In this document: one piece after another, positions 1 through 64,000 of the stretch
Layout of the letters: every line of letters begins with the position of its first letter
Numbering within the stretch: the stretch's first letter is position 1
From: Paracyclopina nana
Lineage: Eukaryota; Arthropoda; Copepoda; Cyclopoida; Cyclopettidae
Direction of reading: 5' to 3'
Length of the DNA: 64,000 nucleotides
NCBI GenBank assembly: GCA_019096065.1
Contig: JAGUCH010000010.1
Span: 204,241 to 268,240 of the forward strand
Notes under the pieces: generated by a model
Seen by the model: only the letters and a program-made list of their open reading frames with translations
What the model was told of the DNA's origin: nothing
Databases searched by the model: none
Translations under genes and position numbers: made by a program

Positions 1-624
1 GTGGGGAAATACTGGAGCTACATGACCGGAGGTTTGGTGATCCTGGGCCTCATCAAGATCATCCTAGGCTCTATCATCCGTATGATTATCCTGTATCGCC
101 GCCGGGGACTGGGGTGGTGGTTGATGTATGGCCTGTGGCACACTGCCTTCATGGCTGTCGAACTCCCCTGGCGCATGGTAGCCAACCTGGGTAACGACGG
201 ACCCTTGTTCCCTGGCGACGACGATGAGGATGATGGCCACCCGGATTTCCGGCGCCGACCTCGCTGGAAGCGAGACCACCGAGAACGAGCGGCCACCGAG
301 CTCAGTGACTTCACTGTGCAAGATGGTTCGGAAACGGGAGAGAAAGACCCTTTGGATGCTCCAGACAAGTCGACATCGCCCCTCAAGGCTCTCCGCCGGT
401 GGACGCGGCCCGACAAGGAGACCCAAGCATATCAGGACCTCCAAGCCCAGATCCGTACGATTCACCAGCAATACACGGATCTATACGGGGTCCTTCAGCA
501 GACCCTTCCCCAGGCACGCATGGTTGACGCGAATGGGACCCAGCCCAGCGCTCCCGCCATGGAGGGTCCCCCTCGAGGCTCCCTGCTAGACCTGACTCAA
601 TCCGTCACTGCGAGGACACAGTAA
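1..624 (+). CDS. 3' part of an LTR-element protein, env-like C-terminal region
   Basis: The frame is open from the window edge to a TAA at 622-624, so the true start lies outside. Residues about 9-31 form a hydrophobic helix followed by YRRRG, then a second hydrophobic stretch (LGWWLMYGLW). Next come an acidic patch (DDDEDD) and a Gln-rich, possibly coiled-coil tail near residues 140-170. A membrane span followed by a basic and then charged tail, ending just before an LTR, is what an envelope-like ORF of an arthropod endogenous retrovirus or BEL/Pao or Gypsy element would look like. No family motif was recognised, so env is inference from position and topology. Base composition is much more GC-rich than the flank after 888, consistent with a recent insertion. 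A pol C-terminus is the alternative. Confidence 0.5.
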   Translation: MGKYWSYMTGGLVILGLIKIILGSIIRMIILYRRRGLGWWLMYGLWHTAFMAVELPWRMVANLGNDGPLFPGDDDEDDGHPDFRRRPRWKRDHRERAATELSDFTVQDGSETGEKDPLDAPDKSTSPLKALRRWTRPDKETQAYQDLQAQIRTIHQQYTDLYGVLQQTLPQARMVDANGTQPSAPAMEGPPRGSLLDLTQSVTARTQ

Positions 625-642
625 CCTTCTAGCGTGGGGTGA

Positions 643-887
643 TGTAGCAGGGAGCGTGTCGGCCTACGGGTCGACCGCTCGCTGCGCGCGCTCGCCTCGG
701 GCGCGCGGTAGTATAACGAGTAGTATAGTGTGATCATCAGTAAAGGAAATAAATTCACCGCATTGACACGTGTTGTCTGCGGCCCAAAGACTGACCTCTG
801 CTAGCCTCCAGGCCCGTCCCCGCTTGACGTAGCCTAGATACGAGTAGTGGCTTGATAAGTCACAGTAGTATATCTCGACCTACTACA
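643..887 (+). mobile_element. 3' LTR of the retroelement
   Basis: The 245 bp segment begins TGTAGCAGG and ends CCTACTACA, imperfect terminal inverted repeats with the TG...CA ends usual for LTRs. It is preceded by a purine-rich tract (631-642) placed like a polypurine tract directly after the ORF stop. An AATAAA signal at 748-753 is followed by a GT-rich stretch, as expected at the end of R. GC-rich sequence stops at its right edge and AT-rich host DNA begins. The 5' LTR is outside the window, so a target duplication (ATTAT at 888 is a candidate) cannot be checked. Confidence 0.7.
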
Positions 888-1845
888 ATTATCAATCTTT
901 AAGATCTAATATTTCCTTAATATTCAACTTAAAAGATTTGATGCTCAACTTTATGATACAATATTAAATCTTTAAGTTTATACAGCAATTATCAAGATGT
1001 AATATTTCATTTTTAAGATCCATAAGTCCTTTTTTGAGTTACATTATTCAATTTTTTAACATTTGAAAAATAAGAAAAAATCGAAGAAAGTATAATTCGA
1101 CTTTTTTATGTGAGTTTGGCAAAGTAATGGAAAAATTAAATTGAGTAATTTCAGAAAAACACAAAATTAGGATTTAATGACAATCAAATTGGCTTTTACT
1201 CGGAATCTCGGTGCTAATTACAAATTTTGTAATTATTCACTTCGAGGAATTTCCTTCCTTTATCTTCAACCTTTTTTCTTGCAGGAAGAAAAAAAGCCAT
1301 GTAAATTTCATTCTGAAGATGAAAATGTGAGAGGAGTAGCCATTTTTTTCCCAGTTGGAGATCCCATTTTGGTGTCGGCAAATCCTTTTGATATAAAAAT
1401 AATTTGGCAAAAACGATCTTTAAAAAAATTAAATTATCTAACTTTCTCAAAATAATTCATCGATTGAAAAATTGCTGTTATCTTTTCATAAATTAGTTTC
1501 GAATTATGAAAAAATACCATCATTCTTTTTAAGGCCTAAAAACTACTTAAAAGTGACTTTTACAAATGTCGTGAAATGGGAGCTGGGAAAATGTTTGAAG
1601 TGCATTCTTGAAAGACCTATGATCATCTGAATTCGGAGAAATCGTCGTTTTCATGCTTTGTCATTCGGGGTGAAAAAGTGATCCATCATGAGGTCACAGC
1701 CAAATGTCATCAAGTGTCAACTTGGAAGTAATCTCCCTGGATTAAAGGGAATTCCTCCTAAGAACTCGCCAAGTGCACCACCAACTTCAACGCAGTCAGC
1801 AGTAGCTCACACTCCCAACTTCTTAACGGGTTTATCACATCACTC
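888..1845. other. AT-rich intergenic DNA, no gene seen
   Basis: The short open frames here (for example 1177-1455) show no domain, splice context or compositional signal. Nothing else is supported. Confidence 0.6.
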
Positions 1846-2258
1846 TTGAGCTGATGAGCTGAGTCGCTCACGAGCTGATTCACTCACGAGCTGAGTCGCT
1901 CACGAGCTGAGTCGCTCACGAGCTGAGTCGCTCACGAGCTGAGTCGCTCACGAGCTGAGTCGCTCACGAGCTGAGTCGCTCACGAGCTGAGTCGCTCACG
2001 AGCTGAGTCGCTCACGAGCTGAGTCGCTCACGAGCTGAGTCGCTCACGAGCTGAGTCGCTCACGAGCTGAGTCGCTCACGAGCTGAGTCGCTCACGAGCT
2101 GAGTCGCTCACGAGCTGAGTCGCTCACGAGCTGAGTCGCTCACGAGCTGAGCTTCTGAGTCCATTGAGAGCTGAGTCGTTTATTCACTGAGTCACTTTGC
2201 CTCATTTGAGCTGAGTCGCGTGCTCAGTTGCTCAGCTGTTGAGCTCAGGGCTCAGTCC
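1846..2258. repeat. 16 bp minisatellite, GAGTCGCTCACGAGCT
   Basis: About 18 nearly perfect head-to-tail copies lie between 1862 and 2150. Degenerate GAGCTGA/CTGAG copies on both sides extend it to about 2258. The unit contains CTCA...TGAG half-palindromes. Confidence 0.9.
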
Positions 2259-2697
2259 TCGATTCCTGGGCAACTATATTAAGTAGCTGAGCCAAAGAAA
2301 ATATGACAAATGAGTGAGGATGAAAAAGGCCATTTAATCTTTGTCTGTGGCCCTTTAAATTGAGATTTGCTTTGAAAAAGAAATAAAAGGGGTTGAAGGG
2401 AGCCCAGAATAGCCCCCCCACAAATGCAGTGCAACAAAACCGAGAGCATAACTAACATGCAATTATGCATGGAAAATTACCCAGCAGCTACAATAAGACG
2501 AAATTAGAGAGAGAGAGAAGTGCTGCTTTTTCACACGAAACATGTTTTGTTCTGCGACCAGAATCGAGCCCAGCTCATCTACTCTAACCCATTTTTGACT
2601 TGTTGTCTTAGAAATTGCTTTGGTGCTACTTTGACTTAAGCTGACTTAAAATAAGTCCTGATTTAATATGGACTAAAATAGGACTTTCTTTTATTGA

Positions 2698-3060
2698 CTA
2701 ATAGTAAACTTAAGTTGACTAATGGCAAACTTAAGTTGACTTACGGCTAACTTAAGTTGACTTAATCCTAACTTAAGTTGACTTAAGCCTAACTTAAGTT
2801 GACTTAAGGCTAATTTAAGTTGACTTAAGACTAACTTGAGTGGACATAAGCCTAACTTGAGTGGACATAAGCCTAACTTATGTTGACTTGAGCCAAACTT
2901 ATGTTGACTTAAGCCAAACTTAAGTTTAATTAAGCCTAACTTAAGTAGATTAATGACGAATTTAAGTTGACTTACGCCTATCTTAATTTGACATACGTCT
3001 AACTTAATGAGTTATGTCTTTCTGGATGTTGCTTAATACTTAAATTGACTTAAGCCTCAA
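2698..3060. repeat. 21 bp minisatellite, CTTAAGTTGACTTAAGCCTAA
   Basis: Roughly 15 diverged tandem units follow each other, each with a CTTAAG palindrome and TTGACTTA. Drift increases towards the right edge. Confidence 0.8.
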
Positions 3061-5108
3061 TTGTTTTACCTAACATTTGACAGACTTTGATATGAGTTCT
3101 TCAGAATTTTGTAATATGTAACCTAACTTAACTTCAGACTTAGAACATGACTTATTTTTGACTCGAACTGACATCAGGCTGGTCTCATTTTGTTTTTTTA
3201 TGTCCTTAATCTACAGAGTTTTTTTTTAAATCCAGTAGATGAACTTGGCAGAGCTCAGTAAATTGTGACCAATATTAGGGATGAACCGAGACAAATAATG
3301 GACATGTGCGCCATTTCTCACCATAAAATGTTCCATATCTTCCTCAATGTACTACACATCAAAGATTGAACGCATAACTCATTCGAATAGCCCAATTTCG
3401 GATGTTAAACTATCAACATTGTATTATTTTAAGAGAAAAGTTTCAATTTCACATTGTCTGTGAATCAACAGTTTGAATAACATGAGTTTTTCACACTTAC
3501 ACATTTCAGCCCTGCTCTTCTTTGGCCTAGTTTTTTCTGGAAATTTTTTCTTCCGCCAGGAAAGCGCCCAAAACAAAACAGCCAAAGATTCATGGTGATC
3601 CCATTCCCATTTCCAAATGGGTTATAGGCACGCAAAAACGCTTTAGAAATTGGAAGCCATTTTGCTGATGATCGGGAATAGTAGTAGTAGCTTGGACCAC
3701 CCATTGTCTTGGGAAAATCTCAGTAGTTGCACAGTGAGAGAAGGGGTCGAAAAAGCGTCTTTTTTTTAGCTACCAAATTACGGTATTTGAAAACATTTGA
3801 AAAGTGGAAAAATTTTGCTTTAACACAAACAAATATGTCTGTTTTGTAATCTTAATTAAAAGCTTTCAAATGGCTTTTTTTGCAAAAATTTCTTGGTTGC
3901 TCTATAAACAAAAAATAACGTTTATAAGGTATTTACACTATATTTGCAAGTAAAATTATTGATACCTAAATAAGTTACATAATACTATCTACATATAATG
4001 AATATGTTAATTTAGTAAACAAGTTACGTTAATTTGGCTTATCAAGTTAACGTTACCAAATACTAAATTATTCAAAAAAGCCACTTCATAGCTTGTCATC
4101 AGATTACAAATCACAGATATTTGTACAATCTTTGGGCTAATCTGTAGATGAAACAAGTGTTTACAAGGTACGTAATGTGGTATCTCAAAAAAAGCAAATG
4201 TTGTTCGGTGTTTTTTAAGCATGGTTCCCCACTGTTTGTACCTCTATAATACATCTCATGATGGACGTCAAGCATCATCTTTGTCGAGAGAGTGCTAAAG
4301 GGTTGCAAATGTGGCTCAAAGCCTAGAATTAGAGCACATAACTAATACTTTACTGTACTGAATACGCACTTTCCTGCTTGTACTTTTGCATGGAGAAACC
4401 TGATGAAAACTAGGTAAAAGAAGAGCAAGGCTGAAATGAGTTGTAATGGGTTACTCATGTTATTCATACTTCTTTTTCACACCCATTGCGAAATTTCAAT
4501 TTTTTGCTAAAATCAATGCCGATAGTTTGAATCAACTCCCTTTTTAAGGACATAATACTGCTAAATAGAATGCATTTGAGTTAACTTCTTGATTAAGTAT
4601 GTTTTATACTATATTTTCGTGCTTTGTTGCATAACAAGCAGCAGATGAGCTGGGCCAAGAAAGTAGATGAGCTGGGCCTCTAAGCTACCTGGAATTATTA
4701 AAGCCCCCATCTTACTTTGCATGATAAATGCATCATTTTTGCTCCCCACGTGCGTGACACAACCCAGATTTTCTCTCATCAGTAGCCATAGTAGACACAA
4801 AGTAGACCACAGCCCACAAAACACCAGCTTAATAGGGGATGGACATCATGCCCAAAATGCCCCACTGTGCTCCCACCCAAAAAATGACTCTATTCACATT
4901 CATTCAAATTTTTTTTTGCTTTATTATGAGATTGCATGATATGTGAAATCTTTGTGGTCATCTTCTTCTTCCCATCCAATTATCAAAATATGAGAGAATT
5001 TTATTCATATTTTTGCTGACATTCATTTTTGGACTTCAATTTGGCCTTTTTAAACATTTTGTTATTCAAGTATTACTTTTGGGCTACTTTTAAAAACATC
5101 GTATGTTA
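3061..5108. other. Intergenic DNA, no gene seen
   Basis: Several 60-90 codon open frames exist on both strands, but none has recognisable domains, splice sites at its ends or coding-like composition. Confidence 0.55.
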
Positions 5109-6040
5109 GAGGCCAATTTTTTTTGGCCATATTTAGCTTTTGAGGCCATATTTGGCTTTTGAGGCCATATTTGACTTTTCAGGCCATATTTGGCTCTTGA
5201 GGCCATATTTTGCTTTTGAGGCCATATTTGGCTTTTGAGGCCATATTTGGCTTTTAAGGCCATATTTGGCTTTTGAGGCCATATTTTGCTTTTGAGGCCA
5301 TATTTGGCTTTTGAGGCCATATTTGGCTTTTGAGGCCATATTTTGCTCTTAAGGGCATAATTGACTTATGAGGCCATATTTTGCTTTTGAGGCCATATTT
5401 GGCTATTGAGGCCATATTGGCTTTTGAGGCCATATTTGAATTTTAAGGCCACATTTGGCTCTTGAGGACATATTTGACTTGTGAGGCCATATTTTGCTCT
5501 TGAGGTCATAAGTGACTTATGAGGCCATAAATGGCTTTTAAGGCCATATTTGGCTATTGAGGCCATATTGGCTTTTGAGGCCATATTTTGCTTTTGAGGC
5601 CATATTTGGCTATTGAGGCCATATTGGCTTTTGAGGCCATATTTGGCTTTTGAGGCCATATTTGGCTCTTAAGGGCATAATTGACTTATGAGGCCATATG
5701 TTGCTTTTGAGGCCATATTTTGCTTTTGAGGCCATACTTGGCTTTTGAGGCCATATTGGCTTTTGAGGCCATATTTGACTTTTAAGGCCATATTTGGCTC
5801 TTGAGGACATATTTGACTTGTGAGGCCATATTTTGCTCTTGAGGTCATAATTGACTTATGAGGCCATATTTGGCTATTGAGGCCATATTTGGCTTTTAAT
5901 GCCATATTTGGCTTTTGGGGCCATATTTGGCTTTTGAGGCCATATTTGGCTTTTGAGGCCATATTTTGCTTTTGAGGCCATATTTGGCTTTTGGGGGCAT
6001 ATTTGACCTTTAGGCCACATTCGCAACTTTTAAGGCCACC
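5109..6040. repeat. 19 bp minisatellite, GGCCATATTTGGCTTTTGA
   Basis: Close to 48 tandem units with several subtypes (CATATTTGG, CATATTTTG, CATATTTGA, CATATTGG). About 20 units contain CCATATTTGG, a perfect CArG-box decamer. The period is not a multiple of three, so all minus frames are open through parts of it and give spurious 60-97 codon ORFs. Confidence 0.92.
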
Positions 6041-7787
6041 TCAGTGAAGATTTAGCCCATTTTGTCTGTTTTTGCTGTTACCTTTTAGGCCAATTTGAGT
6101 TGTAAGGCCATATAGGTTTTTTTAAGGTCATTTTTGAGTTTTGGAGTCCTTTTTTGTGCTTTTTGCCTTCAAAAGTCCATTTAGTCTTAAAAAGGCCAAT
6201 TTTATCTGCAAAGGCCAAACTTACAAATACTCAAGTAGGAATTTGGACTCAAGAAAGCCATTTTTGAGTTAAAGTTGCCATTTTTGAGGCTGTTGGAACA
6301 ATTTGCTTGACCAATTGTCCCCGTTTGAATTTTCGCATATTTTGCAGCAGAGCACAAATATTTGAAGTTTAAAAGGTGCTCATTTAGCCGTCTCCTTTTT
6401 GCTCTGACATGTGATTAAATTTGCCAAATTGGCTGTTTCCTTGACAATCTTAGAAATGTAATGCAAAGGGTAGATTATTTGAGTGTGTGCAATTTTTTTG
6501 CAAAACAAATAGCATGTCAGTGCCTTGTTTGCTGCTTCTCACTTTAAAGAGTATTCGCTTGAAATAATGCTCAGTAATTGTGTAAGTAACTGAAAGTGCG
6601 ACAAAATTTCATTAAGTCGTTTTTTGACGTTTAAAGAAATAAAAAAATCATATTTGTTCAGGTAAATTTGCTTGTCAGACAATATAAATTTGATTTAGGT
6701 TGCAAGCCAAAAGATTTATCAGCACTCTGATTTCTTACTTTACATGGATGACATCCAACTATGTTACGTGGATGATATAATGCTGTGCATTTTTGCGGTC
6801 AATTAGGGTTTCTTGCAGGCCCTCAATTACACCCCAAGTTTATAGGTAAACGATCCCATAAAAAAGCCATAAGCGAATATGGCAGGAGTCTAGTGGGCTC
6901 AAGTGCGTGAGGTCACAAGTTCAGACCACCAGGAGCCATGTTTTTTTCACTCTCCCACAATTATGCTTTCAAGGGGGGATGGATGCAATATTTTTTTTTT
7001 TGCTGGGGTCTGGGAAAATGGCCATAAGATTCAATTGCTGTTTGGCGCAGTCATGACCTGCAAATTAGCTAACTAAATATTGGCCTTAATCATAGACCTT
7101 CAAGCCAGCGCAGAATTTATACGCAAACATTTTATACACATTTTGACGTCAACCGACATGTTCTGAAACAAATCTTGGTGTATATTAATTTTGCTGCTGG
7201 CTCGCCAAATATAATTTTCATGAGCTGGAAAGCAAATTATGTCAAACAAATCAAATTTCAATTCTGATTGTACAACAAAAATGCGTATAGTTTGAAACAA
7301 AGTCATATTTGCTGTTTATCAATGAGCTTTGAATATTCAGTCATTTCCTGTGAAATGAACAAGGTTTCAATCATAATTGTTGCTTTTAGGCCCACCTAGC
7401 TGACTGACACTTTTGCTGTGAAAAGTAGTAGCGTGACTTTTGACAGGATAATTCTGGGCTTGAAAATGAGTGTAATTTTACTACTAGTTTCAGGCTACAA
7501 CTTCACTTGCCCGTTCAAAATCAACCATGATCTCAGTGCACTAAGGGAAGATGCACAAAAAACTCTTTTTTGCCATCTAACTGAGAATATCAAAACAGTC
7601 TTTTTTCATAGAACATGAAATCATGGGAAATTTATTCACAGCAGTAGCATAACAATAACAATGATGCAGAGCGACCCTAGCGGCCTTTGAGGGCAACAGT
7701 TGGGATTTTTAGCTGGCATTGTTTGGAAACTGAGTTGCTGCTCTTGTGATTCAAGTAATAGTTCGAAATAAAGACCCAACCAAATTA
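6041..7787. other. Intergenic DNA apart from a tRNA-like relic
   Basis: Degenerate GGCCA/TTTGAG words trail off from the preceding minisatellite to about 6300. No gene is recognised after that. Confidence 0.5.
6881..6937 (+). repeat. tRNA-like relic, possibly a SINE head
   Basis: GTCTAGTGGGCTCAAG resembles a tRNA D-arm/A box, and GGTCACAAGTTCAGACC resembles a B box and T-arm. The ends GGCAGGAG and CAGGAGCC do not form a proper acceptor stem, and the segment is only about 57 nt, so it is not a functional tRNA. Confidence 0.3.
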
Positions 7788-8095
7788 GTGTCAGTCACTT
7801 GCAAACTAAGTCACTAACTGAGCTACATACTGAGTTACAAGATGACTCACTTGTAAGTTATTAACTGAGTTACAATGAAAGAACTTATCGAGTCACAAAA
7901 ACTGAGTGACAATTTTGCTGAGTCACAAACCTAGTTACAAATTTTGTCACAAACTGAGCCAGGAACTGAGTCATGCACTAAGCCATAAACTGAGCAACAA
8001 ACTGAGTCATAAATTGAGCTACAAACTGAGCTACAAGGTAAGTCACTCATAAGTCACTGATTGAGGCAAAGAGTCACTTAGTCACTGAGTCAGCT
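7788..8095. repeat. Degenerate ~12 bp repeat, ACTGAGTCACAA
   Basis: Irregular units carry ACTGAGTCA, ACTGAGCTACA and ACTGAGTTACA. Many contain TGAGTCA, the AP-1/TRE heptamer. Confidence 0.75.
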
Positions 8096-9647
8096 CACAA
8101 AGACACATCTACAAAGCCATCTTTTGTTTTGATCATAATAAAACACAGTTTTAAATGTTCCCACTGTGCTTGAGTACATGTGGGTTAAAAGAAGCTGAAG
8201 AAGGAGCTGTCAAAGTAACAACAACAATAATGATAATAATAATAGAGTCAAAAGTGAACCTGTAATCAACGCGCCTTGCGACGTGTGAAAATGAGTCAGT
8301 CAATGAAGCTTTCTGATCCAATTTATAAGCATGAAAAATTGCCCGCGATGATTGGGCAATTACCAAGCCATAAATAAAACAATCAACAAAGTGATTTCTA
8401 TGTCTATTTAAGCAATGCTACACAATTTTGTACACTGTTAAGCAATAGTTGGGATCAAATTAATTGGATAAATATACCCTTAATTGACATGTTAATGAAA
8501 TTAGAATTGAGGATTGAAAGTTGAAAGTTGACATCAAAGATAGAAAGGGATGTGAAAATCTTGAGTGAAGCGTGGTTTTCAATGCATGATTTGCTTGACA
8601 ATTAATCAGTGCAACATTTCATGCGAAAGCACAAAGTTTCATTTCATCAATATTTTCAGTTTGTACATGGGCGAACATTGCAAAAAAGACTGCAATCCGG
8701 AATCCAATAATTTTCAAGTAACAACGTTTAATTTATTTGGTTTATTCAAAGTTGAACCAATTTTGTTTGAACGCCTTAAATATAATTAAAGGCAGCCAAT
8801 TATAAATCAATTAATCATTTAATGACATTTGGAAAGAATCATTTTGGATTTCTTTGCGACATCCATTTCCCACATTGCAATGCAATACTATAATTGCTCC
8901 CAAATTGGCCCATTACAAAAATTCGGATCAATCCGGATTGCAGTTTATGTGGAAATGTTCAGCCATGTAAAAGCTGAAAATCTTTGTTTAATGAAACTTG
9001 ATGCTTTCATGGTCAATATTGCTTCGATTAATTTGCCAGCAATTATGTAAGTGCAAATCATGATTCGTTTTACATTGTCCAATTCATTTTGAGCTTTAAC
9101 ATCGAAAGAAGTGAAACCTTCTAATGATTCAAAGCGCTGGCTTTTGACTGCAGATTTTCCAATATTTCAATTTTAGGTTATACTATTTCAGTTTCAAAAT
9201 ACTAATGATCAACAAACACATTTATTATCATTTGCCTATTTAAAAATCTATAATCTAGATATTCAATGATAAAAACTATACGTATTGAAGGAGTTAAAGC
9301 AAACAAAGAAGAAAAATTTGCATGGAAAAAATTTTGGGCAGCAATTTGACATGGAGTAAGATGAGTAGTAAGTCAACCTTGAAAAATATGCATACATAAG
9401 ACTTTTTAAATTGTTGTTTTTGAATTCTTGGCAGAGAAACTGTTCAAGTCAGCAAGATTTGAAGAATTTCATCAATTTGTCACTTGAAGCAATGGGCTCA
9501 AAAATTAACCAAGAAATCAAGGAATTTGGCTGTCTACTTGAGAATTGCAAGATTCACAAATGGAACCGAAAAAATGATGCCAATTGTGTAAATTACTCTA
9601 TACAATCACTTACATCTTCCTTAATGAATACTTTCCATTACTATTTG
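8096..9647. other. Intergenic DNA, no gene seen
   Basis: A short AAT-rich microsatellite lies at 8221-8245. The small open frames at 8565-9050 and 9411-9650 lack recognisable features. Confidence 0.5.
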
Positions 9648-9865
9648 TGAAATAATAAGTACTATTTGTGAAATAATAATTACTATTTGTGAAATAATAA
9701 TAACTACTTGTGAAATAATAATTACTATTTATGAAATAATAATTACTCCTTATGAAAAAAAATAATTACTATTAATGAAATAATAATTACTTTTTTATGA
9801 AATAATAATTACTATTTATGATATAATAATTAATATTCATGAACTAATAATTACTATTTTGTTGG
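9648..9865. repeat. 21 bp minisatellite, AATAATTACTATTTGTGAAAT
   Basis: About ten AT-rich tandem units with point changes and small A-run insertions. Confidence 0.85.
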
Positions 9866-10900
9866 AAATCCACTTTACACTTGGGCTAATTTCATAGCTA
9901 ATTTTGGAGGCTATTTAGGACTTTTATTGGGTACAAGATTTCCGTCCATTTTTGACTACATTTCAGCTAACATTGAGCACATGAAGAATTGACTTTTCTC
10001 ACCCTTTTTTGGCAGAGAAGACAGAGATAAATTGTCACAGCAATCAAGCCATTTAATCTTGAAAAAGAAAGGACTTTTGGAATTGAATCTGATGTGGTGT
10101 TCATCTGCAAATTCAACCAAAAATATTTAGATCAATTTTTGCCATATTGTGCACTTTTAAGTTTTAATAATATATTCAGTCTTAAATTCCTTGTTTCACA
10201 TGAACGAAGCTCAAGTTTCTTAAAGTTGTTTGTTGGCAAACGCCTAAAATATTTTCCTGCCAAGTTCAGTCATCGGCCTTCCGGATGATGCCAAATCAAA
10301 CACTTGATTCACTTTTCAAGTGGGCTACGCACTCTGTGCCGCACTAATATAGTATTGAGAAATATCGAGAAATCTCTAGTTCTAACAACATTGAACCCAC
10401 AAATTGAAAAAGAGAGTTCTTGAGAGAGGTTAGTTTCAAGCGACATTCCCCAGAGTGCTTGCTAAATGGCTCTCTTTAGGACTGGGCCACGCTAAAGTAG
10501 TTGGCAGGTTGGGGTTTTTGCGCTAGCCTCCATTTTGAAGGTTCTTGGCCAAGAGATATTAGTGACATTATGGTCGTTAGTGGTGATGAGAAAGGCTGGG
10601 ACGACAAAGCGGCCCATGGTTATAATTCCCACCTTGCCAGATCAACACCAACTTCTTGACATTCGGCCAAATGAGAAGATATCCAGTCCAAGCCCAGGCT
10701 CAGGAGCGTCAACAACAACCTCAATATGGTGCGTACTTCTCACTTGCAAAGTCCCATTCGAAAAGCATTTCATAATAGTTCACTTGGAACAAATCTCAAC
10801 CAAAAACTTCTTTTCTCAACTTTTGGGTTTTGCGTTGCATGAAGCTGATATTATTTCACATTTGCTCACGGGCTTTTGCAAGTGATTTGCTTTTTTGAAG
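9866..10900. other. Upstream region of EF-hand gene 1, first exon unresolved
   Basis: An ATG at 10726-10728 is followed at once by GTGCGT, a possible donor. Splicing it to the acceptor TTTTTTGAAG at 10891-10900 would give a Met directly before the first recognised exon in the right phase. This one-codon start exon is only a candidate. Confidence 0.3.
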
Positions 10901-13900
10901 AATACGAATAATAATGTGGATCATCCGGAACCTTTGGATGTCGTGGATGAGGATCTTTGCAAAGAGGCGTTCAGTCTCTATGACAAATCCGGATCCGGAA
11001 CCATTCCAAAGGAGGTGAGCCATGTTTTATTTTGCATTTTCAGCTTAATTAGGAACCAATAATTGATTTGGAGCCGGAGGCAAGTTTTGGAGAATGTGCA
11101 ACTTTTGCAGAATCAATGGCATTTGTCGCCGCCTCTGAAAGATTCTTGCATGGTGATTCAAGTAGGGATTGGTGAGGCCACTTTTGGCAAAAAAGGGTTT
11201 CTTTGGGTTGGCCCGGATCACCAATTCCGGAATCTGATTCTGCAACGGTTCGCTGTTCCGGTTAAACTTGAAGACTGGCGTTGAATCGGTCTGGCTTTTT
11301 TGGCAAATCACCCTCAAAATGTCGGTGCATTTGAATGCCCTAAACCGCACTGAGTCGCCAGGCAAAGCAGCATAGCACGTTTTGCCATCGTTGTAATTGC
11401 TGATCCAGTACCAATGACCCCGACTGAAATCATAGCCAGAAAATTGCCGCTTCACCCTTGTCTGTTTCTCCACAAAATCCACACTGGTGTCCACCTCAAC
11501 CTCAGTTTCTTCAGTCGTCTCATTGATCCTAGATGAGGAGTTTCCACTACTCTTGGCTGCTTCTTCGATATTGAAAATGTCGAAAAAGTCAAAAGAGGGC
11601 AGCACTGCGCCCAAATTGGCGCAGTAATCAAAAGCGCCCTGAAAAGAAAGGATATTTGATCAATCAAATTGATGAACCAAGTTTAAGATATGATTCCGGA
11701 TTGGGCGATATCTCCAAACCCCGAGAAACCCTTTTAAGCCAAGAGTCATTTCACCAATTGGCCACTTTATCACCGCTGAAGAATCCGTGAGAGTGGCAGA
11801 AAATGAGATTGATTCCATGCAAATTGTACATTTTCCAATTTTGCGGGCGGAGGGAAGGCGCGCCCCCCACAATAAGTACGCAGGAAATTGCTTACCTGAA
11901 AAGTGTTTTGAATCACCGGAGGTGAAATGAAGGTTTTGCTGGCAATTTTGGGCGGCAAAGTGGGCAAGGTGGCCAATTTTTTGGGCGGAGATGAAGGCAT
12001 AGGTGGGTTCGGAATGAAGACGGGCTCAGGGCTTGTCGTGCTAATGGCTGGAGCAGCCGAGGTTGGGGCCCTGGTTGTGAAAACTACCACAGGTGGCGCT
12101 GTAGGTGCGAAGGTGCAAACCCCGTTGAGGATTTTCTTGGGGGGCAAGCATGGAGGCTCCACCTCTAAAAAGCAAAAATTCCAAATGAATGAGCAGTGTC
12201 CTTATCAAAAAGCCTAAAAAGGTGCCTTCAGCCAAAAAAGCTGGTGGCTTTCTCTTCCTTTGACATCAACTTCAAACGGGAAAAAGTTTTTTCTTATCCC
12301 TCGCACGAATGTGGTGTTCATCTACACCTTCTGTATTTATAGGCGAGCATGAGCATAACAGGCCAAAAATGAGCATGCTTTTCAAAAATGTGCAATTATA
12401 GCCAAAAACTGTTATTTTAGCCGAAAAAGAGCTGATTTAGCCGAAAAAGTGCTTATTTAGCCGAAAAAGTGCTTATTTAGCCGAAAAAGTGCTTATTTAG
12501 CCGAAAAACTGTTATTAATTAGCCGAATATTGTTATTAAGTGGAACAACTGTAATTTCTGCCCAAAACCGGATATTTTTGCCGAAAATGTGTTATTTAAG
12601 CCGAATTTGTGTTATTTCAGCCAAAATAGCGTAAACATTGTTATTTTAGCCGAACAATTGCTATTTTAGCCGAAATTGGCTTAAAAACCTTTTGAGCAGA
12701 AAATTACATGTATTTCAACCTAATTGCAATGTTAGCCAAAAATGTGTGTTTAAGGCCAATTACAAGTGTATTGTTTGCCAAAATTGCGCCTTTTAGCAAA
12801 ATTCATGCATAGCTAAAGAAAAAATGCACTTTTCAGCCAAAAAACTGTGATTTCAGCCAAAATCTATAAGAAATGCAGATCTCACTGAAAAATATTTAAG
12901 GTTTGGTATTTTAGCAGATGAACAGCACATTAACTTACCACATCCATCGTCTCGGGTCGAGCCGGAAATAAAAAGGCCACGTGTGTTAGATTGGCGCAAA
13001 GTTGGCCGGGAAAACTTTAAAAAGCATCGGTTTTCTCTCACATTGAACGTCCAAAATCTACAAAAGGGAAAAAATCACAAAATTGGCAAAATCAAATTTT
13101 AAGACCTCGCTGCAGCTCGGGCTGGAAAAAAATATGCTCGGCTCAAACTCCGGCCGTTATTAACTGTTTTTGGTTATCAATTATATTTTTTTTTACAAGG
13201 TGATGAATATTCACAATTTGACTATTCATTGATGCATGTGAAAAGGTCTCACAGAACATAAAAACAATTCGTGCAATTATAAATCACAACGCAGCTTTGA
13301 TTTGCCTGACTGAAGTCGCAATTTTTAGCGCAAATCCACAACAAAATTAATGAGGTGTTCATCTACTATGCTTGCAAGTTTTTAAAAATCATTCATAAAG
13401 CTCAAAAGCTCAAGAAGAGCCTTTTACTTTTTTGCCTTTTTCAAGGCAGAAAAAACTGAAATGGCCGAAAACTTTGACAAAAATAATGCCCGAAAAGTCA
13501 GAAAAATAGCGAAAAATCAGACGAGAAGTTTGAAAGAGCCGAAAATCCAGAATTAAGCCCCAAAGGTGCAATATTAAAAGTAATAAAAAAGGGCCGAAAG
13601 TGAAAAAAAGGGCCGAAAAGTGAAAAAGGGCCGAAATGTGAAAAAGGGCTGAAAAGTGAAAAAAGGGCTGAAAAGTGAAATAAGTGCCGAAAAGTGTAAA
13701 AACTGCCGAAAATTTCAAAAAAAGAGCCATTGTGCAATATTAATAGTAATAAAAAAGGGCCGAAAAGTGAAATAAATGCCGAAAAGTGTAAAAACTGCCG
13801 AAAAATTAAAAAAAAAGAGCCGAAAAGCGCGGAAAATGTGCCGAAAAGTGCATTTGTGGCCGAAAAGCTCAAAAAAGAGCCGAAACGTTTCAAAATCCCC

Positions 13901-16900
13901 GAAAAGTATCTAAAGGCCCGAAAATTCTTAAAAAGCCCGAAAAGTAAAAAAATTAGGACCGGGAATTGGAAAATCCAAAAAGGGCCAAAACTGACTCATT
14001 TTATTGGATTAACCAGTAACTTTACTTACTGACAAGCAGGATTGTCTTCGCATTGTTTAGCACAAGAGTCGTCTCGATCTGCGAAAATTCCGGGGCGGCC
14101 ATTTTGATTTGACAAGTCCAAATCACCTCCCAGGATTTCAACGTCCTCCAAAATGCAGCCTGATACAAAAAAACGCACCTCATACACCTACGTCAGTAAC
14201 TGTGTTCTTCTGCACACCTCATACTTTGTACATCTTATAAAAATTATCGTGCACCTGCTCCAAAAGCAAATGTTGATCAGTGCACCTACACATTTGGCCC
14301 TTACACCTGCAAGCCTACACCATTGGCAATTTACATGAAATCATCTTAACAAATGCATAAATTGTTTTTTAACACCTGTTGCTGAATGTTAGACTGCACA
14401 CCTGCATTAATTGCAATACACCTGGGTACGAGCTCATTACTTTTGCACCTTCACAATTGGACTGCGTACCTATAACACCGATGGCCATAGCACCTGAGTT
14501 AAAATAATGAATTTCTGTGCACCTTATGTTAAGGTCTGTGGCACTACAAATATTTGTATTTTGCACCTGGTTTATTTTATTATGTTTTTGCACCTGCTTT
14601 TTTGGTCTTTGAATAGAAGATTATTGGAATGTCCATCTAAGCACCTACTTTGACTGTTAATTTGCATGCTTCACACCTCATCAACCTAGTATGAATTTTG
14701 AAAATGCACCTGCACCTATTATTTTCGAATGGTGGCCAAAACAGCTTAGGAATCTAGTGGAGAAATGCCAGATGCGGCTAAATTAGTTTAGGTCGCAATT
14801 GGGTTACTAATGGGAAAGAAAGGCCAAATTGGCCTTTGTTTAGCCTTTAATTGGATGCTTGTCTGATGCTTTTATCAGAATCTCATCCAAACAAAAACGG
14901 AGAAGCAAGCTGCAGCACCTCTAAAATGCACCTGCTTCATCTGTCTTATTGACTCCTCAAAGTTGCGAAGTAAGAGAATTTCCATTATTACACCTAGCAA
15001 ACACCTTTAGTGCACCTGAAGAGCACCTACAATGCACCATAAAAGACATTTTTGTCACTTCAAACAGACCTGAGATACCTCTTAATTTTAACATCTAACT
15101 TGTGCACCTGCATCGCACCTGCATTGCACCTTCATTGCACCTTCATTGAAAATGCATTTTTACCTACATTGCACTTGAAGATTGCAGAAAGTACCTGAAA
15201 TCCACCTGAGTAGCACCTTTCAAAGCACCGGTCATTGAACTATTAAATGAGGCACACCTAGTTTAGCACCTGAATTATTGCTCTATAAAACTAGGAAATT
15301 GGCCTATTCAGCCTTTAGTCTTGCCTGCTCTGCAATAATCTGGTCCACTTCCACAATATCCGTAGGAGCTGCAGCACTGGCCAGGTTTGCAATCTGCATC
15401 AATGTCGCATGTCCCTTGAGCCTTGGCAAGGCCAAAAAGGCCATCAGCACTACTACCAATGAGGTCGTCCTCAACATTGCTACCAAGGTCCCTTATTTTA
15501 TTCCCTAAAAAAGAGAGGCCTTCACTCAATGTTGATGGAACTAGGAAATTGACTGGACTGTCGATGGATGATCAAGTTTGCGTCATGCCCAATGCACCTA
15601 CTACAATATGCATGAATGTTGTAAGCACAGTGTGGGAAAATGGCGAAAAATCATCCATGTCCAGCTATGTAAAAATGGCGAATCCTTGCGAATTGAAATG
15701 TTTTGCTTGAACGCATCATCGTAATTGAAAAAGCTCAGTTATATCATTTAATAATAATTATAATATACAGACTTACAATATTTGCGTTAAATTACTAAAT
15801 CTCGTCCACAAATTGACGTCTTATAAGCAAAGTAATTTTAAGAAATGCATGCCAATTCTGACTGAGTGTTTTGTGCGCAGACTAAAAGGCTGGTTTGCCA
15901 ATTTGGTTTCTTGCAAATACACAAAAATTCACTTTATGTTCTGAGAAATATTGGCGAAAAAAGACCACTTTTGGTGCTGTGGGAACACAATATAAGGGGG
16001 AAGTGGTGTGCCATGGTGAATTTGTGGAATTTTTATGAGGTGCCATTGGTGATGCTTTATCTGTGGCGAGTTGCCAAAAAGGGGCTGGCATCAATAACGC
16101 GTGACATGTGCAAAGAAGGAGAGTTTGTCCAATATGTTCAATGGTGGCCAACTTTCGCAAATAAGACGCCCTCAAAATGAATGTCCTTTATTAGAGCTCC
16201 AAAGGTTGCGTGAATACATGTACATGGGCTTTTATTTGCCATAATAATTAGTATTTTTCTCTATGATATTTTGTGTCATTGGAAGCAATGTAATTGGCAA
16301 GAAAGCCTTTTGTGCACTTTTCAAAACACCAACTGAGCATTGCGTTAGATTTTTCAAGATTTGTATTTTTTCACTAAATAAATTGCTCTTTTTTTAACAA
16401 CATGTTCGTAATGAAATTAGCCTAGCAAGATATTGACAAGTATCTATATATGTACTACGTATTGATGTTAAATCAAGCAAAAATCCGGCTTACAAAAAAG
16501 TAACCGAATGTTTGATTATTAACGTTTTTAACAGTCGTATACTGTTATCTATACATTTTTATTGATGAATAATGATCGCAGAAGAGTTCAATTCCTCTAG
16601 ATTTTCAAAAGTTACATGGATGGACATTAAAGATTTCCTGCCATTTTCTTTCAGGAGCTGACAGCCCTACTTAGGACAATGGGCCAGAATCCCAGTGACA
16701 GCGAGGTCAATGATATGATCAACGAGGTTGACGTTGATGGCTCCGGTGTCCTCGATTTTGGAGAATTTCTGGCCTTCGTCAGGCGACTCATGCGGAAAGG
16801 AGACCCAGAAAATGAGCTCAGAGAAGCTTACAGAAGGTCATCAATACCCTACAATCAAAGGTTCATATAAGGTTCATGACGACTATTATTGCTTACCTTT

Positions 16901-18650
16901 ATTTTTTATTTTGGGCTTTGTGACAGATTAGACTTTTGACAGTTTAGACTTTTGACAGATTAGACTTTTGGCACTTTATACTTTTGACATTTTAGACTTT
17001 TGACACTTTACACTTTTGACACAATGACTTTTGGATGAGTATATACTTTAGGTTTTTTTAGATTTAACTTTTAACAGTTAAGACTTTTGACATGTTAGAC
17101 TTTTGACCGTTTAGACTTTTGTCAGGTTAGACTTTTGACCGTTTAGACTTTTGACCGTTTAGACTTTTGACAGGTTAGACTTTTGACAGTTCAGACTTTG
17201 GACAGTGTAAACTTTGGACAGTTTAGACTTTGGACAGTTTAGACTTTGGACATTTTAGACTTTGGACAGCTTTATGAATTTTGACAACTTTTACGACTTC
17301 TTTAAGACTTTTGGATCTTTGAAACGAATATTGTAGCAAGGCATTTGGCTTTAGCTGAAAAGTAATTAGGTTAATTTTAAGCTTTTGATGTGCAGTGGCT
17401 TTAATCAAGGCTTTTAGAGTGACACAAAATGCACCTGAAGGTTCTTTTTGGTTGGGGAGCATGAAATTGTGTGTGAGCGTTGCACATTTTGCCATCAAAA
17501 GCTTATCCTAAAACTTTTTTTTGTCAGGAAAGGAGAGAGTTGTGCAATATTTCAGAGGCTGAAGGGAGATTTTGTTGCTTCTCCCTTGAGAGAGAGAGCT
17601 GTGAATTACCATTTTAAAAACCTGCATGCATCCTTTTTTGTAATATAGGGAAAAAGTTGGCATTCTTTTCTCTTCTAGATTCAAGTCTATCTTGACTCAA
17701 ATCACCTCAAAATAATCTTGACTCAAATCAACTCAAATTCATCTTGACACAAATTAATCTTGATTCAAGTATATTGTGACTCAAATTAATCTTGACTCAA
17801 ATTAATTTTGACTCAAATTAATTTTGACTCAAAATAATTTTGACTCAAATTAATTTTGACTCAAATTAATCTTGACTCAAATTAATCTTGACTCAAATTA
17901 ATCTTGACTCAAATTAATCTTGACTCAAATTAATCTTGACTAAAATTAATCTTGACTCAAATTATTCTTGACTCAAGTCCATCTTGACGCAAGTCCATCT
18001 TGACTCAAGTCCATCTTGACTCAAGTCCATCTTGACTCAAGTCCATCTTGACTCAAGTCCATCTTGACTCAAGTCCATCTTGACTCAAGTCCATCTTGAC
18101 TCAAGTCCATCTTGACTCAAGTCCATCTTGACTCAAGTCCATCTTGACTCAAGTCCATCTTGACTCAAGTCCATCTTGACTCAAGTCCATCTTGACTCAA
18201 GTCCATCTTGACTCAAGTCCATCTTGACTCAAGTCCATCTTGACTCAAGTCCATCTTGACTCAAGTCCATCTTGACTCAAGTCCATCTTGACTCAAGTCC
18301 ATTCTGACTCAAGTCCATCTTGACTCAAGTCCATCTTGACCATGACGACTCAAAAGCCAAGTCTGCTGCCTCAAGTGTCTTAATAACGGCTCTTGACTGA
18401 TGTCTTTGTCTCTGAATTCCGTCAGCAGACTCCGATTGTATTTTACCAGAGCTCAAATTGTGTTTCGCCTGGTTTCAGGTTTGACCCAGATTCTGAGGGC
18501 TTTGTGAGCTTGGAGGAACTTCGCTATGTCCTCAGTAATTTGCCCGTTCGAATTCCGAAGCAAGAAATCGAGGAGATGGTCAAGGCTGCAGACCAAGATG
18601 GCGACGGGAAGATCTCATTCCAGGAATTTAGGGCCTTGCTTGGCATGTAA
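10901..18650 (+). CDS. Calmodulin-like protein, four EF hands (gene 1)
   Basis: Exons 10901-11014, 16655-16836 and 18479-18650 give about 155 residues with closing phases (0, then 2). The four calcium-binding loops are DKSGSGTIPKEE, DVDGSGVLDFGE, DPDSEGFVSLEE and DQDGDGKISFQE. Each has acidic or polar ligands at positions 1, 3, 5 and 12 and the Gly at 6, so all four look able to bind calcium. GQNP and DMINEVD match the calmodulin EF1-EF2 linker and EF2. The first loop is built across intron 1: both GAG codons at the junction are needed to place Glu at position 12, which fixes the acceptor at 16654/16655. Intron 1 is 5.6 kb and hosts a minus-strand gene; intron 2 is largely minisatellite. AATAAA lies at 18671-18676. 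The start codon is unresolved. It is probably a cytosolic calcium sensor rather than calmodulin itself, given the divergence. Confidence 0.85.
11045..15504 (-). CDS. Hevein-like + PAN/apple + C-type lectin protein, nested gene
   Basis: Five exons in transcript order: 15504-15325, 14159-14030, 13057-12939, 12164-11896 and 11638-11045 (429 residues plus stop; all phases close). Exon 1 ends in a chitin-binding type 1 domain with C-x5-C-x4-CC-x5-C-x6-C-x3-C (core CCSSYGYCGSGPDYC). Exons 2-3 form a PAN/apple domain (CAKQCEDNPACQFW, RCFLKF, GLFISGSTRDDGC). Exon 4 is a Pro/Thr/Ala-rich linker after PPCLPPKKILNGVC. Exon 5 starts GAFDYCANLGAVLPSF and contains YWISNYNDGKTCYAAL and KCTDILRVICQ, the two ends of a C-type lectin fold separated by an acidic insert containing RVKRQ. 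The first intron uses a GC donor (GAGCAG/GCAAGA); splicing there supplies the last hevein cysteine. The acceptor before exon 1 (CTCTTTTTTAG) means a signal-peptide exon lies further upstream; it was not found. Likely secreted and carbohydrate-binding. The gene lies wholly inside intron 1 of EF-hand gene 1. Confidence 0.8.
12361..12860. repeat. 20 bp minisatellite, AGCCGAAAAAGTGCTTATTT
   Basis: It occupies most of the minus-strand intron 12165-12938. Units are clean at 12400-12520 and diverge to the right (GCCAAAA.TGTG). Confidence 0.8.
13410..13990. repeat. ~17-18 bp minisatellite, GCCGAAAAGTGAAAAAGG
   Basis: It fills the minus-strand intron 13058-14029 that splits the PAN domain. A larger duplication is visible: the segment ending GTGCAATATTAAAAGTAAT recurs near 13731-13750. 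Open frames through it on both strands are repeat artefacts. Confidence 0.85.
14160..15275. repeat. Dispersed CACCT/TGCACCTG words, irregular repeat
   Basis: Some 40 copies of GCACCT or CACCTG lie at variable 10-40 bp spacing inside the GC-AG intron of the nested gene. There is no fixed period. On the transcribed strand each reads CAGGTG/AGGTGC. Confidence 0.7.
15505..16654. other. Rest of intron 1 of EF-hand gene 1, expected to hold the start of the nested gene
   Basis: A minus-strand exon ending in phase 1 is required here or further right. A possible ATG-led frame near 15650 with a GTGCAT donor lacks a convincing signal peptide. No other feature is supported. Confidence 0.4.
16915..17275. 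repeat. ~16 bp minisatellite, GTTTAGACTTTTGACA
   Basis: About 20 units in intron 2 of EF-hand gene 1. Subtypes CTTTTGAC (left) and CTTTGGAC (right) form separate blocks. Confidence 0.85.
17680..18345. repeat. 16 bp minisatellite in two blocks, ATTAATCTTGACTCAA then GTCCATCTTGACTCAA
   Basis: About 40 units. The type changes abruptly at about 17970 from ATTAAT to GTCCAT spacers while CTTGACTCAA is kept. The right block is almost perfectly homogeneous, including one CC/ATTCTGACTC variant near 18300. Confidence 0.93.
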
Positions 18651-18689
18651 CCAGTTGGCCTTAAATGTAGAATAAAGGCAATCTATGGC

Positions 18690-19068
18690 TCAAGTCTCCT
18701 TGATTCAAATCTCTCTTGACTCAAAGAAATTTTAACCTCAAACTAATTTTGGCTCAAACTAATTTTGACTCATTTAATTGTGACTCAAACTAATTTTGAC
18801 TCAATTAATTTTGACTCAAACTAATTTTGACTCATTTAATTTTGACTCAAACTAATTTTGACTCATTTAATTTTGACTCAAACTAATTTTGACTCAAACT
18901 AATTTTGACTCAAACTAATTTTGACTCAAACTAATTTTGACTCAAAGTAATTTTGACTCAACCTAATTTTGACTCTCCCTAATTTTGACTCATTTAATTT
19001 TGACTCAAACTAATTTTAACTCAAACTAATTTTGACTCAAAGAATTTTTGACTCAAAGAAATTTACAA
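18690..19068. repeat. 16 bp minisatellite, CTAATTTTGACTCAAA
   Basis: About 22 units, some shortened to TTTAATTTTGACTCA. It begins about 40 bp after the stop codon of EF-hand gene 1 and shares the TTGACTCAA core with the intron 2 array, so the last exon lies between two related arrays. Confidence 0.9.
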
Positions 19069-20761
19069 TTTCATTTCCAAGCCATAAAAAGCAAATGGAG
19101 TGCAAGAAATCAGTTCTCAATCGAGATTTATTTTTGGCCTTTTTGGCCTTTTTCGCCTAAGTCGAAAAGAAGAAGAAATGAGAAGCATGTGAAGAAGCAC
19201 AGAAGAGACCATGCAATATGAGCGCGTGCGCTCATCATTGCGCGCGCGCGCGCACGCGGAACGAAGAGCCCACCGTGGCCTTGCTTGCAGCCTTTACTAG
19301 TACTACTATACTAGAGTAGTGAAGCAGCCTTTCGGCCAATAACTGCTGTATAGTAGCGCCCTGGGCAAAAGCTGGTGGCGGTGGAGAGAGAGAGAGAGAG
19401 AGCTCAAGAAAGGCCAAAGCCTTGGCATTGCACGCAAGACCACAACAAAGTACAGAAGTAGCCTAAAATAGTTAAATTGTAACAGTGTGATAATACTTTA
19501 ACAACTACATATAGATAGAGCATGAGAGGGAGGCTCTTGAACTGCTCCATTGTTGGCCTTGCTGCAAAGGCCACCAGCAGCATTCCGGTGTGGACAGGTA
19601 AGAAGGCCTTTTCTGCTTATTACACACTTATTTCAGCCTTGTGCCAAGAAAGCAACAGTGGATTTGGAAAAGGTCTTCAAAGGCCAATAAAGGCTGGAAA
19701 ATGATATTGGCCAAGGTGGAAAAAAATAACTACATTCCTTAGAACATTTGGGCTCAATGCAAAGTTCTAAAACTTTATAAATTTGACGACATTTCTAAAT
19801 GATTTCGATACAAATCTGCATTGAGACTTGATTTCGACTGCTTGAATTGCTTGGCTAAGCTTTCTAGTGAAATAGATAAAGAAGCTGTTGCTTAACTCAT
19901 GAACGAGAATTGATTCTCACTTTTGAAAGGCCTCAGATTATAATTTAAAGAAAAGATTTCAAAGGCTTTTTGGATACAGCTGTGTATTTCTAAGCTGTAA
20001 GCAGGTAATGCAGCATGTTTGGGGGTTGCTTTCTCAATGCAACTGGACTTAAATCAGATACTTAAGGATCTGATAGTAGCTTTTGTAAGTTTAGGCTGTC
20101 CATTTGAGAGAGGAAATCAATTTGGCAGGTAGAAAATTCAATCAATCCATAATGCCTTGGAAAATCTATGTGAAAAGAGGGAGCAAAACCAATAAATCAC
20201 TCGGGAAGCTGACAGTGGCACAAATTTCAGAACCTACTACCATCTCTTACATAAAGTTTTCTTTTTTCCACCCAAAGAAAAAAGAAAATAGAAGAATATG
20301 TTCCACAGCTTTTGTAGTTAAGCCAAGCGTAAAGGGAAAACCTTGTCGCTAAGAAACTTTAGTTGAAGCTTACAATTTCACTGGAAAGCTCTGGAAAGCC
20401 GATTGAGGCAAATAAATCTCGTCTCAATGCTGGTTTTCCAGTACTTCAACGTCAGCTGTTGCTGCCCTGAATAAATGCAATAAAGGAAATGGCGAGCTGT
20501 GTGTGTGGTTGGCATAACTGAACCACTCAATCCTCATTTCAAGGAAGAAGTTGAGCAAACAGACAATAACTTTGTGCTAGCGAAGAAAAGTTTTCACAAG
20601 TGGAAAGCCGCTTCACTGCATACAGAAGAGCAGCTATAGTAGAAGTTTGCCCTTAATTTCGCAGTAGGACCTTTTCTTCCTTAATGAAGTCGCACTCTTG
20701 TGTGTCACCAGCAATGTGTCACATTCAAATTGCTGGAACGCCCTTTAGATTTATTTGTCTC
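19069..20761. other. Intergenic DNA between the two EF-hand genes
   Basis: It contains an alternating CG tract (about 19239-19259) and a GA tract (19383-19402). GTGGACAG/GTAAGAAGG at about 19595 is a good donor and could end an untranslated first exon of EF-hand gene 2, but this cannot be shown from sequence alone. Confidence 0.4.
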
Positions 20762-21455
20762 GTATTCATTTAATTTGTGCGCAGTAGGATCTGCTGATGA
20801 GGCTCCTTGACTCAGTTTTGGCACCAGGCTCTTCGGTATGCTGTAATAATGTTACCATAATCTAATAATTTGAATAGCAATCTTTTTCCCACCTCAAATG
20901 ATGCATGTTCAAACATATGGTTGCAACGAAGAAGATTTGTTGCATACAACAATTTCGAAATGAAGCATTAGAAAGCAAATTGGGGCTGGCAAACAGAGTC
21001 TCATTAATGATTGCTTTGCCCTACACTAGATAAAGACAAACAACTTTCTCTTCGGGGAGCGATTTGAATGTGACACACTTAAGTTCACTGCTGCTGTAGG
21101 ACCTTTTCTCGCTTGATAAAGTCACACTCTTGTGTCATCAGCAAACTCCTAATGTGTCACATTCAAATTGCCAGTGTTTGCCTTTGCCGAGTTTAGGACA
21201 AAGCAATCACTAATGAGACTCGGTTTGCCAGCCACATTTTGCTTTCTAATGCTAGGTAGTGAAATTGTTGTACGCTCCAAATCTTCTTTGTTGCAACGAT
21301 ATGCTTGGACGTACATCGGTTGAGGTAGGAAGGAGATTGCTATTCAAATTATTAGATTATGGTAACATTATTACAGCATACCAAAGAGCCTGGTGCCAAA
21401 ACTGAGGCGAGGAGCCTCATCAGCAGATCCTACTGCACACAAATTAAATGAATAC
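20762..21455. mobile_element. Foldback element with ~260 bp inverted arms
   Basis: The left arm from 20762 (GTATTCATTTAATTTGTG) pairs with the right arm ending at 21455 (reverse complement, ending TTAAATGAATAC). Arms run to about 21022 and from about 21195, imperfectly matched, for example around TTTTGGCACCAGGCTCTT. An inner part (TTTGAATGTGACACA and TGTGTCACATTCAAA) extends the fold. No transposase frame is present, so it is a non-autonomous MITE or foldback type. Confidence 0.75.
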
Positions 21456-22463
21456 ATATTGCTTTCCCCTGCTGTAGCCAACCATAAATAACATGGTCTG
21501 GTTTTGACACTTTAATCAACCCAGTCCAACCTGCAAATGTAGCACATCTCTAGAGCTTTCCGAAAGCATATTCTTTTAATAAAGGTTGTGATGAATGATA
21601 TATTTTGAGCAAATTCAAATGATTTTCCTCACTCAGTTGACTTCTCTGGAGCTTCTTAAAGAAAAAACAGCAAAAAAGTCAAATTTCCATTGAGGACTTA
21701 TAAGTATGTTCGAGAAAGCACGAGATTACTTGCAGATGAACATTAGCAGTAGTCAATATATGGCATTCATTGGGATTATAGCTGTATTTTAAGGCATCAG
21801 CATGGTGAGCAGCTTTCTTTTTCCGGGCTTTGCTAATGGATCAAGCTAAGTCCTTCATCTACTCGATGAAGGCAAGCAGAAGATCTGCATTGCTTCACAA
21901 TTCTTAAATCAAGTCTCATTACTGATTTCTTTGCCATTTGCTAGTACTGAAACATTTGCGAATATGTCTCAAGTGTTCTGTTGATGCATGTGGAGTGAGT
22001 ACAAGTGTCCTTGGGCAGAAACAAGCTGATCATCCATGTATTTACCCAATTGGCTGTAATTGCATAACACAACAATACTTATGTGCTAGGACTTGGGATC
22101 CAGCCATAAATAAAGGACCTAAGCTGTATTTCCCTACGCACACAGGCATAAAGTTAATGGTGTGAAACTAAACAGTTTCCTTCAACATTTGCTTTTTTAG
22201 AAAGTTAAGGGAAAGCATATAAATGCCTTTTTCATTTCCAACCACACACACACACTTGAGAAGAATATATTTGAAAGTTTGCTGGAAATGCCATCTTCTC
22301 AGCCAGGAAGAATGCAACATCAGCAAAATAGCCCTGGTGAAATGAAATTCTTCAGCAGTCGCGAAATGAATGGGTAGCTAATTAAGCGGATAAAGTCCCA
22401 AGGGACATTAGGAAGCTCAATGGTATACAACTAAGAAAAGGCGGTCTGTTCTCTGTCTTCCAG
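21456..22463. other. Region upstream of EF-hand gene 2
   Basis: No recognised gene. It ends in CTCTGTCTTCCAG at 22451-22463, an acceptor for the exon that carries the start codon. Confidence 0.45.
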
Positions 22464-22512
22464 GAAATTGAGGCTTCCATTCTCCTTCATCTTCATTACT
22501 ACCAGCAACAAA

Positions 22513-24036
22513 ATGGCAGACAAACTGAGGCCCGATGAGCTAGCAGCCTTCAAGGCTGCTTTTGACATGTTCGACAAGAACCAAGATGGCACAATATCCA
22601 CCAAGGTGATAGTCGTGTTTTAAAGCATATGCATTTTTAAAAGTATATAGTATACACTTGGTATTATTATTATGCTTTTGTTCGAGCTTTTGGAGGAGCA
22701 AATTGCATTGAGACCTTACAGAATAAAAGATATGTACTGCACAAGAAAAGAACAAAGAACAGCTCTGTACTGCAACTTTCATGGATCCCATTTTTAAGGC
22801 ATCCATCTCATATAATGTTGCATCATTAATGGGACTTTTCTATGATTTTGATGGTCAAAAAGTGCATTTTAGTTTGTTCATACCTACTATTGCATGACTT
22901 ACTGGTGTACATCCATTTCTTTTAGATTGCAATACTACTAAATGATACTGATTTCCATTTCTATTGAAGGAACTGCACGCTGCAATGCGAAGGGCTGGGC
23001 AAAACCCGACTGAGGCTGAAGTCCAAGATATGATCAATGAGGTGGACGTTGATGGCAGTGGATATTTGGAGTTTCCAGAGTTCTGCATGATGATGCACAA
23101 AAACTCAACGATAGTGATCAGGAGAACGAGCTCAAGGAGGTTTTTCGAGTCTTTGGCAAGGATGAAACTGGTGAGGCTGAAAACGAGGCAGCTCTCAAGG
23201 GCCCTACAAAGATCATTATATGGACCTTTTTATAGCTTACATTTCTTCGAGCATGGATAGATTGGGTGTTCATGCCTTCGAGCTTCACTTCATTCATGAT
23301 GCAAAAGAATATCAGTAACTTTGTCATGTTCTGACCAGTTCTTAGTACTGATAGTCAAATTGTATTAAAGCCTCTCATTACTTATGAATTTGAAAAGAAA
23401 TACTGAAACATTAAATGTTTTGAGCTTTATTTTGATACAAGAGGGTAAGCTTTTGGCAAGGTCTTTGGCTTGGGTTGGAGAAGGATGTATTGGCAATTTT
23501 ATGGTTGGATAGACCTTTCCATCAGAAGATATGTATTCAAATGTAATGCATCGCAACATGAATACATATTAGAAAGCAACAGATAGGGCAATGCATAACA
23601 TTAGGCTTGATTTCAATCAAATATCCACTGTATGTCTTCCATGAAGGGAAAATGGCCAGAATTGAAAGATTAAAATTAGGTCATGCAAAAGAAATCTTTT
23701 TGTAATGACACGATGTATTCACTTTCAGGCTGTATCACAGCTGATGAGCTCAAATTTGTCCTCACGCATTTACCTGGCAAGGTGACGTACAAGGAGATTG
23801 ATGAAATGATTCGCACAGTGGATGAAAATGGCGATGGGAAGATCAACTACCAAGAGTTCAGGGTGATGATTGGGGCCAAGCCCAACCTGACAGCAGCCAG
23901 GGCGGCCCAGAAGGCGGCTGAGGGCAGCAAAACAACCTCTGTTACCTCAACTACCACCACACTGACAACCTCCATGGTGACTGCAGCTTTGGCCAACAAT
24001 ACAACCTCGACAACCATGGTTGGTGGCAAAAAATGA
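22513..24036 (+). CDS. Calmodulin-like protein, four EF hands (gene 2)
   Basis: Coding exons 22513-22605, 22970-23170 and 23729-24036; the start exon has 5' UTR from an acceptor at 22463. It begins [20 protein letters not shown], calmodulin-like. Loops are [36 protein letters not shown] and [12 protein letters not shown]. The third lacks the first acidic ligand, so it may not bind calcium. After the last EF hand comes a Thr/Ser/Ala-rich tail of about 45 residues ending MVGGKK. The A run at 23099-23103 is one base short: before it the frame reads [10 protein letters not shown], after it the frame must shift by one to read [15 protein letters not shown]. With one more base the length matches calmodulin and the phase-1 junction to exon 3. 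Intron 1 is at the same place as in gene 1 (before the last loop residue), intron 2 is not. Cytosolic calcium sensor, neo-calmodulin-like. Confidence 0.88.
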
Positions 24037-25141
24037 CTTATCAAAAACTCAGTGATTGTTCACCTAGCCAAGAAGAAAGTTGGTCTTACTATTTGTGTTA
24101 GTACCTTTCCAAAAAGCATTGAATCATAACACACTAATAGGTCATCCATGTACTGTTGAGTGAGATCATCAACATACTTTTCAAGGCTACTATTAAATCA
24201 TCCATATACATGATTACTTTGCAAAGCTACGATTAAATCATCCATATACATGATTGCTGAAAAGGTCATATCAACAGCAATGGCCACAATCCCCCCCTTA
24301 ACCCATCAAGTGATTTCATTAGACCTTCCAAAGCATCATGGCTACTATGGCAAAAATGAGATGGCTATCAAATTCAGAGTTGAGGAGCTAGCTTTCGATG
24401 CCTTGACAATTAATTGTTATACCGTCAGCCAAAAACAAAGTTGATATTTGATATTTGTACAAGTAGACATCCCTCCCCTACTCGATTTATGGGTGTCCTT
24501 GTTTTTGTTTGGCTCTGCAGCTTTTCAAGCTAGAGTGCAGCAATGTTTATCGACATATTGGGTCAGCCAGAAGCAGATACTTTTTTTCCAGATGCAATAC
24601 CACATCCAAGTTCATCTTATTCATTTGATGCCAAATCAATGCTTTAAAAGAACCCCACTTTAATTTCAAAAGATTTGGTTTCCGGAAACCGAAGAGCCAA
24701 ATGCATTGATCCTCGATACTTTTTAAAGTATCGAGGATCAAGCAGGATCAAGTGAATCCTGAAAGCCAAACAAATAAGGTTATTTCGTGAAGTTGCTCAA
24801 CTAAATTTTGCATGGACACGTACCACCCTGTAACTAAACAGTTTATGAAGAAAACCTTTCCAATGTTTAGCATTTCGAAAAAACGACCATATCCTCACTA
24901 GCAACTCCAGTGCAATCACCACCACATAATGATAATTATATTACACAAATATTCCAGTTATTACTACTATTCATGAAATTGTTGTTTATTGTGAGCAGAT
25001 GATAATAAATAAAGGCAGCATTTAAAGCTTTCAAAAGAAGTACGATGACCAAAATTGTACTGAGTCAATTGATTCCACCTTGGATTTTGCTCTAGGCTAA
25101 CCACATGTGACTAAACCACAAACTTGCTACAACTGTCAATT
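24037..25141. other. Intergenic DNA downstream of EF-hand gene 2
   Basis: A direct repeat of about 45 bp (ATTAAATCATCCATATACAT) occurs twice at 24190-24255. A perfect 15 bp hairpin stem (TGATCCTCGATACTT) lies at 24708-24741. No gene is recognised. Confidence 0.5.
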
Positions 25142-25549
25142 GCCCGTTCTCATATTTTTCTAGGTTAGGTTCCCATAATGTTAAGCAAGGCTCTTTGGAG
25201 GCGCATATCTCAACAACTACTGAGCCGATTGGCACCAAACTTGGTAGGATTCATCAGTAGACCCTAATAATCATTCATGCCAAAATTCATCCGGATTGAA
25301 GGCTGATTAGAGGAGGCCATTTTTTCACGCTATAAATGTGAAGCAAAGCCGCCTTGCTTCACATTTTAAACGGCCTCCAGTTGGGGGCCTCCTCGGATCT
25401 CAACCAAATTTGGCACACAGCTGTGGATAGCCTCACTGAAGAATCCTACCATGTTTGGTTCCAATCGGCTCAGCAATTGCTGAGTTATTTGCTTCCAAAG
25501 AGCCTTGCTTAACATCATAGAGCTTTGCTTAACTGATATGAGAACGGGA
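25142..25549. mobile_element. Foldback/MITE-like element, CCCGTTCTCAT termini
   Basis: Terminal inverted repeats CCCGTTCTCAT and ATGAGAACGGG enclose arms that also pair internally (TTAAGCAAGGCTCTTTGGA, GCCGATTGGCACCAAACTTG). The centre is a GTGAAGCAAAGC/GCTTCAC hairpin. No coding capacity. No clear target duplication. Confidence 0.72.
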
Positions 25550-25777
25550 TAATAAAACATATTTTACTTAAGTAAATCATCGAGCCGAGCTAAGTAAATA
25601 ATGGTAGGCATCGTGACATCTTTGTTTGACAAATTGCTCAAGAGATTCTCATGTGACCACGATGCTTTGCTCAAGAAATCTAAGGTAGCATTGCTTTCTT
25701 GGATGCCTAACAAGGTCTTTTTAGGTTTTAGGAACAATTAGACATTGCCACAGTATTGATGTTGTCATTTGACAAAC

Positions 25778-27140
25778 ATGCCCCTGAAAATCAACAAAAA
25801 GTTTGCCCATTATTGCCTTTTGACTCTTTTAGCCATACTTGTATCATCACCTCTGCTAGTTTTATTGAAGAATCTGCCAGAAAATGAAAGAAATGAAAGG
25901 GATAATGTGACAAGACAACAACTGACGACAACTAGGGGTTCCCTGAGAGACCATCATACACCATCATCCTCAACGGTGACTGCGACCAGTGATGGTTCAT
26001 TGTCAACTGTTCCTGAAGGCTGTTTTAGACAATGGATTGGCGATGGTTATTGTGATGATCAAAATAACAACATTGACTGTGATTTTGATGGGGGGACTGT
26101 TGCAACCCATTCGCAATCCATTCGCTTTGCCAAATTTGCTATTGCTACCCCATGACAACTATAAGGTCATCCACATACATTTTACATGTGAGCAAATCAT
26201 GGGATCCCGAACTTTGTCCACACCCCATGTGGGTTGCAGATGAGGTTTGTGATGATACCACAAACATGGGAGATTGCTACTATGATGGGGGACTGTTGCA
26301 GAGTAGATTCCATCTTGGACTTGTGTGAAACTTGCCAATGCCTTTCCGGATTCCCATTATCCCCTTCCGGAAGCCTTTGCGACAAGTCCCCAAGGGTAGG
26401 AGACGGCTTCTGTGATGACGAAGTGAACAATGCTGATTGTACTTTTGATGGAGGAGACTGCTGTGCTACTCTCATGCAAAGCTATGTGGACTGCTCATTC
26501 TGTTTCTGTTTCAAATGTGACCCCGGATGGGTTGTAATTCAGGGGCAATGTATGATGTACAATGACTATACCATGACTTTTTTGGAAGCCAATCACCAAT
26601 GCCAAAGCATGGGAGGAAAGCTCTATGAGCCTCTGGATGCTCTGGAATATTCCCTGGTGACTTCGGCTTTCAGTGAGCATAATCATCCTGTGTGGATAGG
26701 GATAACTCGACTGACTACTGAAAGGTACTCTCACTCCAATCGATAGCAATGGTTGTTGCAAGTTAGGCTTTCAGATTTGTGTACCACAGCGATGAGAGAG
26801 CTCTGGCATTTTCCAATTGGAAATCCGGAGAGCCCAGTTCCCCTAAGGGACTGGCAGATTGTGTCCAAATGATGCCTTCGAATGATGTGTATGCATTCCA
26901 ATGGAATGACAGGTCATGTGCACTCTTCAAATCATCCTCCATTTGCCAAGGTACCATTGTTATCACTTCTAAATACAATACCATGAGTATTCAATTGTAG
27001 CTGACCCGAAATTGCTGATTGACTCATGCAAGTTCACGACAGTGCTTGGTGATGGCCATTGCGATTCAAAAGCGAATAATCATATATGTAACTATGATAA
27101 GGGAGATTGCTGCCCTCCAGGAACTCCTTGCATGTTCTAG
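25778..27140 (+). CDS. LNR-LNR-LNR-CTLD-LNR protein
   Basis: Exons 25778-26724, 26775-26950 and 27001-27140, about 421 residues. An N-terminal hydrophobic segment (LLTLLAILVSSPLLVLL) after a basic start is a signal anchor or signal peptide, followed by a Thr/Ser-rich stalk. Lin-12/Notch repeats: GDGYCDDQNNNIDCDFDGG; CPHPMWVADEVCDD; VGDGFCDDEVNNADC; and, after the lectin, LGDGHCDSKANNHICNYD. The C-type lectin domain runs from CMMYNDYTMTFLEANHQC through VWIGITRL to FQWNDRSC and SSSICQ, with a WND motif and SGEPSS where EPN/QPD usually sits. The G runs at 26090-26095 and 26287-26291 are one and two bases short of the DGGDCC codons. With them corrected, exon 1 is one continuous frame ending in phase 2, as exon 2 needs. 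It could also be a young pseudogene, but the remaining exons are intact. Confidence 0.82.
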
Positions 27141-28500
27141 GATGTTCAAACTATAATAATCCATTACTAACAAATGTAAGCATCAAATGCTGATCTATCT
27201 CTTTCACTATGATTGGCTAAGGTTTTTCAAAAGCAATAGTTATGCCCCAATAACCTTTACATTGTGACTCTTGAGTTACCTTCATAACCTCCACTCTGGC
27301 AACCTTACAGGAGACTCCGCATTTGATTCCTTTATGAAAAGTACTGCTTAATGATTTCAACTCATTAACTGCATTATTAATTTGACAAACAATATTCCGG
27401 TTCTTCTCTTCTTTATTTTATCAGTGTTGACAGAAAGATGGCAATTGATGGAAAGATTGTGTGACAAATCAAAAGATTGTGTTTTGGCTTTTCAAGATTG
27501 CATTCTAATCAATGAAATATATCAATAATTATGTGATGCTTAATGAAAGACAAGATGATTTAAAACCTTTTAAAATGCCATTTAGTCAATTTAGCCTTTT
27601 TAAGCGTTAATTCCTGAGGGTTTGAACACAAAAGACCTCTGAAGAAACATGATAAAAAGGAAAGCAGCGATAACTTTTTAACAGATGATGAAGTGTATAC
27701 AATGGAGGTAACTCTGCTCTGTACGAAGAAAAGGAACTTAATTTATATTAACTTTCTGCCATTTAAGCAAAGCTCCCATGAAATTGCAGCACTCGCTGGC
27801 ACTCGGCCTTAAAAAGTTTCCCTCGGGTTTTCATACTCCAGCTTACTTTTAAAAAAAGGGGAACTCTGATGCGAAATAAAGACATTTATTATGGCCAATT
27901 GAAACAGCTCATCTTTTGTTTTCATTCACAGGTACAGCAACAATTTTGAAAGACTTCAGAAACATAATAATGATCAGCCTCAATACTTTAAGGCTTTGCA
28001 GTAGTTTTCGTATTATTATTGTTGAGAGAGGAGGGCTTAAAAATATATAGAGAGATTATGCTCATTTTTTGCATTGGAAAATAATCCTGTCTTCTTGTTC
28101 ACCAGGGATTCAATTTTTGCATTTGAAAAAGTACACTTTTAGAAAAATACACTCATTTATGCTTGAATAATTAAAATAACACTTTTGATAAATATGTTTC
28201 TCTTTTGTTTTTGCACCATTTACTAACAGTATGTACAGTTTTGTCATAGAAGAATTTAAAGATTTTTTGAACTGTTTTCTCTTATTTAATGGTTGAAGTC
28301 AATATAAACTTCAGTAAGTTTTAGACAAAACTTAGTAGCCTAAAAAAGTGATAGGTTTTCCAAGTGAAAATATTACTTTTCTCATGTAGGGTGAAATATT
28401 TGAATTTGGTCGAATTATCATCATATCATAGGAAAGGGGGACAGATAAGAAGAGATTTTTAAGAACTTTTAAAGCCTTGCTTTCAACAAGGGCTTAAATA
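27141..28500. other. Intergenic DNA between convergent genes
   Basis: AT-rich 3' flanks of the LNR-lectin gene and the minus-strand BAH gene. No gene or clear repeat. Confidence 0.5.
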
Positions 28501-31500
28501 CTATTTACATTGATCATCGTCAGTTTGCTTCAGCACACCGGGCATAAATTGCACTCGCTTTTCTATGGCATCATGAGAACCAGCCAAGTAGTACTTGTCA
28601 TTCGATTCATTGTCATTGGTTTCATCCCTGAAGTCGTCAAACTTGACCACATCACACCGATGAGAAATGGTTTGCACATCATTTTCGTCATAGTGGTTTG
28701 ACTCGAACAAGGCTCCCTGAAAATGCTTAAAAGTTAATAAACTGAAACTTAAAATATATCCATCTCCATTTATATATATATATATATATATATATAAGCT
28801 TGAACCTTTGGACATCTTTTTTTGTTTTCTGACAAAATGAAAAATATTAATTTAAATTCCGCATGACAGAAAAAAATAAATGATGCATCAGTTTTTATCG
28901 GGGCAATTTTCTTGGTTGCCTTGGGAAAATTGAATTTTATCGGTCTTTTCCCTTTAAAATTGATTGTTTCAGTTATTACAAAAAATCTTTCCAACGATAT
29001 CATTTAAAAGTCCTGTATCTCTTGAATAAGTGACACAAAATTTAGATTCCCGTACCGTCCAATTTTGAATGGACAGACTGTATAATAAGTATATAAATAA
29101 TACATATATACTAAGTATATAATATGAATTAAATTAGTTGAGTCACCTTGGGTTGGAGAAGGTTGTTGAGACTTTTTCGATCCTTCACATTCAATTCTGC
29201 AAGATGGTAGTACCACCGTACGCCTACATTTTTGTTGCCCGATGCCGTCTCCCACATGGATTCTAGGCGCCCAATGTAAGGTTGATCCGGGCAGTTGGTT
29301 GATAGGAAAACAGCGCTGTCACCAATGCCCAACTTCTCATCCTTGCGCTCAATCAGCTTATGGTAAATCCGACCCTTTGCCCTCTTTTGCCCCTTGTCTG
29401 CCCATTTCCAGACTTGATCCTTGGGCAAAAAAGAGGCGATTCCACCATTCTTGCTTCCGTCTATTTCAGAATCGGAGCTCTGGAAAGATGCAATTGAATT
29501 GTATTGCTGGGTATTTTTATATAGGACACAAGTCAACTTACTGATGAAATGGAAGGTCTTGGTGCCAGATTAGCCTTTCTGACAACTTTTGTGTTTGCAT
29601 GAGGTTGCTTACTTGGCTGACTGCCCACATGGATGCGCATCTTCAGACTTTGCTTGCATTCCGGATCAAGACTTGGTTTAATGCTACCATCTTCTCGAAC
29701 CACATGGCTTTGTTTACTTTCTTGCTTGACACCCACAATGTTTTGTTTACTTTTCTTCTGAAGTGGCTCGGTGTCAAATGAACTTCTCGGTGTCTTGGGG
29801 GAAAAGCTTGCCCAGGATTGACGACGTTTACGCCGATGCAAAGTTGTCATCAATGGATCCGGATCATGCACTGAAAGAAATGTCATCCATATACCAAATG
29901 CCAAGATATTGCATGAAGTGTGTCCTACCAACAAGAGGATAATTTGGGGGGAGAAAGCGTATACTGTCTACATGTATGTCCCGATTGTCTCCATCGTCCA
30001 GTTCCACATTGACATAGTTGCTGTCAAGTTTGGGGTCAATTTCAATATCACTGATGGTGCCTGGATACAGATGATTGTACTTTTGGCTCCAGTAAGCGCA
30101 CACACGAGTGCCAATCGTCAAGGCATCAACTGAATGTGGACGAACTTCGAATATCTGCAAAAAAAGAACATGTTCTTCATACTCTGAAGTTGTAATAAGT
30201 TGTAATGACGTACAGCTTCATTGAGGACTTCCTCCCTCGAGAAAATGTGGGGCTTGTTGCCCCTCTCTTTGTCAACCAGAACCCCATAAATGTCTGGTGG
30301 ACTTATGGCCTGGATTTTGCCAGGATGAAAGTGTCCGTCCAATTTGACCAGAACACGTAAACCCTCTTCCAGATCATCTTGCTTTATCAAGCACGACTCA
30401 GGACCTGCATTGCAAACCAACACTATTATAGTATGAATTACTCATAATGAAGAGAATGATTACCCTGGATCGGCTCATGGATGTCATCATCGTCACATGT
30501 CGTTGATCGCCTTCGCTTCTTGTGGTGTTTGTGGTGGTGATGGCGATGATGCTTATGCTTTTCCTTCTTCTCCTTTTTGGCCTTCTTCTCTTGCTTCCGG
30601 ATCTTGAGCATCATCTTTGGCAAGGGCTGCTCTTCTTCCTCAGCATCACTGACGTCAGCATCAACATTGAGATCTTCCTTGAGAAGAAAGGCTTCCTTCT
30701 TCACAATTGTTGGCGTGTCCAATTTAGACACTTCTTGCTTCTTCGGACTTCTATCATTGTTAGCAGCATTAATAGACACTTCCTTCTTTATGGGACTTAC
30801 AGGAGAGATGAGATGAACTTCTCTCTTGATGTTGGCGCAAGACAAAGGTGTGCTTGTCTTGAGAATCGGCTCTGCCTTTGGAGTCTTGGTATTGGTACTT
30901 GGACTTACTGGTGTACACCGACCAGTTTTTGTGTCATGTAGAAGAAAGGCGTCTTTCTTTGGCGTCCAACTTGATACATTGTTCTTGGCATCCTCCTCCG
31001 GTGCAGAAGGCTTGCTACTAGTCAATTTAAGAAGATTCTCAAACGGATTCGGCCGCGCTGACCTGAATTTGGAGTTGATTGTAGACAAGTCAAGACCGTT
31101 GTTACTAGATGACGATGTATGTGGTGAACTGACAGGACTAGGGCTGGCCTTTGTAGGCTTCAGCCATGGAATGATTGGCGCCAATGTGGTCTTCTTATTG
31201 CTGGACAACTTGCTCGGTGATGATGTTGGTGGTTTGAGTTGTAAAAGCTCCTTGTATTTCTCCTTGTAACGCTTCTGTATCACTGCCAAATCGCCCCTCA
31301 TTTTGGCCTCCCACTCGTCCATTTGTGTCTGGCTTTTCGCAATAGCCCCTTTGTTTGATTTGCTTGCAATAAATGCCTTGGCTTTGGTCTCAGCCTTTGG
31401 ACTTTGGTACTCGCGACAATCAAGGCTCTTTGACCTGGACTTGCTACTACTTAGAGATTCATCATTGGGATTCTTCAGGTGGCCTTCATCATCACTCAGA

Positions 31501-32772
31501 AAAGCAGCATCACACAATAGGCCAAGCCTTGAAGGCCGTCTTCGTTCCTTTTCGTGTTTCTCAATACTTTCGGCCAAGATGTGAAGTCCAACCGGATCGA
31601 GCTCAGGTTCGCCAACAGACAAAACATCTTCGTGCACTTTGATCTCCACTGATTCTGGACGTTGTAGTGTCTTGTCTGCCTTTGGCCGTGGTTCTTCTTT
31701 GGCTGCCAACAGGGGGGACTGTTGTTGCTGATGATGGTGCTGATACAAGAAACCTTGACGAGCCTGGAGCCAGGATTCTTGCTGAAGTTGCATTAATGAC
31801 TGTTGGAAAGGCGTGAGACCGATGGGTGCTGATGGCGGTGGCGGGGCGGGTGAAGGCCACAGGGCGGCAGACATGGGGTTGAAGCCTGGCACAAAGAACA
31901 CTTGTCCTGTCAGAGGATCCTGGTAGCCTGGCTGATATGCCAGAGGCCACATCGGGGGCCAATACGGTCCAGCCGAAGCTAGAGAAGCTAATGTTGATGA
32001 AGACGATGTTGCCTGTTGAGGCAATGGTGGCGTAGGCCTTGGTGGGGTTTTCAAATCTCTTTGTCTGCCCACAGCAATGCCTATTGGGATGGACGTCTTG
32101 CTGTCTTCCTGATCTGAAGTCACCGTCTCGCTTTTCAGATGCTTCATCCCGGAGGACTCACTGGAGGCTGGACTACTGTTTGAGAACAAGGAACTCCAGG
32201 ACGATGATGAGAGCTGACCGCTTACACCCAGACCCGGGCTGGACGTCATGATGGAGATGGGTTCCCCAAGTTGGACACCAGAGCTTGACGTCAAAATGGA
32301 GATGGGCTCCCCAAGTTGGGCGCCATAATTTGACATTGGGGTTGCACTCAGCCTGGACGATTGCCATTGACGAAGGGACTTGTGATTCACCGGGGTTGTT
32401 CGAGAGCAATTGGCTGAAGAAAGGGACGAGTCCCAGTCTTCAAATGCTGAGTCGTTGCCATCAGTCGTCCCATCGTGGGCCACTCCATCTGGATTGCGCC
32501 TTTCTATTAATATAAGAACATGATTAAGATAGATAAGATATACTAAGATGCTGGCGCACCTGTCTTGATGTGGTGGTACACCAACGGCTTGGCTTCTGGA
32601 GTAAGCGAAATCGGTGGACTAGCCAACCGGTTGGGAATGGGCCGAATCACTGGGCTGAGGCTGCTGCTCACCGAGGCTGCTGCCAACAAAGGATGCGAAT
32701 GTCGACCGGTTGGATATGTCGTGGTGGTTTGCTCCCAAGCTGTGAAGTGTCGAGTGGTTGTCGTGGTTGCAC
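28501..32772 (-). CDS. BAHCC1/TNRC18/winged-eye type chromatin protein, Tudor-like and BAH domains
   Basis: Seven exons in transcript order: 32772-32560, 32503-30464, 30404-30214, 30154-29929, 29870-29542, 29479-29147 and 28716-28501; at least 1181 residues, all phases close. The long exon is low-complexity, rich in Ser, Pro, Gln and Lys, with LIxxSG-like and LGEPISI repeats and a basic His/Lys tract (HKHHRHHHHKHHKKRRR). Next come a Tudor-like segment (GLRVLVKLDGHFHPGKIQ, IYGVLVD) and a second (GTRVCAYWSQKYNHLYPGTI, YVNVELDDGD). After a basic linker a BAH domain starts near GIGDSAVFL and runs through IGRLESMWE and VRWYYHLAE to GALFESNHYDEND, RCDVVKF and YYLAGSHD. This order is that of BAHCC1/TNRC18 and Drosophila winged eye, nuclear histone-mark readers linked to silencing. 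The 5' exon was not found. Confidence 0.88.
28770..28796. repeat. TA dinucleotide microsatellite
   Basis: Uninterrupted TA tract in the last intron of the BAH gene. Confidence 0.9.
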
Positions 32773-33061
32773 CTGAAATCAGGTAATAACATAAGCTTAT
32801 TTTTATCATTGCTCTACTACCAAATATTTTGAAAAATGAAAATTGATGAGTATTTTATAAGTGAATAGTTCCTCAGCTAAAAATAACGGACAATACTGAA
32901 TTTTGAGAGAACTGATTCTTCCTATTGTACTGCAAAGTGTTTACTTTCAGTAACTATTGAAGTCAAGGCATATTTTCATGACATAGACAATGATTCCATT
33001 CCTACTTTGTCATAGAATCAAAAATGAACAGAGTCATCAATTTCAAAAGTGAATTCAATAC
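32773..33061. other. Sequence 5' of the BAH gene, no exon recognised
   Basis: The acceptor TGATTTCAG precedes 32772, so this is the end of an intron. Confidence 0.45.
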
Positions 33062-33668
33062 CGTTTCAGTCATTTTCAGTTGAATTTCAGTCATTAAAGC
33101 TTGGAACAGCAGTCAATTTTGGGAGAAACTGTTTCGGAAGAAATTCAGTCTTGGAAAAAACTCAATCTAAAAAGTAAATGTAGCAGCAAAATTCGTTCAT
33201 TTTCAGATTCATTTTTTATTGTGACCTGCATGTCAGTTATTTGTCATTGTCAGTTGACTAACATTCATTTTAAGCTGAAATGCAATTGTGAAAAATTGAA
33301 ATTCAGTCATTTCTATCATCAATTTTTTTCCTTTTCGGTTGAAATTCAATATTTGCCATTTTAAATATTTTCATTTTCGGTTGAAATTTAGTCATTGCCA
33401 TTTTAAATATTTTTTCAGTAGAAATTCAGCCATTTTCATTTGAAATTCAGTCATTTTCAGTTGAAATTCAGCCAAATTCATTTGAAATTCAGTCATTTTC
33501 ATTTGAAATTCAGTCATTTTCATTTGAAGTTCAGCCTTTTTTCATTTGAAATTCAGTCATTTTCAGTAGAAATTCAGCCATTTTCATTTGAAATTCAGTC
33601 ATTTTCAGTTGAAATTCAGTCACTTTCAATAACGGAAAGCAGTCATTATTTTCAGTTGAAATTCTGCC
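33062..33668. repeat. 20 bp minisatellite, TTGAAATTCAGTCATTTTCA
   Basis: Loose units from 33062, dense and regular at 33420-33640, with CATTTGAAATTCAG and CAGTTGAAATTCAG subtypes. Confidence 0.85.
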
Positions 33669-33859
33669 CAGGATGCCGAGCAGGTCTCAACACGACGAGA
33701 ATCAGCTGAAACTCGAATCAGCTGACGAAAATCGGTTAAATTCCGTTGCGTAGCAAACAAATTAAAAAAATTCCGCCAAAGCGCACCGCGTCAACTCTTT
33801 TTGGCCAAATCCTACACTCTATTTTTCCCCTCGCTTACCCTGAGGCCTTTGGTGGTCAT

Positions 33860-34130
33860 TGTTGAGTTGGTAAGTGAGCCAATTTCGGGCCTGGGCCCCG
33901 GGGCCGCCTCGGGTCTCCTGCTTGGGCCCGAGGAGCCCGCGGGGCCCGCGGTTTGCCCCCGAGCTGCTGCTGTCACTAGGCAACAGCATCGCGATTTTCC
34001 ATTTTTTTTTATTTGCTGTTGTTGTTTTCTGATGGTCAACTTGGTTCAATGCCCAAAGTGAGACTGAATTGGTCGGCCCGGCGCGCCCGAGTTTGGGGCC
34101 ACTTTTATTTTTCGGTGCGTAGAAACGACG
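33860..34130. promoter_or_regulatory. GC-rich island, possible promoter of the BAH gene
   Basis: A sharply bounded GC-rich, CpG-containing stretch in AT-rich DNA about 1.1 kb upstream of the first recognised minus-strand exon. An untranslated first exon here would fit. No core promoter element was identified, so this rests on composition and position. Confidence 0.3.
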
Positions 34131-34231
34131 GTTGTTCGTCAAACGGGGCAGCGGGCGGCAAAATCTAGGGCGTATGCTCGAAACCACCAACTCAATGTTA
34201 GAAGCAGCTCTTTATTCTTTATTTTTTGTGT

Positions 34232-34440
34232 GGAGTATTTTCATCATTTTTCCGGAGTATTTTTATTATTTTTTGTGAAGTATTTTATAGTTTTTTGAGG
34301 TGCATTTTTATAGTTTTTTGAGGTGCATTTTTATAGTTTTTTGAGGTGCATTTTAATCATTAATTGAGGTGCATTTATATCATTTTTTGAGGTGCATTTT
34401 TATCATTTTTTGAGGATTATTTTTATTATTCTTTGTGGGC
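34232..34440. repeat. ~23 bp minisatellite, TGAGGTGCATTTTTATAGTTTTT
   Basis: About nine units, with TTATCATTTT and TTATAGTTTT subtypes. Confidence 0.8.
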
Positions 34441-35589
34441 TCTCAAAAGAATAGTATTTATTTCGAATCTTTGTTATTCAAAGGATGATGAAAAATCGAT
34501 GCTAGTTTTCACATTATGAAAAAAAATCTTTTTAACTAGAAAATTATTAAATGTAGTGCTCGAAATTGAAAACAAGCATTTTCTACGAAAAATTGAATTT
34601 TTAAGCTTAAAAAATGCCCAGGAATGTCGGAATGATTCATGGAATTATTTTTAAAAAAGTTGAGCTCGAGGCCGGATTCGATCTGTGAGCTGAGTCGCGC
34701 TGCGCTTCCAGAAGAATCACGCGTGCGCGCTGTGAAAAGCCGTGTGACCCGACGATTTCGCGACTTTTCTCCATTGCTCAAAATCGCGCCCTTTTTCGCG
34801 GATTTTGCACTTTTTTGGAGCCACTTCCGAATTCCGGTTGAAATTGGCTCGTTTTCAAGCGCAAAATCACACTCAACTTTGGCTGAAAAGTTTCACTTTA
34901 AGGCTGATTTCGATTGCCGTTTTTGGCTTTTACTAGCCAAGTTTTGGCCATTTTTGAAAGGTGAACACTGGCCACACTTTCACGTCAACCGGCAGGCGTT
35001 CTTTTTCCGTGAAAAAGGTATATTGAAACCCTCGGATCTTTTTTTGTCAGTTGCCAACCAACTTTTTTTCTGCGTCAAAAATGAGTCACACCACGTGGAT
35101 TTTTGCGGGAAAATCCCAAAAGTCACCAACAAAAAGATCTAAAATGCCAGTTTCTTCATTTAAAATTCACTTGTTTCAATTTCATTCTAAGAATTGCTCA
35201 GTTTTTTGTTTGTTTATTTTTATTTTTATTTTTAAAAAGCTGCTAATCTTCTGTAAAGTTTTCTTTTTTAAAGTTTCATTTTCATGGTCTCGATTTTCCA
35301 TTAACTATTTAAGCTCAGTTTTGTGCTCATTTCAAAATTAGGCCTCAGTTTGAGTGGGGCTAGGTCTTACGATTAGGCTCAGCAAAAAGCTCAGTTTGCT
35401 CAGTAGTGGGGATTTATCAACTTTGCTCACATCAGAAAAACCCTCATGAAAAACTGCATTCAAGCTTCTTCAAATTATTACTGCGATGATCAGATGATTA
35501 TTTTGAAAACAAAAACTGAGCTTCTTTTACAACCTCTATTGTCAAATGACAATTTTTAAATGAAGGCTCAATTTCGGTAACTTCAATTC
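34441..35589. other. No gene supported
   Basis: A 167-codon open frame at 34639-35142 has no recognisable domain and a Phe-rich composition expected from T-rich DNA. A CpG-richer patch lies at 34670-34770. Confidence 0.4.
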
Positions 35590-36060
35590 CTTCATGTTTG
35601 TCGCAGTACTGTAAGGCTCAGTAGCATAAGGCTCAGTACTAGAAGGCTCAGTACCGGAAGGCTCAGTACTGGAAGGCTCAGTACAGGAAGTCTAAGTATT
35701 GGAAGATTCAGTGCTGGAAGGCTCACTATTGGACAGTTCAGTACAGAAAGGCTCAGTACAGGAAGTCTAAGTATTAGAAGGCTCAGCACTGGATGGTTCA
35801 GAACAGAAAGGCTCAGTGCTGGAAGGCTCACTATTGGACAGTTCAGTACAGAAAGGCTCAGTACTGGAAGGCTCACTATTGGACAGTTCAGTACAGGAAG
35901 GCTCAGCATTGGATGGTTCAGTACAGGAAGTCAAAGTATTGGAATGCTCAGTATCGGAAGGTTCAGTACTGGAAGGCTCAGCACTGGAAGGTTCAGTACA
36001 GGAAGTCAAAGTATTGGAATGCTCAGTATCGGAAGGTTCAGTACTGGAAGGCTAATTCCT
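35590..36060. repeat. 15 bp minisatellite, GGCTCAGTACTGGAA
   Basis: About 30 units with higher-order structure: 60-90 bp blocks (GTACAGGAAGTCAAAGTATTGGAATGC) recur. Because 15 is a multiple of 3, long periodic frames are open on both strands (Thr-Glu-Pro-Ser on minus); these are not taken as genes. Confidence 0.9.
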
Positions 36061-36089
36061 GGTAAGCTCAGTATACTTTAAGGCTAAGT

Positions 36090-36590
36090 AACGAAAGGCT
36101 CAGCCCTGAAAGACTCGGTTCTTGAAGTCTCAGTATTGAAAGGCTCAGAACTGGAAGGCTCTTTCATAGAAGGCTCATTCATGGAAGGCTCATTAATGAA
36201 AAGCTCAATAATGAAAAGCTCATTCATGGAAGGCTCATTCATGGAAGGCTCATTAATGAAAAGCTCATTAATGAAAGGCACATTAATGGAAGCTAGTGCA
36301 TTAGTGGAAGGCTCTTTAATGGAAGGCTCATTTATGGAAGGCTCATTTATGGAAGGCTCAGCCTTGAAAGACTCAGTTTTGAAGTCTCAGTTTTGAAAGG
36401 CTCAGCCCTGAAAGACTCAGTTTGTGAAGTCTCAGTTTTGAAAGGCTCTTTAGTGGAAGGCTCATTTATGGAAGGTTCTGACTTTGACTCATTTTTGCAG
36501 TTAGAAGGCTCATTTTTAGTGGAAGGTTCAGTTTTGGAAAGTTCCACTGGTTTTTTTTTCAAGGCTGAGTTCTTGAAGCTCCGTTAAAAG
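36090..36590. repeat. 15 bp minisatellite, GGCTCATTCATGGAA
   Basis: Directly follows and is related to the preceding array. GTACTG is replaced by TTCATG/TTAATG, with CAGTTTTGAAA units at the right. Gives Met-Glu-Gly-Ser-type spurious frames. Confidence 0.88.
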
Positions 36591-37410
36591 GACTCGGTCT
36601 TTTTTGCTCAGTCAGATAGGCTCAGTTTTTCGTAAAACTCCGCTTTTTTCATATATATTTACAAGGCTCAGCCAAAAAAGGCTCATTCATGGCTCGGTAA
36701 AGTGAATACTGTTATAGTAAGCTCATATGGCCTTTAAAAGTGGCGAGAAAGCCTTAAAGGCCAATGTAAGAATGAATGAAGGCCTTTCTTCCGCACACGA
36801 GACCAAATGGCTGTTTTTTCATAGTAGATTTTTCTATTATTTTAAAAAGTGAATAAAGCATTTTTACTTTGAATATTCATATAGAAAAAGACTTGAGTGA
36901 AAATATAATTAAAATATAATTTGAGCTTTTTTCAAATGATTCCAAAATGGAAAATTGTCAATTAAAGTAAGCTTAAAAATGTAATTTTAACCTGTTTCAC
37001 TTTATTTGTGTACTATTATGGCTGAAATCAGCGTTAAGGCCTCTCAAAGGCCGTGGAAAGGCTCCCAGTCGTCTGGAAGACTTAAAGGCCTCACCATGGG
37101 GAAAAGTGGCCTTTAAAACATTTTAAAAGCTGCACATTTCAATTATTTTAAAGAGAAGAATTGTATTGGGGATTTTTCAGTAGAAAATCCCATGTGCATA
37201 TGTGGTGGTGGGCTTTGAAGGCCGGAAAGTCGAGTGTGCACATGAGAGAGAAAGCTTCTCGTTGCTTCGACGAAGCTTCGTCGCAGTTAATGCCGAAATT
37301 GCTGAAGCACACGTGAATTCAGCCATTTGCTACTATAAAAAAGCTGCAATTTAAAAATCACAGAATTCAGCCTGATTTAACTTGGCCAAGTCGAAATTTT
37401 TAATTGAAAT
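36591..37410. other. Intergenic DNA, no gene seen
   Basis: Nothing is supported beyond scattered GGCTCA and AAGGCC words. Confidence 0.5.
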
Positions 37411-39010
37411 TGCAAAATACTGAGAGTGCTGAGAGTATCTAGTTAGAATGCTGAGAGTGCTGAGCTCATCTAGATGGAATGCTGAGAGAGCTGAAAGTCC
37501 AAAAACTATGAGTACTCAAGGTACAAAAATAACTGAGAGTGCCAAAAAACCAACAGTACTGAAAATCCAAAAACTGAGAGTACTGAGAGCACCAAAATGT
37601 ACTGAGAGTACCATGAGTACCAGATAACTAACAGCACTGAAAGTTACATAAAACTGAGAGTACTGAGAGCACCAAGAGTACCATGAGTACCAAGATTGCT
37701 GAGAGTACCAAAAACTGAGAGCACTGGAAGTAGTACAAAAATAACTAAGAGTACTGACTACACCAAAAAACTGAGTGACTGCTGAAGGTTAACTGAGAGC
37801 ACCAAGAGAACTGAGAGTACTGAAAGTCCCAAAAACTGAGAGAGTACTGAAGGTAAAAAACTGAGAGTACTGAAGTCCAAAAACTGAGAGCACCGAAAGT
37901 CCCAAAAACTGAGAGTACTGAAAGTCCAAAAACTGAGCGAGTACTGAAGGTAAAAAACTGAGAGTACTGAGAGCACCAAGAGCACTGAGAGAATCATGGT
38001 ACTGAGAGCACTGAAAGTCCAAAACTGAGAGAGTACTGAAGGTAAAAAAACTGAGAATACTGACAGTATCTTGTGTACCAAGATTGCTGAGAGCACTGAA
38101 AGTCCATTAAACTGAGACCATTGAGGATACCAAGTCTAGTTAATTGAAATTAAGCATATTACTTGATTAGCTTCTAATTCCACTGAGATAGCAAAAACTG
38201 AGAGCACATATCCTGAGAGTACCTAGAGACCTGACATGCTGAGAGTACCAAAAGTGCACAGAGTACCAAAAACAGAGACTACTGAAAGTCCAAAAACTGA
38301 GAATACCAAAAAACATTGAAATTACAAATAACTGAGTGCTGAGAGCACAAAAAGCTGAAAGTAACAAAACTACTGAGATCAAACACCTAAGATACATAAA
38401 ACTGAGAGTGCTGAGATGTCATAATAAACTGAGAGTGCGTAGATGTCAAAATAAACTGAGAGCACCAAGAGAACTGAGAGTGCAGTGCTGAGAACACCAA
38501 AAAACTGAGAGTACTGAAAGTCCAAAAAACTGAGAGTACCGAAAGTCCAAAAAACTGAGCGAGTACTGAAGGTAAAAAACTGAGAGTACTGAGAGCACTG
38601 AAAGTGCAAAAAACTGAGAGTACCAAAAAACACTGAAAATACAAATAACTGAGTGCTGAGAGCACAAAAAGCTGAAAGTAACAAAACTACTGAGATAAAA
38701 CACCCAAGATACCTAAAACTGAGAGTGCTGAGCGTACAAAAACTGAGAGTGCTGAGATGTCAAAATAAACTGAGAGCACCATGAGAACTGAGAGTGCAGT
38801 GCTGAGAACACCAAAAAACTGAGAGTACTGAAAGTCCAAAAAACTGAGAGAGTACTGAAGGTAAAAAACTGAGAGTGCTGAGCGTACAAAAACTGAGAGT
38901 GCTGAGATGTCAAAATAAACTGATATCGCAAGAGTACTGAGAGCACCATGAGTGCTGAGAAGGCCCAATTTTTTCCCAATTGGTTCAGTTATTGTATTGA
39001 GTACCAAACG
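37411..39010. repeat. Complex repeat of ACTGAGAGTACTGAAAGTCC words
   Basis: Units of 15-25 bp built on CTGAGAG(T/C)(A/G)C joined by CCAAAA. Two ~230 bp segments (about 38400-38720 and 38720-38940) are near copies of each other, so duplication acted at two scales. Confidence 0.88.
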
Positions 39011-39440
39011 TGCTGAGACAACTATCTATGATGACCAGAATTGTTTATGGTACTGATCACTAATTTATTAGTTCCCACTGAATGCCAAAAGAACTTTGAG
39101 AGCTGAAAATTACAAAGTTTGCCAAAAGAGTGCCAAAATCTCAGGAGATTTCTTTAACTGAGATTTTTGTCCCTAGTTTTTTTTTTCCGCAATTGATTCC
39201 ATTTTGGAATTTTTTGAGGTCACGATTTTCAAAGTGTCATTAAAAATGGCTTTTTTCCAGACAAAGAGAATTGCTGCAGGTGATTAGGCCTTCTTCTCTC
39301 TCTCTTTTATCAAATAGATGAGCGCGCGCGCGCGCGCACAGGTAAAAAAATTGCTCATGTGAGTTAAAAACACAGTGGCCGATTGCAAAGTTGCCAACCT
39401 TCAGATAAATGACAAAAAAACTTAAACATTACGTTCGTAG
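39011..39440. other. Spacer with an alternating CG tract
   Basis: An uninterrupted GCGC tract lies at 39321-39337. No gene. Confidence 0.6.
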
Positions 39441-40210
39441 AAAGTCATTGCGCTCACGTTTAGCATCATTGCGCTCATCTTCAGAGCACTGCGCTCTTCT
39501 TACTGCCTAAAACTTAAAAGCGCCGCGCTCTTCAATAACGCACTGTGCTCATGATGAGCGCAGTGCACAAAAGCGAGCCGCACTCGATCTTTATGCACTG
39601 CGCTCTTAAAAAACGCACTGCGCTCTAAATGTCGCACTACGCTCGTAAAGGACGCTCCTCCGCTCTTTAAAAAGTGCTCTTCGCTCTTTTAAAAGTAACT
39701 CATTGCGTTCTTAAAAAATGCTCTTTGCTCTTTAAAAAGTAACTCATTGCGCTCTTAAAAAAACGCACCGCGCTTTTAATAATCACATTGCTCTCTTAAA
39801 AAACGCACTGCGCTCTTAATAATCACATTGCTTTCTTTAAAAACGCACTGCGCTCTTTAAAAAATGCTTTTTGCTCTTTAAAAAGTAACTCATTGCGCTC
39901 TTAAAAAAACGCACTGCGCTCTTAATAATCACATTGCTCTCTTTAAAAAACGCACTGCGCTCTTAATAATCACATTGCTCTCTTTGAAGAACGCACTACG
40001 CTCTCTAAAGACGCACTGCGCTCTTTAAAAAATGCTCTTTGCTCTTTAAAATTAATTCATTGCGCTCTTAATAATCACATTGCTATCTTTAAAAAACGCA
40101 CTGCGCTCTCAAAAAAAGGCAAACTGCGCTCTTTAAAAAGTGCACTTCGCTCCTTTGAAATTAACTCATTGCGCTCTTAAAAAATGCGCTGCGCTCTTAA
40201 GTATCCTCAT
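39441..40210. repeat. ~20 bp minisatellite, AAAAAACGCACTGCGCTCTT
   Basis: Units of GCACTGCGCTCTT with AATCACATTGCTCTC and AAAAGTAACTCATTGCGCTC variants in a loose higher-order pattern of about 90 bp. Confidence 0.85.
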
Positions 40211-41499
40211 TTTGGTCAATCACTGCGCTCTTTTGTCGTTGCACATTTCATTGTTACCGCGACCAGTGTGCATATAGGTGATATTTTGTGCTGCGGTTCA
40301 TCGTGCACTTTTCGCCAGACATCAGCGAAGCTCTTGCTTGGCTGGGCCTATTATTCAAAGGTCCCGCAAAAATGAGACATTTAATTGATGATGGCTCTTG
40401 AAAAAAGATCGCCAAATTGAATACATCTCTCTTTTTTCAAGTTTTAAAAAATCTCAAGCTAGATAAAGTGAATTTTTTTGGCCAGCATTTTTGGGACTCA
40501 GACAGCGACGAAAAAAATGAGACAAGCAGCAGGCCTACTTTTAAAAAAGACGCTATGAACACACACTGGGGTAAACATGCAAAAAAATTGCATTGATTGT
40601 ATCAAGATCTAATTTGATCAATGTTTTAAAGTTGAAAGATCTAATGATCTAATCTTAGTTAATGCCTTTTTTTATCGTGCTTTGATCTCTTTTCATCCTG
40701 TTTTGATCTTTGTTGATCAAGTTTATAACTATTTGATCAAGTTAGAGTTGTGATCTAATTGGAGCAATTTCCAGATCTTTTTCAATAATTTTCGAATAAA
40801 GATCTAGCTTGATCCATTTTCAAGATCTAAATGTGAACCGAATCAAGTTTCAATTGTAGTTAAGACCTAACTTCGTAATGATCTGAAATGTTGCGCATTA
40901 TTTCTTCATGGGGTTTTTTGGGCGGGTAGTGCCCCGCTGTGCATTACCGTACACAGAACAGCGCGTTGCATACAGCAGCAAATTCGATTTTTGGCCTCTC
41001 AAAATAAAAATGATGATGCACTCATGAAATTCCCACTTTTTATTACAATCCTAAAAAGTTGATTTATGGATTATTGCACTAATTTTTGACTAAATTAAAC
41101 TCTTTCTCAATTAAGATCCAAGAAATTCAAAAATATCAAAAATATTAAAATTCTTCTTTAATTTTCGCTCAATTAAGGCCATGTTATAAATGACTAATAT
41201 TTTTTGGGTCAGCAGCTGGAAGAAAAGGGAAAAGTGCATGTAGTATATACTATAGTCAATGCAAGTTTCTTTGTGTACGAGATTTTACCTCTCACGGCCA
41301 CAAAAATAGGGCAGAACGCGTGAAAACGCAGTCAGTCATCTCTTGATGCACTCTGTTGTCAAGCGGGAAATGATCCTATGGAAAGCTGAGTTATTCCCAC
41401 TAGTTTTGGGCCTTTAATCACTTACTTTGGATTTTTATTACTTGTTTTTATCTGTGTTCACCAAGATTTCAATGGTTTTTTTAGCTTTTTTTAAAGGCT
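40211..41499. other. Intergenic DNA with GATCTAA-rich stretch at 40600-40880
   Basis: Many GATCTAA/TTGATC words occur without a fixed period. No gene is recognised. Confidence 0.5.
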
Positions 41500-41875
41500 T
41501 TTCCAAGTTATCATGTTTTTCATAGTTATCGTGATTATCAAAGTTTTCATAATTTTCAAACTTTTCAAGCATTTGGAACTTTTCATACTTTTTAAAGTTT
41601 TCATAGTATTTTTCAAAGTTTTTATGCTTTTCAAAGTTTTATGGCATTTTTCAAAGTTTTATGGCATTTTTCAAAGTGCTCATGCCTTTCAAAGTGTTCA
41701 TAGTATATCTCAAACTTTTCATGTATTTCAAAGTTTTTCTGCGATTCAAAGTTTTCTTTTTTTTTTGAAGTTTTCATATATTTCAGTTTTTCATTTTTGA
41801 AAGTTTTTAAACTATATTTCAATGTTTTCATAGTACGTATATATTTAAAAGTTTTTCATATTTCAGAGTTTTTAA
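41500..41875. repeat. ~16 bp repeat, TTTTCAAAGTTTTCAT
   Basis: About 20 loose units with CATAGT, CATGC and ATGGCA spacers. Confidence 0.8.
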
Positions 41876-43090
41876 CTAGTCTGATCAAAGAAAGAGATTT
41901 TTCTCGACTCTTTTTCGGCTGGTTCTGGCTTTCTCTCTTGTATGATTTATGTGCGCTAGCGTAAAAGTTGATCGACTGCGGGTTTCATTGGGCCCGCTGC
42001 TTATATGCTGCTGATGACGATGCAGCCAGTGAAAAATGCACTTTTATTTTTTCATCATCATGGCATTACATTTAGTAGTACGTATTTTAAGAAAACTACA
42101 AAATTATTTACGTATTCCAAAAGCTAAGAATTTTGATTTTAACGATTTTTATCTGGTGTTTTCACTTTTCTCCATCTTTGATGTTTTGATGTGGACCAAG
42201 TTTTTTCTGCCATTTTGGCTTAAACTTGATTTAGAGTATTGCCACCAAATCAGTGAAACTTTAAGCAATTGAAATTAATTGGACTTTCCAGCCTTATTTT
42301 TGCCATGACAACCAATTATGTAAAAAATTACTTTTTTCCAAATCAGAAAGTTTGCAAAGCTTCAAATAATTAAATAAATGGCTTTTAATGGAAGAATGGC
42401 ACTCTAATGATGATTAATAAGCTCCTCATTGTTAATATACAGGGGGAACCAGACAGAAATCAAAGGTGATTTTTTTTCACTGTGTGTGTGTGTCAAGGCC
42501 ATTAAATGTCTAGACAATTTCACTCCCTTATAGTTATAAAAGGAGCTGCTGCTCTTGATTGAAAATACTTTTCCCACTTTTTAGTAAAACTAATTTGTTA
42601 CCATTTCATCAAAGTTGGTTTTTTTTTTCCTTTAAATTAAAATGGTGCTCATTTTGGCAACTGACATCTGGAGAGGTTGCGATACTTAAATGGATCAAGT
42701 TCCGCAGGAAAAATTATATCATCAACTTTTCAACCACAAACTGTTTTAAAGGCTCCAGACATTCAAGACGTCACTTGTAGCTAGCTATTTTGAAACATAG
42801 CAGATTCGTTGGAAGCAATTTGAGGATCTTTGGGAAGAAGCAGAAACGGCTGCAATTTTGGCACAAACAATTTAAAAATGCCGCTACATCGCTCATCGCG
42901 AAAAAGTCGCGAAATCGACGTAGAATCTTTGTCTATGTGTCCATAAGCTAAAAACAGACCATCGTAGCTCCTCATTCCGCAAATATCCAAGCCCAATTTT
43001 TATTCACTCAAATGGTGTCATTGAAAGGCAAGTAAAGGCAAAGAGGTTTCACTAATATACCTAAATTGTAGATCAAATTGGGCTCACGTG
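41876..43090. other. Intergenic DNA, no gene seen
   Basis: Small open frames only. A short GT tract lies near 42482. Confidence 0.5.
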
Positions 43091-43920
43091 GGTACCCACT
43101 GGAACCACGTTGGGCGCCATGAAAGGAAGGGGACAGAGTGTTACCAAGTTTCTGGACAGCTTGACTAGGTGTAACCTTAGTCTTGGACCAAGAACTTCAA
43201 TTTCTGGCAAAAATGCCCAAGAGTTCAGATTAACCCTCCCTTGTAGACAAAATCGGGCTCACATAGGTACTCACTGGAACCACGTTGGGCGCCATGAAAG
43301 GAAGGATCGATGCTTAGTTGTTGGACAGCTTGACTAGATATAACCTTAGTCTTGGACCAAGAAATCTAGTATCTGCCAAAGAAGCAAAAAATAGTTCAGA
43401 TTACCCCTCCACTATAGACCAAATTGGACTTAGGTGGGTGCTTTAAGGAATATGTCGGGCGCCATGAAAGGAAGGGGACAGAGTTGGACAACTTGACTAG
43501 GCATGACCTAAGTCTTGAACCAAGAATTTCAATTTCTGGCAAAAATGCCCAAGAGTTCAGATTATCCCTCCCTTGTAGACAAAATCGGGCTCACAAGGGT
43601 ACTCACTGGAATATGTTGGGCGCCACGAAAGGAAGGATCGATGCTTAGTTGTTGGACAGCTTAACTAGATATAACCTTAGTCTTGGACCAAGAACTCTAA
43701 TATATGCCAAAGAAGCAAAAAATAGTTCAGATTACCCCTCCACTATAGACCAAATTGGACTTAGGTGGGTGCTTTCAGGAATATGTCGGGCGCCATGAAA
43801 GGAAGGGGACAGAGTTGGACAGCTTGACTAGGCATGACCTAAGTCTTGGACCAAGATCTTAAATTTCTGGCAAAAATGCTAAGAGCTCAGATTATCCCCC
43901 CCTTGTAGACAAAATCGGAG
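43091..43920. repeat. ~170 bp satellite, five copies in alternating A-B order
   Basis: GGGCGCCATGAAAGGAAGG recurs near 43115, 43288, 43459, 43618 and 43790. Copies alternate between GGACAGAGT (A) and ATCGATGCTTAGTTG (B) after that word, so the real unit is a dimer of about 340 bp. Confidence 0.88.
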
Positions 43921-43977
43921 GAAAAAATTATGTTCTGGTTATCATGATTGCCATGCTGTATAGTTGTTGTACTGGCA

Positions 43978-44118
43978 TGGAAAAAGCAGCGAAAATTGGA
44001 AAAAGCCAGCCCAAAAGTGAAGTATAGTACCTCATTTTTATTGATTGTCCTCAAAAACTTGCAAATATCTGTACATCACTTTTGGGCTGGCTTTTTCCAA
44101 TTTTCGTTGCTTTTTCCA
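43978..44118. mobile_element. Small hairpin (MITE-like) with 43 bp arms
   Basis: TGGAAAAAGCAGCGAAAATT at 43978 and its inverted match ending at 44118 differ at only one or two positions and enclose a 55 bp loop. Confidence 0.75.
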
Positions 44119-44400
44119 CACTAATTTGGACACTTGTGAAAGCCTTCAAGTCTTTTTGAAAATTCGCTAAAAAGGGCATTATTGTGAAGGCTTTGGGTAC
44201 CACATTACCAAATACATATTTAGGGCATGTTTGAATATGAGTTTCCAAGGCAGCCATGATTACAAGCATTTGATCGAGCAATGAAATGAGGAATTTTCTC
44301 ACACGGTCCAATTTGCCAGAAATCAATAGCAATTTAAGGCTGTTTTTCCCTGATAGGAAAGCTTGCCTGCCAAAAAAAGTTGACCTTTTTCAGTGGCATC

Positions 44401-46596
44401 ATGAACACGATGAAAGCCGCAGTAGCAATCTACTTTAGCCTTGTTTTCAGCGCTGCTGCTCAACTTTCTTTTCAAGTTGAGAAATTTGTCAGGGCTCCAA
44501 TAGCAAAGTCAAATTATGTTCCCTTTATCACGGCCACAAGGGATAACATTCACTCTGGAATTGAGTGCTGCTTAATGTGCAAGGCTCAATCTGGTTGCGA
44601 TGGCTGTAAGTTTTCGCTATCCTCAAAGACTTGCTATTTGGTGGACTTTAGTGGGGTTTCCAATGGTGACATCTCTGCTGCTGATGGATTGGACAACAGT
44701 GGCTTGCTCATTACAGGTCAGTGGACAGAATGGTCAAGTTGGTCCACTTGTGATGAGGCAACGCTCACCAACACAAGGAACCGAACTTGCATGGCCCCAT
44801 TCATTGGTGACTTGCATTGCTCCAATGGTGGAGAAACTTCAAGCACTGAGACCAGAACCTGTGGTGAGAGCCTTCATCCCAATTGCAGTTGCTATCATAC
44901 CTTGTCAATTCTGTATGTTATATGAGTCCTACTACAGTTGACGACGCTGACCAACTGAGACACTTTCGTGATCATAAACAACTGTCTACTAGGGCCAACT
45001 GGCTTGACGGACCTGGACGACAACCCACTAGTTTGTCCTGATGCTTGCAAACCATGACCAACAGGCACAACGATTCTGGCCCATGACCAACTCATCAACG
45101 AGTCAATTCTAGCTGACTGAATTAGCTTTGCGCCGACTCCAAGCTGTCAGCAACCTTCGTGAGTCCTTCAAGGGCCTCAATGGTTACCAATGTCATCTAG
45201 TGATGCACATTAAATATGGGATTCCTACATCTCGGATGATTTAGGTTTAACAGGTTGCGATACTAATTCAGTTGGCTAGAATTGACTCATCGATGAGTTG
45301 GTCATGGGCCAGAATCGTTGTGCCTGTTGGTCATGGTTTGCAAGCATCAGGACAAACTAGTGGGCTGTCGTCCAGGTCCGTCAAGCCAGTTGATCCTGGT
45401 GAACAGTTGGTCATGTTCCCGATATGTCTAGTACAGTGTATTTCATAGTGGGTCCATCTCATTCAAATAGTCTTTCAGTGCTTCATTTGCTGGTTGTGCA
45501 CTTCGATGGATTCGTTGAAGACTTTTCGCTGGACCCAATCCAGTCTCCGGCAGTGACCACCTACCCCGCAACTTTCCCTAACATAGGCCCTTACAGTGGC
45601 TTCTTGATGACAAGTGATCGTCAGTTGTACATGCTTGAAACTCAAGGTCAAACTCGGATCTACAAGTGGGGCTTTGACAGCCAGTTGCCAGCACTACAGA
45701 GTGGTGCAATGCCAGTTCATGGGGAATATCCAGCAGTTACATCAACAAGCCAAGCAATTTACTTGTTTGGAGGAACACCAAGTACAATTAAATGCCACAT
45801 TTTAGTGACCACAACTTTTGAGGTTGGACACCTTTTTTTGGCATAGTCCAGAATTGTGTCCAAGCTGAAGCAAGCTAGATGTGATTTCAATTTTGCCATT
45901 GCAGGTATGAATCTGACTGATGAATATGTGGTGGGTAGTAGTGGGCCTACTTCAATCACGGGTGGAATTCCTACTAGGCTTAGTTGTGCTGCAGCTGTTC
46001 CAGGTGATGATGCAGTCATCTATATCTCTGGTGGGGACAAGTGGACGGGTGGAAGAACTAACTTGGTTTGGACCTTCAACACAATCACCAGGGCCTTTGC
46101 TGAGCGGACTTTTATTCCTACTGCGAGCAATACTAGCATCGCTACCCACAGTTGTGCTGGTGTCATTGCTTCAAATGGCCAAAAGGTAATAGTATTTGTC
46201 AAACCTAAAATGTTAAAATGTGTCCAGCCTAAAACTGCATTGCTGAAAGTCACAAAATTAAATTTGTCTTCACCTTATACCTATTTACTGTAGGCCTATG
46301 TGGTGCTTGGAGGCCAGTTAGGTGATATCATTCGGACAGATAGAACTGCTGATGTGTACATGTACTACATTGATCTCAACCAATGGACCAGACTGGCATC
46401 CTTGCCACAACCATGCCACCATTCCACATCCATTTACCATGGAGGTTACATTTATTTATCCGGAGATAACTTTTACCTTGAGCCATATGCAGTGGTGAGG
46501 ATCAAACCAGACCCTGCTCTGACCACGTGGGAAACACTGGGATACCTCACTAAAGGCACTCCATTGCAGCCCATTCTCCAACCTTACTATCCTTAG
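44401..46596 (+). CDS. Secreted PAN/apple + thrombospondin-1 + kelch-like protein
   Basis: Exons 44401-44863, 45479-45781, 45905-46185 and 46294-46596 close in phase to 449 residues plus stop. MNTMKAAVAIYFSLVFSAAA is a signal peptide (a second ATG at 44410 is possible). Residues about 30-105 form a PAN-like domain (CCLMCKAQSGCDGCKF, CYLVDF). GQWTEWSSWSTC starts a TSP1 repeat with the WxxWxxW motif and ends at CNGGETSSTETRTCG-type sequence. From exon 2 the protein reads as kelch/galactose-oxidase-like blades: AIYLFGG, AVIYISGGDKWTGG, AYVVLGGQLGD, VYMYYIDLNQWTRLASLP, YIYLSGDN. The intron-1 donor GTGAGA is followed by a foldback element. The exon 2 donor (CCAA/GTACAA) is inferred from phase. Likely an extracellular adhesive or binding protein. 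Confidence 0.83.
44978..45410. mobile_element. Foldback element in intron 1 of the PAN-TSP1-kelch gene
   Basis: A left arm of about 140 bp (from CAACTGTCTACTAGGGCC to CTAGCTGACTGAATT) is matched in reverse complement from 45264 to about 45410 (GGTCATGGGCCAGAATCG, GACAAACTAGTGGGC). The spacer of 140 bp has no coding capacity. Confidence 0.75.
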
Positions 46597-47560
46597 CCCA
46601 AATATGAAGCTTCAACCTAACAAACTTACTTAAGACTGCTTGATTGATCGATTGTTTTATTTTTTTTTTTACTTAATGCGCCAGGCAAATTGGGGGCCAC
46701 TTCTAGGAAAAAATATCTAGCTAATTTGACCAAAGCAGAAAACAATATGCATAGCTTTGTCTCTGCTGGGCACATTTGCATATTTAATGGCTACTATGGA
46801 AACTTATAGCTTTTTAGTCAGCACTCACTTCCCACGCTTGAAAATGCTACATCATTTATGAGTTAAATTCAGACAGTCAGCAATGAAAATCTCATTTGGC
46901 ACACATGATAGGCTTCCTCCTCATGTGGATCGAATCCAAACCTATCCAATGATTTGCCTGACATTTCATAGGAAGCTCCCACTATTTTTTTGCATTTTCC
47001 TTACGCATCTAAAGCTTTGTCATTTCATATATCATCCAAAGAAACCTTATTGTCATTTCACATTTCATTCAAAGAAACCTTATTGAAATACATGATGAAA
47101 TGTACTTAAGTAAACCACTAGGGCCACTTTGGCCAATTTCTGAAGTGCCACAATGCACCCAGTGCGTATCATTTCTCCGGTCTTTATTGTTAAGCATAAG
47201 GTCGAGATCAAAATTATTAGCACTTTTAATGTGATAGTAGTACTTTCTACTTTCGATCATTTTCTGGCACTTATCACACTTTTCTGTTATGCTTTGACTC
47301 AGAGATGTCGCATTTTGGTAAATTTTGTCGCAGTAGGTGCACATCATAAGTCATTTGCAATAATGCTCAAATCACATAAGGATAGTCAAAAATAAGACTT
47401 CTTTGATTCAAATAAGGCATTTCTTGTGCAGACTTGCAGTCCCAACCATGCCCAACTCCGATAATAATTTCCGGTTATGATCATGGCTGTGATCCTTCAT
47501 CATCCTTGGTTACAACACATTTGACAATCTTGATAAGAAAGTGTGGTAGGTTAGTTCTTC
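46597..47560. other. Intergenic DNA downstream of the kelch gene
   Basis: CATTTCATTCAAAGAAACC is duplicated around 47030-47085. No gene is recognised. Confidence 0.5.
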
Positions 47561-47619
47561 CACCCGTCAACTCAGTGGTTAGAGTATTGGAATGCTGATC
47601 CAACTGGCTGAGATTCTAT
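47561..47619 (+). repeat. tRNA-like SINE fragment
   Basis: GTCAACTCAGTGGTTAGAGT is a good tRNA D-arm with A box, followed by an anticodon-arm-like stretch. The T-arm is eroded. It sits exactly where kelch homology of the neighbouring fragment ends. Confidence 0.35.
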
Positions 47620-47825
47620 GGAATATGGCCGTGAATCCAGCTCGATTGGCGGGGAGTGATGCCAGAGTCGTCCATTGGTCTGTTTCAATGTAGTACATGT
47701 GCACCGTGTTCAAGTATTTGTTTCCATCTACAGTGAAGCCTCCAAGCACCACATACGCCTGCATTACAAGTAATTGATGATCAACCACTTTGATTGATCT
47801 CTCATTTACCTTTTGGCCATTTGCT
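47618..47825 (-). pseudogene. Truncated inverted copy of kelch exons
   Basis: Exon 47758-47618 reads AYVVLGGFTVDGNKYLNTV then HMYYIETDQWTTLASLP, homologous to the last exon of the PAN-TSP1-kelch gene. Upstream a 51 bp intron (GTAAAT...AATGCAG) joins it in phase 0 to the last bases of the preceding exon, AAATGGCCAAAAG, identical to the 13 bases before the same intron in the intact gene. Only about 14 bases of that exon survive before TTAGG repeats begin at 47825. The other end stops in a tRNA-like sequence. It is a relic of a paralogous gene, cut on both sides. Confidence 0.8.
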
Positions 47826-48574
47826 AGGTTAGGTTAGGTTAGGTTAGGTTAGGTTAGGTTAGGTTAGGTTAGGTTAGGTTAGGTTAGGTTAGGTTAGGTT
47901 AGGTTAGGTTAGGTTAGGTTAGGTTAGGTTAGGTTAGGTTAGGTTAGGTTAGGTTAGGTTAGGTTAGGTTAGGTTAGGTTAGGTTAGGTTAGGTTAGGTT
48001 AGGTTAGGTTGGGTTAGGTTAGGTTAGGTTAGGTTAGGTTAGGTTAGGTTGGAGTTAGGTTGGGTTAGGTTGCAGGTTAGGTTAGGTTAGGTTAGGTTAG
48101 GTTAGGTTAGGTTAGGTTAGGTTAGGTTAGGTTAGGTTAGGTTAGGTTAGGTTAGGTTAGGTTAGGTTAGGTTAGGTTAGGTTAGGTTAGGTTAGGTTAG
48201 GTTAGGTTAGGTTAGGTTAGGTTAGGTTAGGTTAGGTTAGGTTAGGTTAGGTTAGGTTAGGTTAGGTTAGGTTAGGTTAGGTTAGGTTAGGTTAGGTTAG
48301 GTTAGGTTAGGTTAGGTTGGGGTAGGTGAGGTGACGTTATGGTAGGTTAGGTTAGGTTAGGTTAGGTTAGGTTAGGTTAGGTTAGGTTAGGTTAGGTTAG
48401 GTTAGGTTAGGTTAGGTTAGGTTAGGTTAGGTTAGGTTAGGTTAGGTTAGGTTAGGTTAGGTTAGGTTAGGTTAGGTTAGGTTAGGTTAGGTTAGGTTAG
48501 GTTAGGTTAGGTTAGGTTAGGTTAGGTTAGGTTAGGTTAGGTTAGGTTAGGTTAGGTTAGGTTAGGTTAGGTTA
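47825..48574 (+). repeat. Internal (TTAGG)n telomeric array
   Basis: About 145 TTAGG units, G-rich strand reading rightwards. Interruptions occur near 48011, 48050-48075 (GGAGTTAGGTTGGG, TTGCAGG) and 48317-48343 (GGGGTAGGTGAGGTGACG). TTAGG is the usual arthropod telomere unit. It ends GTTAAGTTAACCTAAG, where one CCTAA is inverted. Confidence 0.95.
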
Positions 48575-49800
48575 AGTTAACCTAAGCGATGATCGGTGTA
48601 TCTTCCGTACTTTGCGGCCGAACGGGTTGCCACTCAGCAAAATTTCATTAATACAAAAGGACCCGATTTTTGTGCTCTACATTTGATATTTTATGAGTCT
48701 TGAAGATTCACCTACGTTTTCGGCCGCAAAGTTGAAAAAACCGTTTCGCCCTAATAAATACCGATGATCACTGTATCTTCCGTGGATTGCTCGCCCACGG
48801 GTTGCCACTGGGCCTTGCCCTTTATATCCTGAGCATTTCAGCCCATGCCCTACAACTTCTATTAGTAAAGTTTTTAATTCTACCTACCAGTTTTGGCCGC
48901 TCGCTTCATAACGATCATCGTTTTAACCCGATTTTTCACTTTTTGGCCTCCATTTTCAACTTTGAGGCCAGGGTTGACCCCATTTTTGTAGGTAGAATGG
49001 GCTGAAAAAAAACACCCGAACTGATTTAATCATCTGGGAACCCGATGGCGTTGGTCCCGGGCCCCAGTGGCAACCCGTTGGCCCGCAATCCACGGAAGAT
49101 ACACTTAAATCTTGCAGCCTGACCCCGCCAAGATTCAGAAGGAGTGGCCCAGGGGCCACACCCTTTGAATCTTATTATGAAACTTGGGGTCTGTGAACCC
49201 CAATCAGTTGTCAAAGTCGGGTTAGGACCCGATTTGGGGGTACTTTATTACTGAACTGCACTTTTTGACATAATGCCACCCCCCAGGTGGAGGTCAACTT
49301 CTACGTGGAGTGGCCTATCGGGTCGGCTGAGGTGTCCTCGGACAGGTTTTCAGGGGTGGAGAACCCGAATCTGCAGTCGGATTGGCGCTAGCTCCACTCC
49401 TAGTACCCGCAGGGTCCCAAATGGGGTACCCTATGTACTCCAACTCCCTCTTGGGGGGGTCTGACCCCAATGACCCATAAAACAAAAGTTGTTCAGTTTA
49501 GCCTCAGCTTTCATTTGCCGTATCGCGCGACCCGATCGGACCGGAAATAGCGATACTGGGCGGTCGCGGTCCATGTGGGCGCGCGCGGGTTTTGGGGCAA
49601 GTTTGGGCCCTGGGGGTAACTCGGGGGTCCTTTGAGATATCGGGACGTGCTCGGTGTCCTCGGTAGGGTTTTCGGGGGTGCTGAACCCGATTCTGGACCC
49701 CGATTTGGGCTACGAGGACCCGGTCCGTGACCCCGACTTGGGGCGTCACCCCAAAACTTTAACCCGCCCCAGATGGCTCATTTTTCACCCAAACTCGATG
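48575..49800. repeat. GC-richer subtelomere-like block, left part
   Basis: GTTGCCACT and TGTATCTTCCGT words recur: direct at about 48595 and 48775, inverted at about 49060-49106, and again in diverged form near 51030-51140. The segment from CGTGGATTGCTCGCCC to AATTCTACCT is repeated in diverged form at 51040-51145. No gene is credible. Confidence 0.6.
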
Positions 49801-52800
49801 AAACTTTGGATTCTGGCTCCCAGCACTTTCCTTACTCAGCACAGTCAGCTGATTTCAAAACTGCTGAGTCGTTTTCTCAGCACTCGGTAGAGCCGGAACG
49901 GTAAGAGATATCAAAAAACTTATTTAGCAAAAGTTGCTCAGCACCCCAAAACATGTAAGCGTACCGAATCTCAGCATCTCAGTAAAGCGACTCAGCACCC
50001 CAAAACGGCGAGATACAGCAAAGTCATTGAAGCAAAAGTTGTTGCAAATAAGTCACTGACTTCAGAACTGGTCTTGTTTTTGAGCTAGGCCGCTTTCTAG
50101 GAAATCGTCGAAAAATCCATAAGGCCCTGGCCTTGGGAAAACTCGACTTTTTCCTGAGTCATTTTATGGAATTGGCTATGAAGTACAAAGATGTAGAGGA
50201 GCTCAGCACGACCTCATAACAGTAAATGGATCCATGGTGGGACGCTCCGTTGCTGAGATATCGATCGTCAAAGTTTACTGCTGCTGAGCCCCCTGAAAAA
50301 GTGCACTTTTTCGCTGAGTTGTCCGATTGGGCTGAGACTTGGCACAAATGATCTACTAGATGCCATGAGTCAGCACACCAAAGGATTTGGTGCTCAGCAG
50401 CTCAGCAGCGGAGTTATTTAGCCAGATATGCTCAGCATAAAACCCTGCTCAGCAGAGAACCAGCTGAGCTGTGATAAAAACTGATGGCACTTTCTAATAG
50501 CCCATAAGACAGTGATCATTTATCAGTAAAGACTTTTCATATATCTCATCATTCTGCTGAGTTATTAAGTAAAAACCTGAAAATGGGGTCAAATGGGAGG
50601 CTGAATAACTCCGCTGCTGAGCGTTTTTGGGCATATGTTTACTTGAGATTATCTGCTCAGAATGTGACAGAGAACAATCGTACCAAGTTTCAGCTCAATC
50701 CGAGCACTTTGAAAAATCGGCCACTTTTTCTAAGGCTACCCCCTTGGGAAAACTCGACTTTTTCCCAAGTCATTTTATGGACTTGACTATGAAGTACAAA
50801 GTTGTAGAGGAGCTCAGCCTGACTTCAAAACCGTAAATTGAAGTCTGCTGAGACTCTCCGTTGCTGAGATAGCTCTGAGCTCTCAGCAGTACTAGAAGTG
50901 AGACTTAATAGTGGACTTAGCGACTTGACTATGAAGTACAAACTTGTTAGGTTGCTCAAGACAAGCTCAGATCAGTAAATGGATTTCTGCTGAGACGCTC
51001 CGTTGCTGAGATATTGTTGCGCCATGACAACTGTCCCTTCCATGGATTGTGGGCCAACGGGTTGCCACTCAGCCGAGATATTTGAATCCTGAGTACTTGA
51101 GGACCTTGGCTACAACTTATATTAGCAAAGTTTTCAATTCTACCTTTGAAATTTGAAGTAAACGATTTTCAAAGCTCAGCTGTGCAGTGCTGAGATCGAT
51201 CGCAAGTATATGCTGAGATATCAAGTTGACTATGAAGTACAAAGTTGTAGAGGAGCTCAGCCTGACTTCAGAACAGTAAATTGATGTCTGCTGAGACGCT
51301 CTGTTGCTGAGATAGCGCTGAGCTCGGAGCACTATATAACTTCGTAAATGAAAATGCGCTGAGCTACTTTGAGTACTAATAAAAGTGATAGAGAATGTCA
51401 AGACGAATTCATGAGGTCAAATAGAAGTGAGCTGAGACTCTCCGTTGCTGAGATATCGCGCGCCGAAGTTTACTATATAGACTTTGTTTACTTTTCCATT
51501 TTAGCTCGAATTTTCGGCCTTTTTGGGGCTAAAAGTGATGGAAAAGGGGCAGTTCTTGCAGCCAAGTCTTCCTTTTGGTCCTTTCTTGGACTTTTTCAAG
51601 TATTTGAAGACTTTATAGCTTTCTAAAGTGGAAATTTCCGCGAAAAACGGATCGCGTCAAATTTCGAGCGATCAAATTAAAGTCGGTCTACGGCCTTTGA
51701 CACCTTGAAACCTTGTAGAGGAGGTTGCCCTGACTTCATAGCATCAAATTGGGGCAAAATATCTGGTCTAGAACCGGAGATATCGCGCGCCAAAGTTTTC
51801 GCTTAATAGCAGCCTAACTGCTGAGTTTTACGGAGACTTCTAGCTGAGCTATCTTGTTTACTATTTAGCAAAAAGTGTTCAGTTTGGTCTCCCATTTCCA
51901 AATCTGTAAAGAGTTTCAAAATCGGAGCATTTTTCGAATTTTCGCATGCTTAACGAGTTTTAAGTACACTGCTATGTACTACGTAGTACATAAGGCCTTT
52001 CGTTCTGAAGCAGCGGCAGTAAAAGTGGAGATATGAATTTTGCTATGAAGTAAAAGTAGTTTCTGCTGAGTCTCTGGATTCCATAGAAGTAAACAGTTTT
52101 AAAATCGGACAACTACGAGCTGAGATAGCGCTGAGCGCTCAGCAGTACAAGTAAGCGGACTAGGACGTGGACTTGTGGACTTGGCTTTGAAGTACAAAGT
52201 GGTAGAGGAGCTCAGCACAACTTCAGAAAAGTAAATTGATCCGAGCTATGACGCTCCGTTGCTGAGATATCGCGCGCCGAAGTTTACTGTATAGAGTTTG
52301 TTTACTTTTGCATTTTGGGCCCGAATTTGGCCTGTTTTGGGGCCTAAAACTACTCGAAATGGGGCAATTCTTCCTCCCAAGACTTCCTTTTATTGTTTTC
52401 TTGGACTTTTTCATGAATTTGAAGACTTTATTGCATTCTAGAGTGGAATTTTCCGCGAAAAACGGATCGCGTCAAATTTCGAGCGATCAAATTAAAGTCG
52501 GTCTACGGCCTTTGACACCTTGAAACCTTGTAGAGGAGGTTGCCCTGACTTCATAGCATCAAATTGGGGCAAAATATCTGGTCTAGAACCGGAGATATCG
52601 CGCGCCAAAGTTTTCGCTTAATAGCAGCCTAACTGCTGAGTTTTACGGAGACAAGGAGCTGAGATATCTTGTTTACTATTTAGCAAAAAGTGTTCAGTTT
52701 GGTCTCCCATTTCCAAAACTGTAAATAGTTCCAAAATCGGAGCATTTTTCGAATTTTCGTATTGAATAGACGGATGAAACGCAGCCTTATGTACTACGGA

Positions 52801-54240
52801 CTACATAGAGCGTTTCGTTCAGAACTAGCTCAAGTAAAAGTGGACTTATGAACTTTGCTATGAAATAAAAAAATGATCAGCTGAGTCTCAGGATTTCATA
52901 GGTATAAATAGTTTTAAAATCGGACAACTACGAGCTGAGATAGCGCTGAGCGCTCAGCAGTACAGAACCAGCGGACTTGGAAGTGGACTTGTGGACTTGG
53001 CTTTGAAGTACAAAGTGGTAGAGGAGCTCAGCCCGACTTCAGAACAGTAAATTGATCCGAGCTGTGACGCTCCGTTGCTGAGATATAGATCGTCAAAGTT
53101 TACTGCTGCTGAGCCCCCTGAAAAAGTGCACTTTTTCGCTGAGTTGTCCGATTGGGCTGAGACTTGGCACAAATGGTCCACTAGATGCCATGAGTCAGCA
53201 CACCAAAGGATTTGGTGCTCAGCAGCTCAGCAGCAAAGTTATTTAGCCAGATATGCTCAGCATAAAACCCTGCTCAGCAGAGAACCAGCTGAGCTGTGAT
53301 AAAAACTGATGGCACTTTCTAATAGCCCATAAGACAGTGATCATTTATCAGTAAAGACTTTTCATATATCTCATCATTCTGCTGAGTTATTAAGTAAAAA
53401 CCTGATAATGGGGTCAAATGGGAGGCTGAATAACTCCGCTGCTGAGCGTTTTTGGGCATATGTTTACTTGAGATTATCTGCTCAGAATGTGACGGAGAAC
53501 ATTCATACCAAGTTTCAGCTCAATCCGAGCACTTTGAAAAATCGGCCACTTTTTCTAAGGCTACCCCCTTAGGAAAACTCGACTTTTTGCCAAGTCATTT
53601 TATGGACTTGACTATGAACCAAGACTTGTAGAGGAGCTCGGCCTGACTTCAAAAACGTAAATTGAAGTGTGCTGAGACGCTCCGTTGCTGAGATATAGGG
53701 GGTCAAAGTCTCGAAATCGGGCCCCAGAAGGAGCGGTCTCTCAGAAAATTTCATAAAATAAGAAATGATGGGGACATCAAGGGCTACTTGCATATCAAAT
53801 TTCAGCTCTGTAGCTCAACATTTAGAGTTGCTGAGTCGGTTGTTTACTTTGCTGAGACTCGGTCAAAATGATGTTTGATTTATTTGCAACAACTTTTGCT
53901 TCAATGACTTTGCTGTATCTTGTCATTTTTGGTTGCTGAGTCACTTGGCTGAGATGCTGAGACTTGGTCAAAATGATGTTTGATTTATTTGCAACAACTT
54001 TTGCTTCAATGACTTTGCTGTATCTGCTCATTTTAGAATGCTGAGTCACTTGGCTGAGATGCTGAGACTTGTTATATAAGGGTATTTTGGGGTGCTGAGC
54101 AACTTTTGCTAAATAAGTTTTTTGATATCTCTCACCGTTTCTGAGATACAGAGTGCTGAGAAAGTGACTCAGCTGTTTTGAAATCAGCTGACTGTGCTGA
54201 GTTGGCTCCATAAAGGACTCAGCTGTAAGTGAAAAATCAG
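49800..54240. repeat. Subtelomere-like nested duplications with GCTGAGATAT motif
   Basis: Four levels are visible. (1) About 49827-50048 is repeated inverted at about 53870-54200 (GATACAGCAAAGTCATTGAA). (2) About 50196-50800 is repeated directly and almost identically at 53022-53624. (3) About 51430-52180 is repeated directly at about 52240-52980. (4) ACGCTCCGTTGCTGAGATA recurs at least six times. Open frames in it are short and unlike known domains. Confidence 0.8.
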
Positions 54241-55127
54241 TTTTGGGCTCGTTCGGAGTGATAATCTGCGAAAAAAACGGGGTCTATATTTGGGGTGGCC
54301 CCCTCAAACGGGGTCAAAATCGGGGTCAGGGGGCCAAAGTTAGGGTCATTGTAAGGTATAGTGGGTCAGTAATGTGCTCAGTAGTTAAGAAACGGGTTAT
54401 ATAGTGGGGGCGGGGCCCAAAATCGGGGTCAAAATCGGGGTCCTAGGCCCCCCAGGGGTCATCTGGGGGGGTTGCGGTAGGTTGCGGTAGGTCGCGGTAG
54501 GGTAATGGGCGAATCGCTGAGCGATTCCCCAATGGGTGAAAAGTTAAAGTCCAGTCTCTCTAGTCCTTTCCTCCGTTAGCTGGGGGTGGGGCTAACTTGG
54601 GGCCCGATCGGGGTAGAGGGCCAATTCCAACGCCAGTGCGTAGCCCTGACCCTAAGGAACCCGGGGGTACCAGCCCCGGGGCCCCCAGGCCCATGGGGGC
54701 GGGGCCAGGGGCGTTAGTGCAGTTGTTTGTAGTTTGGTACAAATAATCCATAGTACTATGTATATACCCTATGTAGGTACTTAGGGTCCGGAAAATCCTT
54801 ATGTAGTAAAGTGGGAGTAGGTGCTAGGGCAAAGTGGTCATAGGGAAAGTTGTTCATCTTGATGAGGGGCATCTTTTCTATTAATGAAATTTTTCACCTA
54901 GGCCTAAGGCCTGGGAGATGGGCCTAACCTAAGTTTTGCCCTTTAGGCTGGGCTGCCCTAAAAACGTACACGTGGAATCAGCTGATTTTTGGTGAGGAAG
55001 TGGGGGGTACCAAGGTCTACCACCATGCCAAGTTTCAGCTTCCAGTTACGTCGTTTACTGTGTATCATAACCGCGATCATCGCGATCATCGCTAATGATC
55101 ATCGCTCTATGTAGTGATCGACTTAAG
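54241..55127. repeat. G-rich subtelomeric segment next to the terminal array
   Basis: Clusters of GGGGTCAAAATCGGGGTC and a short tandem GGTTGCGGTAGG at 54470-54502. GATCATCGC is repeated at 55073-55106 directly before the TTAGG start. Confidence 0.6.
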
Positions 55128-55152
55128 TTAGGTTAGGTTAGGTTAGGTTAGG
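55128..55152 (+). repeat. Five TTAGG units at the base of the terminal array
   Basis: Exactly five perfect TTAGG copies follow CGACTTAAG and pass without a break into CCAGG units at 55153, in register. Confidence 0.95.
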
Positions 55153-58100
55153 CCAGGCCAGGCCAGGCCAGGCCAGGCCAGGCCAGGCCAGGCCAGGCCA
55201 GGCCAGGCCAGGCCAGGCCAGGCCAGGCCAGGCCAGGCCAGGCCAGGCCAGGCCAGGCCAGGCCAGGCCAGGCCAGGCCAGGCCAGGCCAGGCCAGGCCA
55301 GGCCAGGCCAGGCCAGGCCAGGCCAGGCCAGGCCAGGCCAGGCCAGGCCAGGCCAGGCCAGGCCAGGCCAGGCCAGGCCAGGCCAGGCCAGGCCAGGCCA
55401 GGCCAGGCCAGGCCAGGCCAGAAGCCAGGCCAGGCCAGGCCAGGCCAGGCCAGGCCAGGCCAGGCCAGGCCAGGCCAGGCCAGGCCAGGCCAGGCCAGGC
55501 CAGGCCAGGCCAGGCCAGGCCAGGGCCAGGCCAGGCCAGGCCAGGCCAGGCCAGGCCAGGCCAGGCCAGGCCAGGCCAGGCCAGGCCAGGCCAGGCCAGG
55601 CCAGGCCAGGCCAGGCCAGGCCAGGCCAGGCCAGGCCAGGCCAGGCCAGGCCAGGCCAGGCCAGGCCAGGCCAGGCCAGGCCAGGCCAGGCCAGGCCAGG
55701 CCAGGCCAGGCCAGGCCAGGCCAGGCCAGGCCAGGCCAGGCCAGGCCAGGCCAGGCCAGGCCAGGCCAGGCCAGGCCAGGCCAGGCCAGGCCAGGCCAGG
55801 CCAGGCCAGGCCAGGCCAGGCCAGGCCAGGCCAGGCCAGGCCAGGCCAGGCCAGGCCAGGCCAGGCCAGGCCAGGCCAGGCCAGGCCAGGCCAGGCCAGG
55901 CCAGGCCAGGCCAGGCCAGGCCAGGCCAGGCCAGGCCAGGCCAGGCCAGGCCAGGCCAGGCCAGGCCAGGCCAGGCCAGGCCAGGCCAGGCCAGGCCAGG
56001 CCAGGCCAGGCCAGGCCAGGCCAGGCCAGGCCAGGCCAGGCCAGGCCAGGCCAGGCCAGGCCAGGCCAGGCCAGGCCAGGCCAGGCCAGGCCAGGCCAGG
56101 CCAGGCCAGGCCAGGCCAGGCCAGGCCAGGCCAGGCCAGGCCAGGCCAGGCCAGGCCAGGCCAGGCCAGGCCAGGCCAGGCCAGGCCAGGCCAGGCCAGG
56201 CCAGGCCAGGCCAGGCCAGGCCAGGCCAGGCCAGGCCAGGCCAGGCCAGGCCAGGCCAGGCCAGGCCAGGCCAGGCCAGGCCAGGCCAGGCCAGGCCAGG
56301 CCAGGCCAGGCCAGGCCAGGCCAGGCCAGGCCAGGCCAGGCCAGGCCAGGCCAGGCCAGGCCAGGCCAGGCCAGGCCAGGCCAGGCCAGGCCAGGCCAGG
56401 CCAGGCCAGGCCAGGCCAGGCCAGGCCAGGCCAGGCCAGGCCAGGCCAGGCCAGGCCAGGCCAGGCCAGGCCAGGCCAGGCCAGGCCAGGCCAGGCCAGG
56501 CCAGGCCAGGCCAGGCCAGGCCAGGCCAGGCCAGGCCAGGCCAGGCCAGGCCAGGCCAGGCCAGGCCAGGCCAGGCCAGCCAGGCCAGGCCAGGCCAGGC
56601 CAGGCCAGGCCAGGCCAGGCCAGGCCAGGCCAGGCCAGGCCAGGCCAGGCCAGGCCAGGCCAGGCCAGGCCAGGCCAGGCCAGGCCAGGCCAGGCCAGGC
56701 CAGGCCAGGCCAGGCCAGGCCAGGCCAGGCCAGGCCAGGCCAGGCCAGGCCAGGCCAGGCCAGGCCAGGCCAGGCCAGGCCAGGCCAGGCCAGGCCAGGC
56801 CAGGCCAGGCCAGGCCAGGCCAGGCCAGGCCAGGCCAGGCCAGGCCAGGCCAGGCCAGGCCAGGCCAGGCCAGGCCAGGCCAGGCCAGGCCAGGCCAGGC
56901 CAGGCCAGGCCAGGCCAGGCCAGGCCAGGCCAGGCCAGGCCAGGCCAGGCCAGGCCAGGCCAGGCCAGGCCAGGCCAGGCCAGGCCAGGCCAGGCCAGGC
57001 CAGGCCAGGCCAGGCCAGGCCAGGCCAGGCCAGGCCAGGCCAGGCCAGGCCAGGCCAGGCCAGGCCAGCCAGGCCAGGCCAGGCCAGGCCAGGCCAGGCC
57101 AGGCCAGGCCAGGCCAGGCCAGGCCAGGCCAGGCCAGGCCAGGCCAGGCCAGGCCAGGCCAGGCCAGGCCAGGCCAGGCCAGGCCAGGCCAGGCCAGGCC
57201 AGGCCAGGCCAGGCCAGGCCAGGCCAGGCCAGGCCAGGCCAGGCCAGGCCAGGCCAGGCCAGGCCAGGCCAGGCCAGGCCAGGCCAGGCCAGGCCAGGCC
57301 AGGCCAGGCCAGGCCAGGCCAGGCCAGGCCAGGCCAGGCCAGGCCAGGCCAGGCCAGGCCAGGCCAGGCCAGGCCAGCCAGGCCAGGCCAGGCCAGGCCA
57401 GGCCAGGCCAGGCCAGGCCAGGCCAGGCCAGGCCAGGCCAGGCCAGGCCAGGCCAGGCCAGGCCAGGCCAGGCCAGGCCAGGCCAGGCCAGGCCAGGCCA
57501 GGCCAGGCCAGGCCAGGCCAGGCCAGGCCAGGCCAGGCCAGGCCAGGCCAGGCCAGGCCAGGCCAGGCCAGGCCAGGCCAGGCCAGGCCAGGCCAGGCCA
57601 GGCCAGGCCAGGCCAGGCCAGGCCAGGCCAGGCCAGGCCAGGCCAGGCCAGGCCAGGCCAGGCCAGGCCAGGCCAGGCCAGGCCAGGCCAGGCCAGGCCA
57701 GGCCAGGCCAGGCCAGGCCAGGCCAGGCCAGGCCAGGCCAGGCCAGGCCAGGCCAGGCCAGGCCAGGCCAGGCCAGGCCAGGCCAGGCCAGGCCAGGCCA
57801 GGCCAGGCCAGGCCAGGCCAGGCCAGGCCAGGCCAGGCCAGGCCAGGCCAGGCCAGCCAGGCCAGGCCAGGCCAGGCCAGGCCAGGCCAGGCCAGGCCAG
57901 GCCAGGCCAGGCCAGAAGCCAGGCCAGGCCAGGCCAGGCCAGGCCAGGCCAGGCCAGGCCAGGCCAGGCCAGGCCAGGCCAGGCCAGGCCAGGCCAGGCC
58001 AGGCCAGGCCAGGCCAGGCCAGGCCAGGCCAGGCCAGGCCAGGCCAGGCCAGGCCAGGCCAGGCCAGGCCAGGCCAGGCCAGGCCAGGCCAGGCCAGGCC

Positions 58101-61100
58101 AGGCCAGGCCAGGCCAGGCCAGGCCAGGCCAGGCCAGGCCAGGCCAGGCCAGGCCAGGCCAGGCCAGGCCAGGCCAGGCCAGGCCAGGCCAGGCCAGGCC
58201 AGGCCAGGCCAGGCCAGGCCAGGCCAGGCCAGGCCAGGCCAGGCCAGGCCAGGCCAGGCCAGGCCAGGCCAGGCCAGGCCAGGCCAGGCCAGGCCAGGCC
58301 AGGCCAGGCCAGGCCAGGCCAGGCCAGGCCAGGCCAGGCCAGGCCAGGCCAGGCCAGGCCAGGCCAGGCCAGGCCAGGCCAGGCCAGGCCAGGCCAGGCC
58401 AGGGCCAGGCCAGGCCAGGCCAGGCCAGGCCAGGCCAGGCCAGGCCAGGCCAGGCCAGGCCAGGCCAGGCCAGGCCAGGCCAGGCCAGGCCAGGCCAGGC
58501 CAGGCCAGGCCAGGCCAGGCCAGGCCAGGCCAGGCCAGGCCAGGCCAGAAGCCAGGCCAGGCCAGGCCAGGCCAGGCCAGGCCAGGCCAGGCCAGGCCAG
58601 GCCAGGCCAGGCCAGGCCAGGCCAGGCCAGGCCAGGCCAGGCCAGGCCAGGCCAGGCCAGGCCAGGCCAGGCCAGGCCAGGCCAGGCCAGGCCAGGCCAG
58701 GCCAGGCCAGGCCAGGCCAGGCCAGGCCAGGCCAGGCCAGGCCAGGCCAGGCCAGGCCAGGCCAGGCCAGGCCAGGCCAGGCCAGGCCAGGCCAGGCCAG
58801 GCCAGGCCAGGCCAGGCCAGGCCAGGCCAGGCCAGGCCAGGCCAGGCCAGGCCAGGCCAGGCCAGGCCAGGCCAGGCCAGGCCAGGCCAGGCCAGGCCAG
58901 GCCAGGCCAGGCCAGGCCAGGCCAGGCCAGGCCAGGGCCAGGCCAGGCCAGGCCAGGCCAGGCCAGGCCAGGCCAGGCCAGGCCAGGCCAGGCCAGGCCA
59001 GGCCAGGCCAGGCCAGGCCAGGCCAGGCCAGGCCAGGCCAGGCCAGGCCAGGCCAGGCCAGGCCAGGCCAGGCCAGGCCAGGCCAGGCCAGGCCAGGCCA
59101 GGCCAGGCCAGGCCAGGCCAGGCCAGGCCAGGCCAGGCCAGGCCAGGCCAGGCCAGGCCAGGCCAGGCCAGGCCAGGCCAGGCCAGGCCAGGCCAGGCCA
59201 GGCCAGGCCAGGCCAGGCCAGGCCAGGCCAGGCCAGGCCAGGCCAGGCCAGGCCAGGCCAGGCCAGGCCAGGCCAGGCCAGGCCAGGCCAGGCCAGGCCA
59301 GGCCAGGCCAGGCCAGGCCAGGCCAGGCCAGGCCAGGCCAGGCCAGGCCAGGCCAGGCCAGGCCAGGCCAGGCCAGGCCAGGCCAGGCCAGGCCAGGCCA
59401 GGCCAGGCCAGGCCAGGCCAGGCCAGGCCAGGCCAGGCCAGGCCAGGCCAGGCCAGGCCAGGCCAGGCCAGGCCAGGCCAGGCCAGGCCAGGCCAGGCCA
59501 GGCCAGGCCAGGCCAGGCCAGGCCAGGCCAGGCCAGGCCAGGCCAGGCCAGGCCAGGCCAGGCCAGGCCAGGCCAGGCCAGGCCAGGCCAGGCCAGGCCA
59601 GGCCAGGCCAGGCCAGGCCAGGCCAGGCCAGGCCAGGCCAGGCCAGGCCAGGCCAGGCCAGGCCAGGCCAGGCCAGGCCAGGCCAGGCCAGGCCAGGCCA
59701 GGCCAGGCCAGGCCAGGCCCAGGCCAGGCCAGGCCAGGCCAGGCCAGGCCAGGCCAGGCCAGGCCAGGCCAGGCCAGGCCAGGCCAGGCCAGGCCAGGCC
59801 AGGCCAGGCCAGGCCAGGCCAGGCCAGGCCAGGCCAGGCCAGGCCAGGCCAGGCCAGGCCAGGCCAGGCCAGGCCAGGCCAGGCCAGGCCAGGCCAGGCC
59901 AGGCCAGGCCAGGCCAGGCCAGGCCAGGCCAGGCCAGGCCAGGCCAGGCCAGGCCAGGCCAGGCCAGGCCAGGCCAGGCCAGGCCAGGCCAGGCCAGGCC
60001 AGGCCAGGCCAGGCCAGGCCAGGCCAGGCCAGGCCAGGCCAGGCCAGGCCAGGCCAGGCCAGGCCAGGCCAGGCCAGGCCAGGCCAGGCCAGGCCAGGCC
60101 AGGCCAGGCCAGGCCAGGCCAGGCCAGGCCAGGCCAGGCCAGGCCAGGCCAGGCCAGGCCAGGCCAGGCCAGGCCAGGCCAGGCCAGGCCAGGCCAGGCC
60201 AGGCCAGGCCAGGCCAGGCCAGGCCAGGCCAGGCCAGGCCAGGCCAGGCCAGGCCAGGCCAGGCCAGGCCAGGCCAGGCCAGGCCAGGCCAGGCCAGGCC
60301 AGGCCAGGCCAGGCCAGGCCAGGCCAGGCCAGGCCAGGCCAGGCCAGGCCAGGCCAGGCCAGGCCAGGCCAGGCCAGGCCAGGCCAGGCCAGGCCAGGCC
60401 AGGCCAGGCCAGGCCAGGCCAGGCCAGGCCAGGCCAGGCCAGGCCAGGCCAGGCCAGGCCAGGCCAGGCCAGGCCAGGCCAGGCCAGGCCAGGCCAGGCC
60501 AGGCCAGGCCAGGCCAGGCCAGGCCAGGCCAGGCCAGGCCAGGCCAGGCCAGGCCAGGCCAGGCCAGGCCAGGCCAGGCCAGGCCAGGCCAGGCCAGGCC
60601 AGGCCAGGCCAGGCCAGGCCAGGCCAGGCCAGGCCAGGCCAGGCCAGGCCAGGCCAGGCCAGGCCAGGCCAGGCCAGGCCAGGCCAGGCCAGGCCAGGCC
60701 AGGCCAGGCCAGGCCAGGCCAGGCCAGGCCAGGCCAGGCCAGGCCAGGCCAGGCCAGGCCAGGCCAGGCCAGGCCAGGCCAGGCCAGGCCAGGCCAGGCC
60801 AGGCCAGGCCAGGCCAGGCCAGGCCAGGCCAGGCCAGGCCAGGCCAGGCCAGGCCAGGCCAGGCCAGGCCAGGCCAGGCCAGGCCAGGCCAGGCCAGGCC
60901 AGGCCAGGCCAGGCCAGGCCAGGCCAGGCCAGGCCAGGCCAGGCCAGGCCAGGCCAGGCCAGGCCAGGCCAGGCCAGGCCAGGCCAGGCCAGGCCAGGCC
61001 AGGCCAGGCCAGGCCAGGCCAGGCCAGGCCAGGCCAGGCCAGGCCAGGCCAGGCCAGGCCAGGCCAGGCCAGGCCAGGCCAGGCCAGGCCAGGCCAGGCC

Positions 61101-61126
61101 AGGCCAGGCCAGGCCAGGCCAGGCCA
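55153..61126 (+). repeat. (CCAGG)n pentamer array, nearly perfect; probably a miscalled telomere
   Basis: About 1,195 units. The few interruptions are mostly one- or two-base slips (for example 55523, 56579, 57067, 57377, 57855, 58402, 58935, 59719) and three CCAGAAGCCAGG insertions (about 55419, 57913, 58547). CCAGG differs from TTAGG only by two T-to-C changes. The orientation is that of a right-hand telomere. The 2,189-codon minus frame through it (Gly-Leu-Ala-Trp-Pro) is a repeat artefact. Confidence 0.93.
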
Positions 61127-64000
61127 GCTGGGGCCAGGCCAGGCCAGGCCAGGCCAGGCCAGGCCAGGCCAGGCCAGCTAGCCAGGCCAGGCTCAGGCCA
61201 GCTGTGCTGCCAGGCCAGGCCAGGCCAGGCCAGGCCAGGCCAGGCCAGGCCAGGCCAGGCCAGGCCAGGCCAGGCCAGGCCAGGCCAGGCTCAGGCCAGG
61301 CCAGGCCAGGCCAGGCCAGGCCAGGCCAGGCCAGGCCAGAAGAAGAAGAAGAAGCCAGGAGCCAGGCCAGGCCAGGCCAGGCCAGGCCAGGCTGCGCAGC
61401 GCCAGTGCCATGGCCAGTGCCAGGCCAGCAGCCAGGCCAGGCCAGGCCAGGCCAGGCCAGGCCAGGCCAGCGAGCCAGGCCAGTGCCAGGCCAGGCCAGG
61501 CCAGGCCAGGCCAGGCCAGGGCCAGGCCAGGCCAGGCCAGGCCAGGCCAGGCCAGGCCAGGCCAGGCCAGGCCAGGCCAGGCCAGGCCAGGCCAGTTTAG
61601 CCAGGCTGCGCCGAAGAAGCAGGCGAAGCCAGGCCAGGCCAGGCCAGGCCAGGCCAGCGCCAGGCCAGGCCAGGCCAGTCAGCCAGGCCAGGCCGAGGTT
61701 GTGCCAGGCCACAGCCAGGCCAGGCCAGGCCAGGCTAGGCCAGGCCAGTGCCAGGCCAGGCCAGGCCAGCTGTGGCCAGGCCAGGCCAGTGCCAGGCCAG
61801 GCCAGGCCAGGCCAGGCCAGGCCAGGCCAGGCCAGGCCAGGCCAGGCCAGTGTCAGGCCAGGCCAGGTCAGGCCAGGCCAGGCCAGGCCAGGCCAGGCCA
61901 GGCCAGGCCAGGCCAGCTGAGAAGAAAGAAGCCAGGCTACAGGCCAGCTGAAGCCAGGCCAGGCCAGGCCAGGTTGTGCCAGGCCAGGCTAGGCCAGGCC
62001 AGGCCAGGCTAGGCCAGGCTGAAGCCAGGCCAGGCAAAGCCAGGCCAGGCTAGGCCAGGCCAGGCCAGGCCAGGCCAGGCCAGGCCAGGCCAGGTGCCAG
62101 GGCCGAGCTTTGAGCCCAGGCCTGCGCCAGGCCAGGCCAGGCCAGGCCAGGCCAGGCCAGGCCACAGCCAGGCCAGGCCAGGCCAGGCCAGGCCAGGCCA
62201 GGCCAGGCCAGGCGAGGCTAGGCCAGGCTGCGCCAGGCCAGGCCAGGCCAGGCCAGGCCAGGCCAGGCCAGGCCAGGCCAGGCTTGTGCCAGGCCAGGCC
62301 AGGCCAGGCCAGGCCAGGCCAGGCCAGGCCAGGCCAGGCCAGGCCAGGCCAGGCCAGGCCAGGCCAGGCCAGGCCAGGGCCGGTGGCTTAGGCGAAGCTG
62401 GAAGAAGAAGAAAATAGCCAGGCCAGGGCCAGGCCAGGCCAGGCCAGGCCAGGCCAGGCCAGGCCAGGCCAGGCCAGGCCAGGCCAGGCCAGTAAGAAGA
62501 AGCTAGGCCAGGTTGCCAGGCCAGGCCAGGCCAGGGCCAGGCCAGGCGAGGTTGCAGTGCCAGGCCAGGCCGGGCAAAGCCAGGCCAGGCCAGGCCAGGC
62601 CAGGCCAGGCCAGGCCAGGCCAGGCCAGGCCAGGCCAGAAGAAGCCAGGCCAGGCCAGGCCAGGCTAGGAACAGGCCAGGCCAGGCCAGGCCAGGCTAGG
62701 CCAGGCCAGGCCAGGCCAGGCCAGGCCAGGCCAGGCCAGGCTAGGCCGGAAAGAAGAAATAGCCAGGCCAGGCCAGGCCAGGCCAGGCCAGGCGCAGGCC
62801 AGGCCAGGCCAGGCCAGGCGGAAGCCAGGCCAGGCCAGGCCAGGCCAGGCCAGGCTCAGGCCAGGCTGGTGCCAGGCCAGGCCAGCACCATGGCCAGGCC
62901 AGGCCAGGCCAGGCCAGGCCAGGCCAGTGGCCAGGCCAGGCCAGGCCAGGCTAGTGCCAGTAAGCCATGCCAGCTGGTGCTGAAAACAGGCTGAAGAAGA
63001 AGAAGAAGAAGAAGCTGTGGCTGTACAGTGGCCAGGCCAGGCCAGGCCAGGCTGTGCTGTGCCAGGCCAGGCCAGGCTCAGGCTGGAAGCAGCTGGTGGC
63101 TTGTGCTGGAAGAAGCAGGGTTGTGAAGCAGGCCAGGCTGTGCCAGGCCAGGCCAGGCCAAAGGTGCCAGGCCAGGCCAGGCCAGGTTTGTGGCTGAAGA
63201 GCCAGGCCAGGCCAGGGCCAGGCCAGGCCGCGCCAGGCCAGGCCAGGCCAGGCCAGGCCAGGCCAGGCCAGGCCAGGCCAGGCCAGGCCAGGCCAGGCCA
63301 GGCCAGGCCAGGCCGAGGCCAGGCCAGGCCAGGCTGGCGGCCAGGCCAGGCCAGGCCAGGCCACAGTGGCCAGGCCAGGCCAGGCCAGGCCAGGCCAGGC
63401 CAGGCCAGGCCAGGCCAGTGCCAGGCCAGGCCAGGCTCAGCTTGTGCTAGGCCAGGCGAAGCCAGGCCAGGCCATGCCAGGCCAGGCCAGGCCAGGCCAG
63501 GCCAGGCCAGGCCAGGCCAGGCCAGGCCAGGCCAGGCCAGGCCAGGCCAGGCCAGGCGAAGGAAGCAGGCGAGGCGAGGCCAGGCCAGGCCAGGCTAGGC
63601 CAGGCCAGGCCAGGCTGTGCCAGGCTAGGCTTAGGCCAGTTGAGTTGAGGCAGGTTAGCAGTGCCAGGCGAGTTGCAACAGGCCAGGCCAGGCCAGGCCA
63701 GGCCAGGCCAGGCCAGGCCAGGCCAGGCCAGGCCAGGCCAGGCCAGGCCAGGCCAGGCCAGGCCAGGCCAGGCCAGGCCAGGCCAGTGCCAGGCCAGGCC
63801 AGGTTGTGCGCGAGGCCAGGCCAGGCCAGGCCAGGCCAGCCAGGCCAGGCCAGGCCAGGCCAAAGAAGAAGAAGTGCTGTTAGGGAAGCAGCTCAGGCCG
63901 TGGGCCAGGCCAGGCCAGGCCAGGCCAGGCCAGGCCAGGCCAGGCCAGGCCAGGCCAGGCCAGGCCAGGCCAGGCCAGGCCAGGCTGAAGAAGAAGAAGC
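61127..64000 (+). repeat. Ragged CCAGG array with GAAGAAGAA islands to the window end
   Basis: CCAGG runs are broken every 30-150 bp by AGCTG, TGTGC, GGCGAAG and by runs of GAA: about 61337, 61611, 61919, 62399, 62493, 62637, 62750, 62993, 63109, 63865 and 63987. The runs are always GAA on +, never TTC. Raggedness rises to the right. It continues beyond the window. Confidence 0.9.

Follow-up and report, generated by a model that had tools for sequence, protein, structure and literature searches.

Is the terminal array of contig C10 of the Paracyclopina nana assembly built of a telomeric pentamer new to arthropods, or is it an ordinary telomere that carries a false sequence? The question is raised by a window of 64,000 nucleotides, the whole stretch of DNA analysed (window positions 1–64000 correspond to positions 204241–268240 of C10), in which a few units of the canonical arthropod repeat TTAGG are followed by kilobases of CCAGG. 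We are highly confident that this CCAGG stands for a genuine TTAGG telomere whose letters were misread, an artefact of a known kind and not a new telomeric repeat; the miscall presumably originated in nanopore sequencing. CCAGG at this contig end is almost certainly a warning about the assembly rather than a new kind of telomere.

Junction and terminal array of contig C10

Read directly from the sequence, five TTAGG units (55128–55152, plus strand) abut CCAGG, which starts at 55153 with zero gap and with its units in register. The near-pure CCAGG core, interpreted here as a miscalled TTAGG telomere, spans 55153–61126 (plus strand; 5,974 bp) and contains 1,186 canonical units in runs of at least two, equivalent to 99.3% of its bases. 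A gapless passage of five TTAGG units into 6 kb of CCAGG was what the sequence-only reading had described, and both parts of that description hold. Only 11 interruptions occur in the core: in four of them a unit lacks a G, in three a G and in one a C is added, and three are CCAGAAG. All of these are single-base indels or GAAG insertions, and none is a base substitution.

Beyond the part covered by that reading, the array continues in degraded form from 61127 to 64000 (plus strand), with 375 canonical units (65% canonical) and 61 interruptions in 2,874 bp. This distal part carries blocks of GAAGAA and of TTGTG/CTGTG. Contig C10 (268,240 bp) stops at position 64000 of the window, and CCAGG totals about 9 kb at this end. 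A telomeric repeat is expected to have its G-rich strand running towards the tip; no such bias was found in the CCAGG core, where the GC skew at 56001–60000 is about zero (-0.004 and 0.001).

The terminal array is preceded by a subtelomeric unit, roughly 6.5 kb long (48580–55127, plus strand), further copies of which are located at other contig ends and are bordered by TTAGG or CCAGG arrays. This unit recurs near contig ends with TTAGG at its borders, and its last 428 bp gave at least 22 matches. Directly before it lies an interstitial TTAGG array of 0.75 kb (47829–48571, plus strand) with zero CCAGG and zero GAA runs, which serves as an internal control. Since this array was called correctly, the error is not uniform, and this counts against the reading of CCAGG as a miscall.

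Terminal arrays at the contig ends of the assembly

The assembly comprises 91,952,342 bp in 10 contigs, and all 20 contig ends were inspected over at least 10 kb, with the window representing end C10R. Pentamer arrays were present at 15 of these ends. Eleven carry TTAGG in outward orientation (C1R, C2L, C3R, C5L, C5R, C6L, C6R, C7L, C7R, C8L, and C9R), and four carry CCAGG (C1L, C2R, C4R, and C10R), with a CCAGG length of 8.5–12.6 kb each. The array stretch was counted from the first run of four units of the respective class to the last run of two; most TTAGG arrays exceed the inspected stretch, so that the counted TTAGG lengths are partial.

A terminal array is lacking in the inspected stretches (at least 10 kb each) of C3L, C4L, C8R, C9L, and C10L. 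C3L begins at a subtelomeric unit, C4L and C10L contain no array within 10 kb, and C9L consists of N for 10 kb. At C8R, eukaryotic small-subunit rRNA sequence (971–2514 and 8939–10000 of the end stretch) takes the place of a telomere; the assembly probably broke off within an rDNA array here. At C8L, 5 kb of N extend from beyond the TTAGG array to the contig end. Also, the C8L array includes a block of about 13 TTAGGG units as well as TGAGG blocks.

The two classes of ends differ in their minor units. GAA runs make up 843 bp of the 39,668 bp of the CCAGG class (684 bp at C1L, 105 bp at C10R, 45 bp at C4R, and 9 bp at C2R) and 6 bp of the 84,251 bp of the TTAGG class. TTGGG occurs 2,202 times in the TTAGG class vs 0 times in the CCAGG class, and the combined count of TTAGAG and TTAAGG is 394 vs 0. 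Stray units of the opposite class are limited to 10 TTAGG in the CCAGG class and 13 CCAGG in the TTAGG class. A Fisher test on a hand-entered table (4 of 4 vs 0 of 11 ends with more than 6 bp of GAA runs) gave p = 0.0007, a value that is only a guide because the cut was set after inspection of the data and the table was entered by hand. Noisy CCAGG stretches are also marked by TTGTG/CTGTG, with 66 occurrences in 39.7 kb vs 4 in the 84.3 kb of TTAGG arrays; these units may represent one more C-strand miscall of the pentamer.

Some features of this profile speak against a miscall. The GAA runs are very uneven across the CCAGG ends, and C2R has no more than 9 bp of them past its mixed edge. Also, the TTAAAA-type error of the G strand was not seen, with 0 TTAAA dimers in the 21 stretches examined.

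TTAGG units are retained at the edges of the CCAGG arrays (five at C10R, 12 at C1L, and 20 at C4R); the edge at C2R is a mixture of TTAGG, CCAGG, and GAAGAAG located before the counted stretch. CCAGG is in register with TTAGG at C10R, C1L, and C4R and in two interstitial arrays on C2 and C3. The in-register switch was discarded as a discriminator between a miscall and a real variant, since a real variant is also expected to be in register.

C10R has 10 interruptions in its first 4 kb and 55 in its last 2.5 kb; the corresponding numbers are 5 and 39 at C4R, 2 and 10 at C1L, and 8 and 7 at C2R. The C1L array is noisiest in its middle, with GAA runs of up to 18% per kb. DNA made by telomerase is expected to be cleanest at the tip, and the tip noise at C10R and C4R therefore fits falling read coverage better than biology. 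As evidence, tip noise is weakened by the other two ends: it is weak at C1L and absent at C2R.

Genome-wide occurrence of CCAGG and interstitial arrays

Across the genome (92 Mb), (CCAGG)6 has 5,981 matches, 4,247 forward and 1,734 reverse, vs 0 matches for the control, the same pattern read backwards; the CCAGG array is therefore not a product of chance. All 4,247 forward matches are confined to C2R, C4R, and C10R. The 1,734 reverse matches are all located in C1L (1,541), in an interstitial array on C3 (85), and in an interstitial array on C2 (108).

These two interstitial INTERSTITIAL arrays, on C2 and C3, have TTAGG-bearing edges and a CCAGG middle. The C2 array (33727–34802) proceeds from a TTAGG run to CCAGG interspersed with a few lone TTAGG units, then to a mosaic of the two, and finally to TTAGG, and it stops where the start of the subtelomeric unit would stand. 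Whole units toggle between TT and CC in this array, in which TCAGG, CTAGG, and GAA runs were all not found. The C3 array (11984–12863) starts with TTAGG, continues with about 670 bp of CCAGG, and then becomes a patchwork of TTAGG, CCAGG, and GAAGAA. It sits between end-like and start-like sequence of the subtelomeric unit represented in the window by 48580–55127; in the window, the array that directly precedes this unit is the internal control described above, which is TTAGG and holds no CCAGG.

If CCAGG were a real variant, its origin should have involved intermediates that differ by one base. In seven stretches, counted with the noisy distal parts of the arrays excluded, TCAGG preceded by GG occurs 0 times and CTAGG three times (two in C3 and one in C2R). 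The noisy distal interruptions do include intermediates, namely four CTAGG at C10R as well as three CTAGG and two TCAGG at C4R.

An allelic copy of the junction on contig C6

C10 matches the right arm of C6 at three places in the same order and orientation, with 98–100% identity. The matches comprise 1.8 kb in two pieces (98 and 99%), 2.5 kb (99%), and 507 bp with two mismatches, the latter reaching the array and including its first five TTAGG units. These matches suggest that C10 is a haplotig, an allelic copy of the C6 right arm that was left uncollapsed, and (TTAGG)5 at 55128–55152 is the part of the terminal array that both copies have in common. At the shared junction, C6 reads (TTAGG)19, then another subtelomeric unit, and then (TTAGG)21, in a reading that leaves out 7160001–7176283; the C6 end belongs to the TTAGG class. 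C6 continues past the end of C10, so that the junction is the same and the terminal array a different one, which counts against the miscall reading.

Comparison with known systems

The assembly resembles one with canonical arthropod (TTAGG)n telomeres in that 11 of its 20 ends carry outward-oriented TTAGG and in that the genome contains a telomerase match. The latter is a partial, stop-free match to Telomerase_RBD (positions 72–130 of 133, 39.9 bits, cut-off 25), a putative telomerase RNA-binding domain that fits a TTAGG telomere. Unlike such an assembly, it has four ends with CCAGG, taken here as false, and five ends with no array.

Miscalling of telomeric repeats in nanopore reads was reported by Tan et al. 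(2022; PMC9414165). According to the sections of that paper used here, CCCTAA of the C strand is called as CCCTGG or CTTCTT, this error is commoner on the C strand, and the error proportion exceeds 90% in 69.5% of C-strand reads. The same sections list TTAAGG, TTAGAG, and TTGGGG as current look-alikes of TTAGGG, the similarity of true and false signals being published for the six-base repeat. The arrays of P. nana share with that report the conversion of C-strand AA into GG (here CCTAA into CCTGG) together with CTTCTT, and the occurrence of TTAGAG, TTAAGG, and a TTGGGG-like unit (here the five-base TTGGG) on the opposite class. By their sequence, the TTGGG, TTAGAG, and TTAAGG variants at the TTAGG ends match or resemble the published look-alikes. 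The repeats considered in those sections have six and seven bases, whereas here a five-base arthropod repeat is affected and the error fills finished contig ends. Also, the TTAAAA-type errors of that report are absent here, and TTGTG/CTGTG is additional.

The beetle repeat (TCAGG)n (PMC8977481, PMC10767889) is one C away from TTAGG, whereas CCAGG differs from TTAGG at two positions. In the portions of TeloBase and of an insect survey used here (PMC8977481, PMC10767889), TCAGG is given as an insect variant and TTGGG is included in TeloBase; the string CCAGG occurs in neither of the two main texts. A literature search for CCAGG/CCTGG as a miscalled TTAGG telomere gave no such paper among the matches listed. 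Nanopore base-calling is named as a possible cause of missing telomeres in two assembly papers (PMC11432806, PMC10236652, as excerpted).

The main published result against the miscall reading is that on Chenopodium (PMC10521516), where, in the text available, CCTGGG arrays in R9.4 nanopore reads are claimed to be real with support from FISH. The AA-to-GG change on the C strand is identical to that in P. nana. The Chenopodium arrays have a seven-base parent and are mainly pericentromeric, whereas those studied here occupy contig ends and two interstitial positions near ends.

Origin of the CCAGG arrays

Under the preferred reading, the chromosome end would be an ordinary telomerase-type (TTAGG)n telomere, and reads of its C-rich strand, truly (CCTAA)n, would be base-called as (CCTGG)n with CTTCTT patches. 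Miscalled reads probably do not overlap correct ones inside the telomere, and the assembler would then take one read population per end. C10 would have been assembled from the miscalled population, and CCAGG and GAAGAA would be the reverse complement of those calls. Most simply, a single strand would have supplied the bulk of the reads at any given assembled end. The edge units may have remained TTAGG through correction by reads anchored in the unique flank; that both interstitial arrays keep TTAGG at their two edges is as such edge correction predicts. The distal end would be the noisiest if the fewest reads reach the tip and coverage falls.

That CCTAA had been read as CCTGG on a true TTAGG telomere was the favoured explanation of the sequence-only reading. 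It is supported by the occurrence of TTAGG arrays at a further 11 contig ends, by GAAGAA, the reverse complement of the published CTTCTT error, inside the CCAGG arrays, by the two interstitial arrays with a CCAGG middle between TTAGG-bearing edges, and by C6, whose allelic copy of this junction reads TTAGG. The reported nanopore error CCCTAA to CCCTGG, to which that reading had appealed, is indeed found in the consulted part of Tan et al. (2022; PMC9414165). The alternative given in that reading, a new telomeric pentamer, gained no support: only four of the 15 array-bearing ends are CCAGG, and the other 11 are TTAGG.

CCAGG could be a genuine variant satellite, substituted for TTAGG on some arms via subtelomere recombination or a changed telomerase template, but we consider this very unlikely. 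CCAGG runs are long, point the way telomeric repeats do, and occur nowhere but in telomere-type arrays, whether terminal or interstitial; subtelomeric units are common to several arms, so that exchange is possible; and TCAGG and TTGGG are among the reported insect variants (PMC10767889, PMC8977481, in the parts used). The GAAGAA blocks and the indel-only interruptions of the C10R core nevertheless fit miscalling better, as does the unit-wise toggling of TT and CC in the C2 array with neither TCAGG nor CTAGG, and CCAGG is devoid of the telomeric bias of G over C. Furthermore, one telomerase template cannot produce two sequences on different arms, which also counts against a real CCAGG. If physical CCAGG were a second telomeric pentamer beside TTAGG, spread among some arms by recombination of subtelomeric units, one genome would have two telomere sequences on different chromosome ends; we give this very little credence.

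A real strand-specific A-to-G conversion (deamination) of the C-rich strand, turning CCTAA into CCTGG in the DNA itself, would agree with the precise nature of the change (A,A into G,G on a single strand) and with the toggling of whole units. We know of no such process at telomeres, however, and the GAAGAA/CTTCTT blocks are unpredicted by deamination, whereas the published error predicts them; the probability of this explanation is minimal. Practically negligible is also the chance that a foreign (CCAGG)n satellite became attached to chromosome ends through contamination or misassembly. The status of C10 (268 kb) as a contig of its own speaks for it, but C10 matches C6 in order and orientation at 98–100% identity. 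Moreover, the step from TTAGG to CCAGG keeps the register at C10R, C1L, and C4R, and CCAGG is also present after the mixed edge of C2R and inside the two interstitial arrays.

With CCAGG regarded as miscalled TTAGG, the published error, reported for six- and seven-base repeats, also affects the arthropod pentamer. Assembly-based surveys of telomere motifs could mistake CCAGG (or CCTGG) for a novel telomere of arthropods. The error can be exposed without reads, by mutually exclusive classes of contig ends, GAAGAA beside CCAGG, mosaics of units in interstitial arrays, and an allelic copy.

Other features of the assembly and the window

COX1 was not found in a search of the assembly. An open reading frame at 26192–26746 of the window (plus strand) has a C-type lectin match that exceeds the cut-off; its LNR (Notch) match is weak and stays below the cut-off. 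Another open reading frame, of 726 amino acids (30438–32618, minus strand), has 27 relatives, including one from the copepod Lepeophtheirus salmonis (salmon louse; 28% identity, E 6e-8).
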